Shown here in pieces: positions 1 through 64,000 of a DNA stretch of 64,000 nucleotides (its first letter is position 1; each line of letters opens with the position of its first letter). Position numbers and translations under genes: made by a program. Under the pieces are notes generated by a model. The model worked only from the letters and a program-made list of their open reading frames with translations. It searched no databases and had not been told where the DNA came from. The stretch is from NCBI RefSeq assembly GCF_024498135.1, contig NZ_JANHOH010000001.1, positions 992,001 through 1,056,000 on the forward strand, written 5' to 3'. The DNA is from Mucilaginibacter aquariorum (GTDB lineage: Bacteria; Bacteroidota; Bacteroidia; Sphingobacteriales; Sphingobacteriaceae).

Positions 1-25
1 CCAAAACAATTCCTGCGGTTTCCGG

Positions 26-1663
26 CTAGAGTGTGAAGCCATGAAAATAGTCCGTGAAGGCTTCCTGATCTTTCAATTCCCGGTATTTAACCAGCGCCAT
101 AGGGTGAACTTTAACCGTGTTATTAATGACAAACTCGATACGCATCAGGCCAACACCATCATTGGGGTAAAAGGAGGAAGTAAATGCGCTGCTGGGATCG
201 CCAATGATGAGCATGACTTTGGTCTTTTGGGGCATTTCCACATGACTGAGGTTATGGATGCTCTCCTGCCATTCCAGTTCCCCTTGATATACGGTACCGG
301 TTTACCTCCTGTACAACTTACGGTAATTACCTGTCCGTCTTTGATTTTTTTTGTTGCCTCGGCGGCCCCTATAACCGCCGGGACGCCCAGTTCCCGGGCA
401 ACAATAGCAGCATGGCTGGTACGGCCGCCTGTATCCGTGATGATAGCCCCTGCTTTTTTAAGAATGGGATCCCAGTCAGGCGAGGTGCGTTCGGTCATCA
501 GTATTTCACCGGCCTTCAATTTTTCAGATTCTTTGGCTGACTTTAACAGTCTGGCTTTGCCCGATGCGATCTTATTGCTTACTGCTTCACCGGTAACCAT
601 AACGGTTCCTTTTTTAGTAAGTGTATATTCCTTTACCTGCGAAGGGTTCTTTCGGCTGTGTACGGTTTCGGGACGTGCCTGAACAACAAAAAGCTCCTTA
701 GTCTTGCCGTCTTTAGCCCACTCGAAGTCCATAGGTTTGCCGTAATGATCCTCGATGATAACTGCCCATTCCGCAATTTTGATGACCTCCTGATCACTTA
801 ATACATATTCGCTTCTTTTTTTATCCGGTGTATCCTGACTGATGACCGGCTTCTCACTTTGATTTTCTTTTGCATAAATCATCATCGTAGCTTTATCGCC
901 CAAGCTTTTCTGGATGATGGCTTTTTTTCCGTTTTTTAATGCCGGCTTGAAAATCAGGTACTCATCCGGCGATACATTGCCTTGCACAATATTTTCGCCC
1001 AAACCCCATGTTCCGGCTATATGCACCACGTTACGGAAACCCGATTCCGGTTCCAGAGTAAAGCCGATACCTGAACAGGCCCTGTCTGAACGGACCATTT
1101 TTTGAACGCCTACTGATAAAGCGATCTGATTGTGGTCAAAGTGATTATCCTCCCGGTACTTGATAGCCCTGTCGTTAAATAAAGAGGCATAACAGCGCTG
1201 CACCGCTTTTACCACTTCTTCCTGCCCCTTGATGTTTAAATAAGAATCATGCTGCCCGGCAAAGCTGGCCTCGGGCAGGTCTTCGGCTGTGGCGCTGCTG
1301 CGCACGGCTACGGTAAATGCCTGCTTACCAGACAAACTTTGATAGGCATCAATAATGTCATACTTCAAGTCATCTGGCATCCCCGGCTTTCATGATGAGC
1401 GCCCTTGCCTGCCGGCCCGTAGCTTTCAGGTTGGTAAAATCTTTTTTATCCAGGTGAGCCAACAGTTCCCTTAGCCGGTTCCTTAATTGATTCTCATCGA
1501 TGAAATGCCAGTAAGCACCGGCCGTGGTTGCGAAGCCATCCGGCACCCGGATTCCGTTTTTTTTCAGTTGGTTAAACATTTCACCCAGGGATGAATTTTT
1601 ACCGCCAACCTGCGCGCTATCCGCTTTACCAATATCTTTGAATGCCCGGGTATATGCTGCCAT
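26..1663 (-). pseudogene. ppsA: Phosphoenolpyruvate synthase, frameshifted and 3'-incomplete
   Basis: PEP synthase converts pyruvate, ATP and water to PEP, AMP and phosphate in gluconeogenesis. The N-terminal ATP-binding domain begins at the ATG at 1663 with KADSAQVGGKNSSLGEM and continues in another frame from about 1375 with VAVRSSATAEDLPEASFAGQ. The swivelling phosphohistidine site GGRTSHAAIVARELG is intact. The frame changes twice: near 1375 one extra G in a GGGG run, and near 305-310 one A too few, after which EMPQKTKVMLI and DGVGLMRIEF resume. An in-frame TAG at 28-26 follows a stretch after KYRELKDQEA that no longer resembles the family, so the PEP-binding C-terminus is missing or out of frame. 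The start lies 11 bp after the erythromycin-esterase gene, suggesting an operon. Indels in short homopolymers could be sequencing errors; the odd 3' end argues for real decay. Confidence 0.85.
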
Positions 1664-1674
1664 TATGTTTTGCC

Positions 1675-2985
1675 TTAAAAATTAAAAGGATAAGTTTCCG
1701 GCACCAGGTTGCCATCGGGTTTAATATGTAAAGAATGCAAAGCTGTGGTTTTATCGATGTACAGAAAAGCGTCATACCTGGAGCTAAGTATGGTAGGCAC
1801 ATAATTGCCGTATTTTTCGTGCAGCGGGTTATAAACAACGCCTATGGCCCGGTGTGGCATTACTTCATTGTATCGGTCATTATTGCCATCGAAAATAAGC
1901 AGGCGGTTTTCACCATATTTGCGGTGCATCCGTTCTTCCACGCTTCCCTCCCTTGCCGCAGGCACCGGCATCACTTCCATAGTGGCTCCCCATTGTTTAC
2001 CGGCGATCACCGTTCCGAGATAGGAGCCAAAACCGACCAGTACGGTTTCACTTTCGCCAAACTGCTCCCGAGCCAGCTGCCCGGTATTGAACATCCCGTG
2101 TCGTTTCATGTCGGTATAACGGGCATCGCCGATATGAGTATTATGTTCCCATACAATGGCTTTCGCGCCGGGACTATGGAATGTCATCAACCTCTGCAAT
2201 GTTTCCATCATGTGGGTATCACGCAGGTTCCAGGTGTTATCATTAAAGCCCACCATATTAGTGTAATATGCTTCGGCGTTGACGGCGACATGTGCATTCT
2301 GTTCGGTGTTCAGGGCCGCTTCAGGATCGTGATCATAAACCGGCGTTTTTTTCCTGATCTCAGCCAGCAGGTTAATAACCTCCTGCCGGCAGGAACTTTC
2401 CAGGCTGTATTGGGCCCGGGCATACTCCTGGCCATCTTCACCATAGGGCTCAAAACAGCGGATTGCCTGTTTGGCCAGTTCCGCCGCTTTCGGATCGTTG
2501 GCTTGCAGGTAATTAACCAATGCTTCCATCGATTCCCACAAACTGTATACATCCAGGCCGTAAAAACCCACGCGTTTGTTGGCAGCCTTCCCGGTATTGT
2601 AAACCTTCAGCCAGTTCATTAAGGCGTCCACTTCCCAGTTGGCCCACATCCAGGTTGGCCAGCGGCGGAAATTTTGCAGTAACTGATGGGATTTTTTATT
2701 CTGGTCGGCGTAGCACTTAATATAGCGGTTAAGCCGGTAACAATCCGGCCAGTCACCTTCCACCGCAATAAAACTAAAGCCTTTTTCTTCAATGAGCCGT
2801 TTGCTGATTGCCGTGCGCCAGGTATAATATTCATGAGTGCCATGGGAAGCTTCACCCAGCATCACGCAGCGGGCATCACCGATACGTTCCATCAGCGGAT
2901 CCAGATCTTCGGCGTTTTTCAGGGAATACGTCTTTTGTACAGGCGTTGTTAATGAGGCTATTTTTGAATTCTGTTCCGGGGTCAT
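1675..2985 (-). CDS. Erythromycin esterase family protein
   Basis: This cytoplasmic protein of about 436 residues belongs to the erythromycin esterase (EreA/EreB-like) superfamily. The family hydrolyses macrolide lactone rings in characterised members, but most Bacteroidota homologues have no proven substrate. Recognisable motifs are MLGEASHGTHEYYTWR near the N-terminus, AVEGDWPDCYRLNRY, and WEHNTHIGDARYTDM, which carry the conserved His and Glu residues of the family. The ATG at 2985 (MTPEQNSKI) is chosen over an upstream TTG at 3042 because homology starts after it and the upstream residues look like untranslated sequence. It is followed 11 bp later by the PEP synthase gene, so the two are probably cotranscribed. 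Actual macrolide resistance is not supported by sequence alone. Confidence 0.85.
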   Translation of the reverse strand: MTPEQNSKIASLTTPVQKTYSLKNAEDLDPLMERIGDARCVMLGEASHGTHEYYTWRTAISKRLIEEKGFSFIAVEGDWPDCYRLNRYIKCYADQNKKSHQLLQNFRRWPTWMWANWEVDALMNWLKVYNTGKAANKRVGFYGLDVYSLWESMEALVNYLQANDPKAAELAKQAIRCFEPYGEDGQEYARAQYSLESSCRQEVINLLAEIRKKTPVYDHDPEAALNTEQNAHVAVNAEAYYTNMVGFNDNTWNLRDTHMMETLQRLMTFHSPGAKAIVWEHNTHIGDARYTDMKRHGMFNTGQLAREQFGESETVLVGFGSYLGTVIAGKQWGATMEVMPVPAAREGSVEERMHRKYGENRLLIFDGNNDRYNEVMPHRAIGVVYNPLHEKYGNYVPTILSSRYDAFLYIDKTTALHSLHIKPDGNLVPETYPFNF

Positions 2986-3371
2986 ATTTACAGAATTAAA
3001 AGATGAATAAAAATGATACACGGGGCTGAATTTTAGCACCAATGTCCCCTATGCCATCTGTAGGTACGGCCGGCATGTTTTCATGAGCCGAGTATATAAG
3101 TGCGTCCGGGTCCTGGCCTTTTTCAGTAACCGCGCGTGTAAACATACCTTCCGCCGCTCCTGGTCCAGTCCCCAGACGGCACCGTCATAGGAGGCAACTG
3201 GTAAGCACCCAAACATTACCACTTATATGGCAAAAAACAACAAAAATTAACTACAGTTTTAATTATTTTTGTTAATATTATATTTATCTACAAGTCAAAC
3301 AGATAAAAAACGAAATGTCCGGGAGAATGATCGCTATAAGAAAACAGCCTGCTTTTCCGGCAATTTCTTTT
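2986..3371. other. Intergenic region with possible coding scrap
   Basis: The stretch between the esterase and DoxX genes holds no intact gene. On the minus strand around 3020-3170 one frame stays open and reads MFTRAVTEKGQDPDALIYSA, but it lacks a convincing start and its end overlaps the esterase leader. It may be a decayed gene end. The part nearest 3240-3300 is very AT-rich and probably carries promoter sequence for the minus-strand esterase operon. Confidence 0.35.
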
Positions 3372-3731
3372 CTAAAACCTGTACCATGCAATTAGCAGGC
3401 AAAGAACGAACAGGACACCGTTGGTAAAAACATTTTTCGGCTCTTTCCTGATCAGGTGTATCCGTACCGCCAATAGCATGATAATCGCAAAACCGATAGC
3501 GGTTAACGGCGTGATTACAGGGAGAGTATTTAAAAACCCCGGCAAAATTAGTCCAAATGCCCCGAGGATCTCAATGATGCCAATAAATTTTATCTCGGCA
3601 GCAGGCAATCCTTCCACGCCGGTTTGACCGACGGCAACAAGATGCCGCTCGGAATAGATACTTTTGTTGATGCCTGAATACAGGAATGTTAAGGCAACCA
3701 GTGATTGGATGATCCAAAATATGATATTCAT
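3372..3731 (-). CDS. DoxX-like small membrane protein
   Basis: The 119-residue product has four hydrophobic segments, the typical topology of the DoxX-like family: one near residues 5-20, then around 45-65, 70-88 and 100-117. The first loop contains YSGINKSIYSE, and a GIIEILGAFGLILPG segment matches the family's second helix. DoxX-like proteins sit in the inner membrane; proposed roles involve redox or quinone-linked oxidative stress functions, but most are uncharacterised. It stands alone, with AT-rich spacers on both sides, and no partner gene indicates its job. Confidence 0.8.
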   Translation of the reverse strand: MNIIFWIIQSLVALTFLYSGINKSIYSERHLVAVGQTGVEGLPAAEIKFIGIIEILGAFGLILPGFLNTLPVITPLTAIGFAIIMLLAVRIHLIRKEPKNVFTNGVLFVLCLLIAWYRF

Positions 3732-3960
3732 GTCGCTTAATTTTAGTATAATTTATATACCAGGCTATTTCAATTCCACTGTTTAAGTATCAAATAAATT
3801 ATCAAACATTGGGCCAAAGGGAGCTGGATCTTCAGATAATTATTAAGCATTTGCAGCTATCGTCAATGAAATTAACAATGCAGTTTATTTGCCGGTCACA
3901 AGCATTGTCTGATCCTATGGCAATTTATTTAACGCAGTTATCGTTTGTTAACCAACTGAT
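3732..3960. other. Intergenic region, no gene seen
   Basis: AT-rich spacer of about 230 bp between the DoxX gene start and the MocR gene stop, both on the minus strand. It should contain the DoxX promoter. No clear hairpin terminator or open frame was recognised. Confidence 0.4.
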
Positions 3961-5445
3961 TTAGTCGGGTCCGCTGAGTATCCGTTTTAATACAAGAACA
4001 GCCTTTTCCATTTCTGCAGTAGAGAACCCCGAGAAGCCCAATATCAAGCCGTTCCTACCTTTGGATTGAAGACTATAGCGCTCAAGGCTATTAAGGATGA
4101 CCCCATGTTCTAAAGCCTTATCGGCGATGAAACTGGCATCTGCTCCAGCCGGAAGCCAGGCAAGAAAATGCATGCCCGTTTTAACAGGTACCGGTTCCAG
4201 CTTACCCTTCAGATGCTGATGAATGAGTTTTACGAGATCATCCTGCGCATTTTTATATAAAAGCCGCATCTTTCTGATGTGACGGCTAAAATATCCTTCC
4301 CGGATAAATTCGCTAACAACTGCCTGAGTTATAATGTTAGTTTGACCGTCGATCACAGATTTACCAATAGCGAACTGCCTGGCCATAGCCTTACTGGGAA
4401 ATACCATATAGCCTAAACGCAGCGCAGGCAGCAAAACCTTACTGAACGTTCCCAGGTAAATAACATTTCCGCCGGTGTCCAGACCCTGCAATGCCGGAAC
4501 CGGCCTGTTGTTGTAACTGAATTCACTGTCATAATCGTCCTCAATGATCCACAATTTATTGTTCCTGGCCCAGTTCAAAAGCCTGATACGCTTATCAAGC
4601 GTCATCGTACAACCTGTTGGAAACTGATGTGAGGGCGATACATAGGCAAGTTTAGCATCAGGATAATTCCGGATGGCGAAATCAATATCTAGACCATCAG
4701 CAGTAATCGGGACTGGGCATATTTGCCCTCCGAAACGCTTCATCGCCGATACCGCTCCCGGATACCCGGGGTCTTCCATCCAGCAAAGATCTCCATCTCG
4801 GATGACCATTTCGGCCGCCAGATGCAGTGCTTGCCTCGAACTATTTACGATCACTATATTTTCCGGATCACATACTATCGATCTGGAGATCCTCAAGTGG
4901 TCAGCCAAAACCTTCCTCAACGGCTGATAGCCTTGTGCATCATCATAGCCCAGGTGCAGCGATCTGATATTTCGATGCACACTCGCACTTATGCGTGCCC
5001 AGGTATCAAAAGGGAATTCGGCAACCGAGGGCACCGACTGTTGAAATGGGATCATTGGCTCTAACGCGCTTATATGTCCTTCAAAAGCACTATTAAGGCC
5101 GCCTGGGAACAAAACAGGTGAGGCTTCATTTTTAATAAAGGGAGACTTACGGCGACCATTATCCGATATATGGAAAACACTCCTGCTGATGAACGTGCCT
5201 GCCCCTGTCTTTGATTCTAAAAAACCTTCCATCCGCAACTGATCGAAAACCTGCAATACCGTATTTCTGGATACTTTAAATTCTAAGCTCATCTCGCGTG
5301 ATGAGGGAAGCCTGTCTCCGGGCATCAGCAAGCCACTATAAACGCCGTTTTTTAATTGTTCATACAACTGCCCGTGGATTGTCTTACCTATATTCTTATG
5401 AATATTAATAAACGTCATCAGGATCTGAGGGGTCACTTTTCCCAT
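3961..5445 (-). CDS. MocR/PdxR-type transcriptional regulator (GntR HTH fused to aminotransferase)
   Basis: The 494-residue protein combines an N-terminal GntR-type winged helix (residues about 15-85, with GDRLPSSREMSLEFKVSRNT and FLESKTGAGTFIS) with a C-terminal fold-type I aminotransferase domain (about 115-490). The PLP-binding lysine lies in GTFSKVLLPALRLGY, and the aspartate that contacts the pyridine nitrogen lies in IIEDDYDSEFSYNNRP. MocR proteins use PLP or PLP-amino-acid adducts as effectors, commonly controlling vitamin B6, GABA or taurine genes; the target cannot be read from sequence. It is divergent from the secreted protein gene at 5516, with a 70-bp spacer that carries repeated TGGCTC half-sites, so autoregulation and control of the neighbour are likely. 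Confidence 0.92.
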   Translation of the reverse strand: MGKVTPQILMTFINIHKNIGKTIHGQLYEQLKNGVYSGLLMPGDRLPSSREMSLEFKVSRNTVLQVFDQLRMEGFLESKTGAGTFISRSVFHISDNGRRKSPFIKNEASPVLFPGGLNSAFEGHISALEPMIPFQQSVPSVAEFPFDTWARISASVHRNIRSLHLGYDDAQGYQPLRKVLADHLRISRSIVCDPENIVIVNSSRQALHLAAEMVIRDGDLCWMEDPGYPGAVSAMKRFGGQICPVPITADGLDIDFAIRNYPDAKLAYVSPSHQFPTGCTMTLDKRIRLLNWARNNKLWIIEDDYDSEFSYNNRPVPALQGLDTGGNVIYLGTFSKVLLPALRLGYMVFPSKAMARQFAIGKSVIDGQTNIITQAVVSEFIREGYFSRHIRKMRLLYKNAQDDLVKLIHQHLKGKLEPVPVKTGMHFLAWLPAGADASFIADKALEHGVILNSLERYSLQSKGRNGLILGFSGFSTAEMEKAVLVLKRILSGPD

Positions 5446-5496
5446 AAAATTGGCTCCAAAAAATATATTAAAATGGCTCTTTTATAAGGGCCAATT
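5446..5496. promoter_or_regulatory. Candidate MocR operator
   Basis: TGGCTC occurs at 5451-5456 and 5474-5479 as a direct repeat spaced 23 bp start to start, each preceded by an A-rich tract (AAAATTGGCTC, AAAATGGCTC). A third, inverted element GGGCCAATT lies at 5488-5496. MocR regulators typically bind direct repeats about two helical turns apart, some with a third inverted site, and this element fills the spacer between the MocR gene and its divergent neighbour. The function is inferred. Confidence 0.55.
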
Positions 5497-5515
5497 TACT
5501 TCTAATTTTAAACGT

Positions 5516-6091
5516 ATGAAACAGACCAACAAACTGATTTTATTAGCGGCGATTTGTGTAATAATAATTGGCACCTTCCCGGCGCATGCTCAACAAAAGG
5601 ATAATACCCAGGTATCTGTTCAGCGTGATGGCAGTCACGATTTTGATTTCGAGATAGGTACCTGGAAGACAGAATTAAAACGCCTGCAGCATCCTTTGAC
5701 AGGATCATCATCGTGGGTAGAATACAGCGGCACCACCGTAGTAAGTAAAGTTTGGAATGGCCGTGCTAACCTTGTCGAGCTCGATGTAACCGGCCCCTCA
5801 GGACATATTGAAGCATTAAGCCTGCGCCTATACAACAAAGAAGCGCGTCAATGGAGTCTTAATTTTTCCGGAATCGGCAGCGGGGTCATGAGCCAGCCGA
5901 CAATTGGGCAATTCGAAAACGGTCGGGGAGAATTCTATGATCAGGAAACCTATAATGGCAGGGCAATCCTCGTCAGGTTTGTGATCTCGGATATTAAAGC
6001 CAACTCTTGTCACTTTGAACAATCCTTTTCGGCCGATGGCGGCAAAACCTGGGAGGTGAACTGGGTGGCGACAGATACCAGAATAAAATAG
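5516..6091 (+). CDS. Secreted lipocalin-like (DUF1579-like) hypothetical protein
   Basis: The product has an N-terminal signal peptide (MKQTNKLILLAAICVIIIG followed by TFPAHAQQ) and then a beta-rich domain beginning HDFDFEIGTWKT, with VVSKVWNGRANLVELDV and EFYDQETYNGRAILVR. These motifs resemble a lipocalin-like family of about 180 residues that is annotated as hypothetical or DUF1579-like in Bacteroidota and Proteobacteria. The ATG at 5516 is chosen because it opens the signal peptide; an upstream in-frame start near 5450 would lie inside the MocR operator. It is divergent from the MocR regulator and probably controlled by it. The exported location is clear, the function unknown. Confidence 0.8.
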   Translation: MKQTNKLILLAAICVIIIGTFPAHAQQKDNTQVSVQRDGSHDFDFEIGTWKTELKRLQHPLTGSSSWVEYSGTTVVSKVWNGRANLVELDVTGPSGHIEALSLRLYNKEARQWSLNFSGIGSGVMSQPTIGQFENGRGEFYDQETYNGRAILVRFVISDIKANSCHFEQSFSADGGKTWEVNWVATDTRIK

Positions 6092-6202
6092 CAGGCAGCT
6101 TATAAAATAAAACGTCTATTAACCGGATTGGCCAGCGCTGCTTTGACGGGTTATCAGCGCTATAGCGATCGCCACAGCCGCACCTGAGGTCTCAACGGAC
6201 AT

Positions 6203-7687
6203 TTAAAACTGGAAATAAATAAATGATTTACTGGTGCCCTGACTTAAAATGATCAGGATCAATAATACGGCCCATACTATACCCAATAACCACCATGGCA
6301 GTTTTGAAGCCGTCTTCAAAACTGTTGTATCACGCATAAACCAATGAGAAGCAAGCATGAGCGTAATAACAACTCCTACCTGCAATATAGCTGCTGTAGT
6401 AAGTAAAGGCGGGCCTGATGGCAGGGCCTGGCCCGCCATGGATCGCAGCAAGCGCCATGCCGCCGAGAACGTTGCCGAACGGAAAAACACCCAGGTGATA
6501 CAGATCAGCAAAAATGTAAATAAAGCGTATAAAAATCCGCCGTTACCCCGGGCGGGTAATGTTGGGGCCAAAGATGCCTGGACTACAACCGGCACCGGGA
6601 TGTTGCTGTCTGGCATGCGTGGTGTTTTTTCGCGGCTATCGCTCAGCGCTTTTTCTATCCATAAATAAATGCCATGCAGGCCACCCCAGGCAACAAATGT
6701 CCAGTTGGCGCCGTGCCATAAGCCGCCAATCAACATCGTGATCATCACATTTACATAGGTCTTGAACTTGCCTTCGCGGTTGCCGCCTAATGGGATATAG
6801 AGATAATCGCGCAGCCAGGAAGACAGGGTGATATGCCATCTTCGCCAAAAGTCTGAAAAACCGATAGCCGCATAGGGGTATAAAAAGTTTTGCGGCAATA
6901 CAAAGCCGAGACAAAGGGCAACGCCTATAGCCGCTGTAGAATACCCGGCAAAGTCAAAAAATATTTGCCCCGAAAAGGCAAGTACCCCCATCCAGGCGTC
7001 AAGCATCCCCAGGTTGCCGGGTGAACCGAAAATAGTGTCAGACGTTGCCGCAAGGAGCGTATCGGCACATACTACTTTCATAAATAAGCCCAGTGTCAAC
7101 AACAATAAACCGTTCAGCAATTGTTGCCCGGTAGCCTTATGAGGTGTTTCAAATTGTGGCACCAGTTGTGGCGGCCGCACGATAGGGCCGGCAACAAGAT
7201 GCGGAAAAAACGTAACAAACAATGAGAAATCAAGTAGTGAAGCAACCGGCTTACTTTTCTTTTTATACATGTCTATCGTATAGCAAAGCGTAGTAAACGT
7301 ATAAAAAGATATTCCGGCGGGTAATATGATATTCGGTTTTGCAGGGTGATAATCTATCCCTACGGCATTACTAAGAATCACAAAATTCTCTAATATAAAG
7401 CCGCCATATTTAAAAAAACATAACATCCCCAGGTTACCTATTAAACTTATTACCAAAAGCATATGGCGCTTACTTTTATTTGGCTGGGTATATAAGGCCC
7501 GGCCCACGAAAAAATCAACCACGGTAGATAGCCATAGCAGCAGGATAAATGGCGGGTTCCATGCCGCATAAAAAATATAACTGGCTATCAGCAGGTTAAT
7601 TTTCTTAGCCTTCCACGAGATGGGTAGGTTATGCAAGACGAGTATGATGGCAAAAAATGCAATAAACGTATAGGAATTAAAAACCAT
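6203..7687 (-). CDS. MBOAT family membrane O-acyltransferase (AlgI-like)
   Basis: The 494-residue polytopic inner-membrane protein belongs to the membrane-bound O-acyltransferase family and resembles AlgI, which passes acetyl groups across the membrane for polysaccharide acetylation. The diagnostic core is present: GFSDFWRRWHITLSSWLRDY, followed by IPLGGNREGK and GGLWHGANWTFVAWG, in which the histidine is the invariant catalytic residue. About ten to twelve hydrophobic segments are visible. It is followed upstream on the same strand by an SGNH-like protein gene (52 bp gap), the usual partner that transfers the acetyl group to the polymer outside the membrane. No polymer synthase is adjacent, so the acceptor (exopolysaccharide, cellulose or cell wall) is undetermined. 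Confidence 0.92.
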   Translation of the reverse strand: MVFNSYTFIAFFAIILVLHNLPISWKAKKINLLIASYIFYAAWNPPFILLLWLSTVVDFFVGRALYTQPNKSKRHMLLVISLIGNLGMLCFFKYGGFILENFVILSNAVGIDYHPAKPNIILPAGISFYTFTTLCYTIDMYKKKSKPVASLLDFSLFVTFFPHLVAGPIVRPPQLVPQFETPHKATGQQLLNGLLLLTLGLFMKVVCADTLLAATSDTIFGSPGNLGMLDAWMGVLAFSGQIFFDFAGYSTAAIGVALCLGFVLPQNFLYPYAAIGFSDFWRRWHITLSSWLRDYLYIPLGGNREGKFKTYVNVMITMLIGGLWHGANWTFVAWGGLHGIYLWIEKALSDSREKTPRMPDSNIPVPVVVQASLAPTLPARGNGGFLYALFTFLLICITWVFFRSATFSAAWRLLRSMAGQALPSGPPLLTTAAILQVGVVITLMLASHWFMRDTTVLKTASKLPWWLLGIVWAVLLILIILSQGTSKSFIYFQF

Positions 7688-7739
7688 GGCGTGAACATTT
7701 AAGGTTGATCAAAGTCTTTTCCGTGTATTAACAGTACTG

Positions 7740-8762
7740 TTATAGCCCCCAGGTCCTGTTTCGTTTTAAAACAGCCACCAAATTATTCGTGTATATTATG
7801 GCATCTGCAGGCGATAAATGTGAGAATTCCGGACAGGTAAGCGATGCCATCCCGGGATAGTCAGCATAATAAATACCTTTGCAGCCGGTTTCTTTTAGCA
7901 ATCTGTCCCAATAGGCCTCCCGTGGATACATGTGGTGTTCTGCCTGGAGAAAGAAACCGCTCGAAGGTGTTCTTGTGAAGATCACATCCCCTCCCCGTGC
8001 TTTAATCCGGGCTACGTCGCGGGTTACCGATTGCATAACCTTGTCGAGCGCTTTGCCGCTCATGGGCGGAGTAGGATCATTTCTCAATAACCCCCAGATG
8101 GCTTTTACCTGATTCTGCTTATTGGTGTCGGCAACAAAATCAGCACTCATTTTACTCTGCCTGTTAAAAAGGGTGACACCGAACCCGATCGGAAAATCAA
8201 GAAAAGGATATACCATTGGCCTGTTCGGTATATGCATTTCGCCGATCAGGGCATTAAGGGCACAATTGCGTTCGTTTAAAAACGCCAGGCGGCTCTCAAT
8301 CGGTTTGTTGATATCGAAACTTACTTTTTGAGCGGGTGTACGTCCTTTATAATAAGCGATTCCTGCATCTGGCGAGGCATTGCCGCGGTTACTGAAAAAC
8401 AACACTTCAGTTACATCGACAACCAGTTTTCCTTTAAAATTTGGATCATCCGCTAAATTGGTGAGCATGTGCCTTGGCGATGAAGCTACCATGGATAACT
8501 GGATAGCGCGGGTGTTAGTTTGCTGCTCCCAAGTGGTAATATCAAGATCGTATTTGATACGGGAAGAGCCGATAAAAACTACTGCCTTATCTGCAGGCTC
8601 GTAAACCTGGCCACGGGTATATGCCCATAATTCAGGTCCGTCATCGTAATCGGCTTCCACGCCTTTATGCCGCAGATATAATTCCCATGAAATAACAAAC
8701 GCTAAAACCAGCAGCAAGGCTAGTACGGCTGATTTTACAGATAATTGTGTTTTCATTAACAA
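7740..8762 (-). CDS. SGNH-like periplasmic protein, probable acyl-transfer partner of MBOAT
   Basis: The 340-residue protein has one N-terminal membrane anchor (residues about 12-28, AVLALLLVLAFVISWELYL) and an exported domain. The segment KAVVFIGSSRIKYDLD matches the GxS block of SGNH/AlgX-AlgJ-like proteins, and SHLSPADAIIYTNNL near the C-terminus supplies a candidate catalytic histidine. Family members act with MBOAT proteins to acetylate polysaccharides in the periplasm. The gene is directly upstream of the MBOAT gene with a 52-bp gap, so the two most likely form an operon. Assignment to the SGNH fold rests on these motifs and context, not on strong overall similarity. Confidence 0.7.
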   Translation of the reverse strand: MLMKTQLSVKSAVLALLLVLAFVISWELYLRHKGVEADYDDGPELWAYTRGQVYEPADKAVVFIGSSRIKYDLDITTWEQQTNTRAIQLSMVASSPRHMLTNLADDPNFKGKLVVDVTEVLFFSNRGNASPDAGIAYYKGRTPAQKVSFDINKPIESRLAFLNERNCALNALIGEMHIPNRPMVYPFLDFPIGFGVTLFNRQSKMSADFVADTNKQNQVKAIWGLLRNDPTPPMSGKALDKVMQSVTRDVARIKARGGDVIFTRTPSSGFFLQAEHHMYPREAYWDRLLKETGCKGIYYADYPGMASLTCPEFSHLSPADAIIYTNNLVAVLKRNRTWGL

Positions 8763-9051
8763 AAAAATAAAAGTTCGGGTAAAACGTGAAATTCTATTAT
8801 ATGCTTTGGTAAGGGTAAAGATGATAGAAGTATCGGGATACCTGACCGCACTGCTTAAAAACCCATATAATTAACTTACAGTGAAGACAATAGCTCGAAA
8901 ATAAGTAAAACCAGGGCGAAAAAAAATAGCTATTGATAGCCATTCTTACAGGAGAGTGTTGGCGCTCCTTAGGGCACCCTCCCATTACATTTTTGGTACT
9001 GCCGATGGATTAGATGATTTAATTGTTAAAGGTTAACGATTAATCTTTTCC
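8763..9051. other. Intergenic region, no gene seen
   Basis: About 290 bp between two minus-strand operons. It presumably holds the promoter of the SGNH/MBOAT operon and the end of the threonine dehydrogenase transcript. An open frame at 8797-8985 on the minus strand has no recognisable content and was not called. Confidence 0.4.
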
Positions 9052-10068
9052 TCATATTTTAAAAACTCCCGTAAAATCGTGGTCCTCATTTGGAAAATCC
9101 GGAAAATCGTGCAAGGCCATTTGTTCCTGCTCCGGGTATGCTCCTTTAATTTTTGTCAACTGGGCGAGCATATCCGCCGTCATTCCTTTCAAGTCGAAGT
9201 GTGGCTGCCATCCCCAATCCTTCCTGGCTTGTTCATCTTTAATGCTGGCAGGCCAGCCGGCAGCGATCATCTCCCGGTGATCCGGCTGGTAATCGATTCT
9301 AAACCCAGGAATATGTTTTTTGATCTCAGCGGCCAGGTCGCAAGGTGCGAAGCTCATACCCGCCAGGTTATAAGAGGTCCTTATCGTAATCGCTTCCTTT
9401 GGCGCATCCATGAGTTCCAGTATGGCCCTTATCGCATCCGGCAGATACATCATTGGCAAGCAGGTATCCTCATTCAGGAAACAAGTGTAATGCTGCTTCT
9501 CGATAGCCTGGTGAAAGATGCTCACGGCATAATCCGTTGTGCCGTAGCCTGTTGGCGCCGTACAAGCAACCAGGCCGGAAAAGCGTAAGCTGCGCACATC
9601 TACGCCGTATTGCTCAAAATAATAATTACACCAGTACTCTCCTACTCTTTTACTGATGCCGTAAACCGTATCGGGCTCTACGCAGGTTTGCTGCGGGCAG
9701 TTATATTTAGGAGAACCCGGCCCAAACACGGCGATGCTGCTTGGCCAAAACACTTTATCCAGCCGCTGTTCTTTGGCCACTTCCAATACGGAAAGCAAGC
9801 TTTGAATGTTTAGTTTCCATCCCGGAGGAATGTCCTGTTCGGCCGGGGTCGAAAAAGTGCCCGCCAGTAGATAGATCTGCGTTACACCACAATTCCTCAC
9901 CACGTTCCTCAATGCGTCCTGATCAAGCGCATCCAACAGGATATCTGCTGTTGCAACCTTATCTGCCGCGATGACATTAAACCGGCCATATCGCTCACGA
10001 AGGGCAACCGTCAGTTCGATACCGATCTGCCCGCAGGCCCCAATCACCAGAATGATATCCGTTTTCAT
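9052..10068 (-). CDS. tdh: L-threonine 3-dehydrogenase, short-chain (epimerase-type)
   Basis: The 338-residue protein is an extended short-chain dehydrogenase with the Rossmann motif VIGACGQIGIELTVAL at residues about 7-22 and an active-site YGISKRVGE carrying the Tyr-x-x-x-Lys pair. The pattern, with WPSSIAVFGP and the C-terminal DWGWQPHFDLKGMTADML, is typical of the NAD-dependent, zinc-free threonine dehydrogenases that oxidise L-threonine to 2-amino-3-ketobutyrate in threonine-to-glycine catabolism. The partner ligase Kbl is not next to it. It starts 4 bp after the DUF1015 gene, so both are cotranscribed, and the operon is divergent from an Lrp-type regulator, which fits amino-acid control. 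A UDP-sugar epimerase is the alternative, but the C-terminal motif favours Tdh. Confidence 0.85.
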   Translation of the reverse strand: MKTDIILVIGACGQIGIELTVALRERYGRFNVIAADKVATADILLDALDQDALRNVVRNCGVTQIYLLAGTFSTPAEQDIPPGWKLNIQSLLSVLEVAKEQRLDKVFWPSSIAVFGPGSPKYNCPQQTCVEPDTVYGISKRVGEYWCNYYFEQYGVDVRSLRFSGLVACTAPTGYGTTDYAVSIFHQAIEKQHYTCFLNEDTCLPMMYLPDAIRAILELMDAPKEAITIRTSYNLAGMSFAPCDLAAEIKKHIPGFRIDYQPDHREMIAAGWPASIKDEQARKDWGWQPHFDLKGMTADMLAQLTKIKGAYPEQEQMALHDFPDFPNEDHDFTGVFKI

Positions 10069-10072
10069 ATTT

Positions 10073-11260
10073 TTAATGTTTATAAATTAACAAACCGTAA
10101 GGGATCTTTGGATCTATCCAGGTTGCTTTAGGAGGTAATGTATGCCCTGCATCGGCAACCTCCATCAATTGTTGAGGCGTAACCGGGCATAGTGTAAATG
10201 CGACCGAGCAGGGATATTCGACCATAAATGCCAGCAGTTCTTCCATCGCGTTCCTGCCCCCTATATAGCTCATTCTCTTATCCGTTCCCGGATCGCTTAT
10301 CCCAAAAACCGGATGCAATACGTGCTTCTGCAGTATCTCTGCATCAACCAACGGCCCCACGTTATAGCGGGGAGTTAAATGGAACCACTCCCCTCTGACA
10401 AGCATACCCAAATGGTGTTTGGTTTCCGGCTCAATAGGCCGGTTATCCATAGACCTGCGGATAATGAATTCTTTCTCAAGGCTCGTAAAAAAGCTTTCTC
10501 TTTCTATACATACCTCCGGCTGAAACACCCGGTGATAAGCGCGTATACATAACTGATCGGTGGCCATATAAAGCGAGGCGATGGTATCATACACCTTTCC
10601 GCCCCGGGTTCTTTGTTCCTGCAACAGGCGGGCCGAGGAGGCTAAGCGGTGATGACCGTCTGCCATATAAACAGCACTGATGCCCGCAAAAGCTTCGGTC
10701 AATTCCTGTATGATCGCGGGATCGACTATTTTCCATAAATAATGCATACCAGCTGCATTGCCCATGGTCGCTTTATTATTACTTGCTTTGGTTTCCCTGA
10801 TGATCCTGTTGATCCTTTCATCAGGCTCATAGGTTAATAATATAGGGCTTCCTTCCAGGCCAGTAGATTCCCTGTAGTTTTTCAGGCGCCGTACGCTGTC
10901 GCAAAAAGTTTGCTCATGTATCTTTACGACGTCGTCCAGTGAACTTAGGGCCCAGACGCCGGTTTGCTGCAAGCCGCCATGAACGGTCTCATAAACATAG
11001 AAGCCGGGGGTTTGTTCCTGCCATAATTTGCCGTTATCAAGCATTTCCCTCAAGGTTTTGTCAATGGACGCATAGCCCGCTTCCTGGCCTTCCGGTGTTT
11101 CTGGCCGCAAACGGGCCGCGTGTTCCAGGGATTCCTTCAGTGGTGCCAGTTTTTTCTCGGTCCTGCCGTATCCCAATACCACAACCTGTTCGCCAAAGAC
11201 CAGCTGATCTGCGTAGAAAGTATTAGGGCGCAAAGCGCAAAAGGGTTGTATGGTCGCCAT
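10073..11260 (-). CDS. DUF1015 family protein
   Basis: The 395-residue cytoplasmic protein carries the hallmarks of DUF1015: an N-terminal IQPFCALRPN, the central GFYVYETVHGG, and YMADGHHRLASSARLLQEQ with the conserved DGHHR motif, followed by ASLYMATDQLCIRAYHRV. The DGHHR motif resembles ParB/Srx-like nucleotide-binding motifs, and the family has been discussed as kinase-like, often near serine biosynthesis genes. Its activity in this organism is unknown. It heads the two-gene operon with the threonine dehydrogenase, which links it to serine, threonine or glycine metabolism. Confidence 0.85.
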   Translation of the reverse strand: MATIQPFCALRPNTFYADQLVFGEQVVVLGYGRTEKKLAPLKESLEHAARLRPETPEGQEAGYASIDKTLREMLDNGKLWQEQTPGFYVYETVHGGLQQTGVWALSSLDDVVKIHEQTFCDSVRRLKNYRESTGLEGSPILLTYEPDERINRIIRETKASNNKATMGNAAGMHYLWKIVDPAIIQELTEAFAGISAVYMADGHHRLASSARLLQEQRTRGGKVYDTIASLYMATDQLCIRAYHRVFQPEVCIERESFFTSLEKEFIIRRSMDNRPIEPETKHHLGMLVRGEWFHLTPRYNVGPLVDAEILQKHVLHPVFGISDPGTDKRMSYIGGRNAMEELLAFMVEYPCSVAFTLCPVTPQQLMEVADAGHTLPPKATWIDPKIPYGLLIYKH

Positions 11261-11611
11261 ATGAGTAAACTAGGGTAAGCGTCTCTGAGTTCCTACCGTT
11301 ACGGCAAATATCCAAGCTTGTAGTGATGCAAACTATAACACCCCATATATTTGGGATACCATTCTAAAAATCGGTTGTATTTTGTTGTTTATTTCTATTT
11401 ACAACAGTAAAAAGCCGCTTTTTTAGATTTCATGTTGCCACGATCGCTCTATTCATATCAACTCCGTACACTTTGAACTCGTTTAAAAATACAATTAAAA
11501 TAAAAATAAAGTGTCAATACTTTATTTTTAAGCACAAATTATTCCCTATTTTGATAGCGCAAATAGAAAACAAATAAACGTACTTAATACACTAAGCAAC
11601 CACCTGTTCAT
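11261..11611. promoter_or_regulatory. Divergent regulatory region with a perfect 12-bp inverted repeat
   Basis: This 350-bp spacer separates the DUF1015/threonine dehydrogenase operon from the divergent Lrp-type regulator. TAAAAATAAAGT at 11501-11512 is the exact reverse complement of ACTTTATTTTTA at 11519-11530, with a 6-nt centre. Lrp/AsnC proteins bind AT-rich imperfect palindromes and usually control themselves, so this is a candidate Lrp site about 80 bp before the regulator start. Confidence 0.5.
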
Positions 11612-12082
11612 ATGATCAATAACACATTGGATAAAACCGACCTGGGGATCCTGAACATACTGCAAAGGGATTCCCGGACATTTTACAAGGATATCGCCCT
11701 GGAACTGCATAAGTCAGTGACCGCGATACACACCCGTGTAAGGCGCCTGGAAGAAGAGGGGTATATCAAACACTATACTGTCATTCTCGATCATAAAAAG
11801 GCCGGACGTGGCCTGATCGCTTATACCCAGGTCTGGATCGAAAAGCACAGCCAGGAAAGCATGAAGGCCTTTCAGGCCGAAGTGGTCAAACTCAGGGAAG
11901 TTATGGAATGCTCACAAATGACAGGCGCCTTCGATTTTCTGCTTCGTATCGCCATCCGCGATATGGATGAATACAATGTGCTTTATAACGAAAAGTTGTT
12001 AAAGTTGCCCTGCGTGGATAATATGCAAAGCTTTTTTGTAATGTCTACCACAAAGAATGAGACAGCTTATGTGTTGGGTTAA
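11612..12082 (+). CDS. Lrp/AsnC family transcriptional regulator
   Basis: The 156-residue protein has the complete Lrp layout: an N-terminal helix-turn-helix (residues about 4-60, starting LDKTDLGILNILQRDSRTFY and ending VTAIHTRVRRLEEEGYIKHY) and a C-terminal RAM effector-binding domain with MTGAFDFLLRIAIRDMDEYN. The family senses amino acids such as leucine, alanine or lysine and forms octamers. The divergent threonine dehydrogenase operon is the obvious target, with a perfect inverted repeat in the spacer. The ligand is not predictable. Confidence 0.92.
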   Translation: MINNTLDKTDLGILNILQRDSRTFYKDIALELHKSVTAIHTRVRRLEEEGYIKHYTVILDHKKAGRGLIAYTQVWIEKHSQESMKAFQAEVVKLREVMECSQMTGAFDFLLRIAIRDMDEYNVLYNEKLLKLPCVDNMQSFFVMSTTKNETAYVLG

Positions 12083-12377
12083 TAGGAGTGCAAACGCCCT
12101 CACCGAACACTTGTTAAATAAGCCCGGCGGAATCAGTCAAATCCGGCCATGTTTAGCCTAGGCAAAATCTTTAGTCAGTAAAAGGGCAAACAATTACCCT
12201 CTTCTTTTTTCGTACCGAAGTTCACTTTAAGGGCTTTCTTTCATTTTAATATTAGTTTTCGAAAGGGTAACGTTTAAAATACCCCATTGGGGAACAAAAT
12301 CAATTTCCTTTTCGAGTAAGGGTAAACTCAATCTTGTGTGTCTATGTGGAATTATAATAAAATTAACCACAACAAAC
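12083..12377. other. Intergenic region, no gene seen
   Basis: About 295 bp between the Lrp regulator and the outer-membrane barrel gene. It includes a short CCCCATTGGGG palindrome near 12282 and AT-rich promoter-like sequence before 12378. No further structure was recognised. Confidence 0.35.
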
Positions 12378-13301
12378 ATGAAAACTAAGGTTTTGTATTT
12401 TATCGCATTCTTTTTATTTGTATTACAATTGGCCGCACAAGCGCAGCAAAACGAACAAACTCCGGTACCGCTTCAATTGGGGTCGTTCAGCACACAATAT
12501 AGCTATTCGCCGTTTTCGGTCAATGGTAAAAAAATGAATATACAACAAGTAGGAGGCGCGCTTACCCTCCCGGTATTTTACACAATGAAAGATAATAAAT
12601 TAGACTTTTTACTTGCAGGTATCGAGTATAATGGGTTATTTCTTTCCGGCCTTGGTTCGCAATTTGGGGGAACACAGTTTAATAGTTTTTCGGTACCAAT
12701 TACCTTTCAAAAATCGTTGTCGCCTAAGTATGCGCTTTTGGCAACATTTATACCTACGTTATCCTCAGACCTGAAGGATATCTCGGGAGAGGACATGCTT
12801 TATTCGGCAGCTGTTATGTTGAGGATACGGAAATCGGCAACGTTTAGTTATTCAATAGGTGCGGCTTATTCCAGGCAGTTTTTTGGGAACGTACTGATAC
12901 CGCTTGTTGGTATCGACTGGAATATAAGCGACCGCTGGACCTTTAGCGGCACGCTGCCTGTTTCCGAAAAAATAAAATACAAATTTTCAGATAAAAACTT
13001 CGCCGGTGTTAATGCCGATTTTAGCATTGGCGGCGGCTCTTACCGTTTATCAAAGAAAACAGGGTCTGACTATTTGCAGGTGCAGCAGCTTAGAAGCAGC
13101 CTATTCTATGAGTACGTGCCTGCAAAAAACTTTTCGATACAAATAAGTGCAGGCTATAATTTTTCCCAACGGCTAGATAGGTACACTAAAGATCAAAAGG
13201 TGGGTTTAGTACCGTATCATGACCTTAATAAAAGGGTGCCTTTGGCGGAGTTAAAGAAAACAGGTGTTGCATTCCAAACAGGTATTAATTACCGGTTCTA
13301 A
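12378..13301 (+). CDS. Outer-membrane beta-barrel protein (DUF6268-like)
   Basis: The product of about 307 residues begins with a signal peptide (MKTKVLYFIAFFLFVLQLAA, then QAQQ) and consists of alternating hydrophobic/aromatic strands ending in a terminal aromatic (INYRF), the mark of an outer-membrane barrel. The overall pattern resembles the DUF6268 barrel family of Bacteroidota. The ATG at 12378 is preferred because it opens the signal peptide; an in-frame upstream start at 12336 lacks support. It is followed 11 bp later by a small HMA-like protein gene, probably in the same transcript. No transported substrate can be inferred. Confidence 0.75.
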   Translation: MKTKVLYFIAFFLFVLQLAAQAQQNEQTPVPLQLGSFSTQYSYSPFSVNGKKMNIQQVGGALTLPVFYTMKDNKLDFLLAGIEYNGLFLSGLGSQFGGTQFNSFSVPITFQKSLSPKYALLATFIPTLSSDLKDISGEDMLYSAAVMLRIRKSATFSYSIGAAYSRQFFGNVLIPLVGIDWNISDRWTFSGTLPVSEKIKYKFSDKNFAGVNADFSIGGGSYRLSKKTGSDYLQVQQLRSSLFYEYVPAKNFSIQISAGYNFSQRLDRYTKDQKVGLVPYHDLNKRVPLAELKKTGVAFQTGINYRF

Positions 13302-13312
13302 TATTTATAAAA

Positions 13313-13522
13313 ATGATCGAGGTGTTTAAAACAGATGTTCAGAGCGTTGAACAATCAAAACCGCTTATCAGGAAACTTAAGAATTATATACCCGGCGGCT
13401 GGGTAAATTTTGACCTGGAAGATTGCGATAAGGTTTTGCGGGTTGAAGGAAGCGTTTTTTCAGTAGAGGCGATTATTAAACTACTGCATAAAAATGGCCA
13501 TCATTGTGAAATTCTGGATTAG
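13313..13522 (+). CDS. Small HMA-like (heavy-metal-associated fold) protein without CxxC
   Basis: The 69-residue protein has the beta-alpha-beta pattern of a ferredoxin-like HMA domain (IEVFKTDVQSV, then DLEDCDKVLRVEG, then AIIKLLHKNGHHCEILD). The N-terminal CxxC metal site of copper chaperones is absent, so metal binding by the usual site is unlikely. Such proteins are common single-domain hypotheticals in Bacteroidota. It follows the barrel gene by 11 bp and probably shares its transcript. No function is assigned. Confidence 0.7.
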   Translation: MIEVFKTDVQSVEQSKPLIRKLKNYIPGGWVNFDLEDCDKVLRVEGSVFSVEAIIKLLHKNGHHCEILD

Positions 13523-13762
13523 CGAATGTTAGGTTAGCTGTACTTACTCTCTTATTTGGATATTGCCCGGTATTCCAGCTTTCATCCAAACTTTATACAG
13601 AGTCCTGTTTCTATCTTTATCGATGCAATAGGGCGAGTACCAGGTACGACCGTAACACCTAACTTGCTGAGCAGGCTTTTTATTAGGCTTGATTGACTCT
13701 ACAATTTACCTTTAATCGCTCATTCTCTTTAATACTTAATTCATTTTTTATACATTAAGTTT
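13523..13762. other. Intergenic region with an unassigned open stretch
   Basis: On the minus strand 13544-13705 a frame stays open for 53 codons, ending at the TAA at 13546-13544. It has two cysteines and several aromatic and basic residues (VRCYGRTWYSPYCIDKDRN) but no ATG. It could be the end of a lost gene or chance. Nothing else was recognised. Confidence 0.3.
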
Positions 13763-13803
13763 AAATAATAAACCCCGCTTTACATAAGCAGGGTTTATTA
13801 TTT
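13763..13803. terminator. Rho-independent terminator, probably bidirectional
   Basis: An 18-bp stem pairs 13763-13780 with 13786-13803 (one mismatch, 5-nt loop), GC-rich towards the loop (ACCCCGCTT / AAGCAGGGT) and A/T-rich at both ends. It lies directly downstream of the minus-strand lipoprotein gene ending at 13822. Confidence 0.85.
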
Positions 13804-13821
13804 ACATAAGTTTAAACTTTA

Positions 13822-14940
13822 TTAGAAATGAATTACAGGCGCATCTGGTCCCCATGCCTGGTTAGCATTGATGGTAAATTGCTGCAAAGCGGGATCCGTA
13901 CCGAACAACTTGCCGGATAGGATGGTTCGTTTGTTTTTATAGATCCGTACATTAGGAATTGTCTTTTGAACTATAATGTTGAAGTTTGCATCTAATGCAA
14001 ACAGTCTAACACTAATAGGCGTTACCGTATTCATTACAAAGCGGTCAGTTTTATAGTTAGTTTTCGCTCTGTCTGATGCCGTAATTTTGCCCATATCTGA
14101 GTCCCAGCCAATGGGTTGATCCTGTAAAATAGTACCTCCAAAAGGCACCTCATTGTAAAACGAATAACCTTCATATTCATTCTCCCGTGCTACCCCTATC
14201 CAGGCGACATTACTTGGTATGGCACCTTCCAAATCAACTTCAAGCTGCCCAACAATACGATTTATACAAATGCTTTGCGTGCTGTTCTGATTACCCACGG
14301 TAATTTGTACTTTGCCAAAGTAAATTTGCTGTGATTGGGGTATGGCATCAACCCCTTCATCAACATATACTGCGGCTCTTGAAGAAAAATCGCCACCTGA
14401 CGGAGGTAAAAGCGGATTGTAAAATGTAAAGTCATACCCGAGACCAGTGTCATCATTATTGATTCCAATATCTTCATTAGAACCGGTTACTACTATGGTA
14501 TAGGCTCCGGCTGCCAATGAATCGGTAATTACATTAAATGGATCTGTTGTGGTTGCGCCTACTTCTATTCCTGGTATGTAAATATTATATTCCTTTCCAT
14601 CTTCATGATAAATATCTTCAGTTCCCGGGTACGCGGCTGTTCGGTAAATTCTCTTTACCTCGTTTCCATTTGCATCGTAAACGACGTAAAAGTACTGATT
14701 TATAGCCTGGCTCAGGGTTGACGTATCAGTGGCCAGCGCTTTAGTTGACATCAGTTGCGGTGCTTTGTGTAAATCGATATTGCCCACCGTTTGCGAGAAC
14801 TGGCTCACTGTGAAGTTTACTTTATACTTCTTTGCATTGGCATCAATGGTTACAGGTTTAATGCCGTCAGTTTTCATATCCTTTTTGCAGGATGCTGCCA
14901 GCAAGCAAAAAGCAAGCAGGGCTAATAGTACCTTTTTCAT
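13822..14940 (-). CDS. Lipoprotein of unknown function, possibly fimbrillin-like
   Basis: The 372-residue protein starts with a lipoprotein signal (MKKVLLALLAFCLLAASCKK), with the lipidated Cys in LAASC, followed by KKD, which in Bacteroidota tends to give periplasm- or surface-facing lipoproteins. The rest is beta-rich with no catalytic motif. Phrases such as AINQYFYVVYDANGNEVKRI and the C-terminal VRIYKNKRTILSGKLFG are reminiscent of FimB/Mfa2-type and other fimbrillin-associated Bacteroidota lipoproteins, where a bulky strand-rich domain ends in an RTIL/TIL-type segment. No fimbrial operon surrounds it, so the assignment stays loose. A strong terminator follows it. Confidence 0.65.
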   Translation of the reverse strand: MKKVLLALLAFCLLAASCKKDMKTDGIKPVTIDANAKKYKVNFTVSQFSQTVGNIDLHKAPQLMSTKALATDTSTLSQAINQYFYVVYDANGNEVKRIYRTAAYPGTEDIYHEDGKEYNIYIPGIEVGATTTDPFNVITDSLAAGAYTIVVTGSNEDIGINNDDTGLGYDFTFYNPLLPPSGGDFSSRAAVYVDEGVDAIPQSQQIYFGKVQITVGNQNSTQSICINRIVGQLEVDLEGAIPSNVAWIGVARENEYEGYSFYNEVPFGGTILQDQPIGWDSDMGKITASDRAKTNYKTDRFVMNTVTPISVRLFALDANFNIIVQKTIPNVRIYKNKRTILSGKLFGTDPALQQFTINANQAWGPDAPVIHF

Positions 14941-15328
14941 AATTTAGTGATTAATGGTTAAGATTTAATAATTGAAGTTTAATCAGTACTTAGTTATCGC
15001 TATTTTGGTGGGGTATTATTACTTTAAAGTTAAACACTTGTTCTTTTTTTCATTACACAATCTATCTGTTCTGATATACAATTTATATCACAGATCAGAG
15101 AAATGGCTGTGAAATAGAGCTCTTTATAGACGCGTCTTGGGAGCTAAAACCACGCATTTATGTATCTAAAAAAGGTCTTAGATCCACCTTTGCTGAAAAG
15201 TTTAACAACCGTGTCAGAAAAATCCCCCCTGATGGTAATGTTACCGCCATAACAGGTTCAACTTATGGTCATAAGGATGGCATGTAGAGGAATAGGCTTT
15301 AGAATGACTGAGTTAATCCGGAAACAAA

Positions 15329-15364
15329 AAAATGCCTGTAAATCATACAATTTACAGGCATTTT
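15329..15364. terminator. Terminator-like hairpin
   Basis: AAAATGCCTGTAAA at 15329-15342 is perfectly complementary to TTTACAGGCATTTT at 15351-15364, with an 8-nt loop and A/T tracts on both sides. On the minus strand it follows the small frame at 15487-15630 and an extended reading stretch, and may end that transcript. Confidence 0.7.
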
Positions 15365-15486
15365 CCGTTTTGTTAATCTTATAAATGGACGACCAAACTT
15401 CCTCTTTGAATTCGTTGTCTTTATTTATTTTCTCCTGCTTTTGCTTTTCCAGGGGTGCCGCTTTGGCTATTCCGTCCGCCTTGATG

Positions 15487-15630
15487 TCAGGCACTTTCTA
15501 TCTTTTTTTGATCGATAACCGCAATGTCCTCTTTAGTAGCCTGCCCAAGCGTAAACACACTGTTTATGGTTCCTACACCAAAATACGGTCCGGAAGTCTT
15601 TGTTATAAACCAGCGCATAATCTCTTCCAT
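15487..15630 (-). CDS. Possible small protein or gene remnant (47 codons)
   Basis: The frame opens with ATG at 15630 and reads MEEIMRWFITKTSGPYFG, then LGQATKEDIAVIDQKKIESA, ending at TGA 15489-15487. No family is recognised. The upstream sequence is the intergenic repeat that also precedes a truncated adaptor gene near 56.7 kb, so this may be what is left of a displaced gene. A terminator-like hairpin lies about 120 bp downstream. Existence as a translated protein is uncertain. Confidence 0.35.
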   Translation of the reverse strand: MEEIMRWFITKTSGPYFGVGTINSVFTLGQATKEDIAVIDQKKIESA

Positions 15631-15640
15631 CCTGTTTGAT

Positions 15641-15742
15641 CGTTTTAATTATTACCAGGAATAAAAGTAAAGACAAGCCAGGAGGATAATTTACGGTTTA
15701 CCGTAAAGCGATGAGTTTTGTACAAAACAATCAAACGAAAGC
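15641..15742. repeat. Intergenic repeat, copy 1
   Basis: Roughly 100 bp here are about 85 percent identical by eye to 56709-56805. Both copies share AGGAATAAAAGTAAA, CAGGAGGATA and GGTTTACCGTAAAGCGATGAG. In this copy TTTACGGT and ACCGTAAA form an 8-bp inverted repeat around TT. Both copies lie on the upstream side of minus-strand reading frames, so the repeat may be a shared promoter/operator region. Confidence 0.65.
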
Positions 15743-15886
15743 GAACAATCAATGAATTGTAAACGTGCGCGGCTTTAAGAGCATTAAATTAATTGAGCAC
15801 TACTTGAATCCCCTTTGATCTCCTCCGTCCGCTATGATTGCTATTGAATTTGATAGCTTGTCATATAAGGCGCGCTGATCAACTGT

Positions 15887-16600
15887 TTACCGGGCATAAA
15901 AACTATAAACCTGTGACGTGGAGGTATTGCCAAGCAAGTCTTTTGTTACAACTTTCCAATACACAAGCGTTTTGGGAGAGACCGCAAGCGTAAAAACGTT
16001 ACCTGCACCAATCGTTCCTGCCATGTAGCCCGTGCCCGCGTCTGTTCCGGTATAGATCATCATTTCTTTTATTGGGCTGCTGCCGGCAGCGGACGTCCAT
16101 TCTACCCGCACCAGATTGTTTGCAGGGGTATCAAACTGCGCCCCGTTGGCCGGTGCGAGTAATTGCGCGGGATAAGGCGGGTAAACCGATATGCCCGGGC
16201 CGGAGTTATAAAATTTCCAAACCTTGCTGGCCGCGGTAACAGTAACCTTACCGGATCTGGAAACCACGTACCAGGAATAGGGCGTATTTTTTAATAAACT
16301 AACGCTGGCCGTGGGCATAGTTGTACTTTGCCTGGTCGAATCTCCGGTCAGCAAATTTTTGATATGCAGCTCGTAACTGTCCGTATTTGCCGCCATATTC
16401 CAGCTAAAGCTTACCTTACTTTGAGTATCCGAAACAGATGTTCCTAAAAAGCATGGCTGACCATCTTCCGGCAGGCTAAGCAAGGCCGGCCTGGGAAATT
16501 CCGGCGTTACCGGTATCGGGTCATGCGGCTTGTCCTTTTTACAAGCGCCCGCGGGCATCAAAAAAAGGGATAATATTAAAAGGCGCTTTATCTTTTCCAT
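15887..16600 (-). CDS. Fibronectin type III-like lipoprotein
   Basis: The 237-residue protein starts with a lipoprotein signal (MEKIKRLLILSLFLMPAGAC) followed by KKDKPHD. Two beta-sandwich repeats of fibronectin III type follow: VSFSWNMAANTDSYELHIKN with TPYSWYVVSRSG, and VRVEWTSAAGSSPIKEMMIY with LVYWKVVTKDLLGN. Such domains mediate adhesion or substrate binding and have no catalytic residues. Its start overlaps the end of the 1900-residue surface protein gene by 13 bp, so the two are translationally coupled and probably work together at the cell surface. Confidence 0.8.
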   Translation of the reverse strand: MEKIKRLLILSLFLMPAGACKKDKPHDPIPVTPEFPRPALLSLPEDGQPCFLGTSVSDTQSKVSFSWNMAANTDSYELHIKNLLTGDSTRQSTTMPTASVSLLKNTPYSWYVVSRSGKVTVTAASKVWKFYNSGPGISVYPPYPAQLLAPANGAQFDTPANNLVRVEWTSAAGSSPIKEMMIYTGTDAGTGYMAGTIGAGNVFTLAVSPKTLVYWKVVTKDLLGNTSTSQVYSFYAR

Positions 16601-19600
16601 ATCTTATAAACAGATGGTTTGTTATCTAACAGCAACCGGAGCACGTAAACCCCGCTTTGGAGGCCGCTTACATCCAGCGCTATCGTCCCGTTACCTGGTT
16701 TTACGGTTTGCTTTATTACACTTTTACCAAACGCGTCAATAACTTCTACACCGGCGGTTAAAGCAGTACTTCCGGCAATATCAATCTGCAACAGGTTTGT
16801 AAAAGGGTTAGGGTAAGGGGTGATCTTACCGCCCACATTTATCATCTTGCTAAACACACCCTGGCAATCTTTGTCTGTACTTACCTGCAGCTGATTATTG
16901 CCATTGTGCAAAGCGAGGGTAATACGCTGCTCGCTGGTTTCCAGCCGGGTATCATTTAAGGTTATCCGGTAGCTGCTGCCGCCGCTAAGCGACAATACAA
17001 CATTCCTGGAAGACGGGTCGACGGCCGTATAAACAGCAAGGTCCCTGGGTTCGGTTATCGTACCGGTAAAACATTGCTGAAAATCGGGATAGCCATCAAC
17101 GGTAATACACACATTATATTCACCCGGCGCAAGACCGGTAACCAATAATGTTTTTGTGAATTTTTTGCTTGTACCAAAGCCCAATTTATTAATAGTTACG
17201 TAGTAGTTTTGCTGGCTGGCGGCTGTAATATTGATTGTACCGTTGTTTGCGCCCTTGCAAGTTGCCGAAACAAATTCGGCACGCAGGTTCTTCCCGGGCA
17301 AGTTTAGCGGCGGTTTGGTTTTGTTGAGCATAATGGTGATGCGGTTGCCGTAGTAGGCGAGAATATCCGGCCTCCCGTCCATATCCATATCCGCTACAGA
17401 GCTGATATCCCCAACGCCCGGGGCATAGTAAATATCATCGTCATTAAAGACAGGATCACCTGCGGTGCTGCTGTTTTTTAGCAGCATGAGCTGTGTTTGC
17501 GTAGTGCCTGCAAGAATATCCGGTTTGGCATCTCCATTCAGGTCCGCCAGCACCATAGTGCCTATCGCTAACCCTTTACCTATAAATGTACTAGCAAATT
17601 TGATACCGCCGGTCGCTTTGGTCATATTGCGCAATACCGCCGCCTTTTCAGTGGGGCCGTCGGCGAGCACCACATCCGGGATATGGTCACCATCAACGTC
17701 GGCTACACTCATGGCAAAGCCCTGTCCTTCTATCGGAAAGGTAAGACGCGGCGCAAAATTAATCTGACCTTTAGTGCTGTTGTTTTTATAAACCGACAGC
17801 AGGTTTTCACCGCCAGAAGTAATCACCAGCAGGTCGGGCCTGCCGTCCCCATCCATATCGCTTAAGTGCGCCTGGTTAAAAGCGTATAGCGGGATCGTAA
17901 AATCAGTTCGCTGGCCAAAATGCAGGTTCCCGCTAGCAGAGATATTCCTGTAAACAGACATCACCGAAGTATAAAACCCGGATGTTACAAGGTCCGGTAA
18001 CCCATCGCCGTCAATATCTTTTATGGTAGCCATTTGATAGGTATCAAAATTGGGGCTGTCGGCAACATCATTCAGGTTAATCAGCGGCAAAAAACCAATC
18101 CGGCCCAGGGTACTGTTATTGAGCAGCAGATACATAGTGCCGCTACTGGGTGCGCCCAGTGCCGGGCGCCGCGCGAAGATAATATCCAGCTTCCCGTCGG
18201 CATTGATGTCCGTAAATTGCAAAGAAAGTTCGTAGATGAGGCCGGGCGCTATAACCTTTGGTGTATCAAATAAAGCGGTATCCGCACCGGCAGCAGTGAG
18301 GTTTCGGGCTACCATAAGGTCCTCCGCAGCAGATCCTGAGGTGTAAACAAGGTCGGGTTTGCCATCCCCGTCAAGGTCAGCGGCGAATGGCATACGGCCG
18401 GGCAGATATTGCCTTACATTAAACGCCTGCGCATCAAACTTTTTAAAGCCGTTTGGGTAGGTAACCGAAAAGGGCAAAGCAGAACTTGCGATAAAGTTAT
18501 GGGTGGCTACGCTGATGGGTTTATACGTTGCCTGCGCCGGTGCGCTTACGGTCAGTGAGGTTGCTGATGCGGCTGTAACCGTACCTTTTACATCACCAAA
18601 GTACACGATGTTCTTATCCGGTACGGGGTCAAAGTTACTGCCCGAGATCACAACAGGTGTGCCTGCCGGCCCTGATAGCGGCGATACAGAAGTGATCACA
18701 GGCGGCAGGCCGTAAACAAACCCGGGCAGGGAGCTGGTACCGTAACTATTGGTAACGCTAACCTCACCGGATGCGCCGGCGCCGGGTATGGCCGTAATGA
18801 GCGTGTCACCGGTAAGGGTAAAAGTACCTGCAGCGATGCCTCCAAATTTTACGGCAGTAGTACCCGTAAAATTGATGCCGCTGATCTTTACCTGTGTTCC
18901 GGAAATACCCGAGCCCGGTGTAAAGCCGGCTATAAATGGCACTGGCTTTATAACATTTAACAGTACAGCAAGTTTATTGCCCCCCGAAGTATACAGCATA
19001 TCATTTTTGCCATCGTTGTTTACATCCCCCGTTATTATCCCGGTAGGGATGCCCGAGGTCGCTATCTCAACAGGCAGGCTAAAGGCGGTTTTGCCGCCGC
19101 TGCTTATATTTTTAAAAATGGAGATACTTTTCCGGTTATAGTAGGTAAGGATGATCTCGGGCCTGCCGTCACCGTCCAGGTCATTTGATATTATATCAGC
19201 CGGCGGGTCGGTTGTCCCTAAATCCGTTTTGTTTTCGAACTGCAGGACGCCCGCGGCAGAAATATTCCGGTAAACAGAAATCTTATGCGTTTCGGGATAA
19301 GCCACTATAACATCCATTTTGCCGTCGTTATCCACATCGCTCAGCGTAGGTACCCCGCGGCTACTTCCAAGCTTCCAGTCACCCAAACCGCTTGCAGGAA
19401 TATTTATTACCCCTGGTTCGCTATCGTTTTTTAGAATGAAAAAATTCTCCCCGAAATCAGGTAGCTGCCCCATAAGGTCGGGTTTACCATCCTGGTCAAA
19501 ATCATTCACAATGTCTTTTAACATCTGGTTAGTCCAGTAGATCATCTCGGCCCCGTAAAAAGAAATACTTCCCGGCTCGCCTTTATTTCTCAGGATAGCG

Positions 19601-22290
19601 GTTCCGTTAAATTGCCCGATCTGAGAAACTACAACGTCGGGTTTACCGTCGCTGTCCATATCGTGTACCACAACGCCCCAGGCAACCTGAACCGCTGCAA
19701 GCACTGTAACCGCCTGAAAAGATACTTTACCGGGACTGGAGGTATTCCTGAAGGCAATTACCTGCGAGGCGTTGCGCGCTACCAAATCCGGCAGCCCGTC
19801 GCCGTCAAGGTCTGCTATCGTATAATAAAAAAGCTTGCCAACGAGTGCAGAAAGATCAAGTTGTTCAAAAGAGGTTGTCCCGTTGCTGCCGGTATTCCGC
19901 GAGAGCATGAGCGAGGAACTCACCGGCGAATAGGATATAATATCCGCCCTGCTATCACCATCCATGTCTGCCATGCGGGTGCCACCCGCGCTGTTTAAAG
20001 CCAAACTTGTTGTATCGCTGACAAAAGATTTCGATGTGATGCTGCCGCCTCCGGTAAAAGTCAAAGTAAATGGCTGGGCAGAATAGCTTTGCAGGTTGTG
20101 CGCGGTTACCGTAATTGGCTCGTAAGCGATGCCTGCAGGCACCCTCACCGTTAAGGTAGTGGCGCTGGCCGTAATTACCGGTATTTTTACAAGACCGATG
20201 TATACTGTATTTTGAGCGGCCACCGGGTCGAAATTTGCACCTTTGATGGTCAGCTCCGTTCCCACCGGTCCCGTCAGCGGGGCAAAAGACCGGATCACCG
20301 GGGTGGCATAGTATTTAAATGTGCCCGGCGACGTGCTATAACCGCCAGGTGCGCTGACTTTAACAACGCCTTGCGCATTTGCCGCAGCAACCGCCGTGAT
20401 GGATGTTGCCGAATTAACGACAAAGGAGCGCACAGGCACACCGCCAACAGTGATCTCTGTTACGTTGGACAGCCCCGTCCCGGTTAGATTTAATAAAGTG
20501 CCGTTCGTTCCTTTATCAGGCGTAAAACCGTTGATGGCTGGTATCATCGTGAAGCCGGGTATGCTTGAAACACCAGCCGGAGATACAACCTTAACATCGC
20601 CTGCCGCGCCGGAACTTACAATGGCTTTGATCTGTGTGGCCGAAACTATAGTGAACGAGCCGGCCGCGGTGCCCCCAAAACTAACTGCCGTAACGTGATT
20701 AAAACCGCTGCCGGTTAATGTAACCATATCACCGGCCCCGGCCACGGCCGGCGATATAGCGGCCAATAGCGGCGGGGATATATAGGTGAAGCCGGCCTTT
20801 GACCCGCTTCCGGTGTAAGTGGTAACTACTACCTTACCAGATGCACCCTTCCCGGCTACAGCGATGATACTTGTGGGAGAAACGACCGTGTAGGAGGTTA
20901 CTGCAACGCCGCCGATGGTAACGCTATAAACATCTTTAAAGTTAAATCCGGTAATGGTGATTCTGGTACCTGCTATGCCCGAGACCGGCGAAAAACCGGT
21001 AACGAGAACAGGGACTTTGAATGCCTGGTAACGTGTAAGCGTATCTGCATACAACTGTTTGTTGCTCACAATAAGCCGAACGGTATCATATGTCGAAAAA
21101 ATATTGTGTGTGTATTGCACGTTGTATGCCTTGCTTACCTCCTTACCATTAACCTGCCACCTGTAACTGTTGCCTGTTTTTGACAAGTTCTGCAATTTTA
21201 CCTGCCCGGTACCGGCTGCGCCCGCGGTATCAATGGTAAAAAGCGCCTTGGGTATGGGCGTGCCCCCACCATTGCTGCTTACCTGTATCTGCCCGTGCCC
21301 GCCCGCGGTCCAAACCGTATTGCCGTTGAACTGAAAATCATTAAGGGTATAGCCCAGATAGGCGTAATTATTATCGCGGGGCAGCGGCTCCCAGATCTTA
21401 CCGCGATCGCTGGTTTTATAAACGTTAAAGCCATTAGTAAGGGCATAACCTGTGCTGTCATTTACAAATTTTAACTTATAACAGGTAAGGGCGGTACCCA
21501 TGATCGTATTTTGCTTTGCCCAGCTGGCACCGGCGTTAACTGTGTAATAAACGTTGCCTTCGTTATCGCCCGACCATCCTATAGTCGTATTTAAAAAATA
21601 AACAGACCGCAGATAAGACCCCTGGACCGCAATTTGCTGCCAGGTAGCCCCCCCGTCCGCGGTTCTGAACAATTGGCCGCCCGCGCCAAATGCGATAAGC
21701 TGCGTGTTATTAAGCGCCTGTATGGCTATAAAATTATTATTGGTGGCCGCATAACTAACCGCCCAGTTTTGCCCGCCATTCACCGTTTTAAGGATACGGT
21801 CGTTATCAACGGCGTACCCCGTGTTTTTATTCTCGGGGAATACCATATCTGTAATGGCTGAGTTGGGGACTACACTATACTGATCATGGTACACGACTTT
21901 AAAAGTGGCGCCACCATCGGCAGAGCGCAGGATAGCCGGCACCAGCCCATAGTGCCCGTAAACAAGTATGTTGTTCTGATCAAAGGCCTTTACACCAAGA
22001 ATGCCAAAGCCAAAAGTAAGGTTGACATTGTAATCGCCATAATTGACGTTATTTAAGGTAATCTTTTTTTGCTGAAAAGTTTTTCCGCTGTCGGTAGTAA
22101 AGCCAACCGACCCGGTAAAAGCCACGTACCCTTCACCGCCGGAGTAAAAGCTGAGCTTAAGGGCATGGTTCTCATCCGGTTCGACGTGCAATTGCCTGAA
22201 TTGCGCGCACGTATAATTGCCGTATAAAATAAATGCTGATAAAAAGATAAGGCGGGTTAAATACGGAGGAGCTTTCTTTAGAAAAATCAT
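16588..22290 (-). CDS. Giant T9SS-secreted surface protein with propeller, TIG and FG-GAP repeats
   Basis: The 1900-residue product has a signal peptide ending near YGNYTCAQ. Domains in order, approximate residues: YCF48/BNR-type beta-propeller (30-340), PKD-like segment (340-420), four IPT/TIG domains (425-745, e.g. ISPAVAGAGDMVTLTGSGFN), FG-GAP/VCBS repeats with calcium-type loops such as DLDGDGLPDL (755-1110), two more TIG domains (1115-1290), a second FG-GAP block (1300-1650), an SprB-like region (CKGANNGTINITAA), and a C-terminal type IX sorting domain (about 1815-1900, PYPNPFTNLLQI and GVYVLRL). The sorting domain implies export by T9SS and surface attachment. The repeats suggest binding or adhesion; no enzyme domain is seen. 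TIG and FG-GAP blocks recur in the same order, indicating internal duplication. It is coupled to the downstream fibronectin-type lipoprotein. Confidence 0.9.
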   Translation of the reverse strand: MIFLKKAPPYLTRLIFLSAFILYGNYTCAQFRQLHVEPDENHALKLSFYSGGEGYVAFTGSVGFTTDSGKTFQQKKITLNNVNYGDYNVNLTFGFGILGVKAFDQNNILVYGHYGLVPAILRSADGGATFKVVYHDQYSVVPNSAITDMVFPENKNTGYAVDNDRILKTVNGGQNWAVSYAATNNNFIAIQALNNTQLIAFGAGGQLFRTADGGATWQQIAVQGSYLRSVYFLNTTIGWSGDNEGNVYYTVNAGASWAKQNTIMGTALTCYKLKFVNDSTGYALTNGFNVYKTSDRGKIWEPLPRDNNYAYLGYTLNDFQFNGNTVWTAGGHGQIQVSSNGGGTPIPKALFTIDTAGAAGTGQVKLQNLSKTGNSYRWQVNGKEVSKAYNVQYTHNIFSTYDTVRLIVSNKQLYADTLTRYQAFKVPVLVTGFSPVSGIAGTRITITGFNFKDVYSVTIGGVAVTSYTVVSPTSIIAVAGKGASGKVVVTTYTGSGSKAGFTYISPPLLAAISPAVAGAGDMVTLTGSGFNHVTAVSFGGTAAGSFTIVSATQIKAIVSSGAAGDVKVVSPAGVSSIPGFTMIPAINGFTPDKGTNGTLLNLTGTGLSNVTEITVGGVPVRSFVVNSATSITAVAAANAQGVVKVSAPGGYSTSPGTFKYYATPVIRSFAPLTGPVGTELTIKGANFDPVAAQNTVYIGLVKIPVITASATTLTVRVPAGIAYEPITVTAHNLQSYSAQPFTLTFTGGGSITSKSFVSDTTSLALNSAGGTRMADMDGDSRADIISYSPVSSSLMLSRNTGSNGTTSFEQLDLSALVGKLFYYTIADLDGDGLPDLVARNASQVIAFRNTSSPGKVSFQAVTVLAAVQVAWGVVVHDMDSDGKPDVVVSQIGQFNGTAILRNKGEPGSISFYGAEMIYWTNQMLKDIVNDFDQDGKPDLMGQLPDFGENFFILKNDSEPGVINIPASGLGDWKLGSSRGVPTLSDVDNDGKMDVIVAYPETHKISVYRNISAAGVLQFENKTDLGTTDPPADIISNDLDGDGRPEIILTYYNRKSISIFKNISSGGKTAFSLPVEIATSGIPTGIITGDVNNDGKNDMLYTSGGNKLAVLLNVIKPVPFIAGFTPGSGISGTQVKISGINFTGTTAVKFGGIAAGTFTLTGDTLITAIPGAGASGEVSVTNSYGTSSLPGFVYGLPPVITSVSPLSGPAGTPVVISGSNFDPVPDKNIVYFGDVKGTVTAASATSLTVSAPAQATYKPISVATHNFIASSALPFSVTYPNGFKKFDAQAFNVRQYLPGRMPFAADLDGDGKPDLVYTSGSAAEDLMVARNLTAAGADTALFDTPKVIAPGLIYELSLQFTDINADGKLDIIFARRPALGAPSSGTMYLLLNNSTLGRIGFLPLINLNDVADSPNFDTYQMATIKDIDGDGLPDLVTSGFYTSVMSVYRNISASGNLHFGQRTDFTIPLYAFNQAHLSDMDGDGRPDLLVITSGGENLLSVYKNNSTKGQINFAPRLTFPIEGQGFAMSVADVDGDHIPDVVLADGPTEKAAVLRNMTKATGGIKFASTFIGKGLAIGTMVLADLNGDAKPDILAGTTQTQLMLLKNSSTAGDPVFNDDDIYYAPGVGDISSVADMDMDGRPDILAYYGNRITIMLNKTKPPLNLPGKNLRAEFVSATCKGANNGTINITAASQQNYYVTINKLGFGTSKKFTKTLLVTGLAPGEYNVCITVDGYPDFQQCFTGTITEPRDLAVYTAVDPSSRNVVLSLSGGSSYRITLNDTRLETSEQRITLALHNGNNQLQVSTDKDCQGVFSKMINVGGKITPYPNPFTNLLQIDIAGSTALTAGVEVIDAFGKSVIKQTVKPGNGTIALDVSGLQSGVYVLRLLLDNKPSVYKIWKR

Positions 22291-22860
22291 TAATCGGGAC
22301 GATATTGTGTTTGGTTTAGAATTCTAAAAATAAATAAATTATAGCATATTTATAGATAGATTAATCACCCTTTCTCACCTGACGAAAACCTGCAGCCAAT
22401 TATTGCGGTTAAAAATTTGTGAGAAAGAAAAATATGTTAATCATTTATTGCGTAATGTACAAGCGGACATTTTCGTTTGTGGCAGCTGTTATGACACAAT
22501 ATTATGGTTTAAGTATGCCGGACACCCAAGCCAATCCTACATTTTTGTGCAAAACAGAAAAGCGCCCCTCCTTTAAGTTGTTCTTTTCACATAAGCCCAC
22601 CACATCGCATCCTCCAGATCTTTTGGCATACTCCAACAAGGGAATCGGGATCGAATTTAACTGCGCTTTTTACCCGTTTCGACTAAAAATTTATTAAAAT
22701 CATTGCCGCCAAAATATTAGTGAACACACTTGGCTATGATAACCAGGCTTACGTGCCGGCCCTTCGTAATTGTGGCGGGTGTCCAGTCCGTTTATTCGGC
22801 TATCTTTTCATTTTTCAAATTCAAAAAAAGAGCCCCTTTTCAGGGGCATCCTTTTCTTAA
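22291..22860. other. Intergenic region, no gene seen
   Basis: About 570 bp upstream of the giant surface gene and downstream of the NagX-like gene. It contains the promoter side of the surface gene and one terminator hairpin at 22832-22847. A plus-strand open frame at 22419-22697 has no recognisable content and no good ribosome site, so it was not called. Confidence 0.45.
22832..22847 (-). terminator. Rho-independent terminator of the NagX-like gene
   Basis: GCCCCT at 22832-22837 pairs with AGGGGC at 22842-22847 around a 4-nt loop. Read on the minus strand it is followed by a run of seven T residues. It starts about 13 bp after the stop of the gene at 22861. Confidence 0.8.
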
Positions 22861-24093
22861 TCAACTATATTTCTCGTTATAAGTTGCGTTGTTAAAACTT
22901 GTTCTTGGCCTTTCATCTGCTATTTTTATGATCACTTCCCTTTTGTAGAGAATGTACATGATGAGCCATATAAAAACTACAAACACGCAGGCGGATAGCA
23001 GTGAAGCGTTTACAGGCGAGAAATGCGGCAGAAAAACAACCTGGTAAAAATATTTCATCCCGCTTACCGCCCCTCCATCGTGCGATATTTTTAAGAAATT
23101 GATAAGCCCCGGCATAATTTCGGATAGTACATAAGCGCTTATGGCATTTATCCCGAATACCGTAAAGGGCCACACCAATTTCTGATACCCTTTAACATCA
23201 ATTATCCAGAATGCCGCCGTTAAACCCAATGTGCCAAGCCCGCCCGAGTACAGTACATACGAGCTGCTCCACAACGATTTGTTAATTGGAAAAACAAGGT
23301 TAACAATCAGCCCCAGTATAGTAGCCAAAAGCCCAATTAAAAGCAGTTTGATACACTTTCTATTCACATCAACATCTTTTTGCTTTAACAATGCCCCTAT
23401 GCGGATACCGAACAGTGTTGTTGCGATAGCCGGCCAGGTACTCAGCAGGCCTACAGGATCCCACAGTTTGGTGTACCTGTACAAATGATTGGTAGTAAAA
23501 ACTGCCCTATCCACCCAGGCCGCAAGGTTTAATTCAGGGCTCAGATTAGGGGGGTGCCCATCCGGCACGGGGATATAAAAAAGCATCAGGTAATAGCTCA
23601 CCAAAATTAATCCCATCAGCCAGTCGCGCGTTCGCTGGCTTGTTTTAAGATATAACAAGGTTGTAATAAAGTATACAACCCCTATTCGTTGTAACACCCC
23701 CGGAAAGCGGAGGTGCGAAAGATCGGGCCGGTAAAATAAGAATATACCCAGGCCCAGGGCTATTAAAATAAGCATCCGCCGCAGCGCGCTTAATATGATC
23801 CGGCTATGGTTTTCAGCAACGGGTTTCTTGCCTTCTAAAGCATAAACGATGGATACTCCTACCATAAATAAAAAGAATGGGAAAACCAGGTCGGTTGGCG
23901 TGCAGCCATCCCATTTTGAATGCTCAAGCGGCGCGTAAACATAGTCATAATCTCCCGGTGTGTTTACCAGTATCATGGCTGCGATAGTAAATCCCCGAAA
24001 AAAATCGAGCGATAAAAGCCGTGGTTTTTTATTGATCATATTTTGTTCCGTATCTGGTGTGTTCTGGGTGTGCTTTGCGCCCTCTGTTTCCAT
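22861..24093 (-). CDS. NagX/HGSNAT-like membrane acyltransferase (DUF5009 type)
   Basis: This polytopic membrane protein of up to 410 residues starts its conserved part with RLLSLDFFRGFTIAAMILVN and GCTPTDLVFPFFLFMVGVSI, the signature of the family related to heparan-alpha-glucosaminide N-acetyltransferase; bacterial members in GlcNAc clusters are named NagX and are thought to help amino-sugar import. About ten hydrophobic helices follow. Translation may begin at 24093 (METEGAKH) or at the internal MINKKPRL 17 codons on. It is divergent from the GH16-like gene, with a perfect LacI-type palindrome at 24174-24187 in the shared spacer, which places it in the amino-sugar regulon of this locus. 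A terminator follows. Confidence 0.85.
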   Translation of the reverse strand: METEGAKHTQNTPDTEQNMINKKPRLLSLDFFRGFTIAAMILVNTPGDYDYVYAPLEHSKWDGCTPTDLVFPFFLFMVGVSIVYALEGKKPVAENHSRIILSALRRMLILIALGLGIFLFYRPDLSHLRFPGVLQRIGVVYFITTLLYLKTSQRTRDWLMGLILVSYYLMLFYIPVPDGHPPNLSPELNLAAWVDRAVFTTNHLYRYTKLWDPVGLLSTWPAIATTLFGIRIGALLKQKDVDVNRKCIKLLLIGLLATILGLIVNLVFPINKSLWSSSYVLYSGGLGTLGLTAAFWIIDVKGYQKLVWPFTVFGINAISAYVLSEIMPGLINFLKISHDGGAVSGMKYFYQVVFLPHFSPVNASLLSACVFVVFIWLIMYILYKREVIIKIADERPRTSFNNATYNEKYS

Positions 24094-24173
24094 ATAACTA
24101 TCTAACTAACAAGATAATTAAATACCGATTTGGCCTCAAATCTTTTGCAAAGTATAAATAATAATTATATATT

Positions 24174-24187
24174 CGTGTACGTACACG
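24174..24187. promoter_or_regulatory. Candidate LacI-family operator (NagX-like / GH16)
   Basis: Perfect palindrome CGTGTACGTACACG in the 163-bp spacer between the divergent NagX-like and GH16-like genes. The same 14-mer or one-base variants precede four other units of this locus, and a LacI-type regulator is encoded 1.1 kb away. Confidence 0.75.
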
Positions 24188-24256
24188 TTATTATTTTTAA
24201 TTCTTTATTTTTATCCGTTTTTTTAAACAATTTTCAAACACAACTAAACTACAATT

Positions 24257-25060
24257 ATGAAAAAAACAGTTTATCTACTGCTGCTCGCGTTACCTTTCGC
24301 GGCCTGCAAAAAGTCAGACGGGGCCCGTTCGGATACCTCTAAAACGGTACCTGCAACCAACCAAATTGCCGGGGCCAATTCAAATAAGCTAAAAACCAAT
24401 GCTACCCTATCGTTTGCCGGCTATACCTGGGCGGTTACAACAAACCCAACCGGCCAGGGGCCCGGTCCAAATGTGTTTAGCACAGGCAGTGCCTATGTAG
24501 ATGCAAGTGGTTTTCTGCATTTAAAGATTAAGAAAAACACCAGCACAGGTAAATGGGAATGCGGGGAAGTTACCATGCTATCAAACCTTGGTTATGGTAC
24601 CTACCAATGGAAAGTGGAAGGCGCTATAAGTACGCTGGATAAAAATGTTGTTTTCGGTATGTTTAATTACTCCGGTAACGATTTTTTCGATGAAATGGAT
24701 ATCGAATATTCTAAATGGGGTTATGCAACAAATAACAGGGTACTTAACTACACCCTTTACCCTGCAACCGGCAGCAGCCTCGACAGCGTAGAGACCACAT
24801 ACCCGGTTACTTTAACGGGCACTTATACCACGCAAAGGTTCAAAAGATCAAGCAGCGCGGTAACTTTTAAAAGTTTAGGTGGTTTTCATGATGACGATAC
24901 CAACCTGTATGCCAGCAAAACCTGGACCAGCCCGCCGCAATCTATCAGTACATTAGCAATGCCTGTAATGATGAATCTTTGGTTGTTTCATGGCCTCGCT
25001 CCTTCAAACAATCAAAACGTGGAGATCATCATCCATGATTTTAAGTTCACTCCTTTATAG
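24257..25060 (+). CDS. Glycoside hydrolase family 16-like lipoprotein
   Basis: The 267-residue lipoprotein has its lipobox in ALPFAACKK (Cys17), a low-complexity linker to about residue 48, then a jelly-roll domain. The GH16 catalytic motif ExDxE is present as E146-M-D148-I-E150 in DFFDEMDIEYSKWG. GYGTYQWKVEG and the C-terminal PVMMNLWLF support the family. GH16 enzymes cut beta-glucans, agars or related polymers; this branch is found near chitin/GlcNAc genes, so its substrate may be an amino-sugar or host glycan, but that is inference. It has an operator 70 bp upstream and a terminator after it. A C-terminal fragment of a paralogue lies at 35374. Confidence 0.85.
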   Translation: MKKTVYLLLLALPFAACKKSDGARSDTSKTVPATNQIAGANSNKLKTNATLSFAGYTWAVTTNPTGQGPGPNVFSTGSAYVDASGFLHLKIKKNTSTGKWECGEVTMLSNLGYGTYQWKVEGAISTLDKNVVFGMFNYSGNDFFDEMDIEYSKWGYATNNRVLNYTLYPATGSSLDSVETTYPVTLTGTYTTQRFKRSSSAVTFKSLGGFHDDDTNLYASKTWTSPPQSISTLAMPVMMNLWLFHGLAPSNNQNVEIIIHDFKFTPL

Positions 25061-25118
25061 GATCATCAAAAAATAAATAAGGATCTAAGTAATTAATTTA
25101 GTTAATAATGCTGCGTTT

Positions 25119-25149
25119 AGGGAAGAACTATTGTTCTTCCCTATTTTTT
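25119..25149 (+). terminator. Rho-independent terminator of the GH16-like gene
   Basis: AGGGAAGAAC at 25119-25128 pairs perfectly with GTTCTTCCCT at 25133-25142 around a 4-nt loop, followed by a run of T residues. Confidence 0.9.
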
Positions 25150-25284
25150 TTACGTTTTTTTGGATGGTATGCCTGCTCATTTTATTCATAGAACCTATGT
25201 AACACCTACTAAATTTTTACACAGGCAGGCTTGGCTGTGGCTAACAATGATTATTAAAATATATTATATTTGGTTCATCCATAC

Positions 25285-26349
25285 ATGAAAAAGACAGAAA
25301 CCGAGCTAACAGGTGTTAAAGAAATAGCCCGAAGGGCAAACGTATCTATCGGTACGGTTGACAGGGTTATCCATAACCGGAAAGGGGTATCAGAAAACAC
25401 TAAACAAAAAATAAATTCCATTATTGAAGAGCTGAACTTTCAGCCCAATAAAATGGCCAGCCTATTAGCTTCCCGGAAGATGTTAAATTTTGCGATACTG
25501 ATACCTGCGGTTTCTAATGAAACAGATTATTGGAGCTACCCGTTAAACGGGATAAAACAAGCCGCTGCAGAAATAAAACAATTTGGCGTTACCGTTAAAT
25601 ACTATTTTTATGACCTCGACTCAAAAAATAGTTTTAATGCATCGGCCGATGAGATGCTAAACAGCGAACCGCATGCTATCCTGATAGCGCCGTCATTTGT
25701 GGAGGAATCTATCACTCTGGCTAAAAAGATCCAGGAGCTTGATCTGCCCCTGGCTTTTATAAACTCCGACCTGCCCAATCAGCAAAACCTTACTTATATA
25801 GGCCCGGAATTGTATCAAAGCGGTAAGCTGGCCGCGCAGCTGATAAGCCTTTCCATTCAAAAAGCCGATAAAATTTTAACCGTTAACATTTCCACAGACC
25901 TTGAAAACGATCACCATTTATTACGGAAGGAACAGGGTTTTAAGAAATTTTTTGAGGACGCCAAAAAGCCCAACCAGGTATTAACCCTTAACATTAACGA
26001 TACTAAACTGGCTTATGTAGAAAAATCGCTGGTGGAGGTATTATCGGCCAACCCCGACATTAAAGCCATATTTGTAACCAATTCCAGGGTAAATATCATC
26101 GCCAAAATTCTTGAAAAACGCAGAAGGGATGATATTTTACTGATAGGGTACGATTTTTTAAAGAAAAACATCAATTACCTCATTAGTCAGCAAATTACCT
26201 TTTTAATTTGCCAGCGCCCTAAAGAACAGGGATACCTGGGTATTATGGCGCTTTACAAGCACCTCTTTAAAATAAGCGAGGTTGAAAAATCCGTTTATAT
26301 GCCCATTGATATCATCACCAAAGAAAATTACCAGTTTTATAACAGTTAA
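25285..26349 (+). CDS. LacI-family transcriptional regulator of the amino-sugar locus
   Basis: The 354-residue protein has a LacI helix-turn-helix (residues about 9-55, GVKEIARRANVSIGTVDRVI and GVSENTKQKINSIIEELNF) and a periplasmic-binding-type effector domain (NFAILIPAVSNETDYWSYPL, then IKAIFVTNSRVNIIAKILEK). The ATG at 25285 is preferred over an in-frame TTG at 25270. It sits in the middle of the GlcNAc-type utilisation locus, and LacI-type palindromes precede the surrounding transcription units but not this gene, so it is the likely regulator and not strongly autoregulated. The effector, perhaps GlcNAc-6-P or a chito-oligosaccharide, is unknown. Confidence 0.9.
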   Translation: MKKTETELTGVKEIARRANVSIGTVDRVIHNRKGVSENTKQKINSIIEELNFQPNKMASLLASRKMLNFAILIPAVSNETDYWSYPLNGIKQAAAEIKQFGVTVKYYFYDLDSKNSFNASADEMLNSEPHAILIAPSFVEESITLAKKIQELDLPLAFINSDLPNQQNLTYIGPELYQSGKLAAQLISLSIQKADKILTVNISTDLENDHHLLRKEQGFKKFFEDAKKPNQVLTLNINDTKLAYVEKSLVEVLSANPDIKAIFVTNSRVNIIAKILEKRRRDDILLIGYDFLKKNINYLISQQITFLICQRPKEQGYLGIMALYKHLFKISEVEKSVYMPIDIITKENYQFYNS

Positions 26350-27929
26350 TCCTGTATAGCACTTTTCGGGTTTACGTCGATAGCTTCCGGATGATAGCCC
26401 GGATTAAACGGATCGTAATAGTAAAGACCTGCCTGCTTGTAATATTGTAAATGAGCGCTTAGCCTTTTGTTAAACAGCTCATCGTTTTTTGTCGGTTCGG
26501 CCACCCAGCCCGCTTCCGCCATAGCGGCCAAACGCGGAAACAGCAGATATTCAAGTCTTTTTTTAGTGACAACAGTTTCTGTCCACAGGTTGGCTTGCAG
26601 GCCTATAACGTTAGCTTTTTTGTAAACCGTATCGGCAAGAGCATTTTCCGGGAAATGGTAAACATCAAGATACGTATTATACAGCTTACCCCATTTACGG
26701 CCGGATACATGGGTGCTATCCTGCACAAAATCAAAATACAGGGGCAGCCTTGGGCAAAGCACCACTTTATAACCTTTGTTAAGCGCCTCGGCCAGCGATT
26801 CGGGTTTGTTTTGCCGCCACCAGTTTACCACAACCTTAGCTGTAGGCAACCCGGCGGGTACGGCTTCGTCCCAGCACATTACGCGACAGCCCAGTTTTTG
26901 TACGGTATCGGCAATACGTTTTAAAAAATAAAACTCCGCCTGCCGATAATCAGTCATTTTTTTGGCGGCCAGCAGCCTGAGCACATCCGGGTTGGTTTCC
27001 CAGGCTTTAATACCCAAAGTAACCTCATCGCCACCTATATGGATAACATGAGCCGGGAACAACGTCCTAACCTCTTTTAAAACATTGCTCAAATATTTAT
27101 AAGTTGTTTCTTTAGCTGGATTAAAGGTGAAGTTCTCGTATCCCGGCGTAGTGCCGCCCGAAAGCTCGGGGTATGCACTGGTTGCACCTGTTGCATGGCC
27201 CGGCATATCAATTTCGGGAATGATCTCGATATTTCGTCTTTTGGCAAATGCCACTATTTCTTTTATATCCTTTTGTGTATAGTATTGGGCTTTTGCGGTA
27301 GAATCCGTAAAATTTCCCTTACCGCCTTTGGTGGCCAGCAGCGGATATTTTTTAACCTCGAACCGCCATCCCTGCGCATCAGTTAAATGCCGTTGAAAAC
27401 GGTTCAGCTTGTAAAAAGCCATCCAGCTTAGGATACTCTTGACAACCTTTTTCCCAAAAAAGTGTCTCGACTCATCAAGCATAAAACCACGCCACTGGTA
27501 CCGGGGCTGGTCAGTAATTTTTACGCCGGGCAGTATCATGTTTGTGTAATCGCTTTTTGCGGATCTGTAAAGCTGCGATAGGGTGATCATTCCGTAAAAC
27601 ACCCCTGCCCTATCCGCGGCTGTTATTTTTATTATTTTACCGGATGCGCTTAGCGTATAGGATCCGGGCGTTGTGTTATTGCCGTTAATGCTGATCTGGA
27701 TCTTTTGCATCGCGAGTGCCTTTTTAACGGCCTTATTCAAATCCTCATTTAAATAATTTACAACACCCTTAAACTTTTGGTTATCGGTATAAAACCTGCT
27801 GTTTTTTGCTATGAGCAAATTATCCTTCAGCCTGGTTACCTCATTTGGATAAGGGATGAGGTTTAACTCCTGCGCATATAAAACACAGGGGAAAAGGAAT
27901 ACCGTTAACAATAAAACATACTTTTTCAT
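26346..27929 (-). CDS. Beta-N-acetylhexosaminidase, GH20
   Basis: The 527-residue exported enzyme has a signal peptide (MKKYVLLLTVFLFPCVLYAQ), an N-terminal GH20b-type domain (about 22-140) and a TIM-barrel catalytic domain. The catalytic pair is D301-E302 in HVIHIGGDEVTLG; EIIPEIDMPGHATGA and HLTDAQGWRF are further GH20 signatures. Family members release terminal GlcNAc or GalNAc by substrate-assisted catalysis. It is the last gene of a three-gene minus-strand unit (GH20, CBM9-like, GH20) with a one-base gap to the CBM9-like gene, and its stop overlaps the stop region of the convergent LacI gene by 4 bp. It probably supplies GlcNAc in the periplasm. Confidence 0.95.
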   Translation of the reverse strand: MKKYVLLLTVFLFPCVLYAQELNLIPYPNEVTRLKDNLLIAKNSRFYTDNQKFKGVVNYLNEDLNKAVKKALAMQKIQISINGNNTTPGSYTLSASGKIIKITAADRAGVFYGMITLSQLYRSAKSDYTNMILPGVKITDQPRYQWRGFMLDESRHFFGKKVVKSILSWMAFYKLNRFQRHLTDAQGWRFEVKKYPLLATKGGKGNFTDSTAKAQYYTQKDIKEIVAFAKRRNIEIIPEIDMPGHATGATSAYPELSGGTTPGYENFTFNPAKETTYKYLSNVLKEVRTLFPAHVIHIGGDEVTLGIKAWETNPDVLRLLAAKKMTDYRQAEFYFLKRIADTVQKLGCRVMCWDEAVPAGLPTAKVVVNWWRQNKPESLAEALNKGYKVVLCPRLPLYFDFVQDSTHVSGRKWGKLYNTYLDVYHFPENALADTVYKKANVIGLQANLWTETVVTKKRLEYLLFPRLAAMAEAGWVAEPTKNDELFNKRLSAHLQYYKQAGLYYYDPFNPGYHPEAIDVNPKSAIQD

Positions 27930-27930
27930 A

Positions 27931-28578
27931 CTACACGAGTTTTAAAATAGGGTCCGGGTCAAACTTCACCTTACCAAAAGATGCCGGTTGGTGAAAATCG
28001 GGTTTTTCGGAGATAATTTCAACCCAGCTTAAAAAATGCGGCTTTGGCAGGTTATCGCCGCACTTGGCAAAGTTTACCGAGCAGTCTTCGCCGCTTAGCG
28101 ATTGTTTGTCGCTGTAACAAAACACCGATACCGGCAACACTATGGTGATATCCCATTTAACCGGCTTACCAGCCGAAAGGTTGTCCATACAGATGGTGAT
28201 ATTATCCTCTACCCCTTTTAAAAGTTCGGGCGGCAAAAACCTACGATGAAGCCGGCCCTTGCCATAAGCCGCTTTTACAGAACCCAGGCAGTTAAACTCA
28301 AAATTATAGTAACTGGCTTCCTGGCCAAAGGCTATAAAAAACTCTACGCAGTTATCTTTATGAACCTCGCCGTTTATCTTTCTTTTTTTTGCCCGCAGAA
28401 ATGGCTCAGTAACCGAAAACCTGAGGTGGATCCCCTCCTCGAAATGCGAGATAGCAAAAGCGGCCGAGCATGAGAGGGTGCTTTCCGGGTTCCATGGTTC
28501 GTTATCGATGGGGTGCAACGTTAGTTTTTGGTGCGCATAGGTATCTTGCGTCACAAACGGAATATTTAGAAACTTCAT
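27931..28578 (-). CDS. CBM9-like carbohydrate-binding protein
   Basis: The 215-residue protein resembles the CBM9-like domain found in many Bacteroidota polysaccharide loci: EPWNPESTLSCSAAFAISHF, then RLRF-like strands with KDNCVEFFIAFG and YYNFEFNCLGSVKAAYGKGR, ending in NFAKCGDNLPKPHFLSWVEI. No signal peptide is obvious, which is unusual for a sugar-binding protein next to secreted enzymes. The start overlaps the upstream GH20-like gene by 4 bp, and the stop is one base from the next GH20 gene, so it is an integral part of this operon. Binding of an amino-sugar oligomer is likely but not shown. Confidence 0.75.
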   Translation of the reverse strand: MKFLNIPFVTQDTYAHQKLTLHPIDNEPWNPESTLSCSAAFAISHFEEGIHLRFSVTEPFLRAKKRKINGEVHKDNCVEFFIAFGQEASYYNFEFNCLGSVKAAYGKGRLHRRFLPPELLKGVEDNITICMDNLSAGKPVKWDITIVLPVSVFCYSDKQSLSGEDCSVNFAKCGDNLPKPHFLSWVEIISEKPDFHQPASFGKVKFDPDPILKLV

Positions 28579-30134
28579 TTTACTTTTGCTAAACGATCAT
28601 ATAAAACGTGCACCTTTTGGCTCCTCAACAGGTTCTCCTCATCTATCGACGATTTAAAAAGAAAATCCTGGTTAAGGGCCGTAAACTCATCGTTTAACCT
28701 TTGCTCATCGGCCAGTAATTTTTTCAGTTGCAGTACATACGCCGGTATTTGTTTATCAGTAACGCCGGGGGCATTTACCTCGGCCTCAATTTTCATATAG
28801 GTGAGGTAATAAACCCTTATATCGGCCATTAAAATATAGTGTTTAAACTCCTGCAAACCTTTTACGGGCTGTAGCAACCTTAGCGTTTTAAGTGAGGTTT
28901 TGGCGCTATCAAGCAGTTGCCCAATTGTTATTGCCGACGGTGATATCACCTTGCCGTGTACAACATTATACGGCGTAGAACAAAGCGCTTTTTTAAACAG
29001 CATGGCTTTGCGGGCATCTAAACCGTAACGGCTGCTGCAATAGCTTTTTATAAACTGATCGTTTGTTAATTTAGAGGCGGGGTTTAACGCATTAAGGTAA
29101 TAGTTAATCAAAATATTAAAACCACTAAGCGGGTAAACGTGCCTGATGGCGTACAACTCGATAGGTTCGTCCTCCGATTCGAAAAGGGTTGAGTAAACAC
29201 CCGAGGTTGACCAGGAGGTCATCACTATGCCCTTATATCCAAGCTTTCGGCTCAGGGGCAGAAAATCCCGCACGTTGTTAAAGTGCTTCTGCCAATCCGT
29301 AAGGAAATAATTATCGGGGTGGCTACGCAGCGCCGGCGAGCCCCAGATCTCGTAGCCCGATTGCAGCAGTTTAGCATGGTCACCAAACCGGTTTACATCC
29401 CAGCCATAATTCCAATCGATGAAAATGGTTTCTTTAGGCAGCAGGTTGATGTAATCAGGATATTTAAGCGCTATATCCGCCCATACTATTGGTTTTTTAC
29501 CGAGACTTACCACAATATCGCAAAGCATTTTGATATGATCGAAATAAAGGCGCGATAGCCCGATCTCGGCTGCTCTTTTTTTACATTTTTCGCAGTGGCC
29601 AAGTAAATAGGTCTCGTCGCCACCAATATGTACGTAGGGCGAGTTATGGGTTGCTACCAGGTCAGTATAAAGTGTTGTAAATAACTTCTTGTTCAGTTCC
29701 GGTTCACTTGGGCATACCTGGCTAAAATCTTTCTGATCTTCGCGCAGGGCGGCGTATTTATAATTCCTTAAAATATACTCCACATGTCCAAAGCTTTGCT
29801 GTAGCGGAATAACCTGAATGTGCAGCGAATTACAATAGCCGATAAAATCGCGGATCTCCTGCCTCGAATAGGCGTACTTATTGGCAATAAGGGGTTCTTT
29901 AACAAAAGGGTAGCTGCCCTCCCATTCAACCAATAAGGTGTTGATACCGTTCTTACTCAAGTTTAAAACAAACTTTTTCATGGCGGGCATTTTCATCACC
30001 TGGATACGCATATCCAGATGAAAGCCTTTAACGGCAACCGAATCTGCTACATTTAAGTTTATGGCAGATGACGGGCGCGCCATCCCGATAACTAAGAGGA
30101 TAAGTAGTAAGCTACGTTGTAAATAAGCTTTCAT
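28575..30134 (-). CDS. GH20-like hexosaminidase (family 20 related)
   Basis: The mature protein follows a signal peptide (MKAYLQRSLLLILLVIGMA, then RPSSA). The core contains VKGFHLDMRIQVMKMPAMKK, LHIQVIPLQQSFGHVEYIL and the catalytic PYVHIGGDETYLLGHCEKCK, where the Asp-Glu pair matches GH20 and hexosaminidase-D-like enzymes. At about 519 residues it lacks the usual GH20b N-terminal domain of its neighbour and so may have different specificity. The ATG at 30134 is chosen because it opens the signal peptide; the longer frame would need a TTG inside the promoter. A LacI-type palindrome at 30191-30204 lies 57 bp before the start. It is the first gene of the operon with the CBM9-like and second GH20 genes. 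Confidence 0.88.
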   Translation of the reverse strand: MKAYLQRSLLLILLVIGMARPSSAINLNVADSVAVKGFHLDMRIQVMKMPAMKKFVLNLSKNGINTLLVEWEGSYPFVKEPLIANKYAYSRQEIRDFIGYCNSLHIQVIPLQQSFGHVEYILRNYKYAALREDQKDFSQVCPSEPELNKKLFTTLYTDLVATHNSPYVHIGGDETYLLGHCEKCKKRAAEIGLSRLYFDHIKMLCDIVVSLGKKPIVWADIALKYPDYINLLPKETIFIDWNYGWDVNRFGDHAKLLQSGYEIWGSPALRSHPDNYFLTDWQKHFNNVRDFLPLSRKLGYKGIVMTSWSTSGVYSTLFESEDEPIELYAIRHVYPLSGFNILINYYLNALNPASKLTNDQFIKSYCSSRYGLDARKAMLFKKALCSTPYNVVHGKVISPSAITIGQLLDSAKTSLKTLRLLQPVKGLQEFKHYILMADIRVYYLTYMKIEAEVNAPGVTDKQIPAYVLQLKKLLADEQRLNDEFTALNQDFLFKSSIDEENLLRSQKVHVLYDRLAKVK

Positions 30135-30190
30135 AAAATATGATAAAGATATTTCCCCATGCCTGTTACGGCATAGGCAATATTGCCACC

Positions 30191-30204
30191 CGTGTACGCA
30201 CACG
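30191..30204. promoter_or_regulatory. Candidate LacI-family operator (GH20 operon)
   Basis: CGTGTACGCACACG, one base from the perfect palindrome, located 57 bp upstream of the first GH20 gene and downstream of susD. Its presence indicates that the GH20 operon has its own promoter, separate from susCD. Confidence 0.75.
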
Positions 30205-30238
30205 AATGGCAATTATACTCAATTTATTATTAGCAATA

Positions 30239-31876
30239 TCAATAGCCCGGGTTTTGCTCTAATTTAGCATCTTTATTCAAATCTATCTCTGATTGTGGGA
30301 TGGGCAACAACAGGTTTCTTGACGCTATACCCGTAATTTTCAAGCCCCTGCCTACAACCCGTTGCAGCAGCGTACCGGTGCGCATTAAGGTCATCCGGCG
30401 GTTCTCTTCGCCTATCAGTTCCCTCACCCGCTCATCCAAAATAAAATTCATAGTGATATCGCCGGCTGCTACATGGCCTGCATGGGCCCTGTCCCTTAAA
30501 ATATTGATGGTAGTTGCGGCACCGCCCGTATTGCCTTGTTTAAACTGGGCTTCGGCTTTTAGCAAATAGGTTTCGCCCAGGCGCATAATGATAAAATCTT
30601 TAATCATGCTGCTTCCAAACGTGTCGTTCGGATCAAACTGGTCCCATTTGTTTGTTTTGGGTACTATATTGCGGTTGGTATCAATACCCAGCCCAGGCAC
30701 CACAAGTTGCCCGTAATTTGGCGACGATGGGTTATTGTAATAGTATTTTCTGCGCAGGTTGTATTGCGAGTTACGCATATCATTAGCGCCGTAACTATTT
30801 AACACAAAATAAGTTAATGCCATCCGGCTGATACCCCTGCCGCCTAAAGTATCGCAAAGCAGCATGCCCGCCTGATTGTAATACCTGCTGCCCCAGGCAC
30901 GCCTGTGCTGCGAACCCAGGAACCGGTATCCTCCAAATTTCGACTGGATATCCGGCCCTGCGCCGTTTGGTACCGATGCCGGGTTTTCCGTTTCTTCCAC
31001 CCAAATAGCTTCCTTATTACCCTGGCTGCGGCGTTGGTTACCGTATATAAACATATCCGAGAACGGATCGCCGGGTTGCGAGGCTTTTACGCCGTAGCGC
31101 GCATCGATCAAACTAAAATCGCCGCTATTAATTATTGCATTACATTCAGCCTCGGCTTCGGCATCCTTACCCCCCATCCTCAAATAAGCCTCGGCCAGTA
31201 ATTGCGATGCCATTGATTTATTTGGAAGTGATTTAGCCTCAAGTTCATCTATTGATGGCGCGTTCACCTTGGCAAAGTTCAGGTCTGATACTATCAGGTC
31301 ATTGATATCTTTTACCGGCGCCCTCACAAAGTCGGTTTTAGGAGCAGTTAGCGGCTCTTTAATGAGCGGTACGCCCCCGTAAAGGGTTGCAAGGTAATTA
31401 TAGGCCAGCGCGCGGTAAAACATGGCCTGGCCTTTTATTTTACCTCTAAAACTACTGCCTACCGGGATAGACGGCTTATCGATATTGGCGATAACCACGT
31501 TTGCATTATTGATGAGGTTGTAAGCCCATTTCCAAACAAACGCAGATGCGCCGTTCGCCGAATTCAGTTTTTCATAATTTGTATAGGGTATCGAAACCGG
31601 GTCAAGGTCATCGGGTGCTTTGTTATAAGCCACATCAGTGCCCATTTGCCAAACGCATAAAAAGCCCTGGTTACCGTTATTATCCTCGTTCATGGTGTTC
31701 CAAAGCGAGTACTGGCTTTGCAAGCCAATTATACCAGCCTCAAACGCTAAGGAATCATTTAAGGCTTCGGGGGTGAATTTTGAATAGACCTTTTCGGTCA
31801 GAAAGTCCTTTTTACACGCCTGCATCGTACAAATTGCTGCTGCGGCGACTGTTAATATTATTTTATAAGTTTTCAT
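30239..31876 (-). CDS. SusD/RagB family outer-membrane lipoprotein
   Basis: SusD-type proteins are surface lipoproteins that cap the SusC transporter and bind the incoming glycan. The protein of about 545 residues has a lipoprotein signal (MKTYKIILTVAAAAICTMQA, then CKKDF) and the alpha-helical TPR-like SusD fold: KGQAMFYRALAYNYLATLYG, VPLIKEPLTAPKTDFVRA and, at the C-terminus, LDERVRELIGEENRRMTLMR, with LLLPIPQSEIDLN near the end. The ATG at 31876 opens the signal peptide and lies 10 bp after the susC stop. With SusC it probably imports amino-sugar oligosaccharides in this locus. Confidence 0.95.
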   Translation of the reverse strand: MKTYKIILTVAAAAICTMQACKKDFLTEKVYSKFTPEALNDSLAFEAGIIGLQSQYSLWNTMNEDNNGNQGFLCVWQMGTDVAYNKAPDDLDPVSIPYTNYEKLNSANGASAFVWKWAYNLINNANVVIANIDKPSIPVGSSFRGKIKGQAMFYRALAYNYLATLYGGVPLIKEPLTAPKTDFVRAPVKDINDLIVSDLNFAKVNAPSIDELEAKSLPNKSMASQLLAEAYLRMGGKDAEAEAECNAIINSGDFSLIDARYGVKASQPGDPFSDMFIYGNQRRSQGNKEAIWVEETENPASVPNGAGPDIQSKFGGYRFLGSQHRRAWGSRYYNQAGMLLCDTLGGRGISRMALTYFVLNSYGANDMRNSQYNLRRKYYYNNPSSPNYGQLVVPGLGIDTNRNIVPKTNKWDQFDPNDTFGSSMIKDFIIMRLGETYLLKAEAQFKQGNTGGAATTINILRDRAHAGHVAAGDITMNFILDERVRELIGEENRRMTLMRTGTLLQRVVGRGLKITGIASRNLLLPIPQSEIDLNKDAKLEQNPGY

Positions 31877-31886
31877 TTGAGTTTGA

Positions 31887-34800
31887 TTAACGAAGTGTGA
31901 TGTTAGCACCTAAAATAAATGTACGTACCAGTGGGTAGTTGCCCTGGGTATCGCCTGTAGTGCCGTAGCCTACTTCAGGGTCCCAACCGTACCATTTGGT
32001 AAACGTTGCAAGGTTGCGCCCGCTCACATAAACGGTAAGGCCGCCAAGTTTTAATTTATCAAGTAAGTTTTTAGCCATAGTGTAGCTTAGCGTTACATCT
32101 TTTATCCGGGTGTAGCTTGCATCTTCCGGGTAACCGTAGTTGAGGTAGTTAACATAGGTTAGTTTTGGACGGGTGTTGCTTTGGTTGGCTTCTGTCCAGT
32201 AACCTAAACCGCTTGGCAGGTTTTGCCGCCCACCAAAATCTTTAAAATTAGTAGCGTCGTTATTTTTGGTTACACCCTGTACAGTTTGTATAAAAACATT
32301 TAAATGAAAGTTTTTGTAGTGGAAGGTGTTGGTGATACCGCCCGTCCATTTAGGGATCTCCTGGCCAACTATCATCTGGTCTTTACCATCAGAACTAATG
32401 ACTCCGTTACCGTCCAGGTCTGCAAATTTAAGATCGCCCGGTTTAGCATCGGGGTCTTGTTTAGACGGGTCTTCACCTACTTTCCAAACGCCGGCTTTTT
32501 TGTAATCATAAACAATGTTAACCGGGTGGCCAATAAAGAAACGGTTACCTAAGTCGTCTTTTTTATCGCCATACAGGTCAACTATTTTGTTGCTGTTGGT
32601 AGAAAAATTAAGATTGGTTTCCCATTTAAAATCCTGCCCTGTTATGTTTTGGGTCCTAAGCGATACCTCTAACCCTTTGTTTGATACCTTGCCAATATTG
32701 GTAACTACTTGCGAGTAGCCCGTGGCTGATGGCAGTGAGCGGTATAGTACCAGGTCTTTTGTATGAGTGTTATAGGTTTCGATAGTACCGGTAATTCTAT
32801 TGTTAAACAGCGCGAAATCGATACCGATGTTGCTACCATAAGTACTTTCCCATTTCAAGTCTTTATTACCCATAATATCGGCAATTACACCGGTGGTAGG
32901 ACGGCCGTTGGAGGGGATAGATATTGTAGTGAAAGTTGAAATGGTAGAGGTTGGATCGACAGCCGATTGGTTACCCGATAAACCGTAAGAACCGCGTAAC
33001 TTCAAATTGTTTACGAAGCTTACGTTACTCATAAAGTTTTCATTGCTGATGTTCCAGCCTAAGGCAACGGATGGGAACAAACCATATTTGCTGGTATTGG
33101 CGCCAAATGCCGAGTAGCCGTCCCTCCTGGCGGTAGCGGTAAACAAATATTTGCTATCGTAATTGTAGTTAACGCGCAACATTTGCGAAACCATTTGGGT
33201 AGTTATCGCTTCAGATTCCGCCGAGATGGTATTGGCACCCTGCAGGTTGCTAAATCCCAAAGCATCATTAATAAACCCAGAGGCCGAAGTGGAAGACGAA
33301 TAGAGTTTGTTTTCCTGAGCGCTGTATAAACCGGTTAGGTCTAAGTGGCTTTTATTCCAGTTTTTCTCATACGATACAATGTTCTCTACTATCCATCTTT
33401 TCCGTTCGCTGTTTACCACCGCTGCCGTGCCGCCCGCAATATCGCCGGCAAGCCTGCCCTGGTAACTCTGAAAAAGTGTTGGGGTATAGGTATAACCCGC
33501 GTTTATGCGATATTTAAAACCTGCAAAGGGTTTTAGCTCGGCATATACGTTGGCAATAACATTCTGGCGCCTGTCGTTCCGCTCGGTAGTAAGGCCAAGC
33601 ATCGGGCTTTGAATTGCCTCCTCTCCCTCCATCGGGAAAATAGCATAAGTACCGTCGGGGTTTTTAAACCGGCCATAGGGGCTTACTTCTGATGCCTGCT
33701 TTAAACTTGCCCGGCCGCCGTCAGAATTGTTCGACACCAGGTTTAGGTTTAAACCCGCGCTTAAATAATTGGTGATCTTAGCGTCAATGTTCGACCGGAT
33801 GCTGGCACGTTTGTTCTGGTAACCTTTTATCACCCCCTTCTGGCTAAAATAATCGCCTGAAAAGTAGTACTTCACATCATCGTTGCCGCCAGATACGCTT
33901 AAGGTATGATCCTGGATAAATCCTTGCTGCTGAATAGCTTTCAGCCAATCGGTTGTAATACCGGCGTCATAGTTTTGCTGCTCATATAAATTCGGCACAA
34001 CAAAATCATTGATAACATCTGCCTGCTTTTTCCAGTCGGCATACTTTTGAACATACTCGGCGGGGCCCATGGGTTTTAAAGTATGGGCAAAGTTTTCGTA
34101 ACCGGCATAAGTGTTAAAGTTGATCGACGCTTTACCTATCTTACCGCGTTTTGTGGTGATGAGTATAACGCCGTTTGCGCCCCTTGTACCATATATAGCG
34201 GTTGCAGATACATCTTTTAAAACATCAACCGACGCAACATCTGTTGTGCTGATATCACTTAGCGTGCCATTCTCGAAAGGGAGGCCATCAATTACTATTA
34301 AAGGGGCCGTTTGGCCATTAATGGTATTAACGCCCCGTACAAGCACAGAAGGCGATTCGCCGGGAACGGCCGTGCCGGTAGAAATATTTACCCCCGCCAC
34401 CGCACCCTGCATGGCCTGCAGTACATCGCCCACAGGCAATTGCGATAACCTGTCTTTCGGCAGCGAGGAAACAGAGCCGGTTACATCGCTTCGTTTGGCA
34501 GTACCATAACCAACAACCACAACCTCGGTAAGTGATTTATTTACCGAGGTCATTTTTACCTCTATTACCTTACCAAATTCCGCCCGCACCTCTACCGGGG
34601 TGTAGCCCATGCTTGTAATTTCAAGAAGCGCCCCCTCGGGCAGGTTTATTTTAAACATACCCTGTGTATCAGAAATTACACCGGTTGTAGTGTTCTTGAT
34701 TTTTACGGATGCACCGATGATAGGATCATTTGTGGTATTGTCGGTAATTTTACCGGTAACGGTTTTGTTTTGCGCCTGCGCAGTGTTGATTAATAACAAC

Positions 34801-34952
34801 AATGTTGTCACCAAAACCGTAAAGCTTTTGATATTGCATAGGCCGGATATCTTTTGCAGAAAGCCGCAACAGTTTATTGCGGTTTCAATAGGACCGTGCA
34901 CCCTATTTACTTCCTTAAATGAAAATGCACCTGGAGGTCGTTGTTTAATCAT
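31887..34952 (-). CDS. SusC/RagA family TonB-dependent outer-membrane transporter
   Basis: The 1021-residue protein has an unusually long N-terminal extension before a signal-like hydrophobic stretch (residues about 43-60, VLVTTLLLLINTAQAQ). It continues with a carboxypeptidase-regulatory-like domain (about 63-140, TVTGKITDNTTNDPIIGAS), a plug with TEVVVVGYGTAKRSDVTGSV and GVNTINGQTAPLIVIDGLPF, and a C-terminal 22-strand barrel ending in ILGANITLR. SusC proteins use TonB energy to take up glycans captured by SusD, which is encoded 10 bp downstream. Two LacI-type sites (35136-35149 and 35157-35170) lie in its upstream region. Use for chito-oligosaccharides or other GlcNAc glycans is inferred from neighbours. 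Confidence 0.95.
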   Translation of the reverse strand: MIKQRPPGAFSFKEVNRVHGPIETAINCCGFLQKISGLCNIKSFTVLVTTLLLLINTAQAQNKTVTGKITDNTTNDPIIGASVKIKNTTTGVISDTQGMFKINLPEGALLEITSMGYTPVEVRAEFGKVIEVKMTSVNKSLTEVVVVGYGTAKRSDVTGSVSSLPKDRLSQLPVGDVLQAMQGAVAGVNISTGTAVPGESPSVLVRGVNTINGQTAPLIVIDGLPFENGTLSDISTTDVASVDVLKDVSATAIYGTRGANGVILITTKRGKIGKASINFNTYAGYENFAHTLKPMGPAEYVQKYADWKKQADVINDFVVPNLYEQQNYDAGITTDWLKAIQQQGFIQDHTLSVSGGNDDVKYYFSGDYFSQKGVIKGYQNKRASIRSNIDAKITNYLSAGLNLNLVSNNSDGGRASLKQASEVSPYGRFKNPDGTYAIFPMEGEEAIQSPMLGLTTERNDRRQNVIANVYAELKPFAGFKYRINAGYTYTPTLFQSYQGRLAGDIAGGTAAVVNSERKRWIVENIVSYEKNWNKSHLDLTGLYSAQENKLYSSSTSASGFINDALGFSNLQGANTISAESEAITTQMVSQMLRVNYNYDSKYLFTATARRDGYSAFGANTSKYGLFPSVALGWNISNENFMSNVSFVNNLKLRGSYGLSGNQSAVDPTSTISTFTTISIPSNGRPTTGVIADIMGNKDLKWESTYGSNIGIDFALFNNRITGTIETYNTHTKDLVLYRSLPSATGYSQVVTNIGKVSNKGLEVSLRTQNITGQDFKWETNLNFSTNSNKIVDLYGDKKDDLGNRFFIGHPVNIVYDYKKAGVWKVGEDPSKQDPDAKPGDLKFADLDGNGVISSDGKDQMIVGQEIPKWTGGITNTFHYKNFHLNVFIQTVQGVTKNNDATNFKDFGGRQNLPSGLGYWTEANQSNTRPKLTYVNYLNYGYPEDASYTRIKDVTLSYTMAKNLLDKLKLGGLTVYVSGRNLATFTKWYGWDPEVGYGTTGDTQGNYPLVRTFILGANITLR

Positions 34953-35135
34953 AATCTAAGTTTTAATTAGTTGTTAATAATGAGTTATACAGATAGTTAG
35001 TACTGGTATATACTTAAGCCGGTTATCACCCTCACCTATCCTCCTGACCTTATCCCGGGCAATCCTGACCGGAGCAATTCACAACATCCCTCTTCTCCAT
35101 CGCCCACTCTTTTTAGAGTGGTTTTCCATTCATAT

Positions 35136-35170
35136 CGTGTACGTATACAATTTTATCGTGTACGTACACG
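35136..35170. promoter_or_regulatory. Tandem candidate LacI-family operators (susC)
   Basis: CGTGTACGTATACA at 35136-35149 (degenerate right arm) and the perfect palindrome CGTGTACGTACACG at 35157-35170, spaced 21 bp start to start, about two helical turns. Tandem sites on one helix face suggest cooperative binding at the susC promoter. Confidence 0.75.
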
Positions 35171-35335
35171 ATAAACAAATATAGACAGTTAATTTATTTA
35201 TCCAAATTTATTTTTATGTATTTCGCGATAATCGAAATCTCCGGACTATAAAAAGTCGTTTCAAGGCGGTTTAAGTCCTGTTTATGCCTCTAATTCGATA
35301 TAAAAATTGGTATTGTGGTGCAATAAAGTTAACGT

Positions 35336-35349
35336 CGTGTACGCACACG
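35336..35349. promoter_or_regulatory. Candidate LacI-family operator (GH16 remnant)
   Basis: CGTGTACGCACACG 25 bp before the truncated GH16 frame at 35374, the same one-base variant as in front of the GH20 operon. The operator has survived although most of the coding region has gone. Confidence 0.7.
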
Positions 35350-35373
35350 TTAATATTTATTTAAAACTTTTTT

Positions 35374-35601
35374 ATGAAGGCACGCGGAATCCAAAATTCG
35401 ATTGTATTTAAAAGCCTGAACGGTTTCCATGATGACGATACCGGTATATTTGCCAGCAAGAACTGGGCAGCACCTGATAACTCGGTAAGTAAATTAGAAA
35501 TGCCCGTAATGATGAACTTATGGCTGTTCCGCGGTGTAAAACCGTTGAACGACAAAGATATGGAGATCATCATACACAGCTTTAAATATACACCGCTATA
35601 A
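35374..35601 (+). pseudogene. C-terminal remnant of a second GH16-like gene
   Basis: The 75-codon frame matches the last third of the GH16-like protein at 24257. Shared segments include VFKSLNGFHDDDTG against TFKSLGGFHDDDTN, then MPVMMNLWLF and EIIIHSFKYTPL against EIIIHDFKFTPL. The signal peptide, the jelly-roll core and the catalytic ExDxE are missing, so it cannot be an active hydrolase. It begins just after an intact LacI-type operator, which suggests an internal deletion that joined the promoter region to the 3' end. Whether the peptide is still translated is unknown. Confidence 0.85.
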
Positions 35602-35627
35602 TAAGTGGTTTTAAACCTGCCGCATAA

Positions 35628-35662
35628 ACAAGAAAGGGGTGGTAAAACCATCCCTTTCTTGT
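35628..35662. terminator. Bidirectional rho-independent terminator
   Basis: ACAAGAAAGGG pairs with CCCTTTCTTGT across 35628-35662, with additional TGGT/ACCA pairing inside. It lies between the convergent GH16 remnant and nagB-like gene and has A/T tracts at both ends, so it can serve both strands. Confidence 0.85.
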
Positions 35663-35686
35663 TTAGTATCAATTATCAGTAGTTAC

Positions 35687-36472
35687 TTACGTTAATACCT
35701 GGCTAAAACTATCGCGGTCTACAAACAACATCGCGCCTTCGTGTGTTTTTAATATGGTTGATGGGTAGCGCTCTGATACCGGCTGCTCCAGTGTAAGTTT
35801 AACAGCTGCCGCTTTGTTGATGCCCGGCACCATACAAAATATATAAGACGCACTCATCAGCGCCGGTACCGTTAAAGTTAACGCGTAGGTTGGCACATCA
35901 GTTAAGGTATCAAAACAACCATCGTTAACCTGTTGCTGCCTGCAGGCCGGGTCTAACAACGCTACTTTAACCAATTCGGGGTCATTGAAATTTGCTACAT
36001 GCGGGTCGTTAAAGGCAATATGCGTGTTCTCCCCTATCCCCATAAATACAATGTCTGCCGGGTTTTCTTTCAGAAGGTTACTGTACCGGGTGCACTCTGC
36101 TTCAAAATTCACCATGCTGCCGTTTATACAATTCACAGATGCAAAAGGTACGCGGCCGAAAATTTTCTCCCGCAAAAAACTGCTGAACAACTCCGGGGCA
36201 TCCGCGGGCAGGCCCAGGTATTCATCCATGTGAAAAGCATTTGTCTTTTGCCATTCAATGCTGTTATCGGCAACCAATGCGGCCAAAAACTCGTTTTGTG
36301 AGGGAGCGGCAGCAAAAATGATATTGATAAATGGTTTTGTACCCAGTAGCTGTTTAATCTTTTCGCTTGCCAGTTTTGCTGCAGTATTGCCTAATATCGC
36401 CCTGTTCTCAGAAACAAATACCTCTAATTTATCCTCTTTTATATTTTGTAACATGTGTTTAATTATCTTCAT
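35687..36472 (-). CDS. nagB: Glucosamine-6-phosphate deaminase-like protein
   Basis: The 261-residue protein belongs to the NagB/6-phosphogluconolactonase-like superfamily and would convert glucosamine-6-phosphate to fructose-6-phosphate and ammonia. NAFHMDEYLGLPADAPELFS holds the Asp equivalent to E. coli Asp72 (D83 here). The active-site loop reads GIGENTHIAFNDP: the ring-opening His is kept (H151), but the Asp141 equivalent is Asn149, Gly142 is Thr150 and Glu148 is Asp156. Such variants occur in paralogues of Bacteroidota, so activity may differ. Start can be 36472 or the Met seven codons on. It follows nagA by 3 bp and is the last gene of the importer-nagA-nagB operon. Confidence 0.82.
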   Translation of the reverse strand: MKIIKHMLQNIKEDKLEVFVSENRAILGNTAAKLASEKIKQLLGTKPFINIIFAAAPSQNEFLAALVADNSIEWQKTNAFHMDEYLGLPADAPELFSSFLREKIFGRVPFASVNCINGSMVNFEAECTRYSNLLKENPADIVFMGIGENTHIAFNDPHVANFNDPELVKVALLDPACRQQQVNDGCFDTLTDVPTYALTLTVPALMSASYIFCMVPGINKAAAVKLTLEQPVSERYPSTILKTHEGAMLFVDRDSFSQVLT

Positions 36473-36475
36473 CAG

Positions 36476-37663
36476 TTAAGCGGAATGCACAACCCTGCCG
36501 CCAATAATTGTTTTATGCAAATTAATGTTATCATCAAAAATTACCAGGTCGGCATCCTTTCCTATTACAATTGATCCTTTTTTATCATCTGCCCCCATAA
36601 TTTTTGCCGGGGTGATGGTCATCATTCTTATAGCGTCGATAAGGGGTACATCTGCCAGGTTTATCATATTACGCACCAACTGAATGGTGGTAGCCACGCT
36701 GCCGGCAAAAGCGCTCCTGTCGGGTAATTTTGCTACGTTATCTTCCACAATAACTTTCAGGCCGTGTTCCAAACCGCCTAAAATACTTTCGCCCGGCGGC
36801 ATGCCTGCGGCCCGCATAGCATCGGTTACCAGCGCAATTTTATCGGGGCCTTTTATTTTATAAACCAATTTAAGCAGGGGGGGCGGCAAATGAATGCCAT
36901 CGGCTATGATCTCGACGGTCATATCATCCAGCAAGTAACCGCTTTCAACAACACCGGCGTACCTAAAGGCATTACGGCGCGACACGCCCGACATACATGA
37001 ATAAAAATGCGTGATATGGGTGTAACCGCTTTCATAAGCTTCGAGCACTTCCTCGTAGATGGCATCGGTATGGGCTATGGAAGGCAGGATGCCTTTTGAT
37101 ACCAGGAACCGGCCAAACTCAACCGCGCCATTTACCTCGGGCGCAGCACTCCATCTTTTTACAATGGATGAATGCTGCAGGATCTCTTTGTACTCCTGTG
37201 GATCGGGCAGCCGGATAAAGCGGGGATCCTGCGCGCCGCGCTGCTCCATTGAAAAATACGGCCCCTCAATGTGCATGCCCAGGTAATTTGAGCCCATAAT
37301 ATTTAAAGGTTCAGATTCTTCATACAGGCTTAATGTTTTAAGCAGAGCGTCTTTTTCGCAGCTAAGCGTTGTTGGTGTAAATGAGGTTGTGCCGTGGCTG
37401 GCATGCAGTTTTGCGATTTCCAGGTAGGCGTTAACTGTATTATCCATAAAATCGTGACCGCCGCCACCATGTACATGGATATCGATAAAACCGGGCGACA
37501 GATATTTACCACCGGCATCAATTATGTTTTCATTCGCTCCTTCTATTTCGCCCTCCGAAATAGCTGTTATTGTGCCATCATGCACCAGTAACGAACCATT
37601 ATTTAATATGCAGGTTGGGGTAATGATCCGGGCATTGATAATTTTTAAATCTGAAGAATCCAT
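36476..37663 (-). CDS. nagA: N-acetylglucosamine-6-phosphate deacetylase
   Basis: NagA removes acetate from GlcNAc-6-phosphate, giving glucosamine-6-phosphate for NagB. The protein of about 395 residues shows the amidohydrolase TIM-barrel pattern: metal-binding HVHGGGGHDFMDN, the family signature GMHIEGPYFS with the conserved Glu, SIAHTDA, THFYSCMSG, and the catalytic Asp in IALVTDAMRAAGMPPG. ATG 37663 (MDSSDLKIINARI) is chosen because homology begins there; a longer in-frame start at 37711 would overlap the importer gene. It lies 16 bp after the importer stop and 3 bp before nagB. Confidence 0.93.
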   Translation of the reverse strand: MDSSDLKIINARIITPTCILNNGSLLVHDGTITAISEGEIEGANENIIDAGGKYLSPGFIDIHVHGGGGHDFMDNTVNAYLEIAKLHASHGTTSFTPTTLSCEKDALLKTLSLYEESEPLNIMGSNYLGMHIEGPYFSMEQRGAQDPRFIRLPDPQEYKEILQHSSIVKRWSAAPEVNGAVEFGRFLVSKGILPSIAHTDAIYEEVLEAYESGYTHITHFYSCMSGVSRRNAFRYAGVVESGYLLDDMTVEIIADGIHLPPPLLKLVYKIKGPDKIALVTDAMRAAGMPPGESILGGLEHGLKVIVEDNVAKLPDRSAFAGSVATTIQLVRNMINLADVPLIDAIRMMTITPAKIMGADDKKGSIVIGKDADLVIFDDNINLHKTIIGGRVVHSA

Positions 37664-37679
37664 TTTTGAAATATTTGTA

Positions 37680-38980
37680 TTAAAAACTCCATTTTTTGAC
37701 CTTATGGCCATAAAACGCGTAAAAAATCAAGTAGAAATAACAGGGCAGCAATACCCAATAGGCCTGCCGTAGGCTAAAATGATCGGCAAAGTAACCGTAA
37801 AACAACGGCAGAATAGCGTTGCCACAAAGCCCCATAATAAGCAACGATGCGCCTATTTTTAAATGCCGGCCCAGATCATTCAGGGCCAGCGGCCAGATCC
37901 CAGCCCAAATCATAGAATTTGCAAAACCTAAAAGTACAATAAACCATAACGAGATATCTGGCTGATGGCCAAGAAACTGAACAGGCCCTTGCCCATAATT
38001 ACCAATACAGAAAACATAAAACCCAGCACAGTGCATAACCTAAGTGCAGTTTTTTGAGAAATAGCCCAGGGAATTAAAGTGATACCCAGTAGGTAACCAC
38101 AAATAGTTGCAAATAATGTGTAGGACGGAAATACCTTAGCCTCGGCGAGCGAGATCCCCATACTTTGTGCATATGGAATAATGGTATCGATAGCGATAAC
38201 CTGCGAACCTACATGGAAGAAAATAGCCACGGCACCCAATATAAGGTGCGGGAATTGGAAAATCCCCGTTTTGTCTGTCTTAGTAGTTATGCTTTCTTTT
38301 GCATCCTCTGCCCTGTCTATCTCCGGTAGCGGCGAGTATCTGACTAAAACACCAAGCAAAGTTAGCACGCAACCTACCATAGCATAGGGCAAAATAACCC
38401 GTTTGATGAGCATATCCAAAACTTGGTTCTTTTGAACATCGCCCATCAGGTGGATATCCTTAAACAGCTGGCTGTCGCCCGGTTTTATGATAATTGCAGC
38501 TAACAACAATGGCGCTATGATACCCGCGGTTTTATTACAGATCCCCATAATGCTGATACGCTGGGCCGCCCTTTCTTTTGCCCCTAATATGGTAACATAA
38601 GGGTTGGCAGCAGTTTGTAATATAGCCAGCCCGATCCCGATAATAAAAAGGCCGGTCAGGAACAGATAGTATGACCTGATCATCGCTGCCGGTACAAAAA
38701 CAAATGCGCCAACAGCCATTATCCAGAAACCAACCATCATACCTTTTTTAAACCCTATTCTTTTTAACAGGAATGAGGATGGCACCGATATAACAAGGTA
38801 AGAGATATAGAAAGCGAAGGTTACGAGGTATGATTGAAAATTACTGAGCTGGCAGGCCAATTTAAAATACGGGATAAGCACCGCGTTTATCCATGTTGCA
38901 AACCCGAAAACAAAAAACACGATACAGATGATCATCAACGGTATAATATTTTTAGACGGGGAGATCTTCATATCAGCCAA
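37680..38980 (-). pseudogene. MFS sugar (GlcNAc-type) importer, single frameshift
   Basis: Reconstructed, this is a 12-helix major-facilitator protein of about 433 residues of the FucP/NagP type, expected to bring GlcNAc or a related sugar through the inner membrane. The first frame (38980 to about 37986) begins MADMKISPSKNIIPL and includes GFATWINAVLIPYFK and LQTAANPYVTILGAKERAAQ, the latter typical of NagP/FucP carriers. The second frame continues with GHQPDISLWFIVLLGF and FANSMIWAGIWPLALNDLG to the stop at 37680. One C seems to be missing in AAGGGCCTG at 37982-37990. It heads the operon with nagA and nagB, with a LacI-type operator 26 bp upstream. A sequencing error is as likely as real inactivation. 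Confidence 0.85.
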
Positions 38981-39005
38981 ATTGACGTGTTGGGGTTTAT
39001 AAATT

Positions 39006-39019
39006 CGTGTACGTACACG
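39006..39019. promoter_or_regulatory. Candidate LacI-family operator (importer-nagA-nagB operon)
   Basis: Perfect palindrome CGTGTACGTACACG 26 bp upstream of the importer start. Together with the sites at 24174, 30191, 35136/35157 and 35336 it completes the set of units in this locus. Confidence 0.75.
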
Positions 39020-39642
39020 GATGCAATAATAGGTATATTATTGATAAAAAAAAATCTTCTTTATCTGTTTTAAAATGGATATTAAAAAAAACTCCTAATA
39101 ATTACGGATCTGAAGTAAAGTAAGTGACTTCACCGTTTAAATAGCCAAAAGGAGTTTTTGGTTAAAAAAGATTAATTTAAAACCAATTTTATTGTTATCG
39201 TTATACAATTAAATTTTATTGAGTTTTTGTCAAAAACAACGATATTTATATCATAAGCATTAGCGAAAATTGAATTATTTTTTGGGTGACCTATTCGGTG
39301 AACCGGCAAGTTTTAAGATATATAATGCGTTGATTTAGAGAGTAAAGGAAATTCTTTTTTGTTCCCTCCGCCTCCCAACCGGCAGGCCAGTAAACTTTGT
39401 TCTTTATAAATAATATAGTGACAGATTAGAGACCCTTAAATAAAGTTAACGCGCAAAAGATTCTAATTCAATGAGTTGCGACGAAGGTTAAAATCCCTCC
39501 CGATCCACGTACATCCCAAATAAAAAATCAAGGTTTTTAAGTACTATATTACGGTTACCTAAATACTTTGCACATTCTTTGTTTGCAATCTGTAATCAAT
39601 AAACTAACGAATTACCATTTTGAAAATCTTATAGTGATATTT
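39020..39642. other. Gene-free spacer with hairpin and repeat
   Basis: This stretch contains AACTCC...GGAGTT arms at about 39089-39156 flanking a 55-nt interval, the first copy of a ~140-bp direct repeat (39240-39379) and, at about 39478-39510, a sequence resembling a tRNA 3' end (GGTTAAAATCCCTCCCGATC). No intact gene is seen. Confidence 0.45.
39240..39379. repeat. Diverged direct repeat, copy 1 (attachment-site-like)
   Basis: About 140 bp similar to 40451-40590. Shared blocks are TCATAAGCATTAGCGA, GGTGACCTATTCGGTGA, AAGTTTTAAGATA and GTTCCCTCC. The end resembles the 3' part of a tRNA gene, a common target of tyrosine integrases. No integrase gene is near, so this is an inferred fossil attachment site. 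Confidence 0.6.
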
Positions 39643-39966
39643 TCATATTAAAAACTTATCAAATCCATCCGGTAATACCATTAGTGGCACCTTACTTTTA
39701 ACAGCAAGCTTTTGAGTAAAGCTGTTATTAAAAAAATTATTGTGGCGATGTACCATAACCAACAGATTTATTTGTCCATTCTCGGTAAGCCAGTGTAAGC
39801 CATCGTTTATGCTGTTACTTTGTAAAGCACGATAATAAATGTGAGGATAGTCTACTTTACAAGTTACATCACTTAAAAATGCGTCAACCAGTATTTGATC
39901 CTGCCCCGGAATCGACGTAATATGGCTGATCAATATTTGCAAAAGCACAATTGCAGGCTTTTGAGG
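39643..39966 (-). pseudogene. Universal stress protein, C-terminal remnant
   Basis: The open frame of about 108 codons resembles the second half of a tandem UspA-domain protein: HWLTENGQINLLVMVHRHNN and SFTQKLAVKSKVPLMVLPDG match the usual pattern around the second domain's end. There is no start codon with a plausible ribosome site and the first domain is missing, so it is a fragment. In Bacteroidota such proteins often lie near the cbb3 oxidase genes, in agreement with the FixH remnant beside it. Confidence 0.6.
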
Positions 39967-40075
39967 ATATATTGCTTAAACAGCCTCTGTTTAATCTACA
40001 AATCAGCTTATTATGACTGTAATCATTTTTATAGTGACCGCGCCTATTTAGTTTAGTTTATAAAATAAGACGAAC
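39967..40075. other. Spacer, nothing recognised
   Basis: AT-rich sequence between the two oppositely oriented gene remnants, without a clear signal. Confidence 0.3.
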
Positions 40076-40300
40076 ATGAAAACTATAAGGTTTAATTTCA
40101 ATCATCCGGTGAAGGGAAATGCGACACTTTCGCCAGTTAATTGCAGCGGCGGCTCTGCCTAAGGATGAAAGTTGAGAGCACGCAAAATAATTTATTAGAA
40201 ATACCGGTCAACGATTGTAATGAGGGAAGATGGAAACTTATACTTGATTGGGAACACGATGGTCGCATATTTTCTCACTAGGAAGATTTCGAGGTAACGA
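40076..40300 (+). pseudogene. FixH-like protein remnant
   Basis: Two short frames on the plus strand recall Bacteroidota FixH-type proteins of the cbb3 oxidase cluster. 40076-40162 encodes RFNFNHPVKGNATL, and 40165-40281 encodes NNLLEIPVNDCNEGRWKLIL followed by DWEHDGRIFSH, then TAG and EDFEV. The membrane anchor, the middle (the LFRPS-type block) and the reading frame are lost. It is not functional. With the adjacent USP remnant it marks a lost respiratory gene cluster. Confidence 0.55.
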
Positions 40301-40450
40301 AATGAAAACATTTTAAAGCACTGCTTTTTAACTCTTGCTAATTGATACACTATAATAAGATTTAAATTCATTGCCGGCAATCGGAAATATTGAGTATTAG
40401 TTTTTAACGAAACTGAAGGAGATAGGATTTGCGTGTTTCATCAGAAAAAC

Positions 40451-40590
40451 CGTTATTTACATCATAAGCATTAGCGATTATTGAACGATTTATAGGTGAC
40501 CTATTCGGTGACCCGGGAAGTTTTAAGATACGTAAAGCATTGATTTAGTGTGAACAAAATAACCATCTTTGTTCCCTCCCTCTCCACGAG
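40451..40590. repeat. Diverged direct repeat, copy 2 (attachment-site-like)
   Basis: Second copy of the repeat at 39240-39379, in the same orientation 1.2 kb away, roughly 75 percent identical by eye. It ends in GTTCCCTCCCTCTCCACGAG, close to the 3' ends of serine-type tRNA genes. The two copies bracket the USP and FixH remnants. Confidence 0.6.
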
Positions 40591-40612
40591 GTATATCTCA
40601 AATAATTCAAAA

Positions 40613-40645
40613 ACGCCTTAAATACATCATTTAAGGTGTTTTTTG
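40613..40645. terminator. Terminator-like hairpin
   Basis: ACGCCTTAAAT pairs with ATTTAAGGTGT (one G-T pair) around a short loop, with a T run after it on the plus strand and an A run before it, so it could act in both directions. Confidence 0.7.
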
Positions 40646-40850
40646 TTTTTAGACCAAACCAAAACATTCAATAAATCGCATTGTTCTGGTGACCTTTTGG
40701 TGACCTGATAGGTATCCGACCCAATAGGTCACCAGAAAGCCCGTCATTCCTATTCCAAAACCGCCTAACGCCAGGGGTATCAAGTTTTTTTCTCATTTTC
40801 TCAGGTATGTTATTCACCGTTATGTTCGTTCAAATCGTCTGACAAGTCTA

Positions 40851-41333
40851 TCAATCTATTTGAATAAGCGCCAGTTGTCCTAAATGGTGAAAAAGGTGCC
40901 CGATTAAACACTGAAAACCATGGAACTTATTTTTATTAGGTTGTAAAATGAAATCCATTTCGCTGATGTAATGCTGCTTAGACAGCCATTCATCGGGGCT
41001 TATATGCCTGAGCTGAAATATCAACGTTTCATTCAATGCAATCCATTGCTGCAACAATAACCTGTAAGGCGGATACACATTCGCCGGATGCTGAGGGGTT
41101 AGAAATAAATCATCGTAATGCGTGTACTTTCTCTTACCCACTTCTAAGGTCTCAAAAATGCCGTCGTGTATCACCAGCAGATGCCCTAACAGATATATCA
41201 GCCTGTTTTTACCGGCAGCCACGGGTTTCATAGCCCTACGTTCGCCAAGCAACTCAAATATTTCAGTCGTTTCCTTAATCTTATTTTCCCACACCTCCAG
41301 CAGCTGTTCGATCATGAAATTATTCCGTTCCAT
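40851..41333 (-). CDS. DinB-family protein
   Basis: The 160-residue protein is an all-alpha DinB/YfiT-like four-helix bundle. Family members bind a divalent metal through three His residues; candidates here are YLLGHLLVIHDG and the C-terminal IGHLFHHLGQLALIQ. They act as thiol S-transferases or remain uncharacterised. Start at 41333 (MERNNFMIEQ) or the internal Met at residue 7. A CRP-type site at 41441-41456 lies 108 bp upstream and shares its core with the site in front of the SRPBCC operon on the other side of the Crp/Fnr gene. Confidence 0.78.
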   Translation of the reverse strand: MERNNFMIEQLLEVWENKIKETTEIFELLGERRAMKPVAAGKNRLIYLLGHLLVIHDGIFETLEVGKRKYTHYDDLFLTPQHPANVYPPYRLLLQQWIALNETLIFQLRHISPDEWLSKQHYISEMDFILQPNKNKFHGFQCLIGHLFHHLGQLALIQID

Positions 41334-41440
41334 TTATTCCTCAAAAAAGCTTTATTAACTCCGAATGTTCAACGGGCTTTTTCTGTTCAAAGGTGGGAAG
41401 AATGCGCTGGGTTGGACAAGGACATTTGACGCAAATTGAT

Positions 41441-41456
41441 TGTGACATTTATCACC
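41441..41456. promoter_or_regulatory. Candidate Crp/Fnr-type site upstream of DinB
   Basis: TGTGACATTTATCACC fits the TGTGA-N6-TCACA half-site arrangement. The 14-mer GTGACATTTATCAC is identical in the site at 42346-42359. Confidence 0.65.
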
Positions 41457-41549
41457 AACTATGCAATTAACGGCGGTGCCGGGTATTTTTTGGAAACAAG
41501 AATAGCTATAAAACCAGATTGTTTCATCTGTAAAAGACGGCAGGTTTAT

Positions 41550-42140
41550 TTAATGATCCTTTGCATATTGATTCCTGATGCGGCTCAGGGTTTCACGGGA
41601 TACACCAAGGTAAGAAGCGATCATATGAAGCGGTACCCGGTTAAAGATATGCGGATATATTTTTATAAAATTTGAATACTTCTCCTCAGCGGTATCACTG
41701 ATATTGCTCATGATACGGTTTTGGCTGGCGTCAAAACTTCTAGCCTTTAAATTGTAAATAAAATCTTTAAAACGGGGAATGTTACTCAACAAATTAGTGA
41801 AGTCTTGTTTTTCAATCAGAATCATTTCGCTATTTTCCAGCGCATCAATATTGTTTTTGGAAGGTGTGCCATTATTATAGCTTTCAGGATCGCTGACCCA
41901 CCAGTTTTCTACTGCGAATCTTAAAATATGTTCATTACCATCTTCGCTCACCCGGTAATTGCGTAAGCAGCCCTTGACCACAAAGCAATTGTAATGACTA
42001 ATGTCGCCCTCCTGTAAGAGGTACTGCCGTTTACGAAGTTTCCTGTTAACCGTTACTACGCGTATCTCGCCCAGTTCAGCATCGGTAAGGCCCCCCTTTT
42101 CTTTTAAATAGGATGAAAAGATTTCAAACATGGCATACAC
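41550..42140 (-). CDS. Crp/Fnr family transcriptional regulator
   Basis: The 196-residue protein has an N-terminal cyclic-nucleotide-binding-type jelly roll (QYLLQEGDISHYNCFVVKGC and GNEHILRFAVENWW) and a C-terminal winged helix (PLHMIASYLGVSRETLSRIR). No cysteine cluster for an Fe-S centre is seen, so it is not a classic FNR, and Bacteroidota members of this group often have unknown ligands. Translation can start at 42140 or at Met4. Two identical TGTGA-type sites flank it, upstream of DinB and upstream of the SRPBCC/SDR operon, which suggests it controls both neighbours. Confidence 0.9.
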   Translation of the reverse strand: MYAMFEIFSSYLKEKGGLTDAELGEIRVVTVNRKLRKRQYLLQEGDISHYNCFVVKGCLRNYRVSEDGNEHILRFAVENWWVSDPESYNNGTPSKNNIDALENSEMILIEKQDFTNLLSNIPRFKDFIYNLKARSFDASQNRIMSNISDTAEEKYSNFIKIYPHIFNRVPLHMIASYLGVSRETLSRIRNQYAKDH

Positions 42141-42344
42141 TTTTGAACAAATCTATTTAAAAAATAAGGGATGATCCGGGCAGATCGGAAATATGTAATT
42201 AATGTGACCAAAAGAACTTAATTAAAATAGGCATCGTACGCTTTGTCTAATTGGCCGTCACGCCTTTATATGAGTCATATTCGCAAACCTCCTTATCTTA
42301 TTTACCCTTCTGCGAACACACACGAACATTTTCGAACCAATTAG

Positions 42345-42360
42345 CGTGACATTTATCACA
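42345..42360. promoter_or_regulatory. Candidate Crp/Fnr-type site upstream of the SRPBCC operon
   Basis: CGTGACATTTATCACA, 74 bp before the SRPBCC start, with the core GTGACATTTATCAC identical to the site at 41442-41455. It also lies 205 bp upstream of the divergent Crp/Fnr gene. Confidence 0.7.
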
Positions 42361-42433
42361 TACAAATTCTGTCAAATACCCTCGTTGTTTGGAGCACATT
42401 GCCGGAACTTTGGCAAAAACAAGAACGCATACG

Positions 42434-42931
42434 ATGTACAATAAAACAAATTGGCCGGCGGATCAGCGGCCGGAGATATCTGCGATCTACGCGCTAAATG
42501 ATATCGATATCAAAGCACCGGCAGAGGTGGTTTGGAAACTATTAGTTGACGCCGAAAACTGGGTGAGCTATTTTCCGCCCGAAGACCAGGTTAAAATTTT
42601 AAGCGGCGGAAGGCAACTGACAGCCGGCACCAAATGGAGCCGCGTTACTGTCGGCTATTTGATGCACCTCACTGTGACTGAGTTCGAACCCTTTCACAAG
42701 CTGGCCTGGAAAACTACCGTCGACGGTGACGAGACCGGTTCAACCGCTTACCACGGTTGGGTGATCACGCCAACTAAAGAAGGCGTTCATGTCCTTACCG
42801 AAGAAACGCAGCAGGGTGAATGGTTTCTGGATATATTGGGTCACAAAAATCCGGGAGGCCTTTATGCCTATCACCAGGATTGGGTAGAACGACTTAAAAT
42901 TGCCGCCGAGGAAATTGCAGCAGGCAAATAA
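42434..42931 (+). CDS. SRPBCC (START/Bet v1-like) domain protein
   Basis: The 165-residue protein has a Bet v1-like helix-grip fold: IDIKAPAEVVWKLLVDAENW with SYFPPEDQVKILSGGRQLTA, FEPFHKLAWKTT and the long C-terminal helix DWVERLKIAAEEIAA. Such domains bind hydrophobic ligands; no enzymatic residues are evident. The ATG at 42434 (MYNKTNWP) is preferred to one at 42389 that lies closer to the Crp-type site. It is first in an operon with a short-chain dehydrogenase (58-bp gap) and an NADP-binding reductase, so it may act in the same detoxification or redox pathway. Confidence 0.82.
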   Translation: MYNKTNWPADQRPEISAIYALNDIDIKAPAEVVWKLLVDAENWVSYFPPEDQVKILSGGRQLTAGTKWSRVTVGYLMHLTVTEFEPFHKLAWKTTVDGDETGSTAYHGWVITPTKEGVHVLTEETQQGEWFLDILGHKNPGGLYAYHQDWVERLKIAAEEIAAGK

Positions 42932-42989
42932 ATCATTAAGGAAGCGAACTACATAGAAATATCACTAATACTATCAAATCATAAAAATC

Positions 42990-43784
42990 ATGGATCTTCA
43001 ATTAAAAGAAAAAATCGCGCTTGTTACCGGCTCAACTACCGGAATAGGTTTTGCCATAGCAAAATCACTGGCAACCGAAGGCGCAAAAGTTATTGTTAAC
43101 GGGCGTACTCCCGACCGCGTGAACGCAGCTGTTGAAAAAATCAAATTGGAAACCGGTAACTACAATATATTTGCGGGTGTGGCAGATCTTGAACAGGCTG
43201 ACCACGTAAATGCCCTCATTCAGCAATACCCTGATGTGAATATTCTGGTAAACAACGCCGGGGTTGCCCAGCCGAAGGCGTTCAATGATATACCTGACCA
43301 AGAATGGTTGGATATCTACCAGGTAAATGTGATGAGCGGAGTGCGTCTTTCGCGTGCCTACATCGGACAAATGCTAAAAGCCGGCTGGGGTCGGATCATT
43401 TTTATCTCCAGTGAATCGGGTGTACAGGTACCAGCGGAGATGATCCAGTATGGTGTTTCGAAAACCGCCCAGATCGGTTTGTCGCGCGGACTTGCAGAAA
43501 TGACGGTTGGTACCGCAGTTACCGTTAACACCGTTTTACCCGGACCAACATCGACGCAAGCTATCACCAATTTTATGAAAGCAGCCGCTGAGCAGCAAGG
43601 CATCAGCGATACCGAAATGGAAGAGGTATTTTTTTCCAGTATGCGGGGCACCTCGCTGCTCAAGCGCTTTCTCCAGCCGGAAGAGATTGCCAACCTGGTG
43701 ACCTACATCGCCAGTCCGCTTTCAGCGGCCACCAACGGCGCTGCACTTCGTGCGGACGGCGGTGTAATCAAGTCTGCATTTTAA
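42990..43784 (+). CDS. SDR family oxidoreductase
   Basis: The 264-residue protein is a classical short-chain dehydrogenase. It has the nucleotide-binding motif TGSTTGIGFAIAKSLA at residues about 13-28, the NNAGVA segment, a catalytic Ser in IIFISSESG and the Tyr-x-x-x-Lys in IQYGVSKTAQIG. The last part, VTYIASPLSAATNGAALRAD, is a common SDR ending. The substrate is unknown. It is the middle gene of the SRPBCC/SDR/NADP-reductase operon. Confidence 0.92.
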   Translation: MDLQLKEKIALVTGSTTGIGFAIAKSLATEGAKVIVNGRTPDRVNAAVEKIKLETGNYNIFAGVADLEQADHVNALIQQYPDVNILVNNAGVAQPKAFNDIPDQEWLDIYQVNVMSGVRLSRAYIGQMLKAGWGRIIFISSESGVQVPAEMIQYGVSKTAQIGLSRGLAEMTVGTAVTVNTVLPGPTSTQAITNFMKAAAEQQGISDTEMEEVFFSSMRGTSLLKRFLQPEEIANLVTYIASPLSAATNGAALRADGGVIKSAF

Positions 43785-43817
43785 AGAATTATCATAAACA
43801 TAATAAACAAAAACATT

Positions 43818-44408
43818 ATGAAAACAATCGGAATTATTGGCGCAGGCCATATCGGTCAGGCAATCGCCTTGCAATTGCTAAAGATCAACGTTCCTGTTTT
43901 GATCAGCAATAGCAGGGGACCTGAAACCCTGCAACCGGTCCTGTCCAAATTAGGTAACGGGGCAAAAGCGGTGAGCGCGAAGGAAGCCGCGGAGGCGGAT
44001 ATGGTTATACTTGCGCTTCCGTGGTGGAAAGTAAACTCACTTTCCGGGCTCATTAATTGGAGCGGCAAGGTCGTGATCGATATCACCAACGAGTTTTTGC
44101 CCGGCGGTAAAATAGCTGACCTGGGCGATAAAACGTCAACCGGGATCGTGCTGGAACAATTGCATGGCGCGCGTATCGTAAAAGCATTCAATACACTTTT
44201 TGCTGCAAGAATCGCCGCAGATCCGGTGATTGGCGAAGGTCGCCGTGTGGCATTTGTCGCTGGCGACGACCAGCAGGCTAAATCAGAAGTGGCTGAACTG
44301 ATTAAATCTATTGGATTTGCGCCGATTGATCTGGGAACACTGGCTGTCGGAGGCAGGCTCACTGAGGCTAAAGGCGTGTTCTCGGGAATGCACCTGGTCA
44401 AACTATAA
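43818..44408 (+). CDS. NADP-dependent F420-type oxidoreductase (NADPH-binding reductase)
   Basis: The 196-residue protein carries the Rossmann motif IGIIGAGHIGQAIALQL at residues 3-19 and a following LISNSRGPETL, where the Arg favours NADP(H). DMVILALPWWK and GARIVKAFNTL are typical of the F420-dependent NADP reductase-like family; F420 itself is not expected in this phylum, so another acceptor is likely. It is the third gene of the operon, 33 bp after the dehydrogenase. A terminator-like hairpin follows at 44451-44478. Confidence 0.85.
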   Translation: MKTIGIIGAGHIGQAIALQLLKINVPVLISNSRGPETLQPVLSKLGNGAKAVSAKEAAEADMVILALPWWKVNSLSGLINWSGKVVIDITNEFLPGGKIADLGDKTSTGIVLEQLHGARIVKAFNTLFAARIAADPVIGEGRRVAFVAGDDQQAKSEVAELIKSIGFAPIDLGTLAVGGRLTEAKGVFSGMHLVKL

Positions 44409-44450
44409 TTTGCTAATAAATCATACGAAAAAAGGTATGGCTTAATGCGG

Positions 44451-44478
44451 AGGGACAGCCATAAAATGGCTGCCCTCT
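44451..44478 (+). terminator. Probable terminator of the SRPBCC operon
   Basis: GAGGGACAGCCA pairs with TGGCTGCCCTC around a TAAAA loop (one bulged A), followed by TTTG. It lies about 43 bp after the operon's last stop. Confidence 0.6.
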
Positions 44479-44942
44479 TTGTATATCCCATTCTTTTTTG
44501 GGGGTATATTCCAGATCCCGATCGTCGACGAATAAGACGGCGACCACCCTTTGATAGACAAAGCCCCAAACAATGTCTTTGTTTAAAGCCAGGGGAAGAT
44601 GCATTGCCCCCCATGCGGATTTCGTAAGCCGCTTAACGATTCTGCCGGTGATTTCACATTATCGGATGTTAAAAAAAGACCGTTGATAAATGCTGAGTTT
44701 ATTTAATTCCATAAATTTAAAATCAATGGCTTAAAGGTTTACCTAAGCACTAAATTGATCGAGCCCTACCTGAAAACCATCAAGATCACCTTTTGATCGC
44801 TTCCATTTTACAAAATGAGCAGAAAGCGAAGTAATATAATCCATTTATATAACCAGAGCGTCCATTTGTACATAACAATAGTTGTTTTAATTTGATCGCC
44901 GCGCAATCAATGCTAAATAGTTGTTGTTATCTACCCTCCTAT
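44479..44942. other. Spacer with a 33-codon open frame
   Basis: No intact gene. On the minus strand 44743-44844 reads MDYITSLSAHFVKWKRSKGD with an ATG and a stop; the DNA at its 3' part resembles 15787-15835. Nothing else was recognised apart from promoter-like AT-rich sequence before the GH97 remnant. Confidence 0.35.
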
Positions 44943-45600
44943 ATGAAAAACAGATTTCTTTATCGCACTTTCAGCTTGCTGACCCTTGAATTGTTTATTT
45001 TAACAGCAAGCTGCTTTGCTCAGTCGAAAACTGATCGCCGTTCAGAAGATCCGCTCAATACGATCACCCTGTCGCTAAACGGTGAGGGAAAGCTATCTTA
45101 TAATTAATGTAACCCGAAAAAAAAATCATAATCGCCGATTCCCCTCTTGGCCTGAGTTGTGATGATCAGGATTTTACATCGGGCTTATCGGTTGCTGACA
45201 TTTCACCTGTCAGAAAAAAAAGAGAGCAGTACGCGTTAAAAGTGTAGATCACGTCCTGGAACACAGAAGTATTACCTTCAAAAACAAACAGGGAGCATTA
45301 ATGATCATGGACCTGGTCGCCGGAAAAGAAGGTGTGGCTTTTCGCTATCGATTTCAGGATGTAAATAAGCAAGCGCGGTTAATAAAGGAAGAACTCACGG
45401 GTTTTCATATCGCCCAAAATGCAAAAGGCTGGCTCCAGCCGTATGATAAGGCGGGTGATTACACACCCGGATATGAAGATTTTTACCTGAATGTAAACGC
45501 CGGTGATCCTGTCGTTGGCGCGCGGAACCCTGCTGTTGGTTGGTGTATGCCTGCTCTTTTTAACGTAAATGACAAAAAAAACGGGGAATGCTGCAACAAT
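44943..45600 (+). pseudogene. GH97 alpha-glucosidase/galactosidase-like gene, decayed N-terminal part
   Basis: Joined across frames, the sequence gives a signal peptide (MKNRFLYRTFSLLTLELFIL, then TASCFAQ), an N-terminal beta-sandwich typical of GH97 (ADSPLGLS, then ALMIMDLVAGKEGVAFRYRF and LQPYDKAGDYTPGYEDFYLN), and then VGWCMPALFNVNDKKNG. At least two frameshifts or stops occur between 45105 and 45250. The match ends near 45590, so the TIM-barrel catalytic domain is missing; intact GH97 proteins have about 650-700 residues. The next recognisable gene is the convergent LytTR regulator. This is a truncated pseudogene. Confidence 0.8.
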
Positions 45601-45601
45601 G

Positions 45602-46318
45602 CTACAGCTTGTCTGAAAAAGTTTTGCCCAGGTACATTTCCAGAAAAGGTTTTTTGAACAGGTCGCCGATCGGTATTTCGGCCTGTTTGATATAGATAGT
45701 ATGTTTATCAAAAGAGTCGATATGGTTGATATTTACCAGAAAAGACTTACTAACCCTGGCAAAGCTGTTCGGATCCAAATGCTTCTGAATGGTCTTTAGA
45801 TTCATTGCCGTAACAATCTTGTTCTCATCGGTATAGATCAATACATAATCTTTCAGTCCTTCGATATACAAGATGTCTTTAAAAAAGATCTTATGGTAAC
45901 GGCGTTCTGCCTTTACCAGCATAAAATCGATTTCTATACTTTCCGTCACTCCCGGCCTGTTTAACAGCCCATGATATAACAGCGCTTTATTTACCGCCCG
46001 CTCCAACTGTTCTTTAATCACAGGCTTAACGAGATAGTCGATCGCATCGACCTGGTAACTATCAAGCGCATATTTAGAATATGCCGTGGTAAATATGACC
46101 AAAGTTTCTTTAGGCAAAGACGCCGCAAATTCAAGACCGTTGACATCAGGCATTTGTATATCCAAAAAAAGAAGATTTACTGGGTTGTCCTGCATAAAAG
46201 CCTTTGCTTTTCGCGGACTGTTAAAGCTGCCAACTAGAGTAATGGAAGGCATGCTTTGTAAAAGTAGGAGCAATCCTTCCCTGGCTAATGGCTCATCATC
46301 AATAATGATACAATTCAT
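45602..46318 (-). CDS. LytTR-type response regulator
   Basis: The 238-residue protein has an N-terminal receiver domain (about 1-120) with the phospho-acceptor Asp in VNLLFLDIQMPDVNGLEF, the DDEP acidic pair at the N-terminus (CIIIDDEPLAREG) and the conserved Lys in DYLVKPVIKEQL. The C-terminal LytTR DNA-binding domain (about 140-235) contains DILYIEGLKDYVLIYTDENK and FARVSKSFLVNINHID. It overlaps the histidine kinase gene by 4 bp (ATGA), so the two form one operon. A 9-12-9 direct repeat upstream of that operon matches the expected LytTR site. Confidence 0.93.
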   Translation of the reverse strand: MNCIIIDDEPLAREGLLLLLQSMPSITLVGSFNSPRKAKAFMQDNPVNLLFLDIQMPDVNGLEFAASLPKETLVIFTTAYSKYALDSYQVDAIDYLVKPVIKEQLERAVNKALLYHGLLNRPGVTESIEIDFMLVKAERRYHKIFFKDILYIEGLKDYVLIYTDENKIVTAMNLKTIQKHLDPNSFARVSKSFLVNINHIDSFDKHTIYIKQAEIPIGDLFKKPFLEMYLGKTFSDKL

Positions 46319-47376
46319 AACGGAACATTTAAAGCGACCTTGTATAACCTGGGCAACTCCTGTACCTCTAGTGAGTATGCGTCGGCATAGAGCAAATCCA
46401 GCCTGCGCGCAATGTTAGTCAGTCCCAGACCTCCGGACCTTGCGGAAAACACTATTTCCGGTTTGGTATTCACACAGGTGAATTCCAGTTTTTTGTCACA
46501 CAGGGCAAAGGAAAGTTGTACGCTTGATGGTGCGTCAGGGTCAGCACTGTACTTGACTGCATTTTCTACAAACGTTAGGAAAAGGCCAGGGGGCAAATCC
46601 TGGTCAGCAGACTCCGCGGCTTTCCTGTTAAGAATAGTAAAAGTGAAGTCTTCTCTCCTTATTTTCTCCAGCTCAAGAAAATCCTCCAGAAACTTTATTT
46701 CAGAATGCAGCGAAACGGAGCCTCCACTGGTTTCATATAGCTGATAGCGTAGAAAATCCGAAAGTTTCATGACCACGGCAGAAGCTTTTTCGGCATCCTT
46801 TTGTATTAAAACGTTAACGTTATTCAGCATATTAAATAAAAAATGTGGATTGATCTGGTTTTTTAGTTCCCGCAATTCGATTTCTAAAGTATTTTTCTCC
46901 AGATCAGACATTCTTGTTGAATCCATTTTCCATCGCTGAAAAAGCTTTATTGAAGTTGATCCAAAAATGGCTACACCAAGTTCATTAATATTGGGTACTA
47001 TTTCCGTAAATAAGTCAAATGTTTGTGCAGTAGGAAGACGATACGTGTCAAAATAATACCTGTAAACAGCGGTCGGAAGAAAGTAGGTTACGGCAGTCAT
47101 GGAAATAAGGGCGATCAGATATGTAAAATAGCGGTCATTGAACAAAAGCTTTGGTACAAGAACATACATGTTTACATACACTGCCCCTATAAACAGCAAT
47201 ATTCTTGCTATATATCTATAATTATCATAGTTTCCCGAGTATTGACTTCGAAAATTGGCATCCTGAAATTCGGTAACAATAAGGTATACCCATATAAGTA
47301 TATGCCTGTAAGCCCTGTATTTATCTTCGATAAGGAAATCCACAAACCAGTTTTGCCGGTAGATAGTTTTTTGCAT
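46315..47376 (-). CDS. LytS-type sensor histidine kinase
   Basis: The 353-residue kinase has four predicted membrane helices in its first 150 residues (for example ILLFIGAVYVNMYVLVP and FTYLIALISMTAVTYFLPT), a short coiled linker, and a His-kinase domain whose phospho-acceptor histidine lies in LKNQINPHFLFNMLNNVNVL. The ATPase part includes LFLTFVENAVKYSAD (N box) and GGLGLTNIARRLDLLY (G box). No extracellular sensor domain is visible, so the signal is probably detected in or near the membrane. It is encoded upstream of and overlaps the LytTR regulator, its evident partner. Confidence 0.93.
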   Translation of the reverse strand: MQKTIYRQNWFVDFLIEDKYRAYRHILIWVYLIVTEFQDANFRSQYSGNYDNYRYIARILLFIGAVYVNMYVLVPKLLFNDRYFTYLIALISMTAVTYFLPTAVYRYYFDTYRLPTAQTFDLFTEIVPNINELGVAIFGSTSIKLFQRWKMDSTRMSDLEKNTLEIELRELKNQINPHFLFNMLNNVNVLIQKDAEKASAVVMKLSDFLRYQLYETSGGSVSLHSEIKFLEDFLELEKIRREDFTFTILNRKAAESADQDLPPGLFLTFVENAVKYSADPDAPSSVQLSFALCDKKLEFTCVNTKPEIVFSARSGGLGLTNIARRLDLLYADAYSLEVQELPRLYKVALNVPL

Positions 47377-47714
47377 AAATGTTTGACTAATAACGAAACA
47401 AAGTACGGGATTTTAAACATGCCTAGACTTTTTTTATACCAAACCCACGGTTTATTATACCAAAGCCTGCCGTGGTATACCGATCTGTAATGCTATAATA
47501 ATGGATAAACGTATCGTCCATTCGGACTACAAGCTTTAACTTCAAGATATCAAATACTCTTCACACAGCACTTCTGCCTAAAGTGGTGAAAATTGTCTGT
47601 TCGCAATCGAAAAAAAGGTTAAAACGACGTTTCGTCGAAAATTGACAGGTGTTTGGTATAAAACAAAAAAATCGAGTTCATTCAGCCTGTTCTTTTGTCC
47701 TGAACAAAGGGTAT
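47377..47714. promoter_or_regulatory. Divergent region between the two-component operon and the efflux cluster
   Basis: This 338-bp spacer lies between the kinase gene (minus) and the plus-strand cluster that begins at 47715. It contains the TATACCAAA repeats, one inverted copy at 47652-47660 and AT-rich sequence. It probably carries promoters in both directions. No other gene is seen. Confidence 0.5.
47435..47464. promoter_or_regulatory. Candidate LytTR binding site (9-12-9 direct repeat)
   Basis: TATACCAAA occurs at 47435-47443 and again at 47456-47464, exactly 12 bp apart, the spacing expected for a LytTR dimer. It lies 59 bp upstream of the kinase gene. A further single copy, inverted (TTTGGTATA), lies at 47652-47660 before the plus-strand cluster. 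Confidence 0.65.
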
Positions 47715-48155
47715 ATGGAACAAAGAATGCGAAAAATAATCCCAATAAAGGCTTCTCTGTCAGAGTTGCCGGAAGCTTATGAGCGCGTAAAGCTTACTGA
47801 ACTAGCATATCTGTCTCATTTTGTTCAATGCTATAAACCAACCATGCAAATCGCGGATTGGCATAAACAGCCATTTTATATCATGGCAGATGGAACTTCA
47901 AAAACCGGTATTGCATTTTGTGATCTACTGTTACCCCCTTACTTATCTGATCATATGAATTTACAAGTTTTTACCACCTGCCAGTTTCCTGATCTTCAGG
48001 GCATCAAGGAACTCTGGCTCATATTCGTAGCCTGGGATAGCAAATTACCAGCAGAGTTTCTTCAAAAAATGGTCAGTCTACACGGGCTCGCCAATCTTTT
48101 CGATAAAATATTTCATTTCGACTTTTTAAAATCTATCATCCAAATCATCAATTAA
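47715..48155 (+). CDS. Hypothetical protein upstream of the efflux cluster
   Basis: The protein of about 146 residues is not recognised. It reads MEQRMRKIIPIKASLSELPE, then FVQCYKPTMQIADWHKQPFY and SLHGLANLFDKIFHFDFLKS, with one cysteine near each of three segments and no signal peptide or membrane helix. It is probably a soluble cytoplasmic protein. A longer in-frame start at 47649 would lie inside the regulatory repeat region. It ends 2 bp before the OM barrel gene and so is likely the first gene of that unit, possibly including the RND pump. Confidence 0.6.
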   Translation: MEQRMRKIIPIKASLSELPEAYERVKLTELAYLSHFVQCYKPTMQIADWHKQPFYIMADGTSKTGIAFCDLLLPPYLSDHMNLQVFTTCQFPDLQGIKELWLIFVAWDSKLPAEFLQKMVSLHGLANLFDKIFHFDFLKSIIQIIN

Positions 48156-48157
48156 TT

Positions 48158-49147
48158 ATGAAAATTATCAACAAGCCGTTACTTACTCTTGCAGTACTCG
48201 TCCTTTCAAACGCCGCTATCGCCCAAAGTCAGGATACTTCGGCCACGACAAAACTCGTAGACTATGCCGCCGATAAATTCCCGGTAGCCCGTAATTTCAA
48301 CATCGAATTTAACGGATCCGGCGCTTACAATTTCACGTCGAAACTGAGAGGCGTTGACTTACCATCAGGCAAGACAACCAGGTGGCTTCAAACCAAGGTC
48401 AGTACAAACATTAACCTCATCCAGTCCAAAAGCTGGATCCTGGGTACAACCTTTACCTATCGCGGGACCTCGTTCGCAGCAAAACTGGATGCGCCGGTGG
48501 CAGGACTGGACAATTGGGTGGATGATCGGTTTCATTACCATGCCTCATCGCTTAACCTGACGCATATTTCCAAACTGTTTGGTAAAACAGCTATATTTTC
48601 CGGCAGTTTGATCGTTGACGGCAGCGAAAAACGGTTCGAGCGGGTAAAAGGACTGTTTACCGTAAACGTGGTCTTGAAGGCCAATGCACACACGCGCATC
48701 GCCATAGGTGCTTTCGGGATGCTTGATCCTAGTTCAGATTTGCCGGCACTGCCGACCTTTACCTATGAGCATCATTTTGATAATGGACTCATAGCAGATA
48801 TCACTTTCCCGCGAAATATTTTTATCCGCAAGAATGTATTTGGCAACGGCAGGATCACCCTGGGTACGGAGATCGACCGTACAGGTTTTTATCTCTATAA
48901 CCAGGACAATTCAGGGAAGACCTATGAATATCGCCAGGTTGATCTCAACAACGGGCTGATCTATGAACATAAAGTATTCAAAAATTTTATTATCACCGCA
49001 AAAGGGGGCATAAAAATGACAACAGCTGCCAGGGTATTTGACCGTAAGGAATCTTTCGGGGATTTTATCTATGAAAGCAAACCGGACCCTACACCTTACT
49101 TCAACATTGGAGTTTCCTTCAATCCGTTCGGTAAAAAGAAACAATAA
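48158..49147 (+). CDS. Outer-membrane beta-barrel protein (porin-like)
   Basis: The 329-residue protein has a signal peptide (MKIINKPLLTLAVLVLSNAA, then IAQSQD) and a strand-rich body, for example NIEFNGSGAYNFTSKLRG and FVTTAKG-like repeats, ending in GVSFNPFGKKKQ, which fits a Bacteroidota OM barrel. No family is recognised. It sits 2 bp after the hypothetical gene and 20 bp before a TolC gene, so it probably belongs to the same transcript as the RND efflux system. Confidence 0.6.
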   Translation: MKIINKPLLTLAVLVLSNAAIAQSQDTSATTKLVDYAADKFPVARNFNIEFNGSGAYNFTSKLRGVDLPSGKTTRWLQTKVSTNINLIQSKSWILGTTFTYRGTSFAAKLDAPVAGLDNWVDDRFHYHASSLNLTHISKLFGKTAIFSGSLIVDGSEKRFERVKGLFTVNVVLKANAHTRIAIGAFGMLDPSSDLPALPTFTYEHHFDNGLIADITFPRNIFIRKNVFGNGRITLGTEIDRTGFYLYNQDNSGKTYEYRQVDLNNGLIYEHKVFKNFIITAKGGIKMTTAARVFDRKESFGDFIYESKPDPTPYFNIGVSFNPFGKKKQ

Positions 49148-49167
49148 TAAGCTGATGCTCATTTATA

Positions 49168-50520
49168 ATGAAGAACTTAAAGCTCATATTATTGCTTTTC
49201 GCAGCGATGCCGTTTCCGGTAGCTGCGCAATCGGCCTGGTCACTTAAAACGTGTATTGATTACGGTTTAAAAAACAACCGGACGAATCTGATTTATGCCA
49301 ATGAAAAAAAGGCAGCGGATGCGCGGGCGAAAGAAGCATTGGCTGCATACCTGCCAAGTGTTGGTGTCAATGGGACGGTTGACGATAACCTTAAGGTTCA
49401 GCAAACATTGATCCCGGCCGGCGTGCTTGGGCCGGAAGATGTTCGTGTTGCCTTTACCAAAAAGTTTAACACTAATCTTATCGCCCGTATTGATCAGACC
49501 ATTTATGACCAGTCACTGCTTACCAGTTTAAAAGCCAATAAATACAATAAACAACAGGCCGAACTGAATCAGTTGCAAAATGAGGAAATGATCATTTATA
49601 ACGTCAGCACAGCTTTCGCACAGATTTTTGTCTATCGTGAGCAGCTGAATATGCTAAGATCAAACCTGGAAACTTACCGCAAACAGATGGAGATTACAGC
49701 GCTTCAGGTTAAAAAAGGCACGGTGCTTCGAAAAGACCTCGACAAGGTGACGGTAGATTATAACAACGGGCAGTCGCAAATACGGGTAGCCGAAAGTAAT
49801 CTCAGCCTTTCGGAAAACCAATTAAAGTATGAAATAGGCTATCCGGTAGATAAGGTTTTGACTGTTGACAGTACTGCGGCGGCTGATGTTTTTAAGGCAG
49901 ATCCTATCAGCGGTAATGGTTCGTTCCTGGCAGAAAATCGCGCGGACTACCGAATTTCGCAGGTGAATACAAAGTTGCTTGAGATCGAAGAAAGCCGCAT
50001 TAAAGCCGGGGTTCTTCCCAAGCTCAGTGCCTACGCACAATACGGAATGATCGGTTACGGGGATCAACTTAAGCCGTCTTTTTCCACGATGGCACCCTAT
50101 TCGGCTATAGGCCTCAAATTAACTATCCCGCTTTTTGATTTCTTCAAGCGGAATGCACAGCGTGAACAGGCCATGTATAAACGCCTTAACGCAGAGGAGA
50201 ACCTGAAGATTGACGAAGACAGGTACCGGCTGGAATACGAGAATTCCGCTACAAAAGTAATGAAAGAGCAAAGCAATGTGGACAACAACCGCCGGAACAT
50301 TGAACTGGCCCGGTCTGTCTTCCGGACCACCGATCTCCAGTATACCAAAGGCACTACCGATCTTACCGACTGGCTGAACGCTCAAAACTCTTTAAAAGAG
50401 GCGCAAAAAAATTATCTGAACGCGCTGCTTACCCATTTCCAGGCCCGCATGGATCTTGAAAAAGCGAGCGGCACCTTAAAAACGTTTTACACAGGCTTAC
50501 CAACTGCAAATGAAAACTAG
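49168..50520 (+). CDS. TolC family outer-membrane efflux protein
   Basis: The 450-residue protein has a signal peptide (MKNLKLILLLFAAMPFPVAA) and the TolC pattern of two long coiled-coil repeats with WSLKTCIDYGLKNNRTNLIY and, at the second repeat, LKLTIPLFDFFKRNAQREQA. TolC channels form trimeric outer-membrane exit ducts for tripartite pumps. The gene overlaps the adaptor gene by 11 bp and is followed by the RND permease, so the three form one pump unit. Confidence 0.93.
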   Translation: MKNLKLILLLFAAMPFPVAAQSAWSLKTCIDYGLKNNRTNLIYANEKKAADARAKEALAAYLPSVGVNGTVDDNLKVQQTLIPAGVLGPEDVRVAFTKKFNTNLIARIDQTIYDQSLLTSLKANKYNKQQAELNQLQNEEMIIYNVSTAFAQIFVYREQLNMLRSNLETYRKQMEITALQVKKGTVLRKDLDKVTVDYNNGQSQIRVAESNLSLSENQLKYEIGYPVDKVLTVDSTAAADVFKADPISGNGSFLAENRADYRISQVNTKLLEIEESRIKAGVLPKLSAYAQYGMIGYGDQLKPSFSTMAPYSAIGLKLTIPLFDFFKRNAQREQAMYKRLNAEENLKIDEDRYRLEYENSATKVMKEQSNVDNNRRNIELARSVFRTTDLQYTKGTTDLTDWLNAQNSLKEAQKNYLNALLTHFQARMDLEKASGTLKTFYTGLPTANEN

Positions 50521-51568
50521 AACTATCATCATTATTGTACTTATAGTGATCGCAACTCCAATTGTTGCCCGGCTTGCATCGAATAAAAAGCAGCTGGACG
50601 AAAAGAACAAACCGGCCAAAACGGTTACCCTGAAAATTCCGGTAAAAGTGGCGGTGGCGAAAAATCAATTAATGGTCTCACAGGTGATCAAAACGGGTAG
50701 TGTTGCGCCGTTCAAAGAAGCAAAAGTCCTCGCCAGGTTAAGCGGCACGCTGCTTAATGCCAATTATGCGCTCGGAGATCATGTCAGCGAAGGACAAGTT
50801 CTGGCCGTTACAGACACGCGCATCCAGCAGCTTGAACTGCAGAAAGCAGAATCAAACGCGGCCAAGTTGCGTAATGACCTGGACACCTACATGGAACTGC
50901 AGCGCGGCTCAGCGGCCACCCCTGAACAGGTAAATAATATCAGGCTTGATTATTCCAATGCGGTCAACCAGGCGGGCCAGGCCAGGAAAAACCTGGCAGA
51001 CGCGTATATCAGGGCGCCGACCAGTGGGATCATTTCAGCGCGACAAGCCGAAAAGGGTGTATTTGTCAATGCGGGGAGCGAGATCGCCACCATTGTTAAT
51101 CTGTCAAAGGCGAAGGTACAGGTTAATCTTACCGAGATGGAAGTTTACCAGGTCGGGCAAGGGCAAAAAGTAAAAATAACGACCGATGTTTATCCAGGCA
51201 TGGAATTCCATGGGAAGGTGACATTTGTCAGCCCTCAGGCAGACCAGGCACATAATTACGTGGTCGAGATCCAGTTTGGCAATTCTCAAAATACCATCCT
51301 GCGGTCAGGTACTTTCGTATACGCGGACTTTTCGAAAAATGCGTCGCAGGAACTTTTAGTCATCCCGCGCGAGGCGCTTGCCGAAAGTGTAAGAAACGCC
51401 ATCGTCTATGTGGTTGAGCAAGGTGTAGCCCGGCAACGGAAAATCACTACGGGACCGGAAGCCGGCGGAATGGTTGCCGTCCGGGATGGCCTGAAAGCCG
51501 GCGATCAGGTCATCATATCAGGGCAGATCGATTTAAGGGACGGCAGTCGTGTCATTATTTCAAAATAG
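50510..51568 (+). CDS. RND efflux periplasmic adaptor (membrane fusion protein)
   Basis: The 352-residue adaptor has an N-terminal membrane anchor (TRTIIIIVLIVIATPIVARL), a lipoyl-type domain split by an alpha-helical hairpin (VLARLSGTLLNANYALGDHV, then the hairpin with ESNAAKLRNDLDTYMELQRG, then YIRAPTSGIISARQAEKG), a beta-barrel domain and a membrane-proximal domain (VVEQGVARQRKITTGPEAGG). It connects the RND permease to TolC. It overlaps the TolC gene by 11 bp and is followed after 143 bp by the permease gene. Drug rather than metal specificity is suggested by the HAE1-type permease beside it. Confidence 0.93.
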   Translation: MKTRTIIIIVLIVIATPIVARLASNKKQLDEKNKPAKTVTLKIPVKVAVAKNQLMVSQVIKTGSVAPFKEAKVLARLSGTLLNANYALGDHVSEGQVLAVTDTRIQQLELQKAESNAAKLRNDLDTYMELQRGSAATPEQVNNIRLDYSNAVNQAGQARKNLADAYIRAPTSGIISARQAEKGVFVNAGSEIATIVNLSKAKVQVNLTEMEVYQVGQGQKVKITTDVYPGMEFHGKVTFVSPQADQAHNYVVEIQFGNSQNTILRSGTFVYADFSKNASQELLVIPREALAESVRNAIVYVVEQGVARQRKITTGPEAGGMVAVRDGLKAGDQVIISGQIDLRDGSRVIISK

Positions 51569-51711
51569 ACTTTCAAATAGCTGTAAACGATCGGAAAACT
51601 GTTCGCTGGGTTCGGTCACACTTGGTATTCTTTTGGCGCTGGCGATCGCTTTCCAAACGTATTTAAAAATAAAAATTGCACAATCGATAACTCCAGTTAA
51701 AATCACCATAC

Positions 51712-54700
51712 ATGTCAATCGCGGAAATTGCCGTTAAGCGGCCCCTACTTATTTGTGTAGTATTTACGGTGCTGCTATTGTTCGGCGCGCTTTGCTATTC
51801 GAAGCTGAATTACAAACTGCTGCCTAACATTGCGGCACAGGTCGTTTCGGTAAATACGGTCTATCCCGGCGCATCGGCGGCCGAGGTGGAGACGTCCGTC
51901 ACCAAAAAGCTGGAGGACGCATTCGCTGCAGTTGAGGGCCTTGAAAAAATTACATCAACATCCCAGGAGGGTGTTTCGCAAATCAGCGTACAATTGAAAA
52001 GCGGTACCGATGTTGACCAGGCTGAACGGGATATACAGCGTAAAACGGATCAGGCACAGAATGATCTGCCGGATAACATTGAACGTCCCGTTGTCAACAA
52101 AATAGATCTGGAAGAACTTCCGGTTATACGCGCCGGTGTGACTTCGGTGCTTACACCTAAAGGTTTTTATGATCTTATCGACCGGCAGGTCCGGCCCGTT
52201 TTACAGAACATACCCGGCGTGGGCCTGGTCAATGTGATTGGCGGCGACGAACGGGAAATACAAGTAAATATTGACCGTGAAAAACTTCGTTCCTATGGTC
52301 TGAGTATCACCCAGGTGAGTGACGCTATCAACAGTGCAAACGTGTCCTTTCCAGCAGGCAGCATAGAAACCCGCGTTCAACAGCTATCTATTCAGTTCAA
52401 TGCCAATGTTTCATCACCAGATCAAATTCGTAACCTGGTAGTACGCCAGCAATCGGAGGGTGGTACTATTTATGTTAAAGATATAGCTGAAGTGTTTGAT
52501 GCCACAGCCAAAGAAACCGCGATTAATCATATAAATAGCATCCCATCAATCGGTATTCAGATCGTCAAACAGACGGATGCCAACGCAGTGGCTGTGAGTA
52601 AAAAAGTAAAGGCTGCATTTACCCGGATCGAACAACAGTATACAAGTCAGCAATTGAAATTCAATATATCTACAGATCAGTCCACTTATACACTTCACTC
52701 TGCTAATGCCGTCATGGAAGACCTGGTGCTGGCAATTATCATAGTAGGTGTTGTGATGCTGGCATTTTTGCACAGCTTCCGCAGTTCCATGTTTGTTATG
52801 GTCGCGTTACCCTCATCGATCATTCCCACTTTTATTGCCATGTATTTCATGAGTTTTTCACTCAACCTTTTAACGCTGATGGCGATGTCACTCGTGGTGG
52901 GCATTCTTGTGGACGACTCTATAGTGGTACTTGAAAATATCTACCGCCATCTGGAAAAGGGAGTTGACCGCCGTAAAGCCGCTTTAGATGGCCGTAATGA
53001 GATCGGCTTTACGGCCATGGCCATAACGCTGGTTGACGTGGTGGTTTTTTTACCATTAGCGTTAGCTGGGGGTATCATCGGATCTATTCTGCGCGAGTTC
53101 TCGCTGGTTGTCGTATGCTCAACCTTAATGAGTTTGCTGGTGTCCTTCACCATAACACCTATGCTGGCAAGTCGTTTTGGCAAGATTGAGCAGTTGCCTG
53201 AAGATACGATATGGGGTCGTTTGAATCTTGATTTCGAACGCCTGATCGACAGGCTAAAAACAAGCTACGGCGGGCTTTTGGAAACCGTATTGCACAAAAA
53301 GCGCTGGCTGTTGTCGGGCGTCATTGTTTTGATCATTGGCGCAGTCGCACTTGTTTTCACTGGTTTCGTCGGTGCCTCTTTTATCCCAACAGGCGACCAG
53401 GGCGAATCTATTATCAAACTCGAACTTGAACCGGCAGCTACCATCTATCAAACTAATATGGTTACCCAACAAGTTGAGAAAATGATCCTGGCCAAACCAG
53501 AAGTCGAAAAGGTCTTTTCCAGCATTGGCTTTGTTACCGGTGGTGTTGCAGGAGCAGGAAATAATAGTAATCGTGCTGACCTGACCGTTACCCTGGTAGA
53601 CAAAAATAAGCGAAGCCTGACCGCCGAAGACTTCGGGATAAAAATACAGCAGGAACTAAGTGCCGCTATACCAGGCGTCAAAATAACGGCCTCCCCAACA
53701 TCAATTACCGGAGGCAACTCCCGCGCTCCGATCCAAATCGCGATCAAGGGAGTCAATCTTCGCGATGTACGCCTTGTTGCCGAACAGTATAGGCAGATCG
53801 TTGCGTCGGTTCCCGGCACACAATTCGTTGAATTATCAGTAAAAGATCAAAAACCACAGGTAGAAGTGAATCTGAACCGTGATAAAATGGCTTTACTCGG
53901 CATTAATGCCGGACAGGTAGGCCTGGCACTGCAAAATGCATTCAGCGGTAACGATCACAGCAAGTTCAAACACTCAGGTAATGAATATGACATTTTAATA
54001 AGATTTGACCGTTATGACCGTTCAAAGGTCAATGATGTAAGTAACCTACCGTTCGTTAACAGCGATGGACAGACCTTTATATTGAGTCAGTTTGCCCAGG
54101 TCCGCGAAAGCCTCGGAGAAAGCATCCTGGAACGTATAGACCGCTTGAATTCCATTACTGTTAATTCGAATGTTGCCGGCCGGCCAACCGGTACGATTGC
54201 CACTGAGATCAAAGCGAAAGCATCACGACTTAATGTGCCTGAAGGCATCAGTGTTGATTATCTCGGTGACGTAAAGAATCAGGGAGATGCTTTTGGTAGC
54301 CTTGGTTTAGCGCTGATCATCGCGATTCTCCTGGTTTACTTAGTCATGGTCGCTTTATATGAAAGCCTGATCTACCCTTTTGTTGTGCTATTTTCTATTC
54401 CGATCGCATTAATCGGTGCGTTACTGGCTTTAGCGCTCGCTATGGAGACGCTTAACATTTTTTCCATTATAGGGATGATAATGTTGTTAGGCTTAGTCTC
54501 CAAAAATGCCATACTGATCGTCGATTTTACAAATAAGCTTAAGGAGGAAGGCCGCAATGTCGAAGAGGCATTGATTGAAGCAGGTAAGGAACGTTTACGT
54601 CCTATCTTAATGACTACGCTAGCCATGATACTGGGTATGCTGCCTATCGCTCTGGCGAGCGGTGCCGGGTCAGAAATCAAAAATGGAATGGCCTGGGTGA

Positions 54701-54834
54701 TCATCGGCGGTCTGACCAGCTCTATGGTATTGACCGTGTTTGTCGTTCCTGCCATGTACCTGATTATTGAAAAGCTCAAAAATCGTTTGTGGAATTCATC
54801 TCCGAAATGTCCGTTAGAAAAGCTATCAACGTAA
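51712..54834 (+). CDS. RND efflux permease (HAE1/AcrB type)
   Basis: The 1040-residue pump has the two-fold RND architecture, with 12 helices and two large periplasmic loops. The N-terminus MSIAEIAVKRPLLICVVFTV is typical. The proton-relay aspartates are present in VVGILVDDSIVVLENIYRH (helix 4), and the second half has LGLVSKNAILIVDFTN and LRPILMTTLAMILGMLPIAL. It exports hydrophobic or amphiphilic compounds with TolC and the adaptor. The LytTR two-component system is encoded divergently 4.3 kb upstream of this gene, which might regulate it. Confidence 0.95.
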   Translation: MSIAEIAVKRPLLICVVFTVLLLFGALCYSKLNYKLLPNIAAQVVSVNTVYPGASAAEVETSVTKKLEDAFAAVEGLEKITSTSQEGVSQISVQLKSGTDVDQAERDIQRKTDQAQNDLPDNIERPVVNKIDLEELPVIRAGVTSVLTPKGFYDLIDRQVRPVLQNIPGVGLVNVIGGDEREIQVNIDREKLRSYGLSITQVSDAINSANVSFPAGSIETRVQQLSIQFNANVSSPDQIRNLVVRQQSEGGTIYVKDIAEVFDATAKETAINHINSIPSIGIQIVKQTDANAVAVSKKVKAAFTRIEQQYTSQQLKFNISTDQSTYTLHSANAVMEDLVLAIIIVGVVMLAFLHSFRSSMFVMVALPSSIIPTFIAMYFMSFSLNLLTLMAMSLVVGILVDDSIVVLENIYRHLEKGVDRRKAALDGRNEIGFTAMAITLVDVVVFLPLALAGGIIGSILREFSLVVVCSTLMSLLVSFTITPMLASRFGKIEQLPEDTIWGRLNLDFERLIDRLKTSYGGLLETVLHKKRWLLSGVIVLIIGAVALVFTGFVGASFIPTGDQGESIIKLELEPAATIYQTNMVTQQVEKMILAKPEVEKVFSSIGFVTGGVAGAGNNSNRADLTVTLVDKNKRSLTAEDFGIKIQQELSAAIPGVKITASPTSITGGNSRAPIQIAIKGVNLRDVRLVAEQYRQIVASVPGTQFVELSVKDQKPQVEVNLNRDKMALLGINAGQVGLALQNAFSGNDHSKFKHSGNEYDILIRFDRYDRSKVNDVSNLPFVNSDGQTFILSQFAQVRESLGESILERIDRLNSITVNSNVAGRPTGTIATEIKAKASRLNVPEGISVDYLGDVKNQGDAFGSLGLALIIAILLVYLVMVALYESLIYPFVVLFSIPIALIGALLALALAMETLNIFSIIGMIMLLGLVSKNAILIVDFTNKLKEEGRNVEEALIEAGKERLRPILMTTLAMILGMLPIALASGAGSEIKNGMAWVIIGGLTSSMVLTVFVVPAMYLIIEKLKNRLWNSSPKCPLEKLST

Positions 54835-54931
54835 GTGCCTTGCACCAAGATGAATTGAACAACTATAAATCAGTTAATACAAACAAGTAAAAGGTCCAAG
54901 TTATATGTTAGGCATATTTAAATAGCATTAA

Positions 54932-55281
54932 TTGGCTATAAATAGCCATTTTGTTGACGGGATAAAATCTCAAAACGCCGAAACTCATCGGTATAGCAGT
55001 AGGTTCGGGAAGCGATATAGCGGCAGAAGCTGCGGGAATTGTTTTGGTGAACAACAATCCAAAGGATATTGTCAGTTTGATCCTTTCGGTAAAGCGACCT
55101 ATCGGAAAAGATACCAAATCTGGCTTGGGCTACCGGATACAATGTTATCGCCCTACCCCTGGCCGCTGGTGTAATCTATAATCAGGGTATTGTTTTAAGT
55201 CCTGCTCCCGGGGCGGAGTTGATGACTGTAAGTACGGTTGTGGTGGCCATTAATGCAAGCTTTTTAAAAGTCAAAACTTAA
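54932..55281 (+). pseudogene. P1B-type metal-transporting ATPase, C-terminal remnant
   Basis: Three frames together give the end of a CopB-like heavy-metal ATPase: a decayed GDGxN hinge (VDGI), then GIAVGSGSDIAAEAAGIVLV and NNPKDIVSLILS, then, after a shift, WATGYNVIALPLAAGVIYNQ and GIVLSPAPGAELMTVSTVVV, ending AINASFLKVKT at the TAA 55279-55281. At least two frameshifts occur (near 54970 and 55090-55120). All upstream parts, including the CPx helix and the phosphorylation site, are missing. It is nonfunctional, the leftover of a copper or silver resistance gene. Confidence 0.85.
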
Positions 55282-55400
55282 ACATATTTTGGATCGGATC
55301 ATTTCAATTTTTTATGGGATGGTGATGCGAAAAAAAGGCGCTCCATTAAAGGCGCAAGTCTGCAACCTGCCCAGCCAGCAATATTAGAGCCTTGCCCTAT

Positions 55401-55817
55401 TTATTTGAGGGGTTTGGCCTGTTCATTTGGCTCAAACAACTCAATCAGGTTGCCTGAGGGATCCCGTAACAGAATTTGTCTGCCGCCCTGCCCTGTTACC
55501 AGTTCATTACGAAACTGTGCTTTTTTTGTTTTTAATGTGGCAATAGCCGCTTCCAGGTTTCCTACTTCCAGTATTATCCGGGCCCATCCGCCCGGTGCAG
55601 GAACTGTACCATCAGGCATTGATTGCCCGGCGCCGCCGAAGCCCGGTCTATTCAGGAATAAACGCAGGCTGCCTTTCGACAACCTGGCTAAACCCGGTGC
55701 AACCTGCATATCAACCGTAAATCCGAGCAAATCTTTATAGAACAACACGGCGGCATCTAAATCGCTCACGATATAGCGAACTCCGTAAAACGAGAGATAT
55801 TCATTTTGCTTCTCCAT
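55401..55817 (-). CDS. VOC family (glyoxalase/bleomycin resistance-like) protein
   Basis: The 138-residue protein has the two beta-alpha-beta-beta-beta units of the vicinal-oxygen-chelate superfamily: YGVRYIVSDLDAAVLFYKDL at the start, GTVPAPGGWARIILEVGNLE in the middle, and QILLRDPSGNLIELFEPNEQ at the end, where Glu is a candidate metal ligand. Substrates vary widely. It stands alone between two metal-resistance remnants and appears intact, so it may have arrived or been kept independently. Confidence 0.88.
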   Translation of the reverse strand: MEKQNEYLSFYGVRYIVSDLDAAVLFYKDLLGFTVDMQVAPGLARLSKGSLRLFLNRPGFGGAGQSMPDGTVPAPGGWARIILEVGNLEAAIATLKTKKAQFRNELVTGQGGRQILLRDPSGNLIELFEPNEQAKPLK

Positions 55818-56008
55818 AGATTTTCAACTTTTTTTATACACAAAAGGAATAACAATAATTGTGCAGGAAAAAAAATACACCTGCTAGGGAAGTGTCCTTG
55901 TTTAAATTCATCCAGGGTCAACAAACCGTTTGATCAGCCAGGGACAGGCAATGCGGTCTATTTTCGATTTTTCGCGAGTGATCCATTTCATAAATAATAA
56001 TATTGATA

Positions 56009-56671
56009 TTATTCATCCTCACTGGTATTTTTCATTTTCATCAGCAGGCTGTAAGCGCCTTTGGTCACAAATATTTGATTACGCAATTCGGAACTGTTCG
56101 CCTGTAATTCTACATAGCCGTCTTTGGCTACGCCGGGTTTAACTTCCACGATCTCGAAGGTATTCTTGCCTTTTACTTTAAAAGCATAACTTTTACTTTC
56201 AAAATTTACGATCGCATCTTCAGGCAGCATCAGCGCGTTATTGGCGGTGACCTCAATCTCCGCGTTCATAAAAGTACCCGGTAACAGGTTTTTATCGTAT
56301 TGCTCGAAATGGCAGTGCACCTCCGTCTTACGCTGGTCGGTTAGGTCTTTACCAATCAATACGATGGTGCATTCATATTTTTTGCCGGGGTTACTGTTTG
56401 TATAAGCGATCACTTTCTGCCCCTGGTGCAGCAGGTTGATGTCTTTTTCAAACACATCCAAAGCCAAATGGATATCACGCGGATCAACGATCTCAAACAG
56501 TACGTCGCTTGGGTTTACATACTTGCCGATATTGACATTTACCTTGCTTACGTATCCGTCAATTGGTGAACGTATGGAAGCGCTGCGGGTAATACTCCCA
56601 CCAGTTACTTTGGACGGATTCATGCCGATCAGTCTTAGTTTCTCCGTCAATGAGTTGAGAGGCGGGAACAT
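56009..56671 (-). pseudogene. 5'-truncated CusB-like metal efflux adaptor
   Basis: The 220-codon frame matches only the second half of a CusB/CzcB-type membrane fusion protein: LTEKLRLIGMNPSKVTGGS marks the end of the hairpin, followed by ASIRSPIDGYVSKVNVNIGK (barrel-sandwich), FEIVDPRDIHLALDVFEKDI and VTANNALMLPEDAIVNFES. The signal peptide, the first half of the lipoyl domain and the first hairpin helix are absent; upstream the sequence becomes the intergenic repeat at 56709. Translation could begin at ATG 56671 but the product would not assemble. Likely a remnant of copper or silver efflux genes. Confidence 0.8.
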
Positions 56672-56708
56672 CTTGAAGATCTGACCGTCCTCTCTTTTTG
56701 GCTTTGGC

Positions 56709-56805
56709 CGTTTTTATTATTAACAGGAATAAAAGTAAAACAAGACAGGAGGATACTTTAGGTTTACCGTAAAGCGATGAGCTTGTATAAAACGATCGAA
56801 GGGAA
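56709..56805. repeat. Intergenic repeat, copy 2
   Basis: About 97 bp matching 15641-15742. The inverted repeat is imperfect here (CTTTAGGTTTACCGTAAAG, one C missing from the left arm). It lies directly upstream of the truncated adaptor. Confidence 0.65.
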
Positions 56806-56934
56806 GCAGCGCCACGAAAACAAAACGCTGTTGCCATTTGCATGGGCCTCCAAATAAAAGCCTGCTGGTTGTCGCCGCAGGCCGAGGTTTTAGACTTTTA
56901 TATAAATCTTTGGGGTCACAGAATAAGTGTTTGA

Positions 56935-57045
56935 GACCCAAACGCCGATGTTTTAGCTAATGGTCCTAATGTTCCAATAGGCGCTGCAGCGCCTAAACTT
57001 ATGATCTCTTCAAAATTTAACGGAACCGAATTCGGCAAACTATGA
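56935..57045 (+). pseudogene. Unassigned 3' coding remnant
   Basis: A plus-strand frame of 36 codons ends at TGA 57043-57045 with NVPIGAAAPKLMISSKFNG, and has no start. A strong plus-strand terminator begins 25 bp later, which suggests that this was the end of a real transcript. The family is not recognised. Confidence 0.35.
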
Positions 57046-57069
57046 CAAAAAAGACCATACTTGGGGAAT

Positions 57070-57095
57070 GCCCGGCCCGTACGCCGGGCTTTTTT
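57070..57095 (+). terminator. Rho-independent terminator
   Basis: GCCCGGC at 57070-57076 pairs with GCCGGGC at 57083-57089, followed by a T run on the plus strand. The orientation does not serve the minus-strand DUF3347 gene; it fits the coding remnant ending at 57045. Confidence 0.85.
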
Positions 57096-57102
57096 ATTTC
57101 AT

Positions 57103-57612
57103 TTACTTTCCCGACGGATCAAGCGTTTCTTTCACTTCGCCGCAGGTCAGCATTTGATCGCCATAATATGGGTTTTCAATAGTCGATGATTCACTTAGCC
57201 AATAGCTTTTTTTCATCGGGCAGTATTGCCTGTAAACAATAGCTGTGTTGATTTTAAGGCTCTTCACTAGCTCAAACATGTTGAGCGATAAGCTGGCAAA
57301 GTGTTCCCTTTGGTGCGATATATCTGCACTTTCGGAGATATGTCTTGCGTCAAATTTTAATTTGTCCGCATATTTTGACCAAACGGCCTTTTCTTTAGCG
57401 GTTAATTGTGTTGCCGAAATGGAAGTTAAAGCAGTTATCAAATCTTTAGCTTTGGCATTAACGGTAGTTGCCGTTCCGATCACCAGCGCGTTCTTTACTT
57501 CATAATAGGCATTCAGAATACTGCTTGTATCATTTTTTGTTGCGCTGTAGGCAGTAGCATAGTTTAGGACAAATAAGAGAATAGAGAATAATACAGGTTT
57601 TAAAGTTTTCAT
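57103..57612 (-). CDS. DUF3347 domain-containing exported protein
   Basis: The 169-residue exported protein has a signal peptide (MKTLKPVLFSILLFVLNYAT) and a DUF3347 domain whose diagnostic end is intact: AIVYRQYCPMKKSYWLSES, then IENPYYGDQMLTCGEVKETL. The conserved Cys, Met and Tyr residues fit proposals of copper binding, and the family is often next to CusAB-type genes. Here the adjacent genes are only metal-efflux remnants, so it may be a survivor of that cluster. The preceding AT-rich spacer (57613-57746) may hold its promoter. Confidence 0.85.
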   Translation of the reverse strand: MKTLKPVLFSILLFVLNYATAYSATKNDTSSILNAYYEVKNALVIGTATTVNAKAKDLITALTSISATQLTAKEKAVWSKYADKLKFDARHISESADISHQREHFASLSLNMFELVKSLKINTAIVYRQYCPMKKSYWLSESSTIENPYYGDQMLTCGEVKETLDPSGK

Positions 57613-57746
57613 GATTTTTATATTTGTTTAAGTTCATTGCAATCGCAATATTGTCGATTAGAAAATAATTGTATTAGATACTTTTAAATTTAAAAATGGG
57701 CAGCTCAGATTTATATCGAGTGCTCATCATTCAACTCCGTTAATTA

Positions 57747-60590
57747 CTATTGAGATATAACATGCTCAGGCAGCAGAATCAATTTGATGAGATTATGACC
57801 GTCTAAATATTTTTCAGCAATTTTCTTTACATCATTCGGTGTTACGGCGTTTATTAAAGTGGTGTTAACACCCGGAATAGTTAATTTCTCTTCATTTTGA
57901 ACTTGGCCGGAAATATAGCCAAGCCACCATTCGTTGGTGCGAACTTCAGTTTCGCGCAAGCGGAGCATCTCGGAACGCCATTTATTAATATTGACCTGTT
58001 GCGGCCCGTCAGTGATTAGTTTAGTCACTTCATCCAACGTCGATTGGATTAACTTGTCAACATTTGACGGTGCACAACCGAAATTCACAATCAGGGAGAA
58101 GCGTTCCTGTGGTAACTTGGCAACATTTACAGATGCGCTCGGTGTATATACGCCGCTTTCTTCTTCCCGTAACCTTTCCAGCAAGCGTATGGTAAGTACT
58201 TCCTTCAGGGCGTCCATGGTATACCGGTTCGACTGGCTGTATTTGAATTTACCGGACCAGACCAATAACACAGTTGCTTTATCTTCCGTGCCTTTAAAAA
58301 CCTTTTTTTCGTAATTCCCTTCCGGAATGTTGATGTTCAAATCCTTCGCGGGCGTTACAGAATCCATTGCCGGCAAGCCGCCGATATATTTTAACAGCAA
58401 TGGCTGTATCGCCTTTACATCAAAATTGCCGACAAAAGTAAATGTACTGCCCGAGGCATTTCCAAAGCGTTCTTTATATATGTCATAAGCTCTGTCCAGG
58501 CTTATCTGATCAATTTTTGAGATACTTGGACCGCTTCTCCGGATATTGTGGTTACCTAATACTGCATACACCGTATCCTGAAAAACACTGACCGATGAGT
58601 TAGCACGATTTTCGAGGCTGGCTTTCGACTTGGCGATCAATCCTGCAAATAGGTCTTTGTCCTTTCTTGGTTGGGTATAGTATGCATACAATAACTCCAG
58701 TGCGTTTTCTAATTCAGCGGGAACTGCGGATCCGCTAACGCCTGTCGTGCGTTCTGACATTTGCATCTGTACCCCAAATTGTTTGCCCGTCAAGAAATTA
58801 TTCAACTGGATAGGATTATAATTACCGGCGCCGAAAGATGAAATTATGCCGGCCGCGTTAGATGCTGATTCATAATCGCTATCGCTATACAAGGAGGATC
58901 CACCGGGAGTAGAACTACTGAACAGAATCTGATTGTCTTTGAAATCGGTCGGTTTGAGAATAACTTTGACATGGTTAGCAAATTGAATAGTGGTAAGGTT
59001 CAGTAGACTATCGGTGATCACACTCATGATACGGCCACTCTTTGGTTTAGTTGTAAGTAAAGGTTGTCCAATTACAACGTTTTGGTACTGCGATTGCTTT
59101 TCCTGCTCAACCTGGCTCATCCAGGTCAGCACCTTTTTTTCATCAGGCAGACTGACTTTATCCTTGTCCGGAGCCATTATCAATATATCCCTGTCATTTG
59201 TTTTAATCTGTGCCTTAGCCAGGTTGTTCAGGTCACTTAAATTTATTCCGGGTAACGATTTCTTGAGCAGCGTATATTCAAATTGTATACCCGGAGATGC
59301 GGTTCCTTTCAAGAAATATTGAAGGTATTCATTAACGTAGCTGTCCGAGTTTGTTTTTTTACTTTCCTTGACGCCGGCTTCCATTTTACTCAGGTAACTT
59401 TGCTTAGCCCGGTTGAGTTCCCCTTGCGTAAAACCTAATTTCTTTATCCTGTCCGTTTCCCGCCAGATAGCTTTAAGGCCTTTTTCCAATTGACCCGGGT
59501 TTGCATTTACAAAAACTGAAAACTGGTCAAGCCCGCCTAAAAGTTCACCGATACCCATGCCACCGCTTATAAATGGTGGATTAGCCTGGCGCTGCAAATC
59601 AGTAATACGCTCATTCATCATAAAATTGAATAGTTGCCTGATTGTGGATTGGCGAAAATCACCTGCTGATTTCAGTCCAAGGCCCGGATGCTTAATGATT
59701 ATTTGCAGCACGGTTGATGTCATTTCTTTATCAGTGACCGTTAAAAACTGATTTTTACCGGTAAGCGGAATGCTGTATTGGGTTCTTGATCTTTCGTTTT
59801 TGGGGTTTTTCAGGTCGCTGAATTTTTTCAGGATGCTCTTTTCCATCTCGTTCACATCAATATCGCCCACTACAATTAGCGCCTGCAGATTAGGGCGGTA
59901 CCAGTCCTTGTAGAACGACCTGATGGTTTCGGGCTTAAACCATTTAAGTACCGAGTCCGTCCCGATCGGGAGGCGGGATGCGTACCGCGACTGATTAAGC
60001 ACAACCGGCCAATATTGCCGTTGCATCCTGTCCTGGGCTCCTTTACCCAAACGTTTCTCTTCCAAAATCACCCCTCGTTCTTTATTGATCTCGTCCAGGT
60101 CAAGCGTGGCGTCCTGTGCCCAATCCCGCATAATCTGTATACCTTGAGATAGAATCTCTGGGTCATCAGACGGCAAGGGCAGCTGGTACACTGTTTCGTC
60201 AAACGAAGTATAGGCATTCAGATCAGCGCCAAATCGTACACCTGTTTTTTGAAGGTAGTTAACCAGATCACTTTTTGGAAAGTGCTTCGTTCCATTAAAG
60301 TTCATATGTTCGAGAAAATGCGCAAGGCCTTGCTGTTCATTGCTCTCAAGTATAGACCCGGCTTTATTGGCCAGGTAGAATACTACCCTGTTTTTAGGTT
60401 CTTCATTATGACGGATATAATAAGTAAGGCCGTTGGGTAGTTTACCTGTACGAACTGCAGGATCTAATGGAAGTTCGGCAGCCATACTTTTTTTTGGAAC
60501 CGCCCTTCGGATTTGAGCGATCGTTCTCTGACTTACTATACAAGCCAATAAAGCCATGGTGACCCCTCCGGTCAAAAGTATTTTTTTCAT
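57747..60590 (-). CDS. M16 family zinc metallopeptidase
   Basis: The 947-residue exported peptidase has a signal peptide (MKKILLTGGVTMALLACIVS) and two M16 halves. The inverted zinc motif HxxEH is H91-F-L-E94-H95 in QGLAHFLEHMNFNGTKHFPK, and the second half (from about 530) contains a degenerate peptidase domain with LRLREEESGVYTPSASVN. The family cleaves short peptides in the periplasm or at the surface. It is a single gene with about 290 bp upstream. Confidence 0.93.
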   Translation of the reverse strand: MKKILLTGGVTMALLACIVSQRTIAQIRRAVPKKSMAAELPLDPAVRTGKLPNGLTYYIRHNEEPKNRVVFYLANKAGSILESNEQQGLAHFLEHMNFNGTKHFPKSDLVNYLQKTGVRFGADLNAYTSFDETVYQLPLPSDDPEILSQGIQIMRDWAQDATLDLDEINKERGVILEEKRLGKGAQDRMQRQYWPVVLNQSRYASRLPIGTDSVLKWFKPETIRSFYKDWYRPNLQALIVVGDIDVNEMEKSILKKFSDLKNPKNERSRTQYSIPLTGKNQFLTVTDKEMTSTVLQIIIKHPGLGLKSAGDFRQSTIRQLFNFMMNERITDLQRQANPPFISGGMGIGELLGGLDQFSVFVNANPGQLEKGLKAIWRETDRIKKLGFTQGELNRAKQSYLSKMEAGVKESKKTNSDSYVNEYLQYFLKGTASPGIQFEYTLLKKSLPGINLSDLNNLAKAQIKTNDRDILIMAPDKDKVSLPDEKKVLTWMSQVEQEKQSQYQNVVIGQPLLTTKPKSGRIMSVITDSLLNLTTIQFANHVKVILKPTDFKDNQILFSSSTPGGSSLYSDSDYESASNAAGIISSFGAGNYNPIQLNNFLTGKQFGVQMQMSERTTGVSGSAVPAELENALELLYAYYTQPRKDKDLFAGLIAKSKASLENRANSSVSVFQDTVYAVLGNHNIRRSGPSISKIDQISLDRAYDIYKERFGNASGSTFTFVGNFDVKAIQPLLLKYIGGLPAMDSVTPAKDLNINIPEGNYEKKVFKGTEDKATVLLVWSGKFKYSQSNRYTMDALKEVLTIRLLERLREEESGVYTPSASVNVAKLPQERFSLIVNFGCAPSNVDKLIQSTLDEVTKLITDGPQQVNINKWRSEMLRLRETEVRTNEWWLGYISGQVQNEEKLTIPGVNTTLINAVTPNDVKKIAEKYLDGHNLIKLILLPEHVISQ

Positions 60591-60877
60591 TGAAATGTTT
60601 ATTTAGTTAATTTAACTTTTATCGATTTGCAGGCTTATGTATTACCTTTCTTTATTGATGATTACACCTCCTCTATGTGCCTCACTTGCTAATCCTATTA
60701 TTGGCAGCGATACAGTCATTAAGCAGTAAGTTCATATCTATATACTAAACACTGATTGAAACCGCTGATAAAAGCTTGCCATAAATTCACTGACAACTAT
60801 CGCCAGGAAGGAGTATTCTTCTCGCCAGTGGCAATGTTTCTGCGACCATGTTGGACAGTTCCTTCACATAAATCGGC
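60591..60877. other. Intergenic region, no gene seen
   Basis: About 290 bp between the M16 peptidase start and the alpha/beta hydrolase stop, on the same strand. It presumably carries the M16 promoter. No hairpin or gene was recognised. Confidence 0.35.
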
Positions 60878-62092
60878 TCAGGAATTTTTCACAGTCACTT
60901 TATCTCCCATTAAAATTAATTTCACGGAAAAGATCATCTGAGGATCCTGGTATTCATGGATTGTCCTTTTGATTGTGTTTAAATTTCGTTTGACTTTGCC
61001 CCGGAATAGGATACGCCCGTTCTCTATAACAGTAATCTTTCGATCCAGGTCCATCATTTTATCATTAAGATTGATATTTAATACCTTGACGGTGCTCTTA
61101 GTTACGGTTATCTGGTTTCCTTTTATGCTCAGTTCGGCCGCTGCACCTTCGCTAAGCGTTTCGACAGGTGCGGATAACCAGTAAAAGCGATGTTGAAGCC
61201 GGTTGTCTTGTACCCATGATACTTTTTTGGGAAGTGGGTTCCTTGTAAAAGAGGCCATCCGTGATATTGCTATAGTGTCTCTGTGATCCATCCAGTGTGC
61301 CTTATCTGCATATAAATGAAAATCGTGGATAAATCCTTGGGGGTCGAGCCTCTGCAGGCTGTCTAATTTTTGGTTAAAAGCGATGGCCAGGGTATTCCGG
61401 CTATAAGCCGTGTCTCTGCCGCCTATGTAAATGGCAAATGGCAGGTTTCGAAGATTGAGGGCATTGGCATCACCCGGATGCCCTGCCATCATCGAAGCGG
61501 CGGCCCAACGGTCTGCCATACGCGGGGCTAGTTGAAATACCCCGTCACCCCCTGCAGAGTACCCCAGGATGTAGACTTTATTTGGATTGACATCTTCTAA
61601 GATGACAGCGTACCGGATTAAAGAATCCAGCAAATTGTCGATATGATCTTCGTGCCATAAATTCCAGGTATTAGTAGGTGCCCTGGGCACGATACAAAAC
61701 CCTTCTTTTATCGGATATAGTGTCCGCTGGTTCTCCCACTGCTGATCATTGACCGCCGGAGGTGCATTTCCACCACCGTGAAGTGATATGTAGAGGCTAC
61801 GCCCGTCAGCAGGTTTATCGCCGAATGCCCGATAGGCAAAAGGCATAGTATATTTTCCAAAGCGGATAACTCCTTCTGACCAGACCTTCTCTGCCGCCGG
61901 ACGTAACTTGTTTTTCTCTATCGTCCATTCTTTTTTTGCAAGCTTTTCCGCTTCCACACGGCTTAACCCTTTTTGAGCAAAGGAAGGTGCAGCTAAGATG
62001 AACAGGATAAAGATCAGCGGAAGCAACTTTATCCAATGAGAAAGGAAATTACTTTTTTTTGAAGAAAAAGTTTTAGTTATATAGTTTTTCAT
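60878..62092 (-). CDS. Exported alpha/beta hydrolase (dienelactone hydrolase/PHB-depolymerase-like)
   Basis: The 404-residue protein has a late signal peptide (hydrophobic stretch at residues about 22-40, LLPLIFILFILAAPSFAQ). An alpha/beta hydrolase fold follows, with an oxyanion segment SLHGGGNAPPAVNDQQWEN, the nucleophile elbow VYILGYSAGGDGVFQLAPRM (Ser) and a candidate acid in IYIGGRDTAYSRNTL; a His near LYADKAHWMDHRDT may complete the triad. The C-terminal 110 residues form a separate beta-rich domain. The substrate is unknown. It precedes the M16 gene and follows the MutS-like pair by one base, so it is probably cotranscribed with them. Confidence 0.85.
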   Translation of the reverse strand: MKNYITKTFSSKKSNFLSHWIKLLPLIFILFILAAPSFAQKGLSRVEAEKLAKKEWTIEKNKLRPAAEKVWSEGVIRFGKYTMPFAYRAFGDKPADGRSLYISLHGGGNAPPAVNDQQWENQRTLYPIKEGFCIVPRAPTNTWNLWHEDHIDNLLDSLIRYAVILEDVNPNKVYILGYSAGGDGVFQLAPRMADRWAAASMMAGHPGDANALNLRNLPFAIYIGGRDTAYSRNTLAIAFNQKLDSLQRLDPQGFIHDFHLYADKAHWMDHRDTIAISRMASFTRNPLPKKVSWVQDNRLQHRFYWLSAPVETLSEGAAAELSIKGNQITVTKSTVKVLNINLNDKMMDLDRKITVIENGRILFRGKVKRNLNTIKRTIHEYQDPQMIFSVKLILMGDKVTVKNS

Positions 62093-62093
62093 G

Positions 62094-63419
62094 TTATTTT
62101 TCAGTTAATAAGGCTAGTATTCCTTCATTTTCGATAATGAGCATACCCTGACGATCAGTGGTTATGCCTGACTGCAGCTTATAAGTATACTTTGGTACAT
62201 TGCCGTGCATAACCGTTGGTAAAAAAGCAAACTGTACATTTTCGGAAGTTTTCTGCAAAGCTTCGCCTACCTCAATAATATGTGTAGAGATGATAAAAAA
62301 GGACTGATGATATTGCGCAAACGCTGCTGTAACAGCCAGTGTGGCGTCATAGGCATCCTTTACATTGGTGCCTTTGAACAATTCGTCAAATAAGACGACG
62401 AAGCTATTTCCGGTAGCTACTTCCTCCGCCGCCTTCTTTACGCGTAATACTTCTGCATAAAAATGACTATACCCCATATTCAGGTTATCGGAGACGTTGA
62501 TGGAGGAATAAATACCATCGCGAACGGAAAACTGCATGGATTTGGCAGCAACGGGAAACCCCATATGGGCTAGGTAAACTGCAATGCCAAAAGCTTTCAT
62601 GAACGTTGATTTACCGGCCATATTGGCCCCGGTCAGAAATAGCATGTTACTGCCTTCGTCAAAATTTACAGGATTGGCAACTCCATTAATTAACGCCGGA
62701 TGCCATACTTCGCTGATCTTAATCAGATGCCCGGCTTTTGGCACCGCTTCCGCATAGGTAAATCCACGATCTCTGCCAACTGCGCTTACGGCAATGTAGA
62801 TATCCAGTTTATAGATATTCTCCAGCAGGGTTTCCATGTCGGCCTGTAGCGTTTTTTTGATCAGATAATCATAAGCTGCCAGCTGCATGATGGAAAATTT
62901 TGCCGAATTTATCTGTTCCAATAAATTCCGGAGGCGGGGATGGGCCAGGATACCTAAGAGTATGTTTTTTTCATGATCAAAGGGCGTCGTTCCGCCATCA
63001 TTTAACGCGTCAAGAAAGCTGCGCAAATCATTCAACATTTTAATCGTTATCGAAAGGCCGTCTTGTAATTTCACATAGCGTTCATCCTTTAAGAGATAGT
63101 TTTGTACCCTGGTAGAAACGACATGCAATAAGGCGCCCGGATAATTGCTGCTGGTGCCTATGCGAAAATAATTTTCTACTTCCTGGAAATCCTGCTTGCT
63201 AAATGGGAATAACAACTTTTTCTGTCCGAAGTACTTAAATAAACCGCTTCGTGTATTTATTGCTTGCGGATCCGTAAGTGGTTGTTGGAACATTTGCTGT
63301 AGCAGCCGCTCTCCGCCGCTGGTTTGCACTTTGTTGAATAAATTAAAGACAGAACCCGGTGTGTATTTACCCAGTAAGTTCAGGTCTTCCTGAGTTTGTT
63401 TGTCGACTTTAAAGCTCAT
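62094..63419 (-). CDS. MutS-like ATPase (MutS domains III-V, short)
   Basis: The 441-residue protein contains the MutS core and ATPase but lacks the mismatch-binding N-terminal domain. The N-terminal half resembles the MutS clamp region (TPGSVFNLFNKVQTSGGERL). The ATPase has Walker A LTGANMAGKSTFMKAFGIAV, the signature loop SINVSDNLNMGYSHFYAEV, Walker B FVVLFDELFKGTN and the STHIIE switch. Short MutS-like proteins of this kind are common in Bacteroidota and are not part of canonical mismatch repair. The start overlaps the next upstream MutS-like gene by 4 bp. Confidence 0.9.
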   Translation of the reverse strand: MSFKVDKQTQEDLNLLGKYTPGSVFNLFNKVQTSGGERLLQQMFQQPLTDPQAINTRSGLFKYFGQKKLLFPFSKQDFQEVENYFRIGTSSNYPGALLHVVSTRVQNYLLKDERYVKLQDGLSITIKMLNDLRSFLDALNDGGTTPFDHEKNILLGILAHPRLRNLLEQINSAKFSIMQLAAYDYLIKKTLQADMETLLENIYKLDIYIAVSAVGRDRGFTYAEAVPKAGHLIKISEVWHPALINGVANPVNFDEGSNMLFLTGANMAGKSTFMKAFGIAVYLAHMGFPVAAKSMQFSVRDGIYSSINVSDNLNMGYSHFYAEVLRVKKAAEEVATGNSFVVLFDELFKGTNVKDAYDATLAVTAAFAQYHQSFFIISTHIIEVGEALQKTSENVQFAFLPTVMHGNVPKYTYKLQSGITTDRQGMLIIENEGILALLTEK

Positions 63420-64000
63420 AATCCTCGATTAGATATCCGCTCCAGGCCGGATTTTAAGATTTCCAGGATACCTTCATTTTTTACAATCACCATACCATGG
63501 CGATCTGCGGTTAACCCCTGTTTTAACGAATAGGTATATACCGGTTGGTTCCCATCCATAAGTGTCGGTAAATACACGAAATTGATATTGCCGCATTTCT
63601 TTTGAAGCATTTCTCCTGCCTCGATGATGTGTGTGGAAATCACAAATTGGCTATTTCGCTTACCTGCAAAGGCTTCTGTAAAAGCAATAGTCGCTTCGCA
63701 GGCATCCTTAACATTCGTGCCCCTGAACATTTCATCGAACAGTACAAACAAGTTCTTCCCCTGCTTAAGCTCTAATGCTATTTTTTTAATCCTTAAAACT
63801 TCAACATAAAAGTGACTGGCACCCATACCCAGGTTGTCCGGCAGGTTGATGGTCGTAAACATGCCGTCCAGAACGGAAAATTGCATGTTTTTTGCCGCAA
63901 CCGGGAAACCCATATGCGCCATATAAAGCGCAATGCTCAGCGACTTCATAAAGGTTGATTTGCCCGCCATGTTTGCTCCGGTCAGAAAAACCACGTTACT
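63416..64000 (-). CDS. Second MutS-like ATPase, partial (runs off the window)
   Basis: Only the C-terminal 190 or so residues lie in the window, and the reading frame continues through base 64000. The ATPase segment mirrors the neighbour: VFLTGANMAGKSTFMKSLSI (Walker A), INLPDNLGMGASHFYVEVLR, LFVLFDEMFRGTNV (Walker B) and VISTHIIEAGEML. It is a tandem paralogue of the gene at 62094, overlapping it by 4 bp (ATGA), so both are translated from one message and may form a heterodimer. Confidence 0.88.
   Translation of the reverse strand, partial: SNVVFLTGANMAGKSTFMKSLSIALYMAHMGFPVAAKNMQFSVLDGMFTTINLPDNLGMGASHFYVEVLRIKKIALELKQGKNLFVLFDEMFRGTNVKDACEATIAFTEAFAGKRNSQFVISTHIIEAGEMLQKKCGNINFVYLPTLMDGNQPVYTYSLKQGLTADRHGMVIVKNEGILEILKSGLERISNRGL

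Follow-up and report, generated by a model that had tools for sequence, protein, structure and literature searches.

In the window (the whole 64,000-nucleotide stretch of Mucilaginibacter aquariorum DNA that was analysed), six near-identical 14-bp palindromes very probably serve as operators for the LacI-family protein encoded at 25285. This protein would repress a whole set of amino-sugar genes until an amino-sugar signal arrives. Since such words stand before the units of the locus, and the same genes and LacI recur in relatives, one simple repressor likely runs the pathway, including both uptake at the outer membrane and the breakdown of the sugar. HTCS or ECF systems are the usual explanation for SusCD loci in Bacteroidota.

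When up to three mismatches were allowed, the window contained six sites of the CGTGTACGTACACG type, at all six places where a sequence-only reading had put them. That reading spoke of one- to four-base variants, but the actual mismatches never exceed two: the sites at 24174, 30191, 35136, 35157, 35336 and 39006 have 0, 1, 2, 0, 1 and 0, respectively. Shuffled windows held 1.24 sites on average and four at most, and 0 of 100 reached six. The genome scan that had been suggested as a check (5,965,450 bases, 22 contigs) found 15 places with up to two mismatches, six of them the locus sites, and confined all matches with zero or one mismatch to the locus (5/5). The nine off-locus places have two mismatches each, and seven of them fall within reading frames 80 or more codons long; the reversed word, used as a control, occurs at 12 places genome-wide. 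The pair of sites ahead of susC is found with identical spacing in L167 and L132 (the L numbers denote related loci).

Adjacent SusC and SusD together with glycoside hydrolases (TIGR04056, PF07980, PF00728) make this a polysaccharide utilisation locus, and its gene content predicts that an N-acetylglucosamine-containing glycan is imported and digested. The profile scans agree with the earlier gene calls, except for the importer: in the window its gene is frameshifted, with a break near 37,990 and the final ~100 residues in a different frame, whereas seven relatives have the gene unbroken. The break may be either a mutation or an assembly error. The NagX-like protein matches the NCBIfam NagX model at 2.3e-52 with 178 bits, below the cut-off of 480. 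The intact GH16-type lipoprotein had no match in the Pfam scan, and its relatives reach 85% in L169 and 51% in L182. A GlcNAc kinase gene with an operator was not found with PF01869, the only profile searched, which gave two sub-threshold matches on another contig.

Table 1. Genes, candidate operators and other features of the locus (positions in the window).
Feature	Position	Strand	Remarks
NagX-like membrane protein (HGSNAT_cat)	22861..24093	-	PF07786 6.9e-8; behind the 24174 site
Putative operator CGTGTACGTACACG	24174..24187		Between divergent NagX and GH16; same position in L169
GH16-type lipoprotein, intact copy	24257..25060	+	Weak NCBIfam beta-glucanase matches; EMDIE catalytic motif by eye
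Terminator-like hairpin	25118..25143	+	11 pairs, then a T run; separates GH16 from LacI
LacI-family regulator	25285..26349	+	PF00356 2.7e-16, PF13407 2e-33; no operator directly upstream
GH20 beta-hexosaminidase	26346..27929	-	PF00728 2.9e-101
CBM9_2 protein	27931..28578	-	PF16011 5.7e-50
GH20-like protein	28575..30134	-	PF00728 1.2e-15 on the longer frame; start placed at the ATG that follows the operator
Putative operator CGTGTACGCACACG	30191..30204		Ahead of the GH20-CBM9-GH20 operon; within an imperfect 32-bp palindrome
SusD	30239..31909	-	PF07980 1.7e-28
SusC TonB-dependent transporter	31887..34952	-	TIGR04056 2.9e-245
Second putative susC operator	35136..35149		Gene strand reads TGTATACGTACACG; the first susC operator lies 21 bp upstream
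Putative susC operator	35157..35170		Starts 5 bp after TATATTTG
Operator-like site	35336..35349		Ahead of the GH16 remnant
GH16 remnant	35392..35598	+	Matches the C-terminal 69 residues of the intact copy at 61%
NagB-like glucosamine-6-phosphate deaminase	35687..36472	-	PF01182 2.3e-15; TIGR00502 4e-35, under cut-off
NagA, N-acetylglucosamine-6-phosphate deacetylase	36476..37711	-	TIGR00221 292.4 bits, above the cut-off of 225.65
MFS importer, broken frame	37680..38980	-	PF07690 1e-18
Putative operator CGTGTACGTACACG	39006..39019		Ahead of the importer-nagA-nagB operon; same place in L167-L170, L176, L177, L181

The palindrome and the regulator occur together across genomes. In the family sample, CGTGTACGNACACG is present in 17 of 201 genomes, that is, in 17 of the 86 where LacI is matched at E<=1e-30 and in none of the 115 others (Fisher 2e-7, relatedness uncorrected); the nearest site lies on the same contig as LacI and at most 38 kb from it in 16 of the 17, and 1.6 Mb away in the remaining one (G039). 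Among 149 congeners (LacI orthologue cut-off E<=1e-100), YGTGTACGYACACG is found in 23 of the 25 genomes with a LacI orthologue, two being without it, versus 8 of the 124 that lack the orthologue (3.4e-18), and in 22 of the 23 it lies within 14 kb of LacI on one contig. Of the eight genomes that have the word without this LacI, five hold a LacI paralogue (37-40%) within the stretch that was fetched, in two more a site directly precedes nagAB, and one is unexplained. The exact word was absent from all 285 genomes searched in other families of the class. Stretches picked by LacI alone contained a site with up to two mismatches in 32 of 39 cases and none in the other seven. Sixty family stretches (21 of them chosen for having the word in their genome) held 88 sites; 20 shuffles gave 1.3, and 200 control palindromes whose half-sites had been permuted averaged 2.5 and reached 13 at most. 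A chance origin of the sites was ruled out by the shuffles, the genome scan, the permuted-palindrome control and the absence from other families.

Comparison of orthologous loci, also proposed by the sequence-only reading, showed that the word is kept at syntenic promoters: in 16 syntenic loci, a site stands at the head of susC (15/15), MFS (10/10), NagX (9/9), GH20a (8/8) and GH16 (3/3) units. The site is also kept where nagAB lies in trans, whether 3.1 Mb from LacI (G290), 3.5 Mb from it (G294, with one mismatch) or on a separate contig (G285). Together with the sites ahead of MFS-nagA-nagB in the window and its relatives, these would fit a NagR-type regulon, whose LacI protein governs nagA, nagB and a GlcNAc importer; the substrate of the importer is a prediction. 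Some more distant orthologues have sites beside genes for a DegT aminotransferase, Gfo/Idh/MocA and GH18, so the content of the regulon drifts. Confinement to the locus, co-occurrence with LacI, the syntenic promoters and nagAB in trans thus uphold the proposal that one regulator governs both uptake and catabolism.

The 25285 protein belongs to the LacI/GalR family, having HTH (PF00356) and Peripla_BP_4 (PF13407) domains, both above cut-off. Its recognition helix has Ile-Gly at AA-15,16, followed by TVDR, and its hinge, PNKMASLLAS, contains the conserved Ala (AA-51) and Leu (AA-54), matched by eye, while the operator centre TACGTA has a central CG. The gene had been described as having no site of its own; this holds in the window but not in most of the loci counted: in 9 of 12, the window being one of the 12, LacI has a site no more than 350 bp upstream (80-117 bp in eight of these nine syntenic loci, 348 bp in one). 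In the window, GH16 and the terminator-like hairpin intervene between the 24174 site and LacI. Because the gene sits behind that hairpin and has its own TATATTTG, the regulator is probably made constitutively there. Autoregulation in the window was set aside, given the lack of a preceding site and the hairpin separating GH16 from LacI; in relatives with an upstream site it may occur, but no -7-like element stands just ahead of that site (0/15 LacI pairs).

Regarding promoter geometry, a TAnnTTTG-like element (at least 5/6) precedes the site by 3-6 bp in 51 of 119 site-gene pairs, versus 2-23 in 19 control offset stretches. Such a -7-like element is so placed in 17/22 susC, 14/18 GH20a, 10/19 MFS and 10/19 NagA pairs, and in 0/16 NagX, 0/15 LacI, 0/5 NagB and 0/3 GH16 pairs; hence, the case for occlusion at the start does not extend to these last four units. 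A site 3-6 bp past a -7-like element is where a repressor would be expected to sit. The same scan gives a second, unexplained peak (25/119 at offset -6) that uses the operator's own CG, and the control offsets near -40 to -33 climb to 19-23.

These features suggest how repression might operate: (i) a LacI dimer would read CGTG-TAC and GTA-CACG on the two sides of the centre, the hinge leucine meeting the central CG; (ii) the bound repressor would cover the transcription start and block RNA polymerase; (iii) the susC sites, 21 bp apart (about two helical turns), could be bound cooperatively on one face; and (iv) the effector, probably GlcNAc or GlcNAc-6-phosphate made in the cell, would be sensed by the periplasmic-binding-protein-like domain.

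In the published LacI recognition code, operator positions NT-5,-4 vary against AA-15,16 (PMC2978694). Here, orthologues with Gly at AA-16 have TG at NT-5,-4 in 96/96 half-sites, and those with Ala have TG 43, GG 27, GT 19 and TT 13 times. The variable operator bases thus appear to be those read by the helix residue pair that differs between orthologues, although a phylogenetically independent test of the Gly/Ala link had 2-3 independent pairs and was not significant (few switches, low power). As far as the available text of that study goes, the central CG with the conserved hinge Leu and Arg AA-20 with G NT-6 are shared, but the code was built on the TVSR group, whereas the family studied here reads TVDR (PMC2978694). 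If the 25285 protein reads the word specifically, CGGGTACGTACCCG would be expected to be bound weakly.

Of 103 sites, 17, all in relatives, lie within perfect palindromes of 30-50 bp; the two arms of each match, but they differ from site to site. Tentatively, and with somewhat more doubt than confidence, operators may be regarded as a hotspot of concerted arm copying, together with an AA-16 Gly to Ala switch that relaxes the half-sites. DNA template switching would repeatedly copy one flank onto the other, so that a 14-bp operator grows into a perfect palindrome as long as 50 bp; a mutational process, besides selection by the repressor, would then keep operators symmetric. The residue switch would allow CGGG, CGGT and CGTT half-sites beside CGTG, in a branch that has TVDR and falls outside the published LacI code. 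Conservation of the promoter-side and leader-side arms was 5.2/4.6, 5.3/5.2, 6.4/6.5 and 8.2/8.2; the promoter-side arm is not clearly better conserved, which favours neither direction of copying. Concerted arms are contradicted by the susC set (4.7 between its own arms, 6.4 between genomes). Selection on RNA for the long palindromes is not supported, nor is it closed: over 52 sites, flank pairs included 39 G-U versus 47 when permuted, and 20 A-C versus 22; in 25 more extended sites, which had no control, the unmatched flank pairs included 12 G-U and 2 A-C.

Another regulator could read the palindrome, either one of the other six LacI-family proteins of the genome or an unlinked factor, 25285 being a mere neighbour. 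The window LacI gene indeed has no site of its own, and the 37-40% paralogues of the five congeners share a stretch with this word or one like it, which leaves room for more than one LacI reader. Nevertheless, the presence of a 25285 orthologue predicts the word, the bases at which operators vary agree with the residue that varies in its recognition helix, and, among the seven LacI genes of the genome, only 25285 was seen to encode Ile-Gly-TVDR; four of the six others have TVSR or TVSK after other residues, the helices of the remaining two not being resolved. A different reader is accordingly improbable.

Slightly less probable still is that 25285 is an activator, or that it acts alongside a sensor system or a Crp-like protein instead of being the only switch. 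The window does encode a cNMP-binding protein (41550-42140), the NagX, GH16 and LacI sites have no -7-like element just ahead, and, in the available text of one survey, polysaccharide loci of Bacteroides thetaiotaomicron are assigned to HTCS and SusR-like regulators (PMC3878776). However, the susC and GH20a sites stand just downstream of -7-like elements, as a repressor would, and no HTCS, SusR, ECF sigma/anti-sigma or sensor kinase was present among the 20 window ORFs scanned. Finally, it is very hard to believe that the word is a leader RNA hairpin or terminator-like element instead of an operator. All four sites that were folded form hairpins, two sites are listed as terminator-like, many would fall at the transcript start, and the uncontrolled 25-site set has more G-U than A-C among its unmatched flank pairs; but G-U is not enriched over permuted flanks, the core of the word is fixed while its flanks differ, and the word tracks a LacI gene and is present between divergent genes too. 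Repression by the 25285 protein is the reading retained.

No paper describing this regulon by title or abstract was found in the open PMC literature. The sequence-only reading considered a LacI-run SusCD locus notable; in view of precedents (PMC5306329, PMC5343134), the novelty is smaller than it stated. The xylan locus of Gramella flava likewise contains a lacI gene within a SusCD locus, but for another substrate, and the available part of its description gives no operator (PMC5306329). In Proteobacteria, LacI-type NagR regulons include TonB receptors (PMC5343134). According to the portions of the literature at hand (PMC5343134, PMC2996990), those of Gammaproteobacteria share with the present case a LacI-type GlcNAc regulator and a core of nagA and nagB; NagR takes TonB-dependent receptors and a kinase in two Xanthomonas species, and in Shewanella the pathway further includes nagP, nagX and an outer-membrane transporter. 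The differences are (i) another phylum; (ii) a SusCD pair here versus a lone TonB receptor; and (iii) one word shared here by nagA-nagB-importer and receptor, whereas Xanthomonas nagAB and nagP are under NagQ. The likeness to proteobacterial NagR is one of description. Bacteroides thetaiotaomicron also has LacI regulators (KdgR, UxaR, UxmR and UxuR), inferred by comparative genomics, but in the part of that survey available these act on uronates, GlcNAc being under NanR, a ROK protein (PMC3878776).

With this locus, Bacteroidota would gain a concrete regulon, open to testing, in which a one-component repressor runs an entire amino-sugar polysaccharide utilisation locus, with an operator, a promoter geometry and a list of targets. 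In addition, the recurrent 30-50-bp palindromes round a fixed core would allow one to ask directly whether operator symmetry comes from mutation or from selection.

The 14-bp palindrome CGTGTACGTACACG, a putative operator, occurs six times in a locus for the predicted uptake and breakdown of an N-acetylglucosamine-containing glycan. All six copies listed in the sequence-only reading were recovered, with 0-2 mismatches each (see table); shuffled windows gave on average 1.24 matches and never reached six. In the host genome (5.97 Mb), every place with at most one mismatch (five in all) lies inside this amino-sugar locus, which agrees with confinement of the word to amino-sugar genes. Nine two-mismatch places fall outside it (seven of them within reading frames), versus 12 genome-wide for the reversed-word control. 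Among 295 genomes of the class (10 from the same family and 285 from outside it), the exact word was found in one, that of M. aquariorum itself. The set of sites at the locus is not due to chance.

Coordinates of the locus, its sites and other features (window positions, except where a stretch from a relative's genome, L, is named)
Feature	Position	Remark
Locus	22,861-39,019	Gene order: NagX-like, GH16, LacI, GH20, CBM9_2, GH20-like, SusD, SusC, GH16 remnant, NagB-like, NagA, MFS importer
Site	24174	
Site	30191	
Site	35136	
Site	35157	
Site	35336	
Site	39006	
Terminator-like hairpin	25118-25143	Between site and LacI
GH16 remnant	35336-35598	Range includes its own operator-like site; convergent to nagB
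MFS importer	37683-38971	Frame shifts near 37,990
Alike ~60-base stretch	~39285-39345	Downstream of locus
Alike ~60-base stretch	~40490-40555	1.2 kb from the former
Operator in perfect palindrome (example)	L171:15219-15268	
Operator in perfect palindrome (example)	L173:6248-6295	
Operator in perfect palindrome (example)	L174:5884-5927	
Operator in perfect palindrome (example)	L167:18388-18431	

The word is also present at orthologous loci, as had been expected. In 16 syntenic loci, window included, sites precede the heads of susC (15/15), importer (10/10), NagX (9/9), GH20-like (8/8) and GH16 (3/3) units, and those of NagA in 3/15; most of these NagA heads are not true heads, because the importer and NagA usually share an operon, in that order, and the alignment does not reach the end of the importer. 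The proposed absence of a site at the LacI-family gene (LacI) holds in the window, where GH16 and a hairpin stand between site and gene and LacI has its own TATATTTG, but it is not general: 9 of the 12 loci counted carry an upstream site. The proposed importer-nagA-nagB operon does have its site and genes, but not an intact importer. Its frame is broken in the window, the gene being unbroken in seven relatives, and the break may be a mutation or an assembly error. Since GH16 homologues were found in only six other searched stretches (five with L129 and L169, which are one locus, taken together), the GH16 remnant cassette was apparently duplicated or relocated. By eye, the two alike stretches downstream run from ..GGTGACCTATTCGGTGA.. 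to ..TTGATTTAG...

Sites before nagAB are kept away from LacI in three genomes: (i) G290, 3.1 Mb away, with an exact site directly upstream; (ii) G294, 3.5 Mb away, with a one-mismatch site directly upstream; and (iii) G285, on another contig, with an exact site. These sites in trans provide the strongest single test that the word marks the units of the predicted regulon. Across the family, CGTGTACGNACACG is present in 17 of 201 genomes, all belonging to the 86 with a LacI match at E<=1e-30, and in 16 of the 17 the nearest site lies at most 38 kb from LacI on one contig. In the remaining genome, G039, the only site is flanked by genes for an Nramp-like protein and a serine hydroxymethyltransferase and lies 1.6 Mb from LacI. 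Within the genus, YGTGTACGYACACG occurs in 31 of 149 genomes and LacI (E<=1e-100) in 25; both are present in 23, and in 22 of these they share a contig and lie no more than 14 kb apart. The eight genomes with the word and without this LacI comprise five that hold a LacI paralogue (37-40%) in the fetched stretch, two with a site directly before nagAB, and one unexplained. Fisher tests of word against LacI give 2e-7 (family) and 3.4e-18 (genus), ignoring kinship, for which the E-values are likewise uncorrected.

Sixty family stretches were fetched, 21 because the genome held the word (20 of the first set plus L109; six of the 21 do not themselves contain LacI) and 39 by LacI alone. Sites with at most two mismatches occur in 32 of those 39. 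All 60 stretches together hold 88 such sites; shuffling (20 rounds) gave 1.3, and 200 palindromes with permuted half-sites averaged 2.5, with 13 as the maximum. The word goes with this LacI. A LacI-run SusCD locus, previously considered notable, has related precedents: published cases include a LacI gene within a PUL (PMC5306329) and a LacI-type GlcNAc regulon with TonB receptors (PMC5343134).

In profile searches, the LacI protein has both the family HTH and the ligand domain; the closest chain with a solved structure, 3gbv (1.8e-42), is annotated as "Putative LacI-family transcriptional regulator". In the LacI recognition code of Camas et al. (PMC2978694), AA-15,16 are matched with NT-5,-4; an Arg in position AA-20 goes with G at NT-6, and a central CG with the hinge Leu. 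By eye, the window LacI fits all three, pairing Ile-Gly with TG, Arg with G and Leu with CG. Of the 87 orthologues and paralogues compared, 38 carry Gly at AA-16 and 49 carry Ala; CGNNTACGTANNCG sites occur in the stretches of 22 and 30 of them, respectively. Half-sites are TG in 96/96 cases with Gly, versus TG 43, GG 27, GT 19 and TT 13 with Ala. The Gly/Ala label needs six changes on the tree of 87 (four forced by well-supported branches) and three on the 52 rows with sites; because so few changes leave only 2-3 independent pairs, the apparent link between AA-16 and half-site bases is suggestive, not proven.

Annotation of target genes in distant orthologues covered a few stretches. In L092, DegT aminotransferase and Gfo/Idh/MocA genes adjoin a LacI orthologue whose AA-16 is Ala, and there is a CGGTTACGTACACG site; no nag gene was found in this stretch, and the orthologue appears to have another target set. 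A sister LacI group (37-40% identity) shares its stretches (L187, L188, L196, L197, L198) with an identical or very similar word near alpha-galactosidase, APH-family kinase or SusC-like genes; its operator specificity possibly overlaps. L132 (Pedobacter cryoconitis) carries a syntenic locus whose LacI (81% identity) branches within the Mucilaginibacter sequences of the tree, and horizontal transfer is possible.

Some operators are embedded in longer palindromes. Perfect palindromes with arms of 14 bp or longer number 19 in 103 slightly overlapping stretches (1.96 Mb); 17 of them are operator-centred and measure 30-50 bp. No window site lies in such a palindrome; partial extension reaches 7/10 pairs at 30191 and 6/10 at 35157, and 3-5 at the other three counted. 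Flanks are unlike between sites and match within one site: at positions 8-17 from the centre, 521 of 1030 pairs (103 distinct sites) are complementary, versus 393 after the flanks are redistributed (sd 15; maximum 438 in 2000 rounds). A site's own two arms agree more, out of 10, than the same arm across genomes for importer (7.3 vs 5.2), GH20a, heading the GH20-CBM9-GH20 operon (6.6 vs 5.3), and NagX/LacI (10.0 vs 8.2), but not for susC (4.7 vs 6.4). Differences among NagX/LacI sites of five genomes are symmetric changes, including one of length. Inverted repeats are known to have their arms homogenised by template switching (PMC8604942). Selection for a leader hairpin was considered as a source of the long palindromes and is not supported. 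They may be selected by a protein that reads more than one dimer's width.

The Bacteroidota promoter combines a -33 element, TTTG, and a -7 element, TAnnTTTG. Of 119 site-gene pairs, 51 have a TAnnTTTG-like element (at least five of six bases) whose end lies 3-6 bp ahead of the operator; the count is 2-23 in 19 control offset stretches (highest at -40 to -33). The element is concentrated at susC (17/22), GH20a (14/18), MFS (10/19) and NagA (10/19), and in none of the NagX (0/16), LacI (0/15), NagB (0/5) and GH16 (0/3) pairs. In the window, L167 and L132, the susC site is followed 21 bp downstream by a second, weaker copy. The order at the susC promoter is TTTGGA, TATATTTG, operator. Except perhaps at NagX, GH16 and LacI, a protein bound to the operator would sit over the start of transcription and block it.
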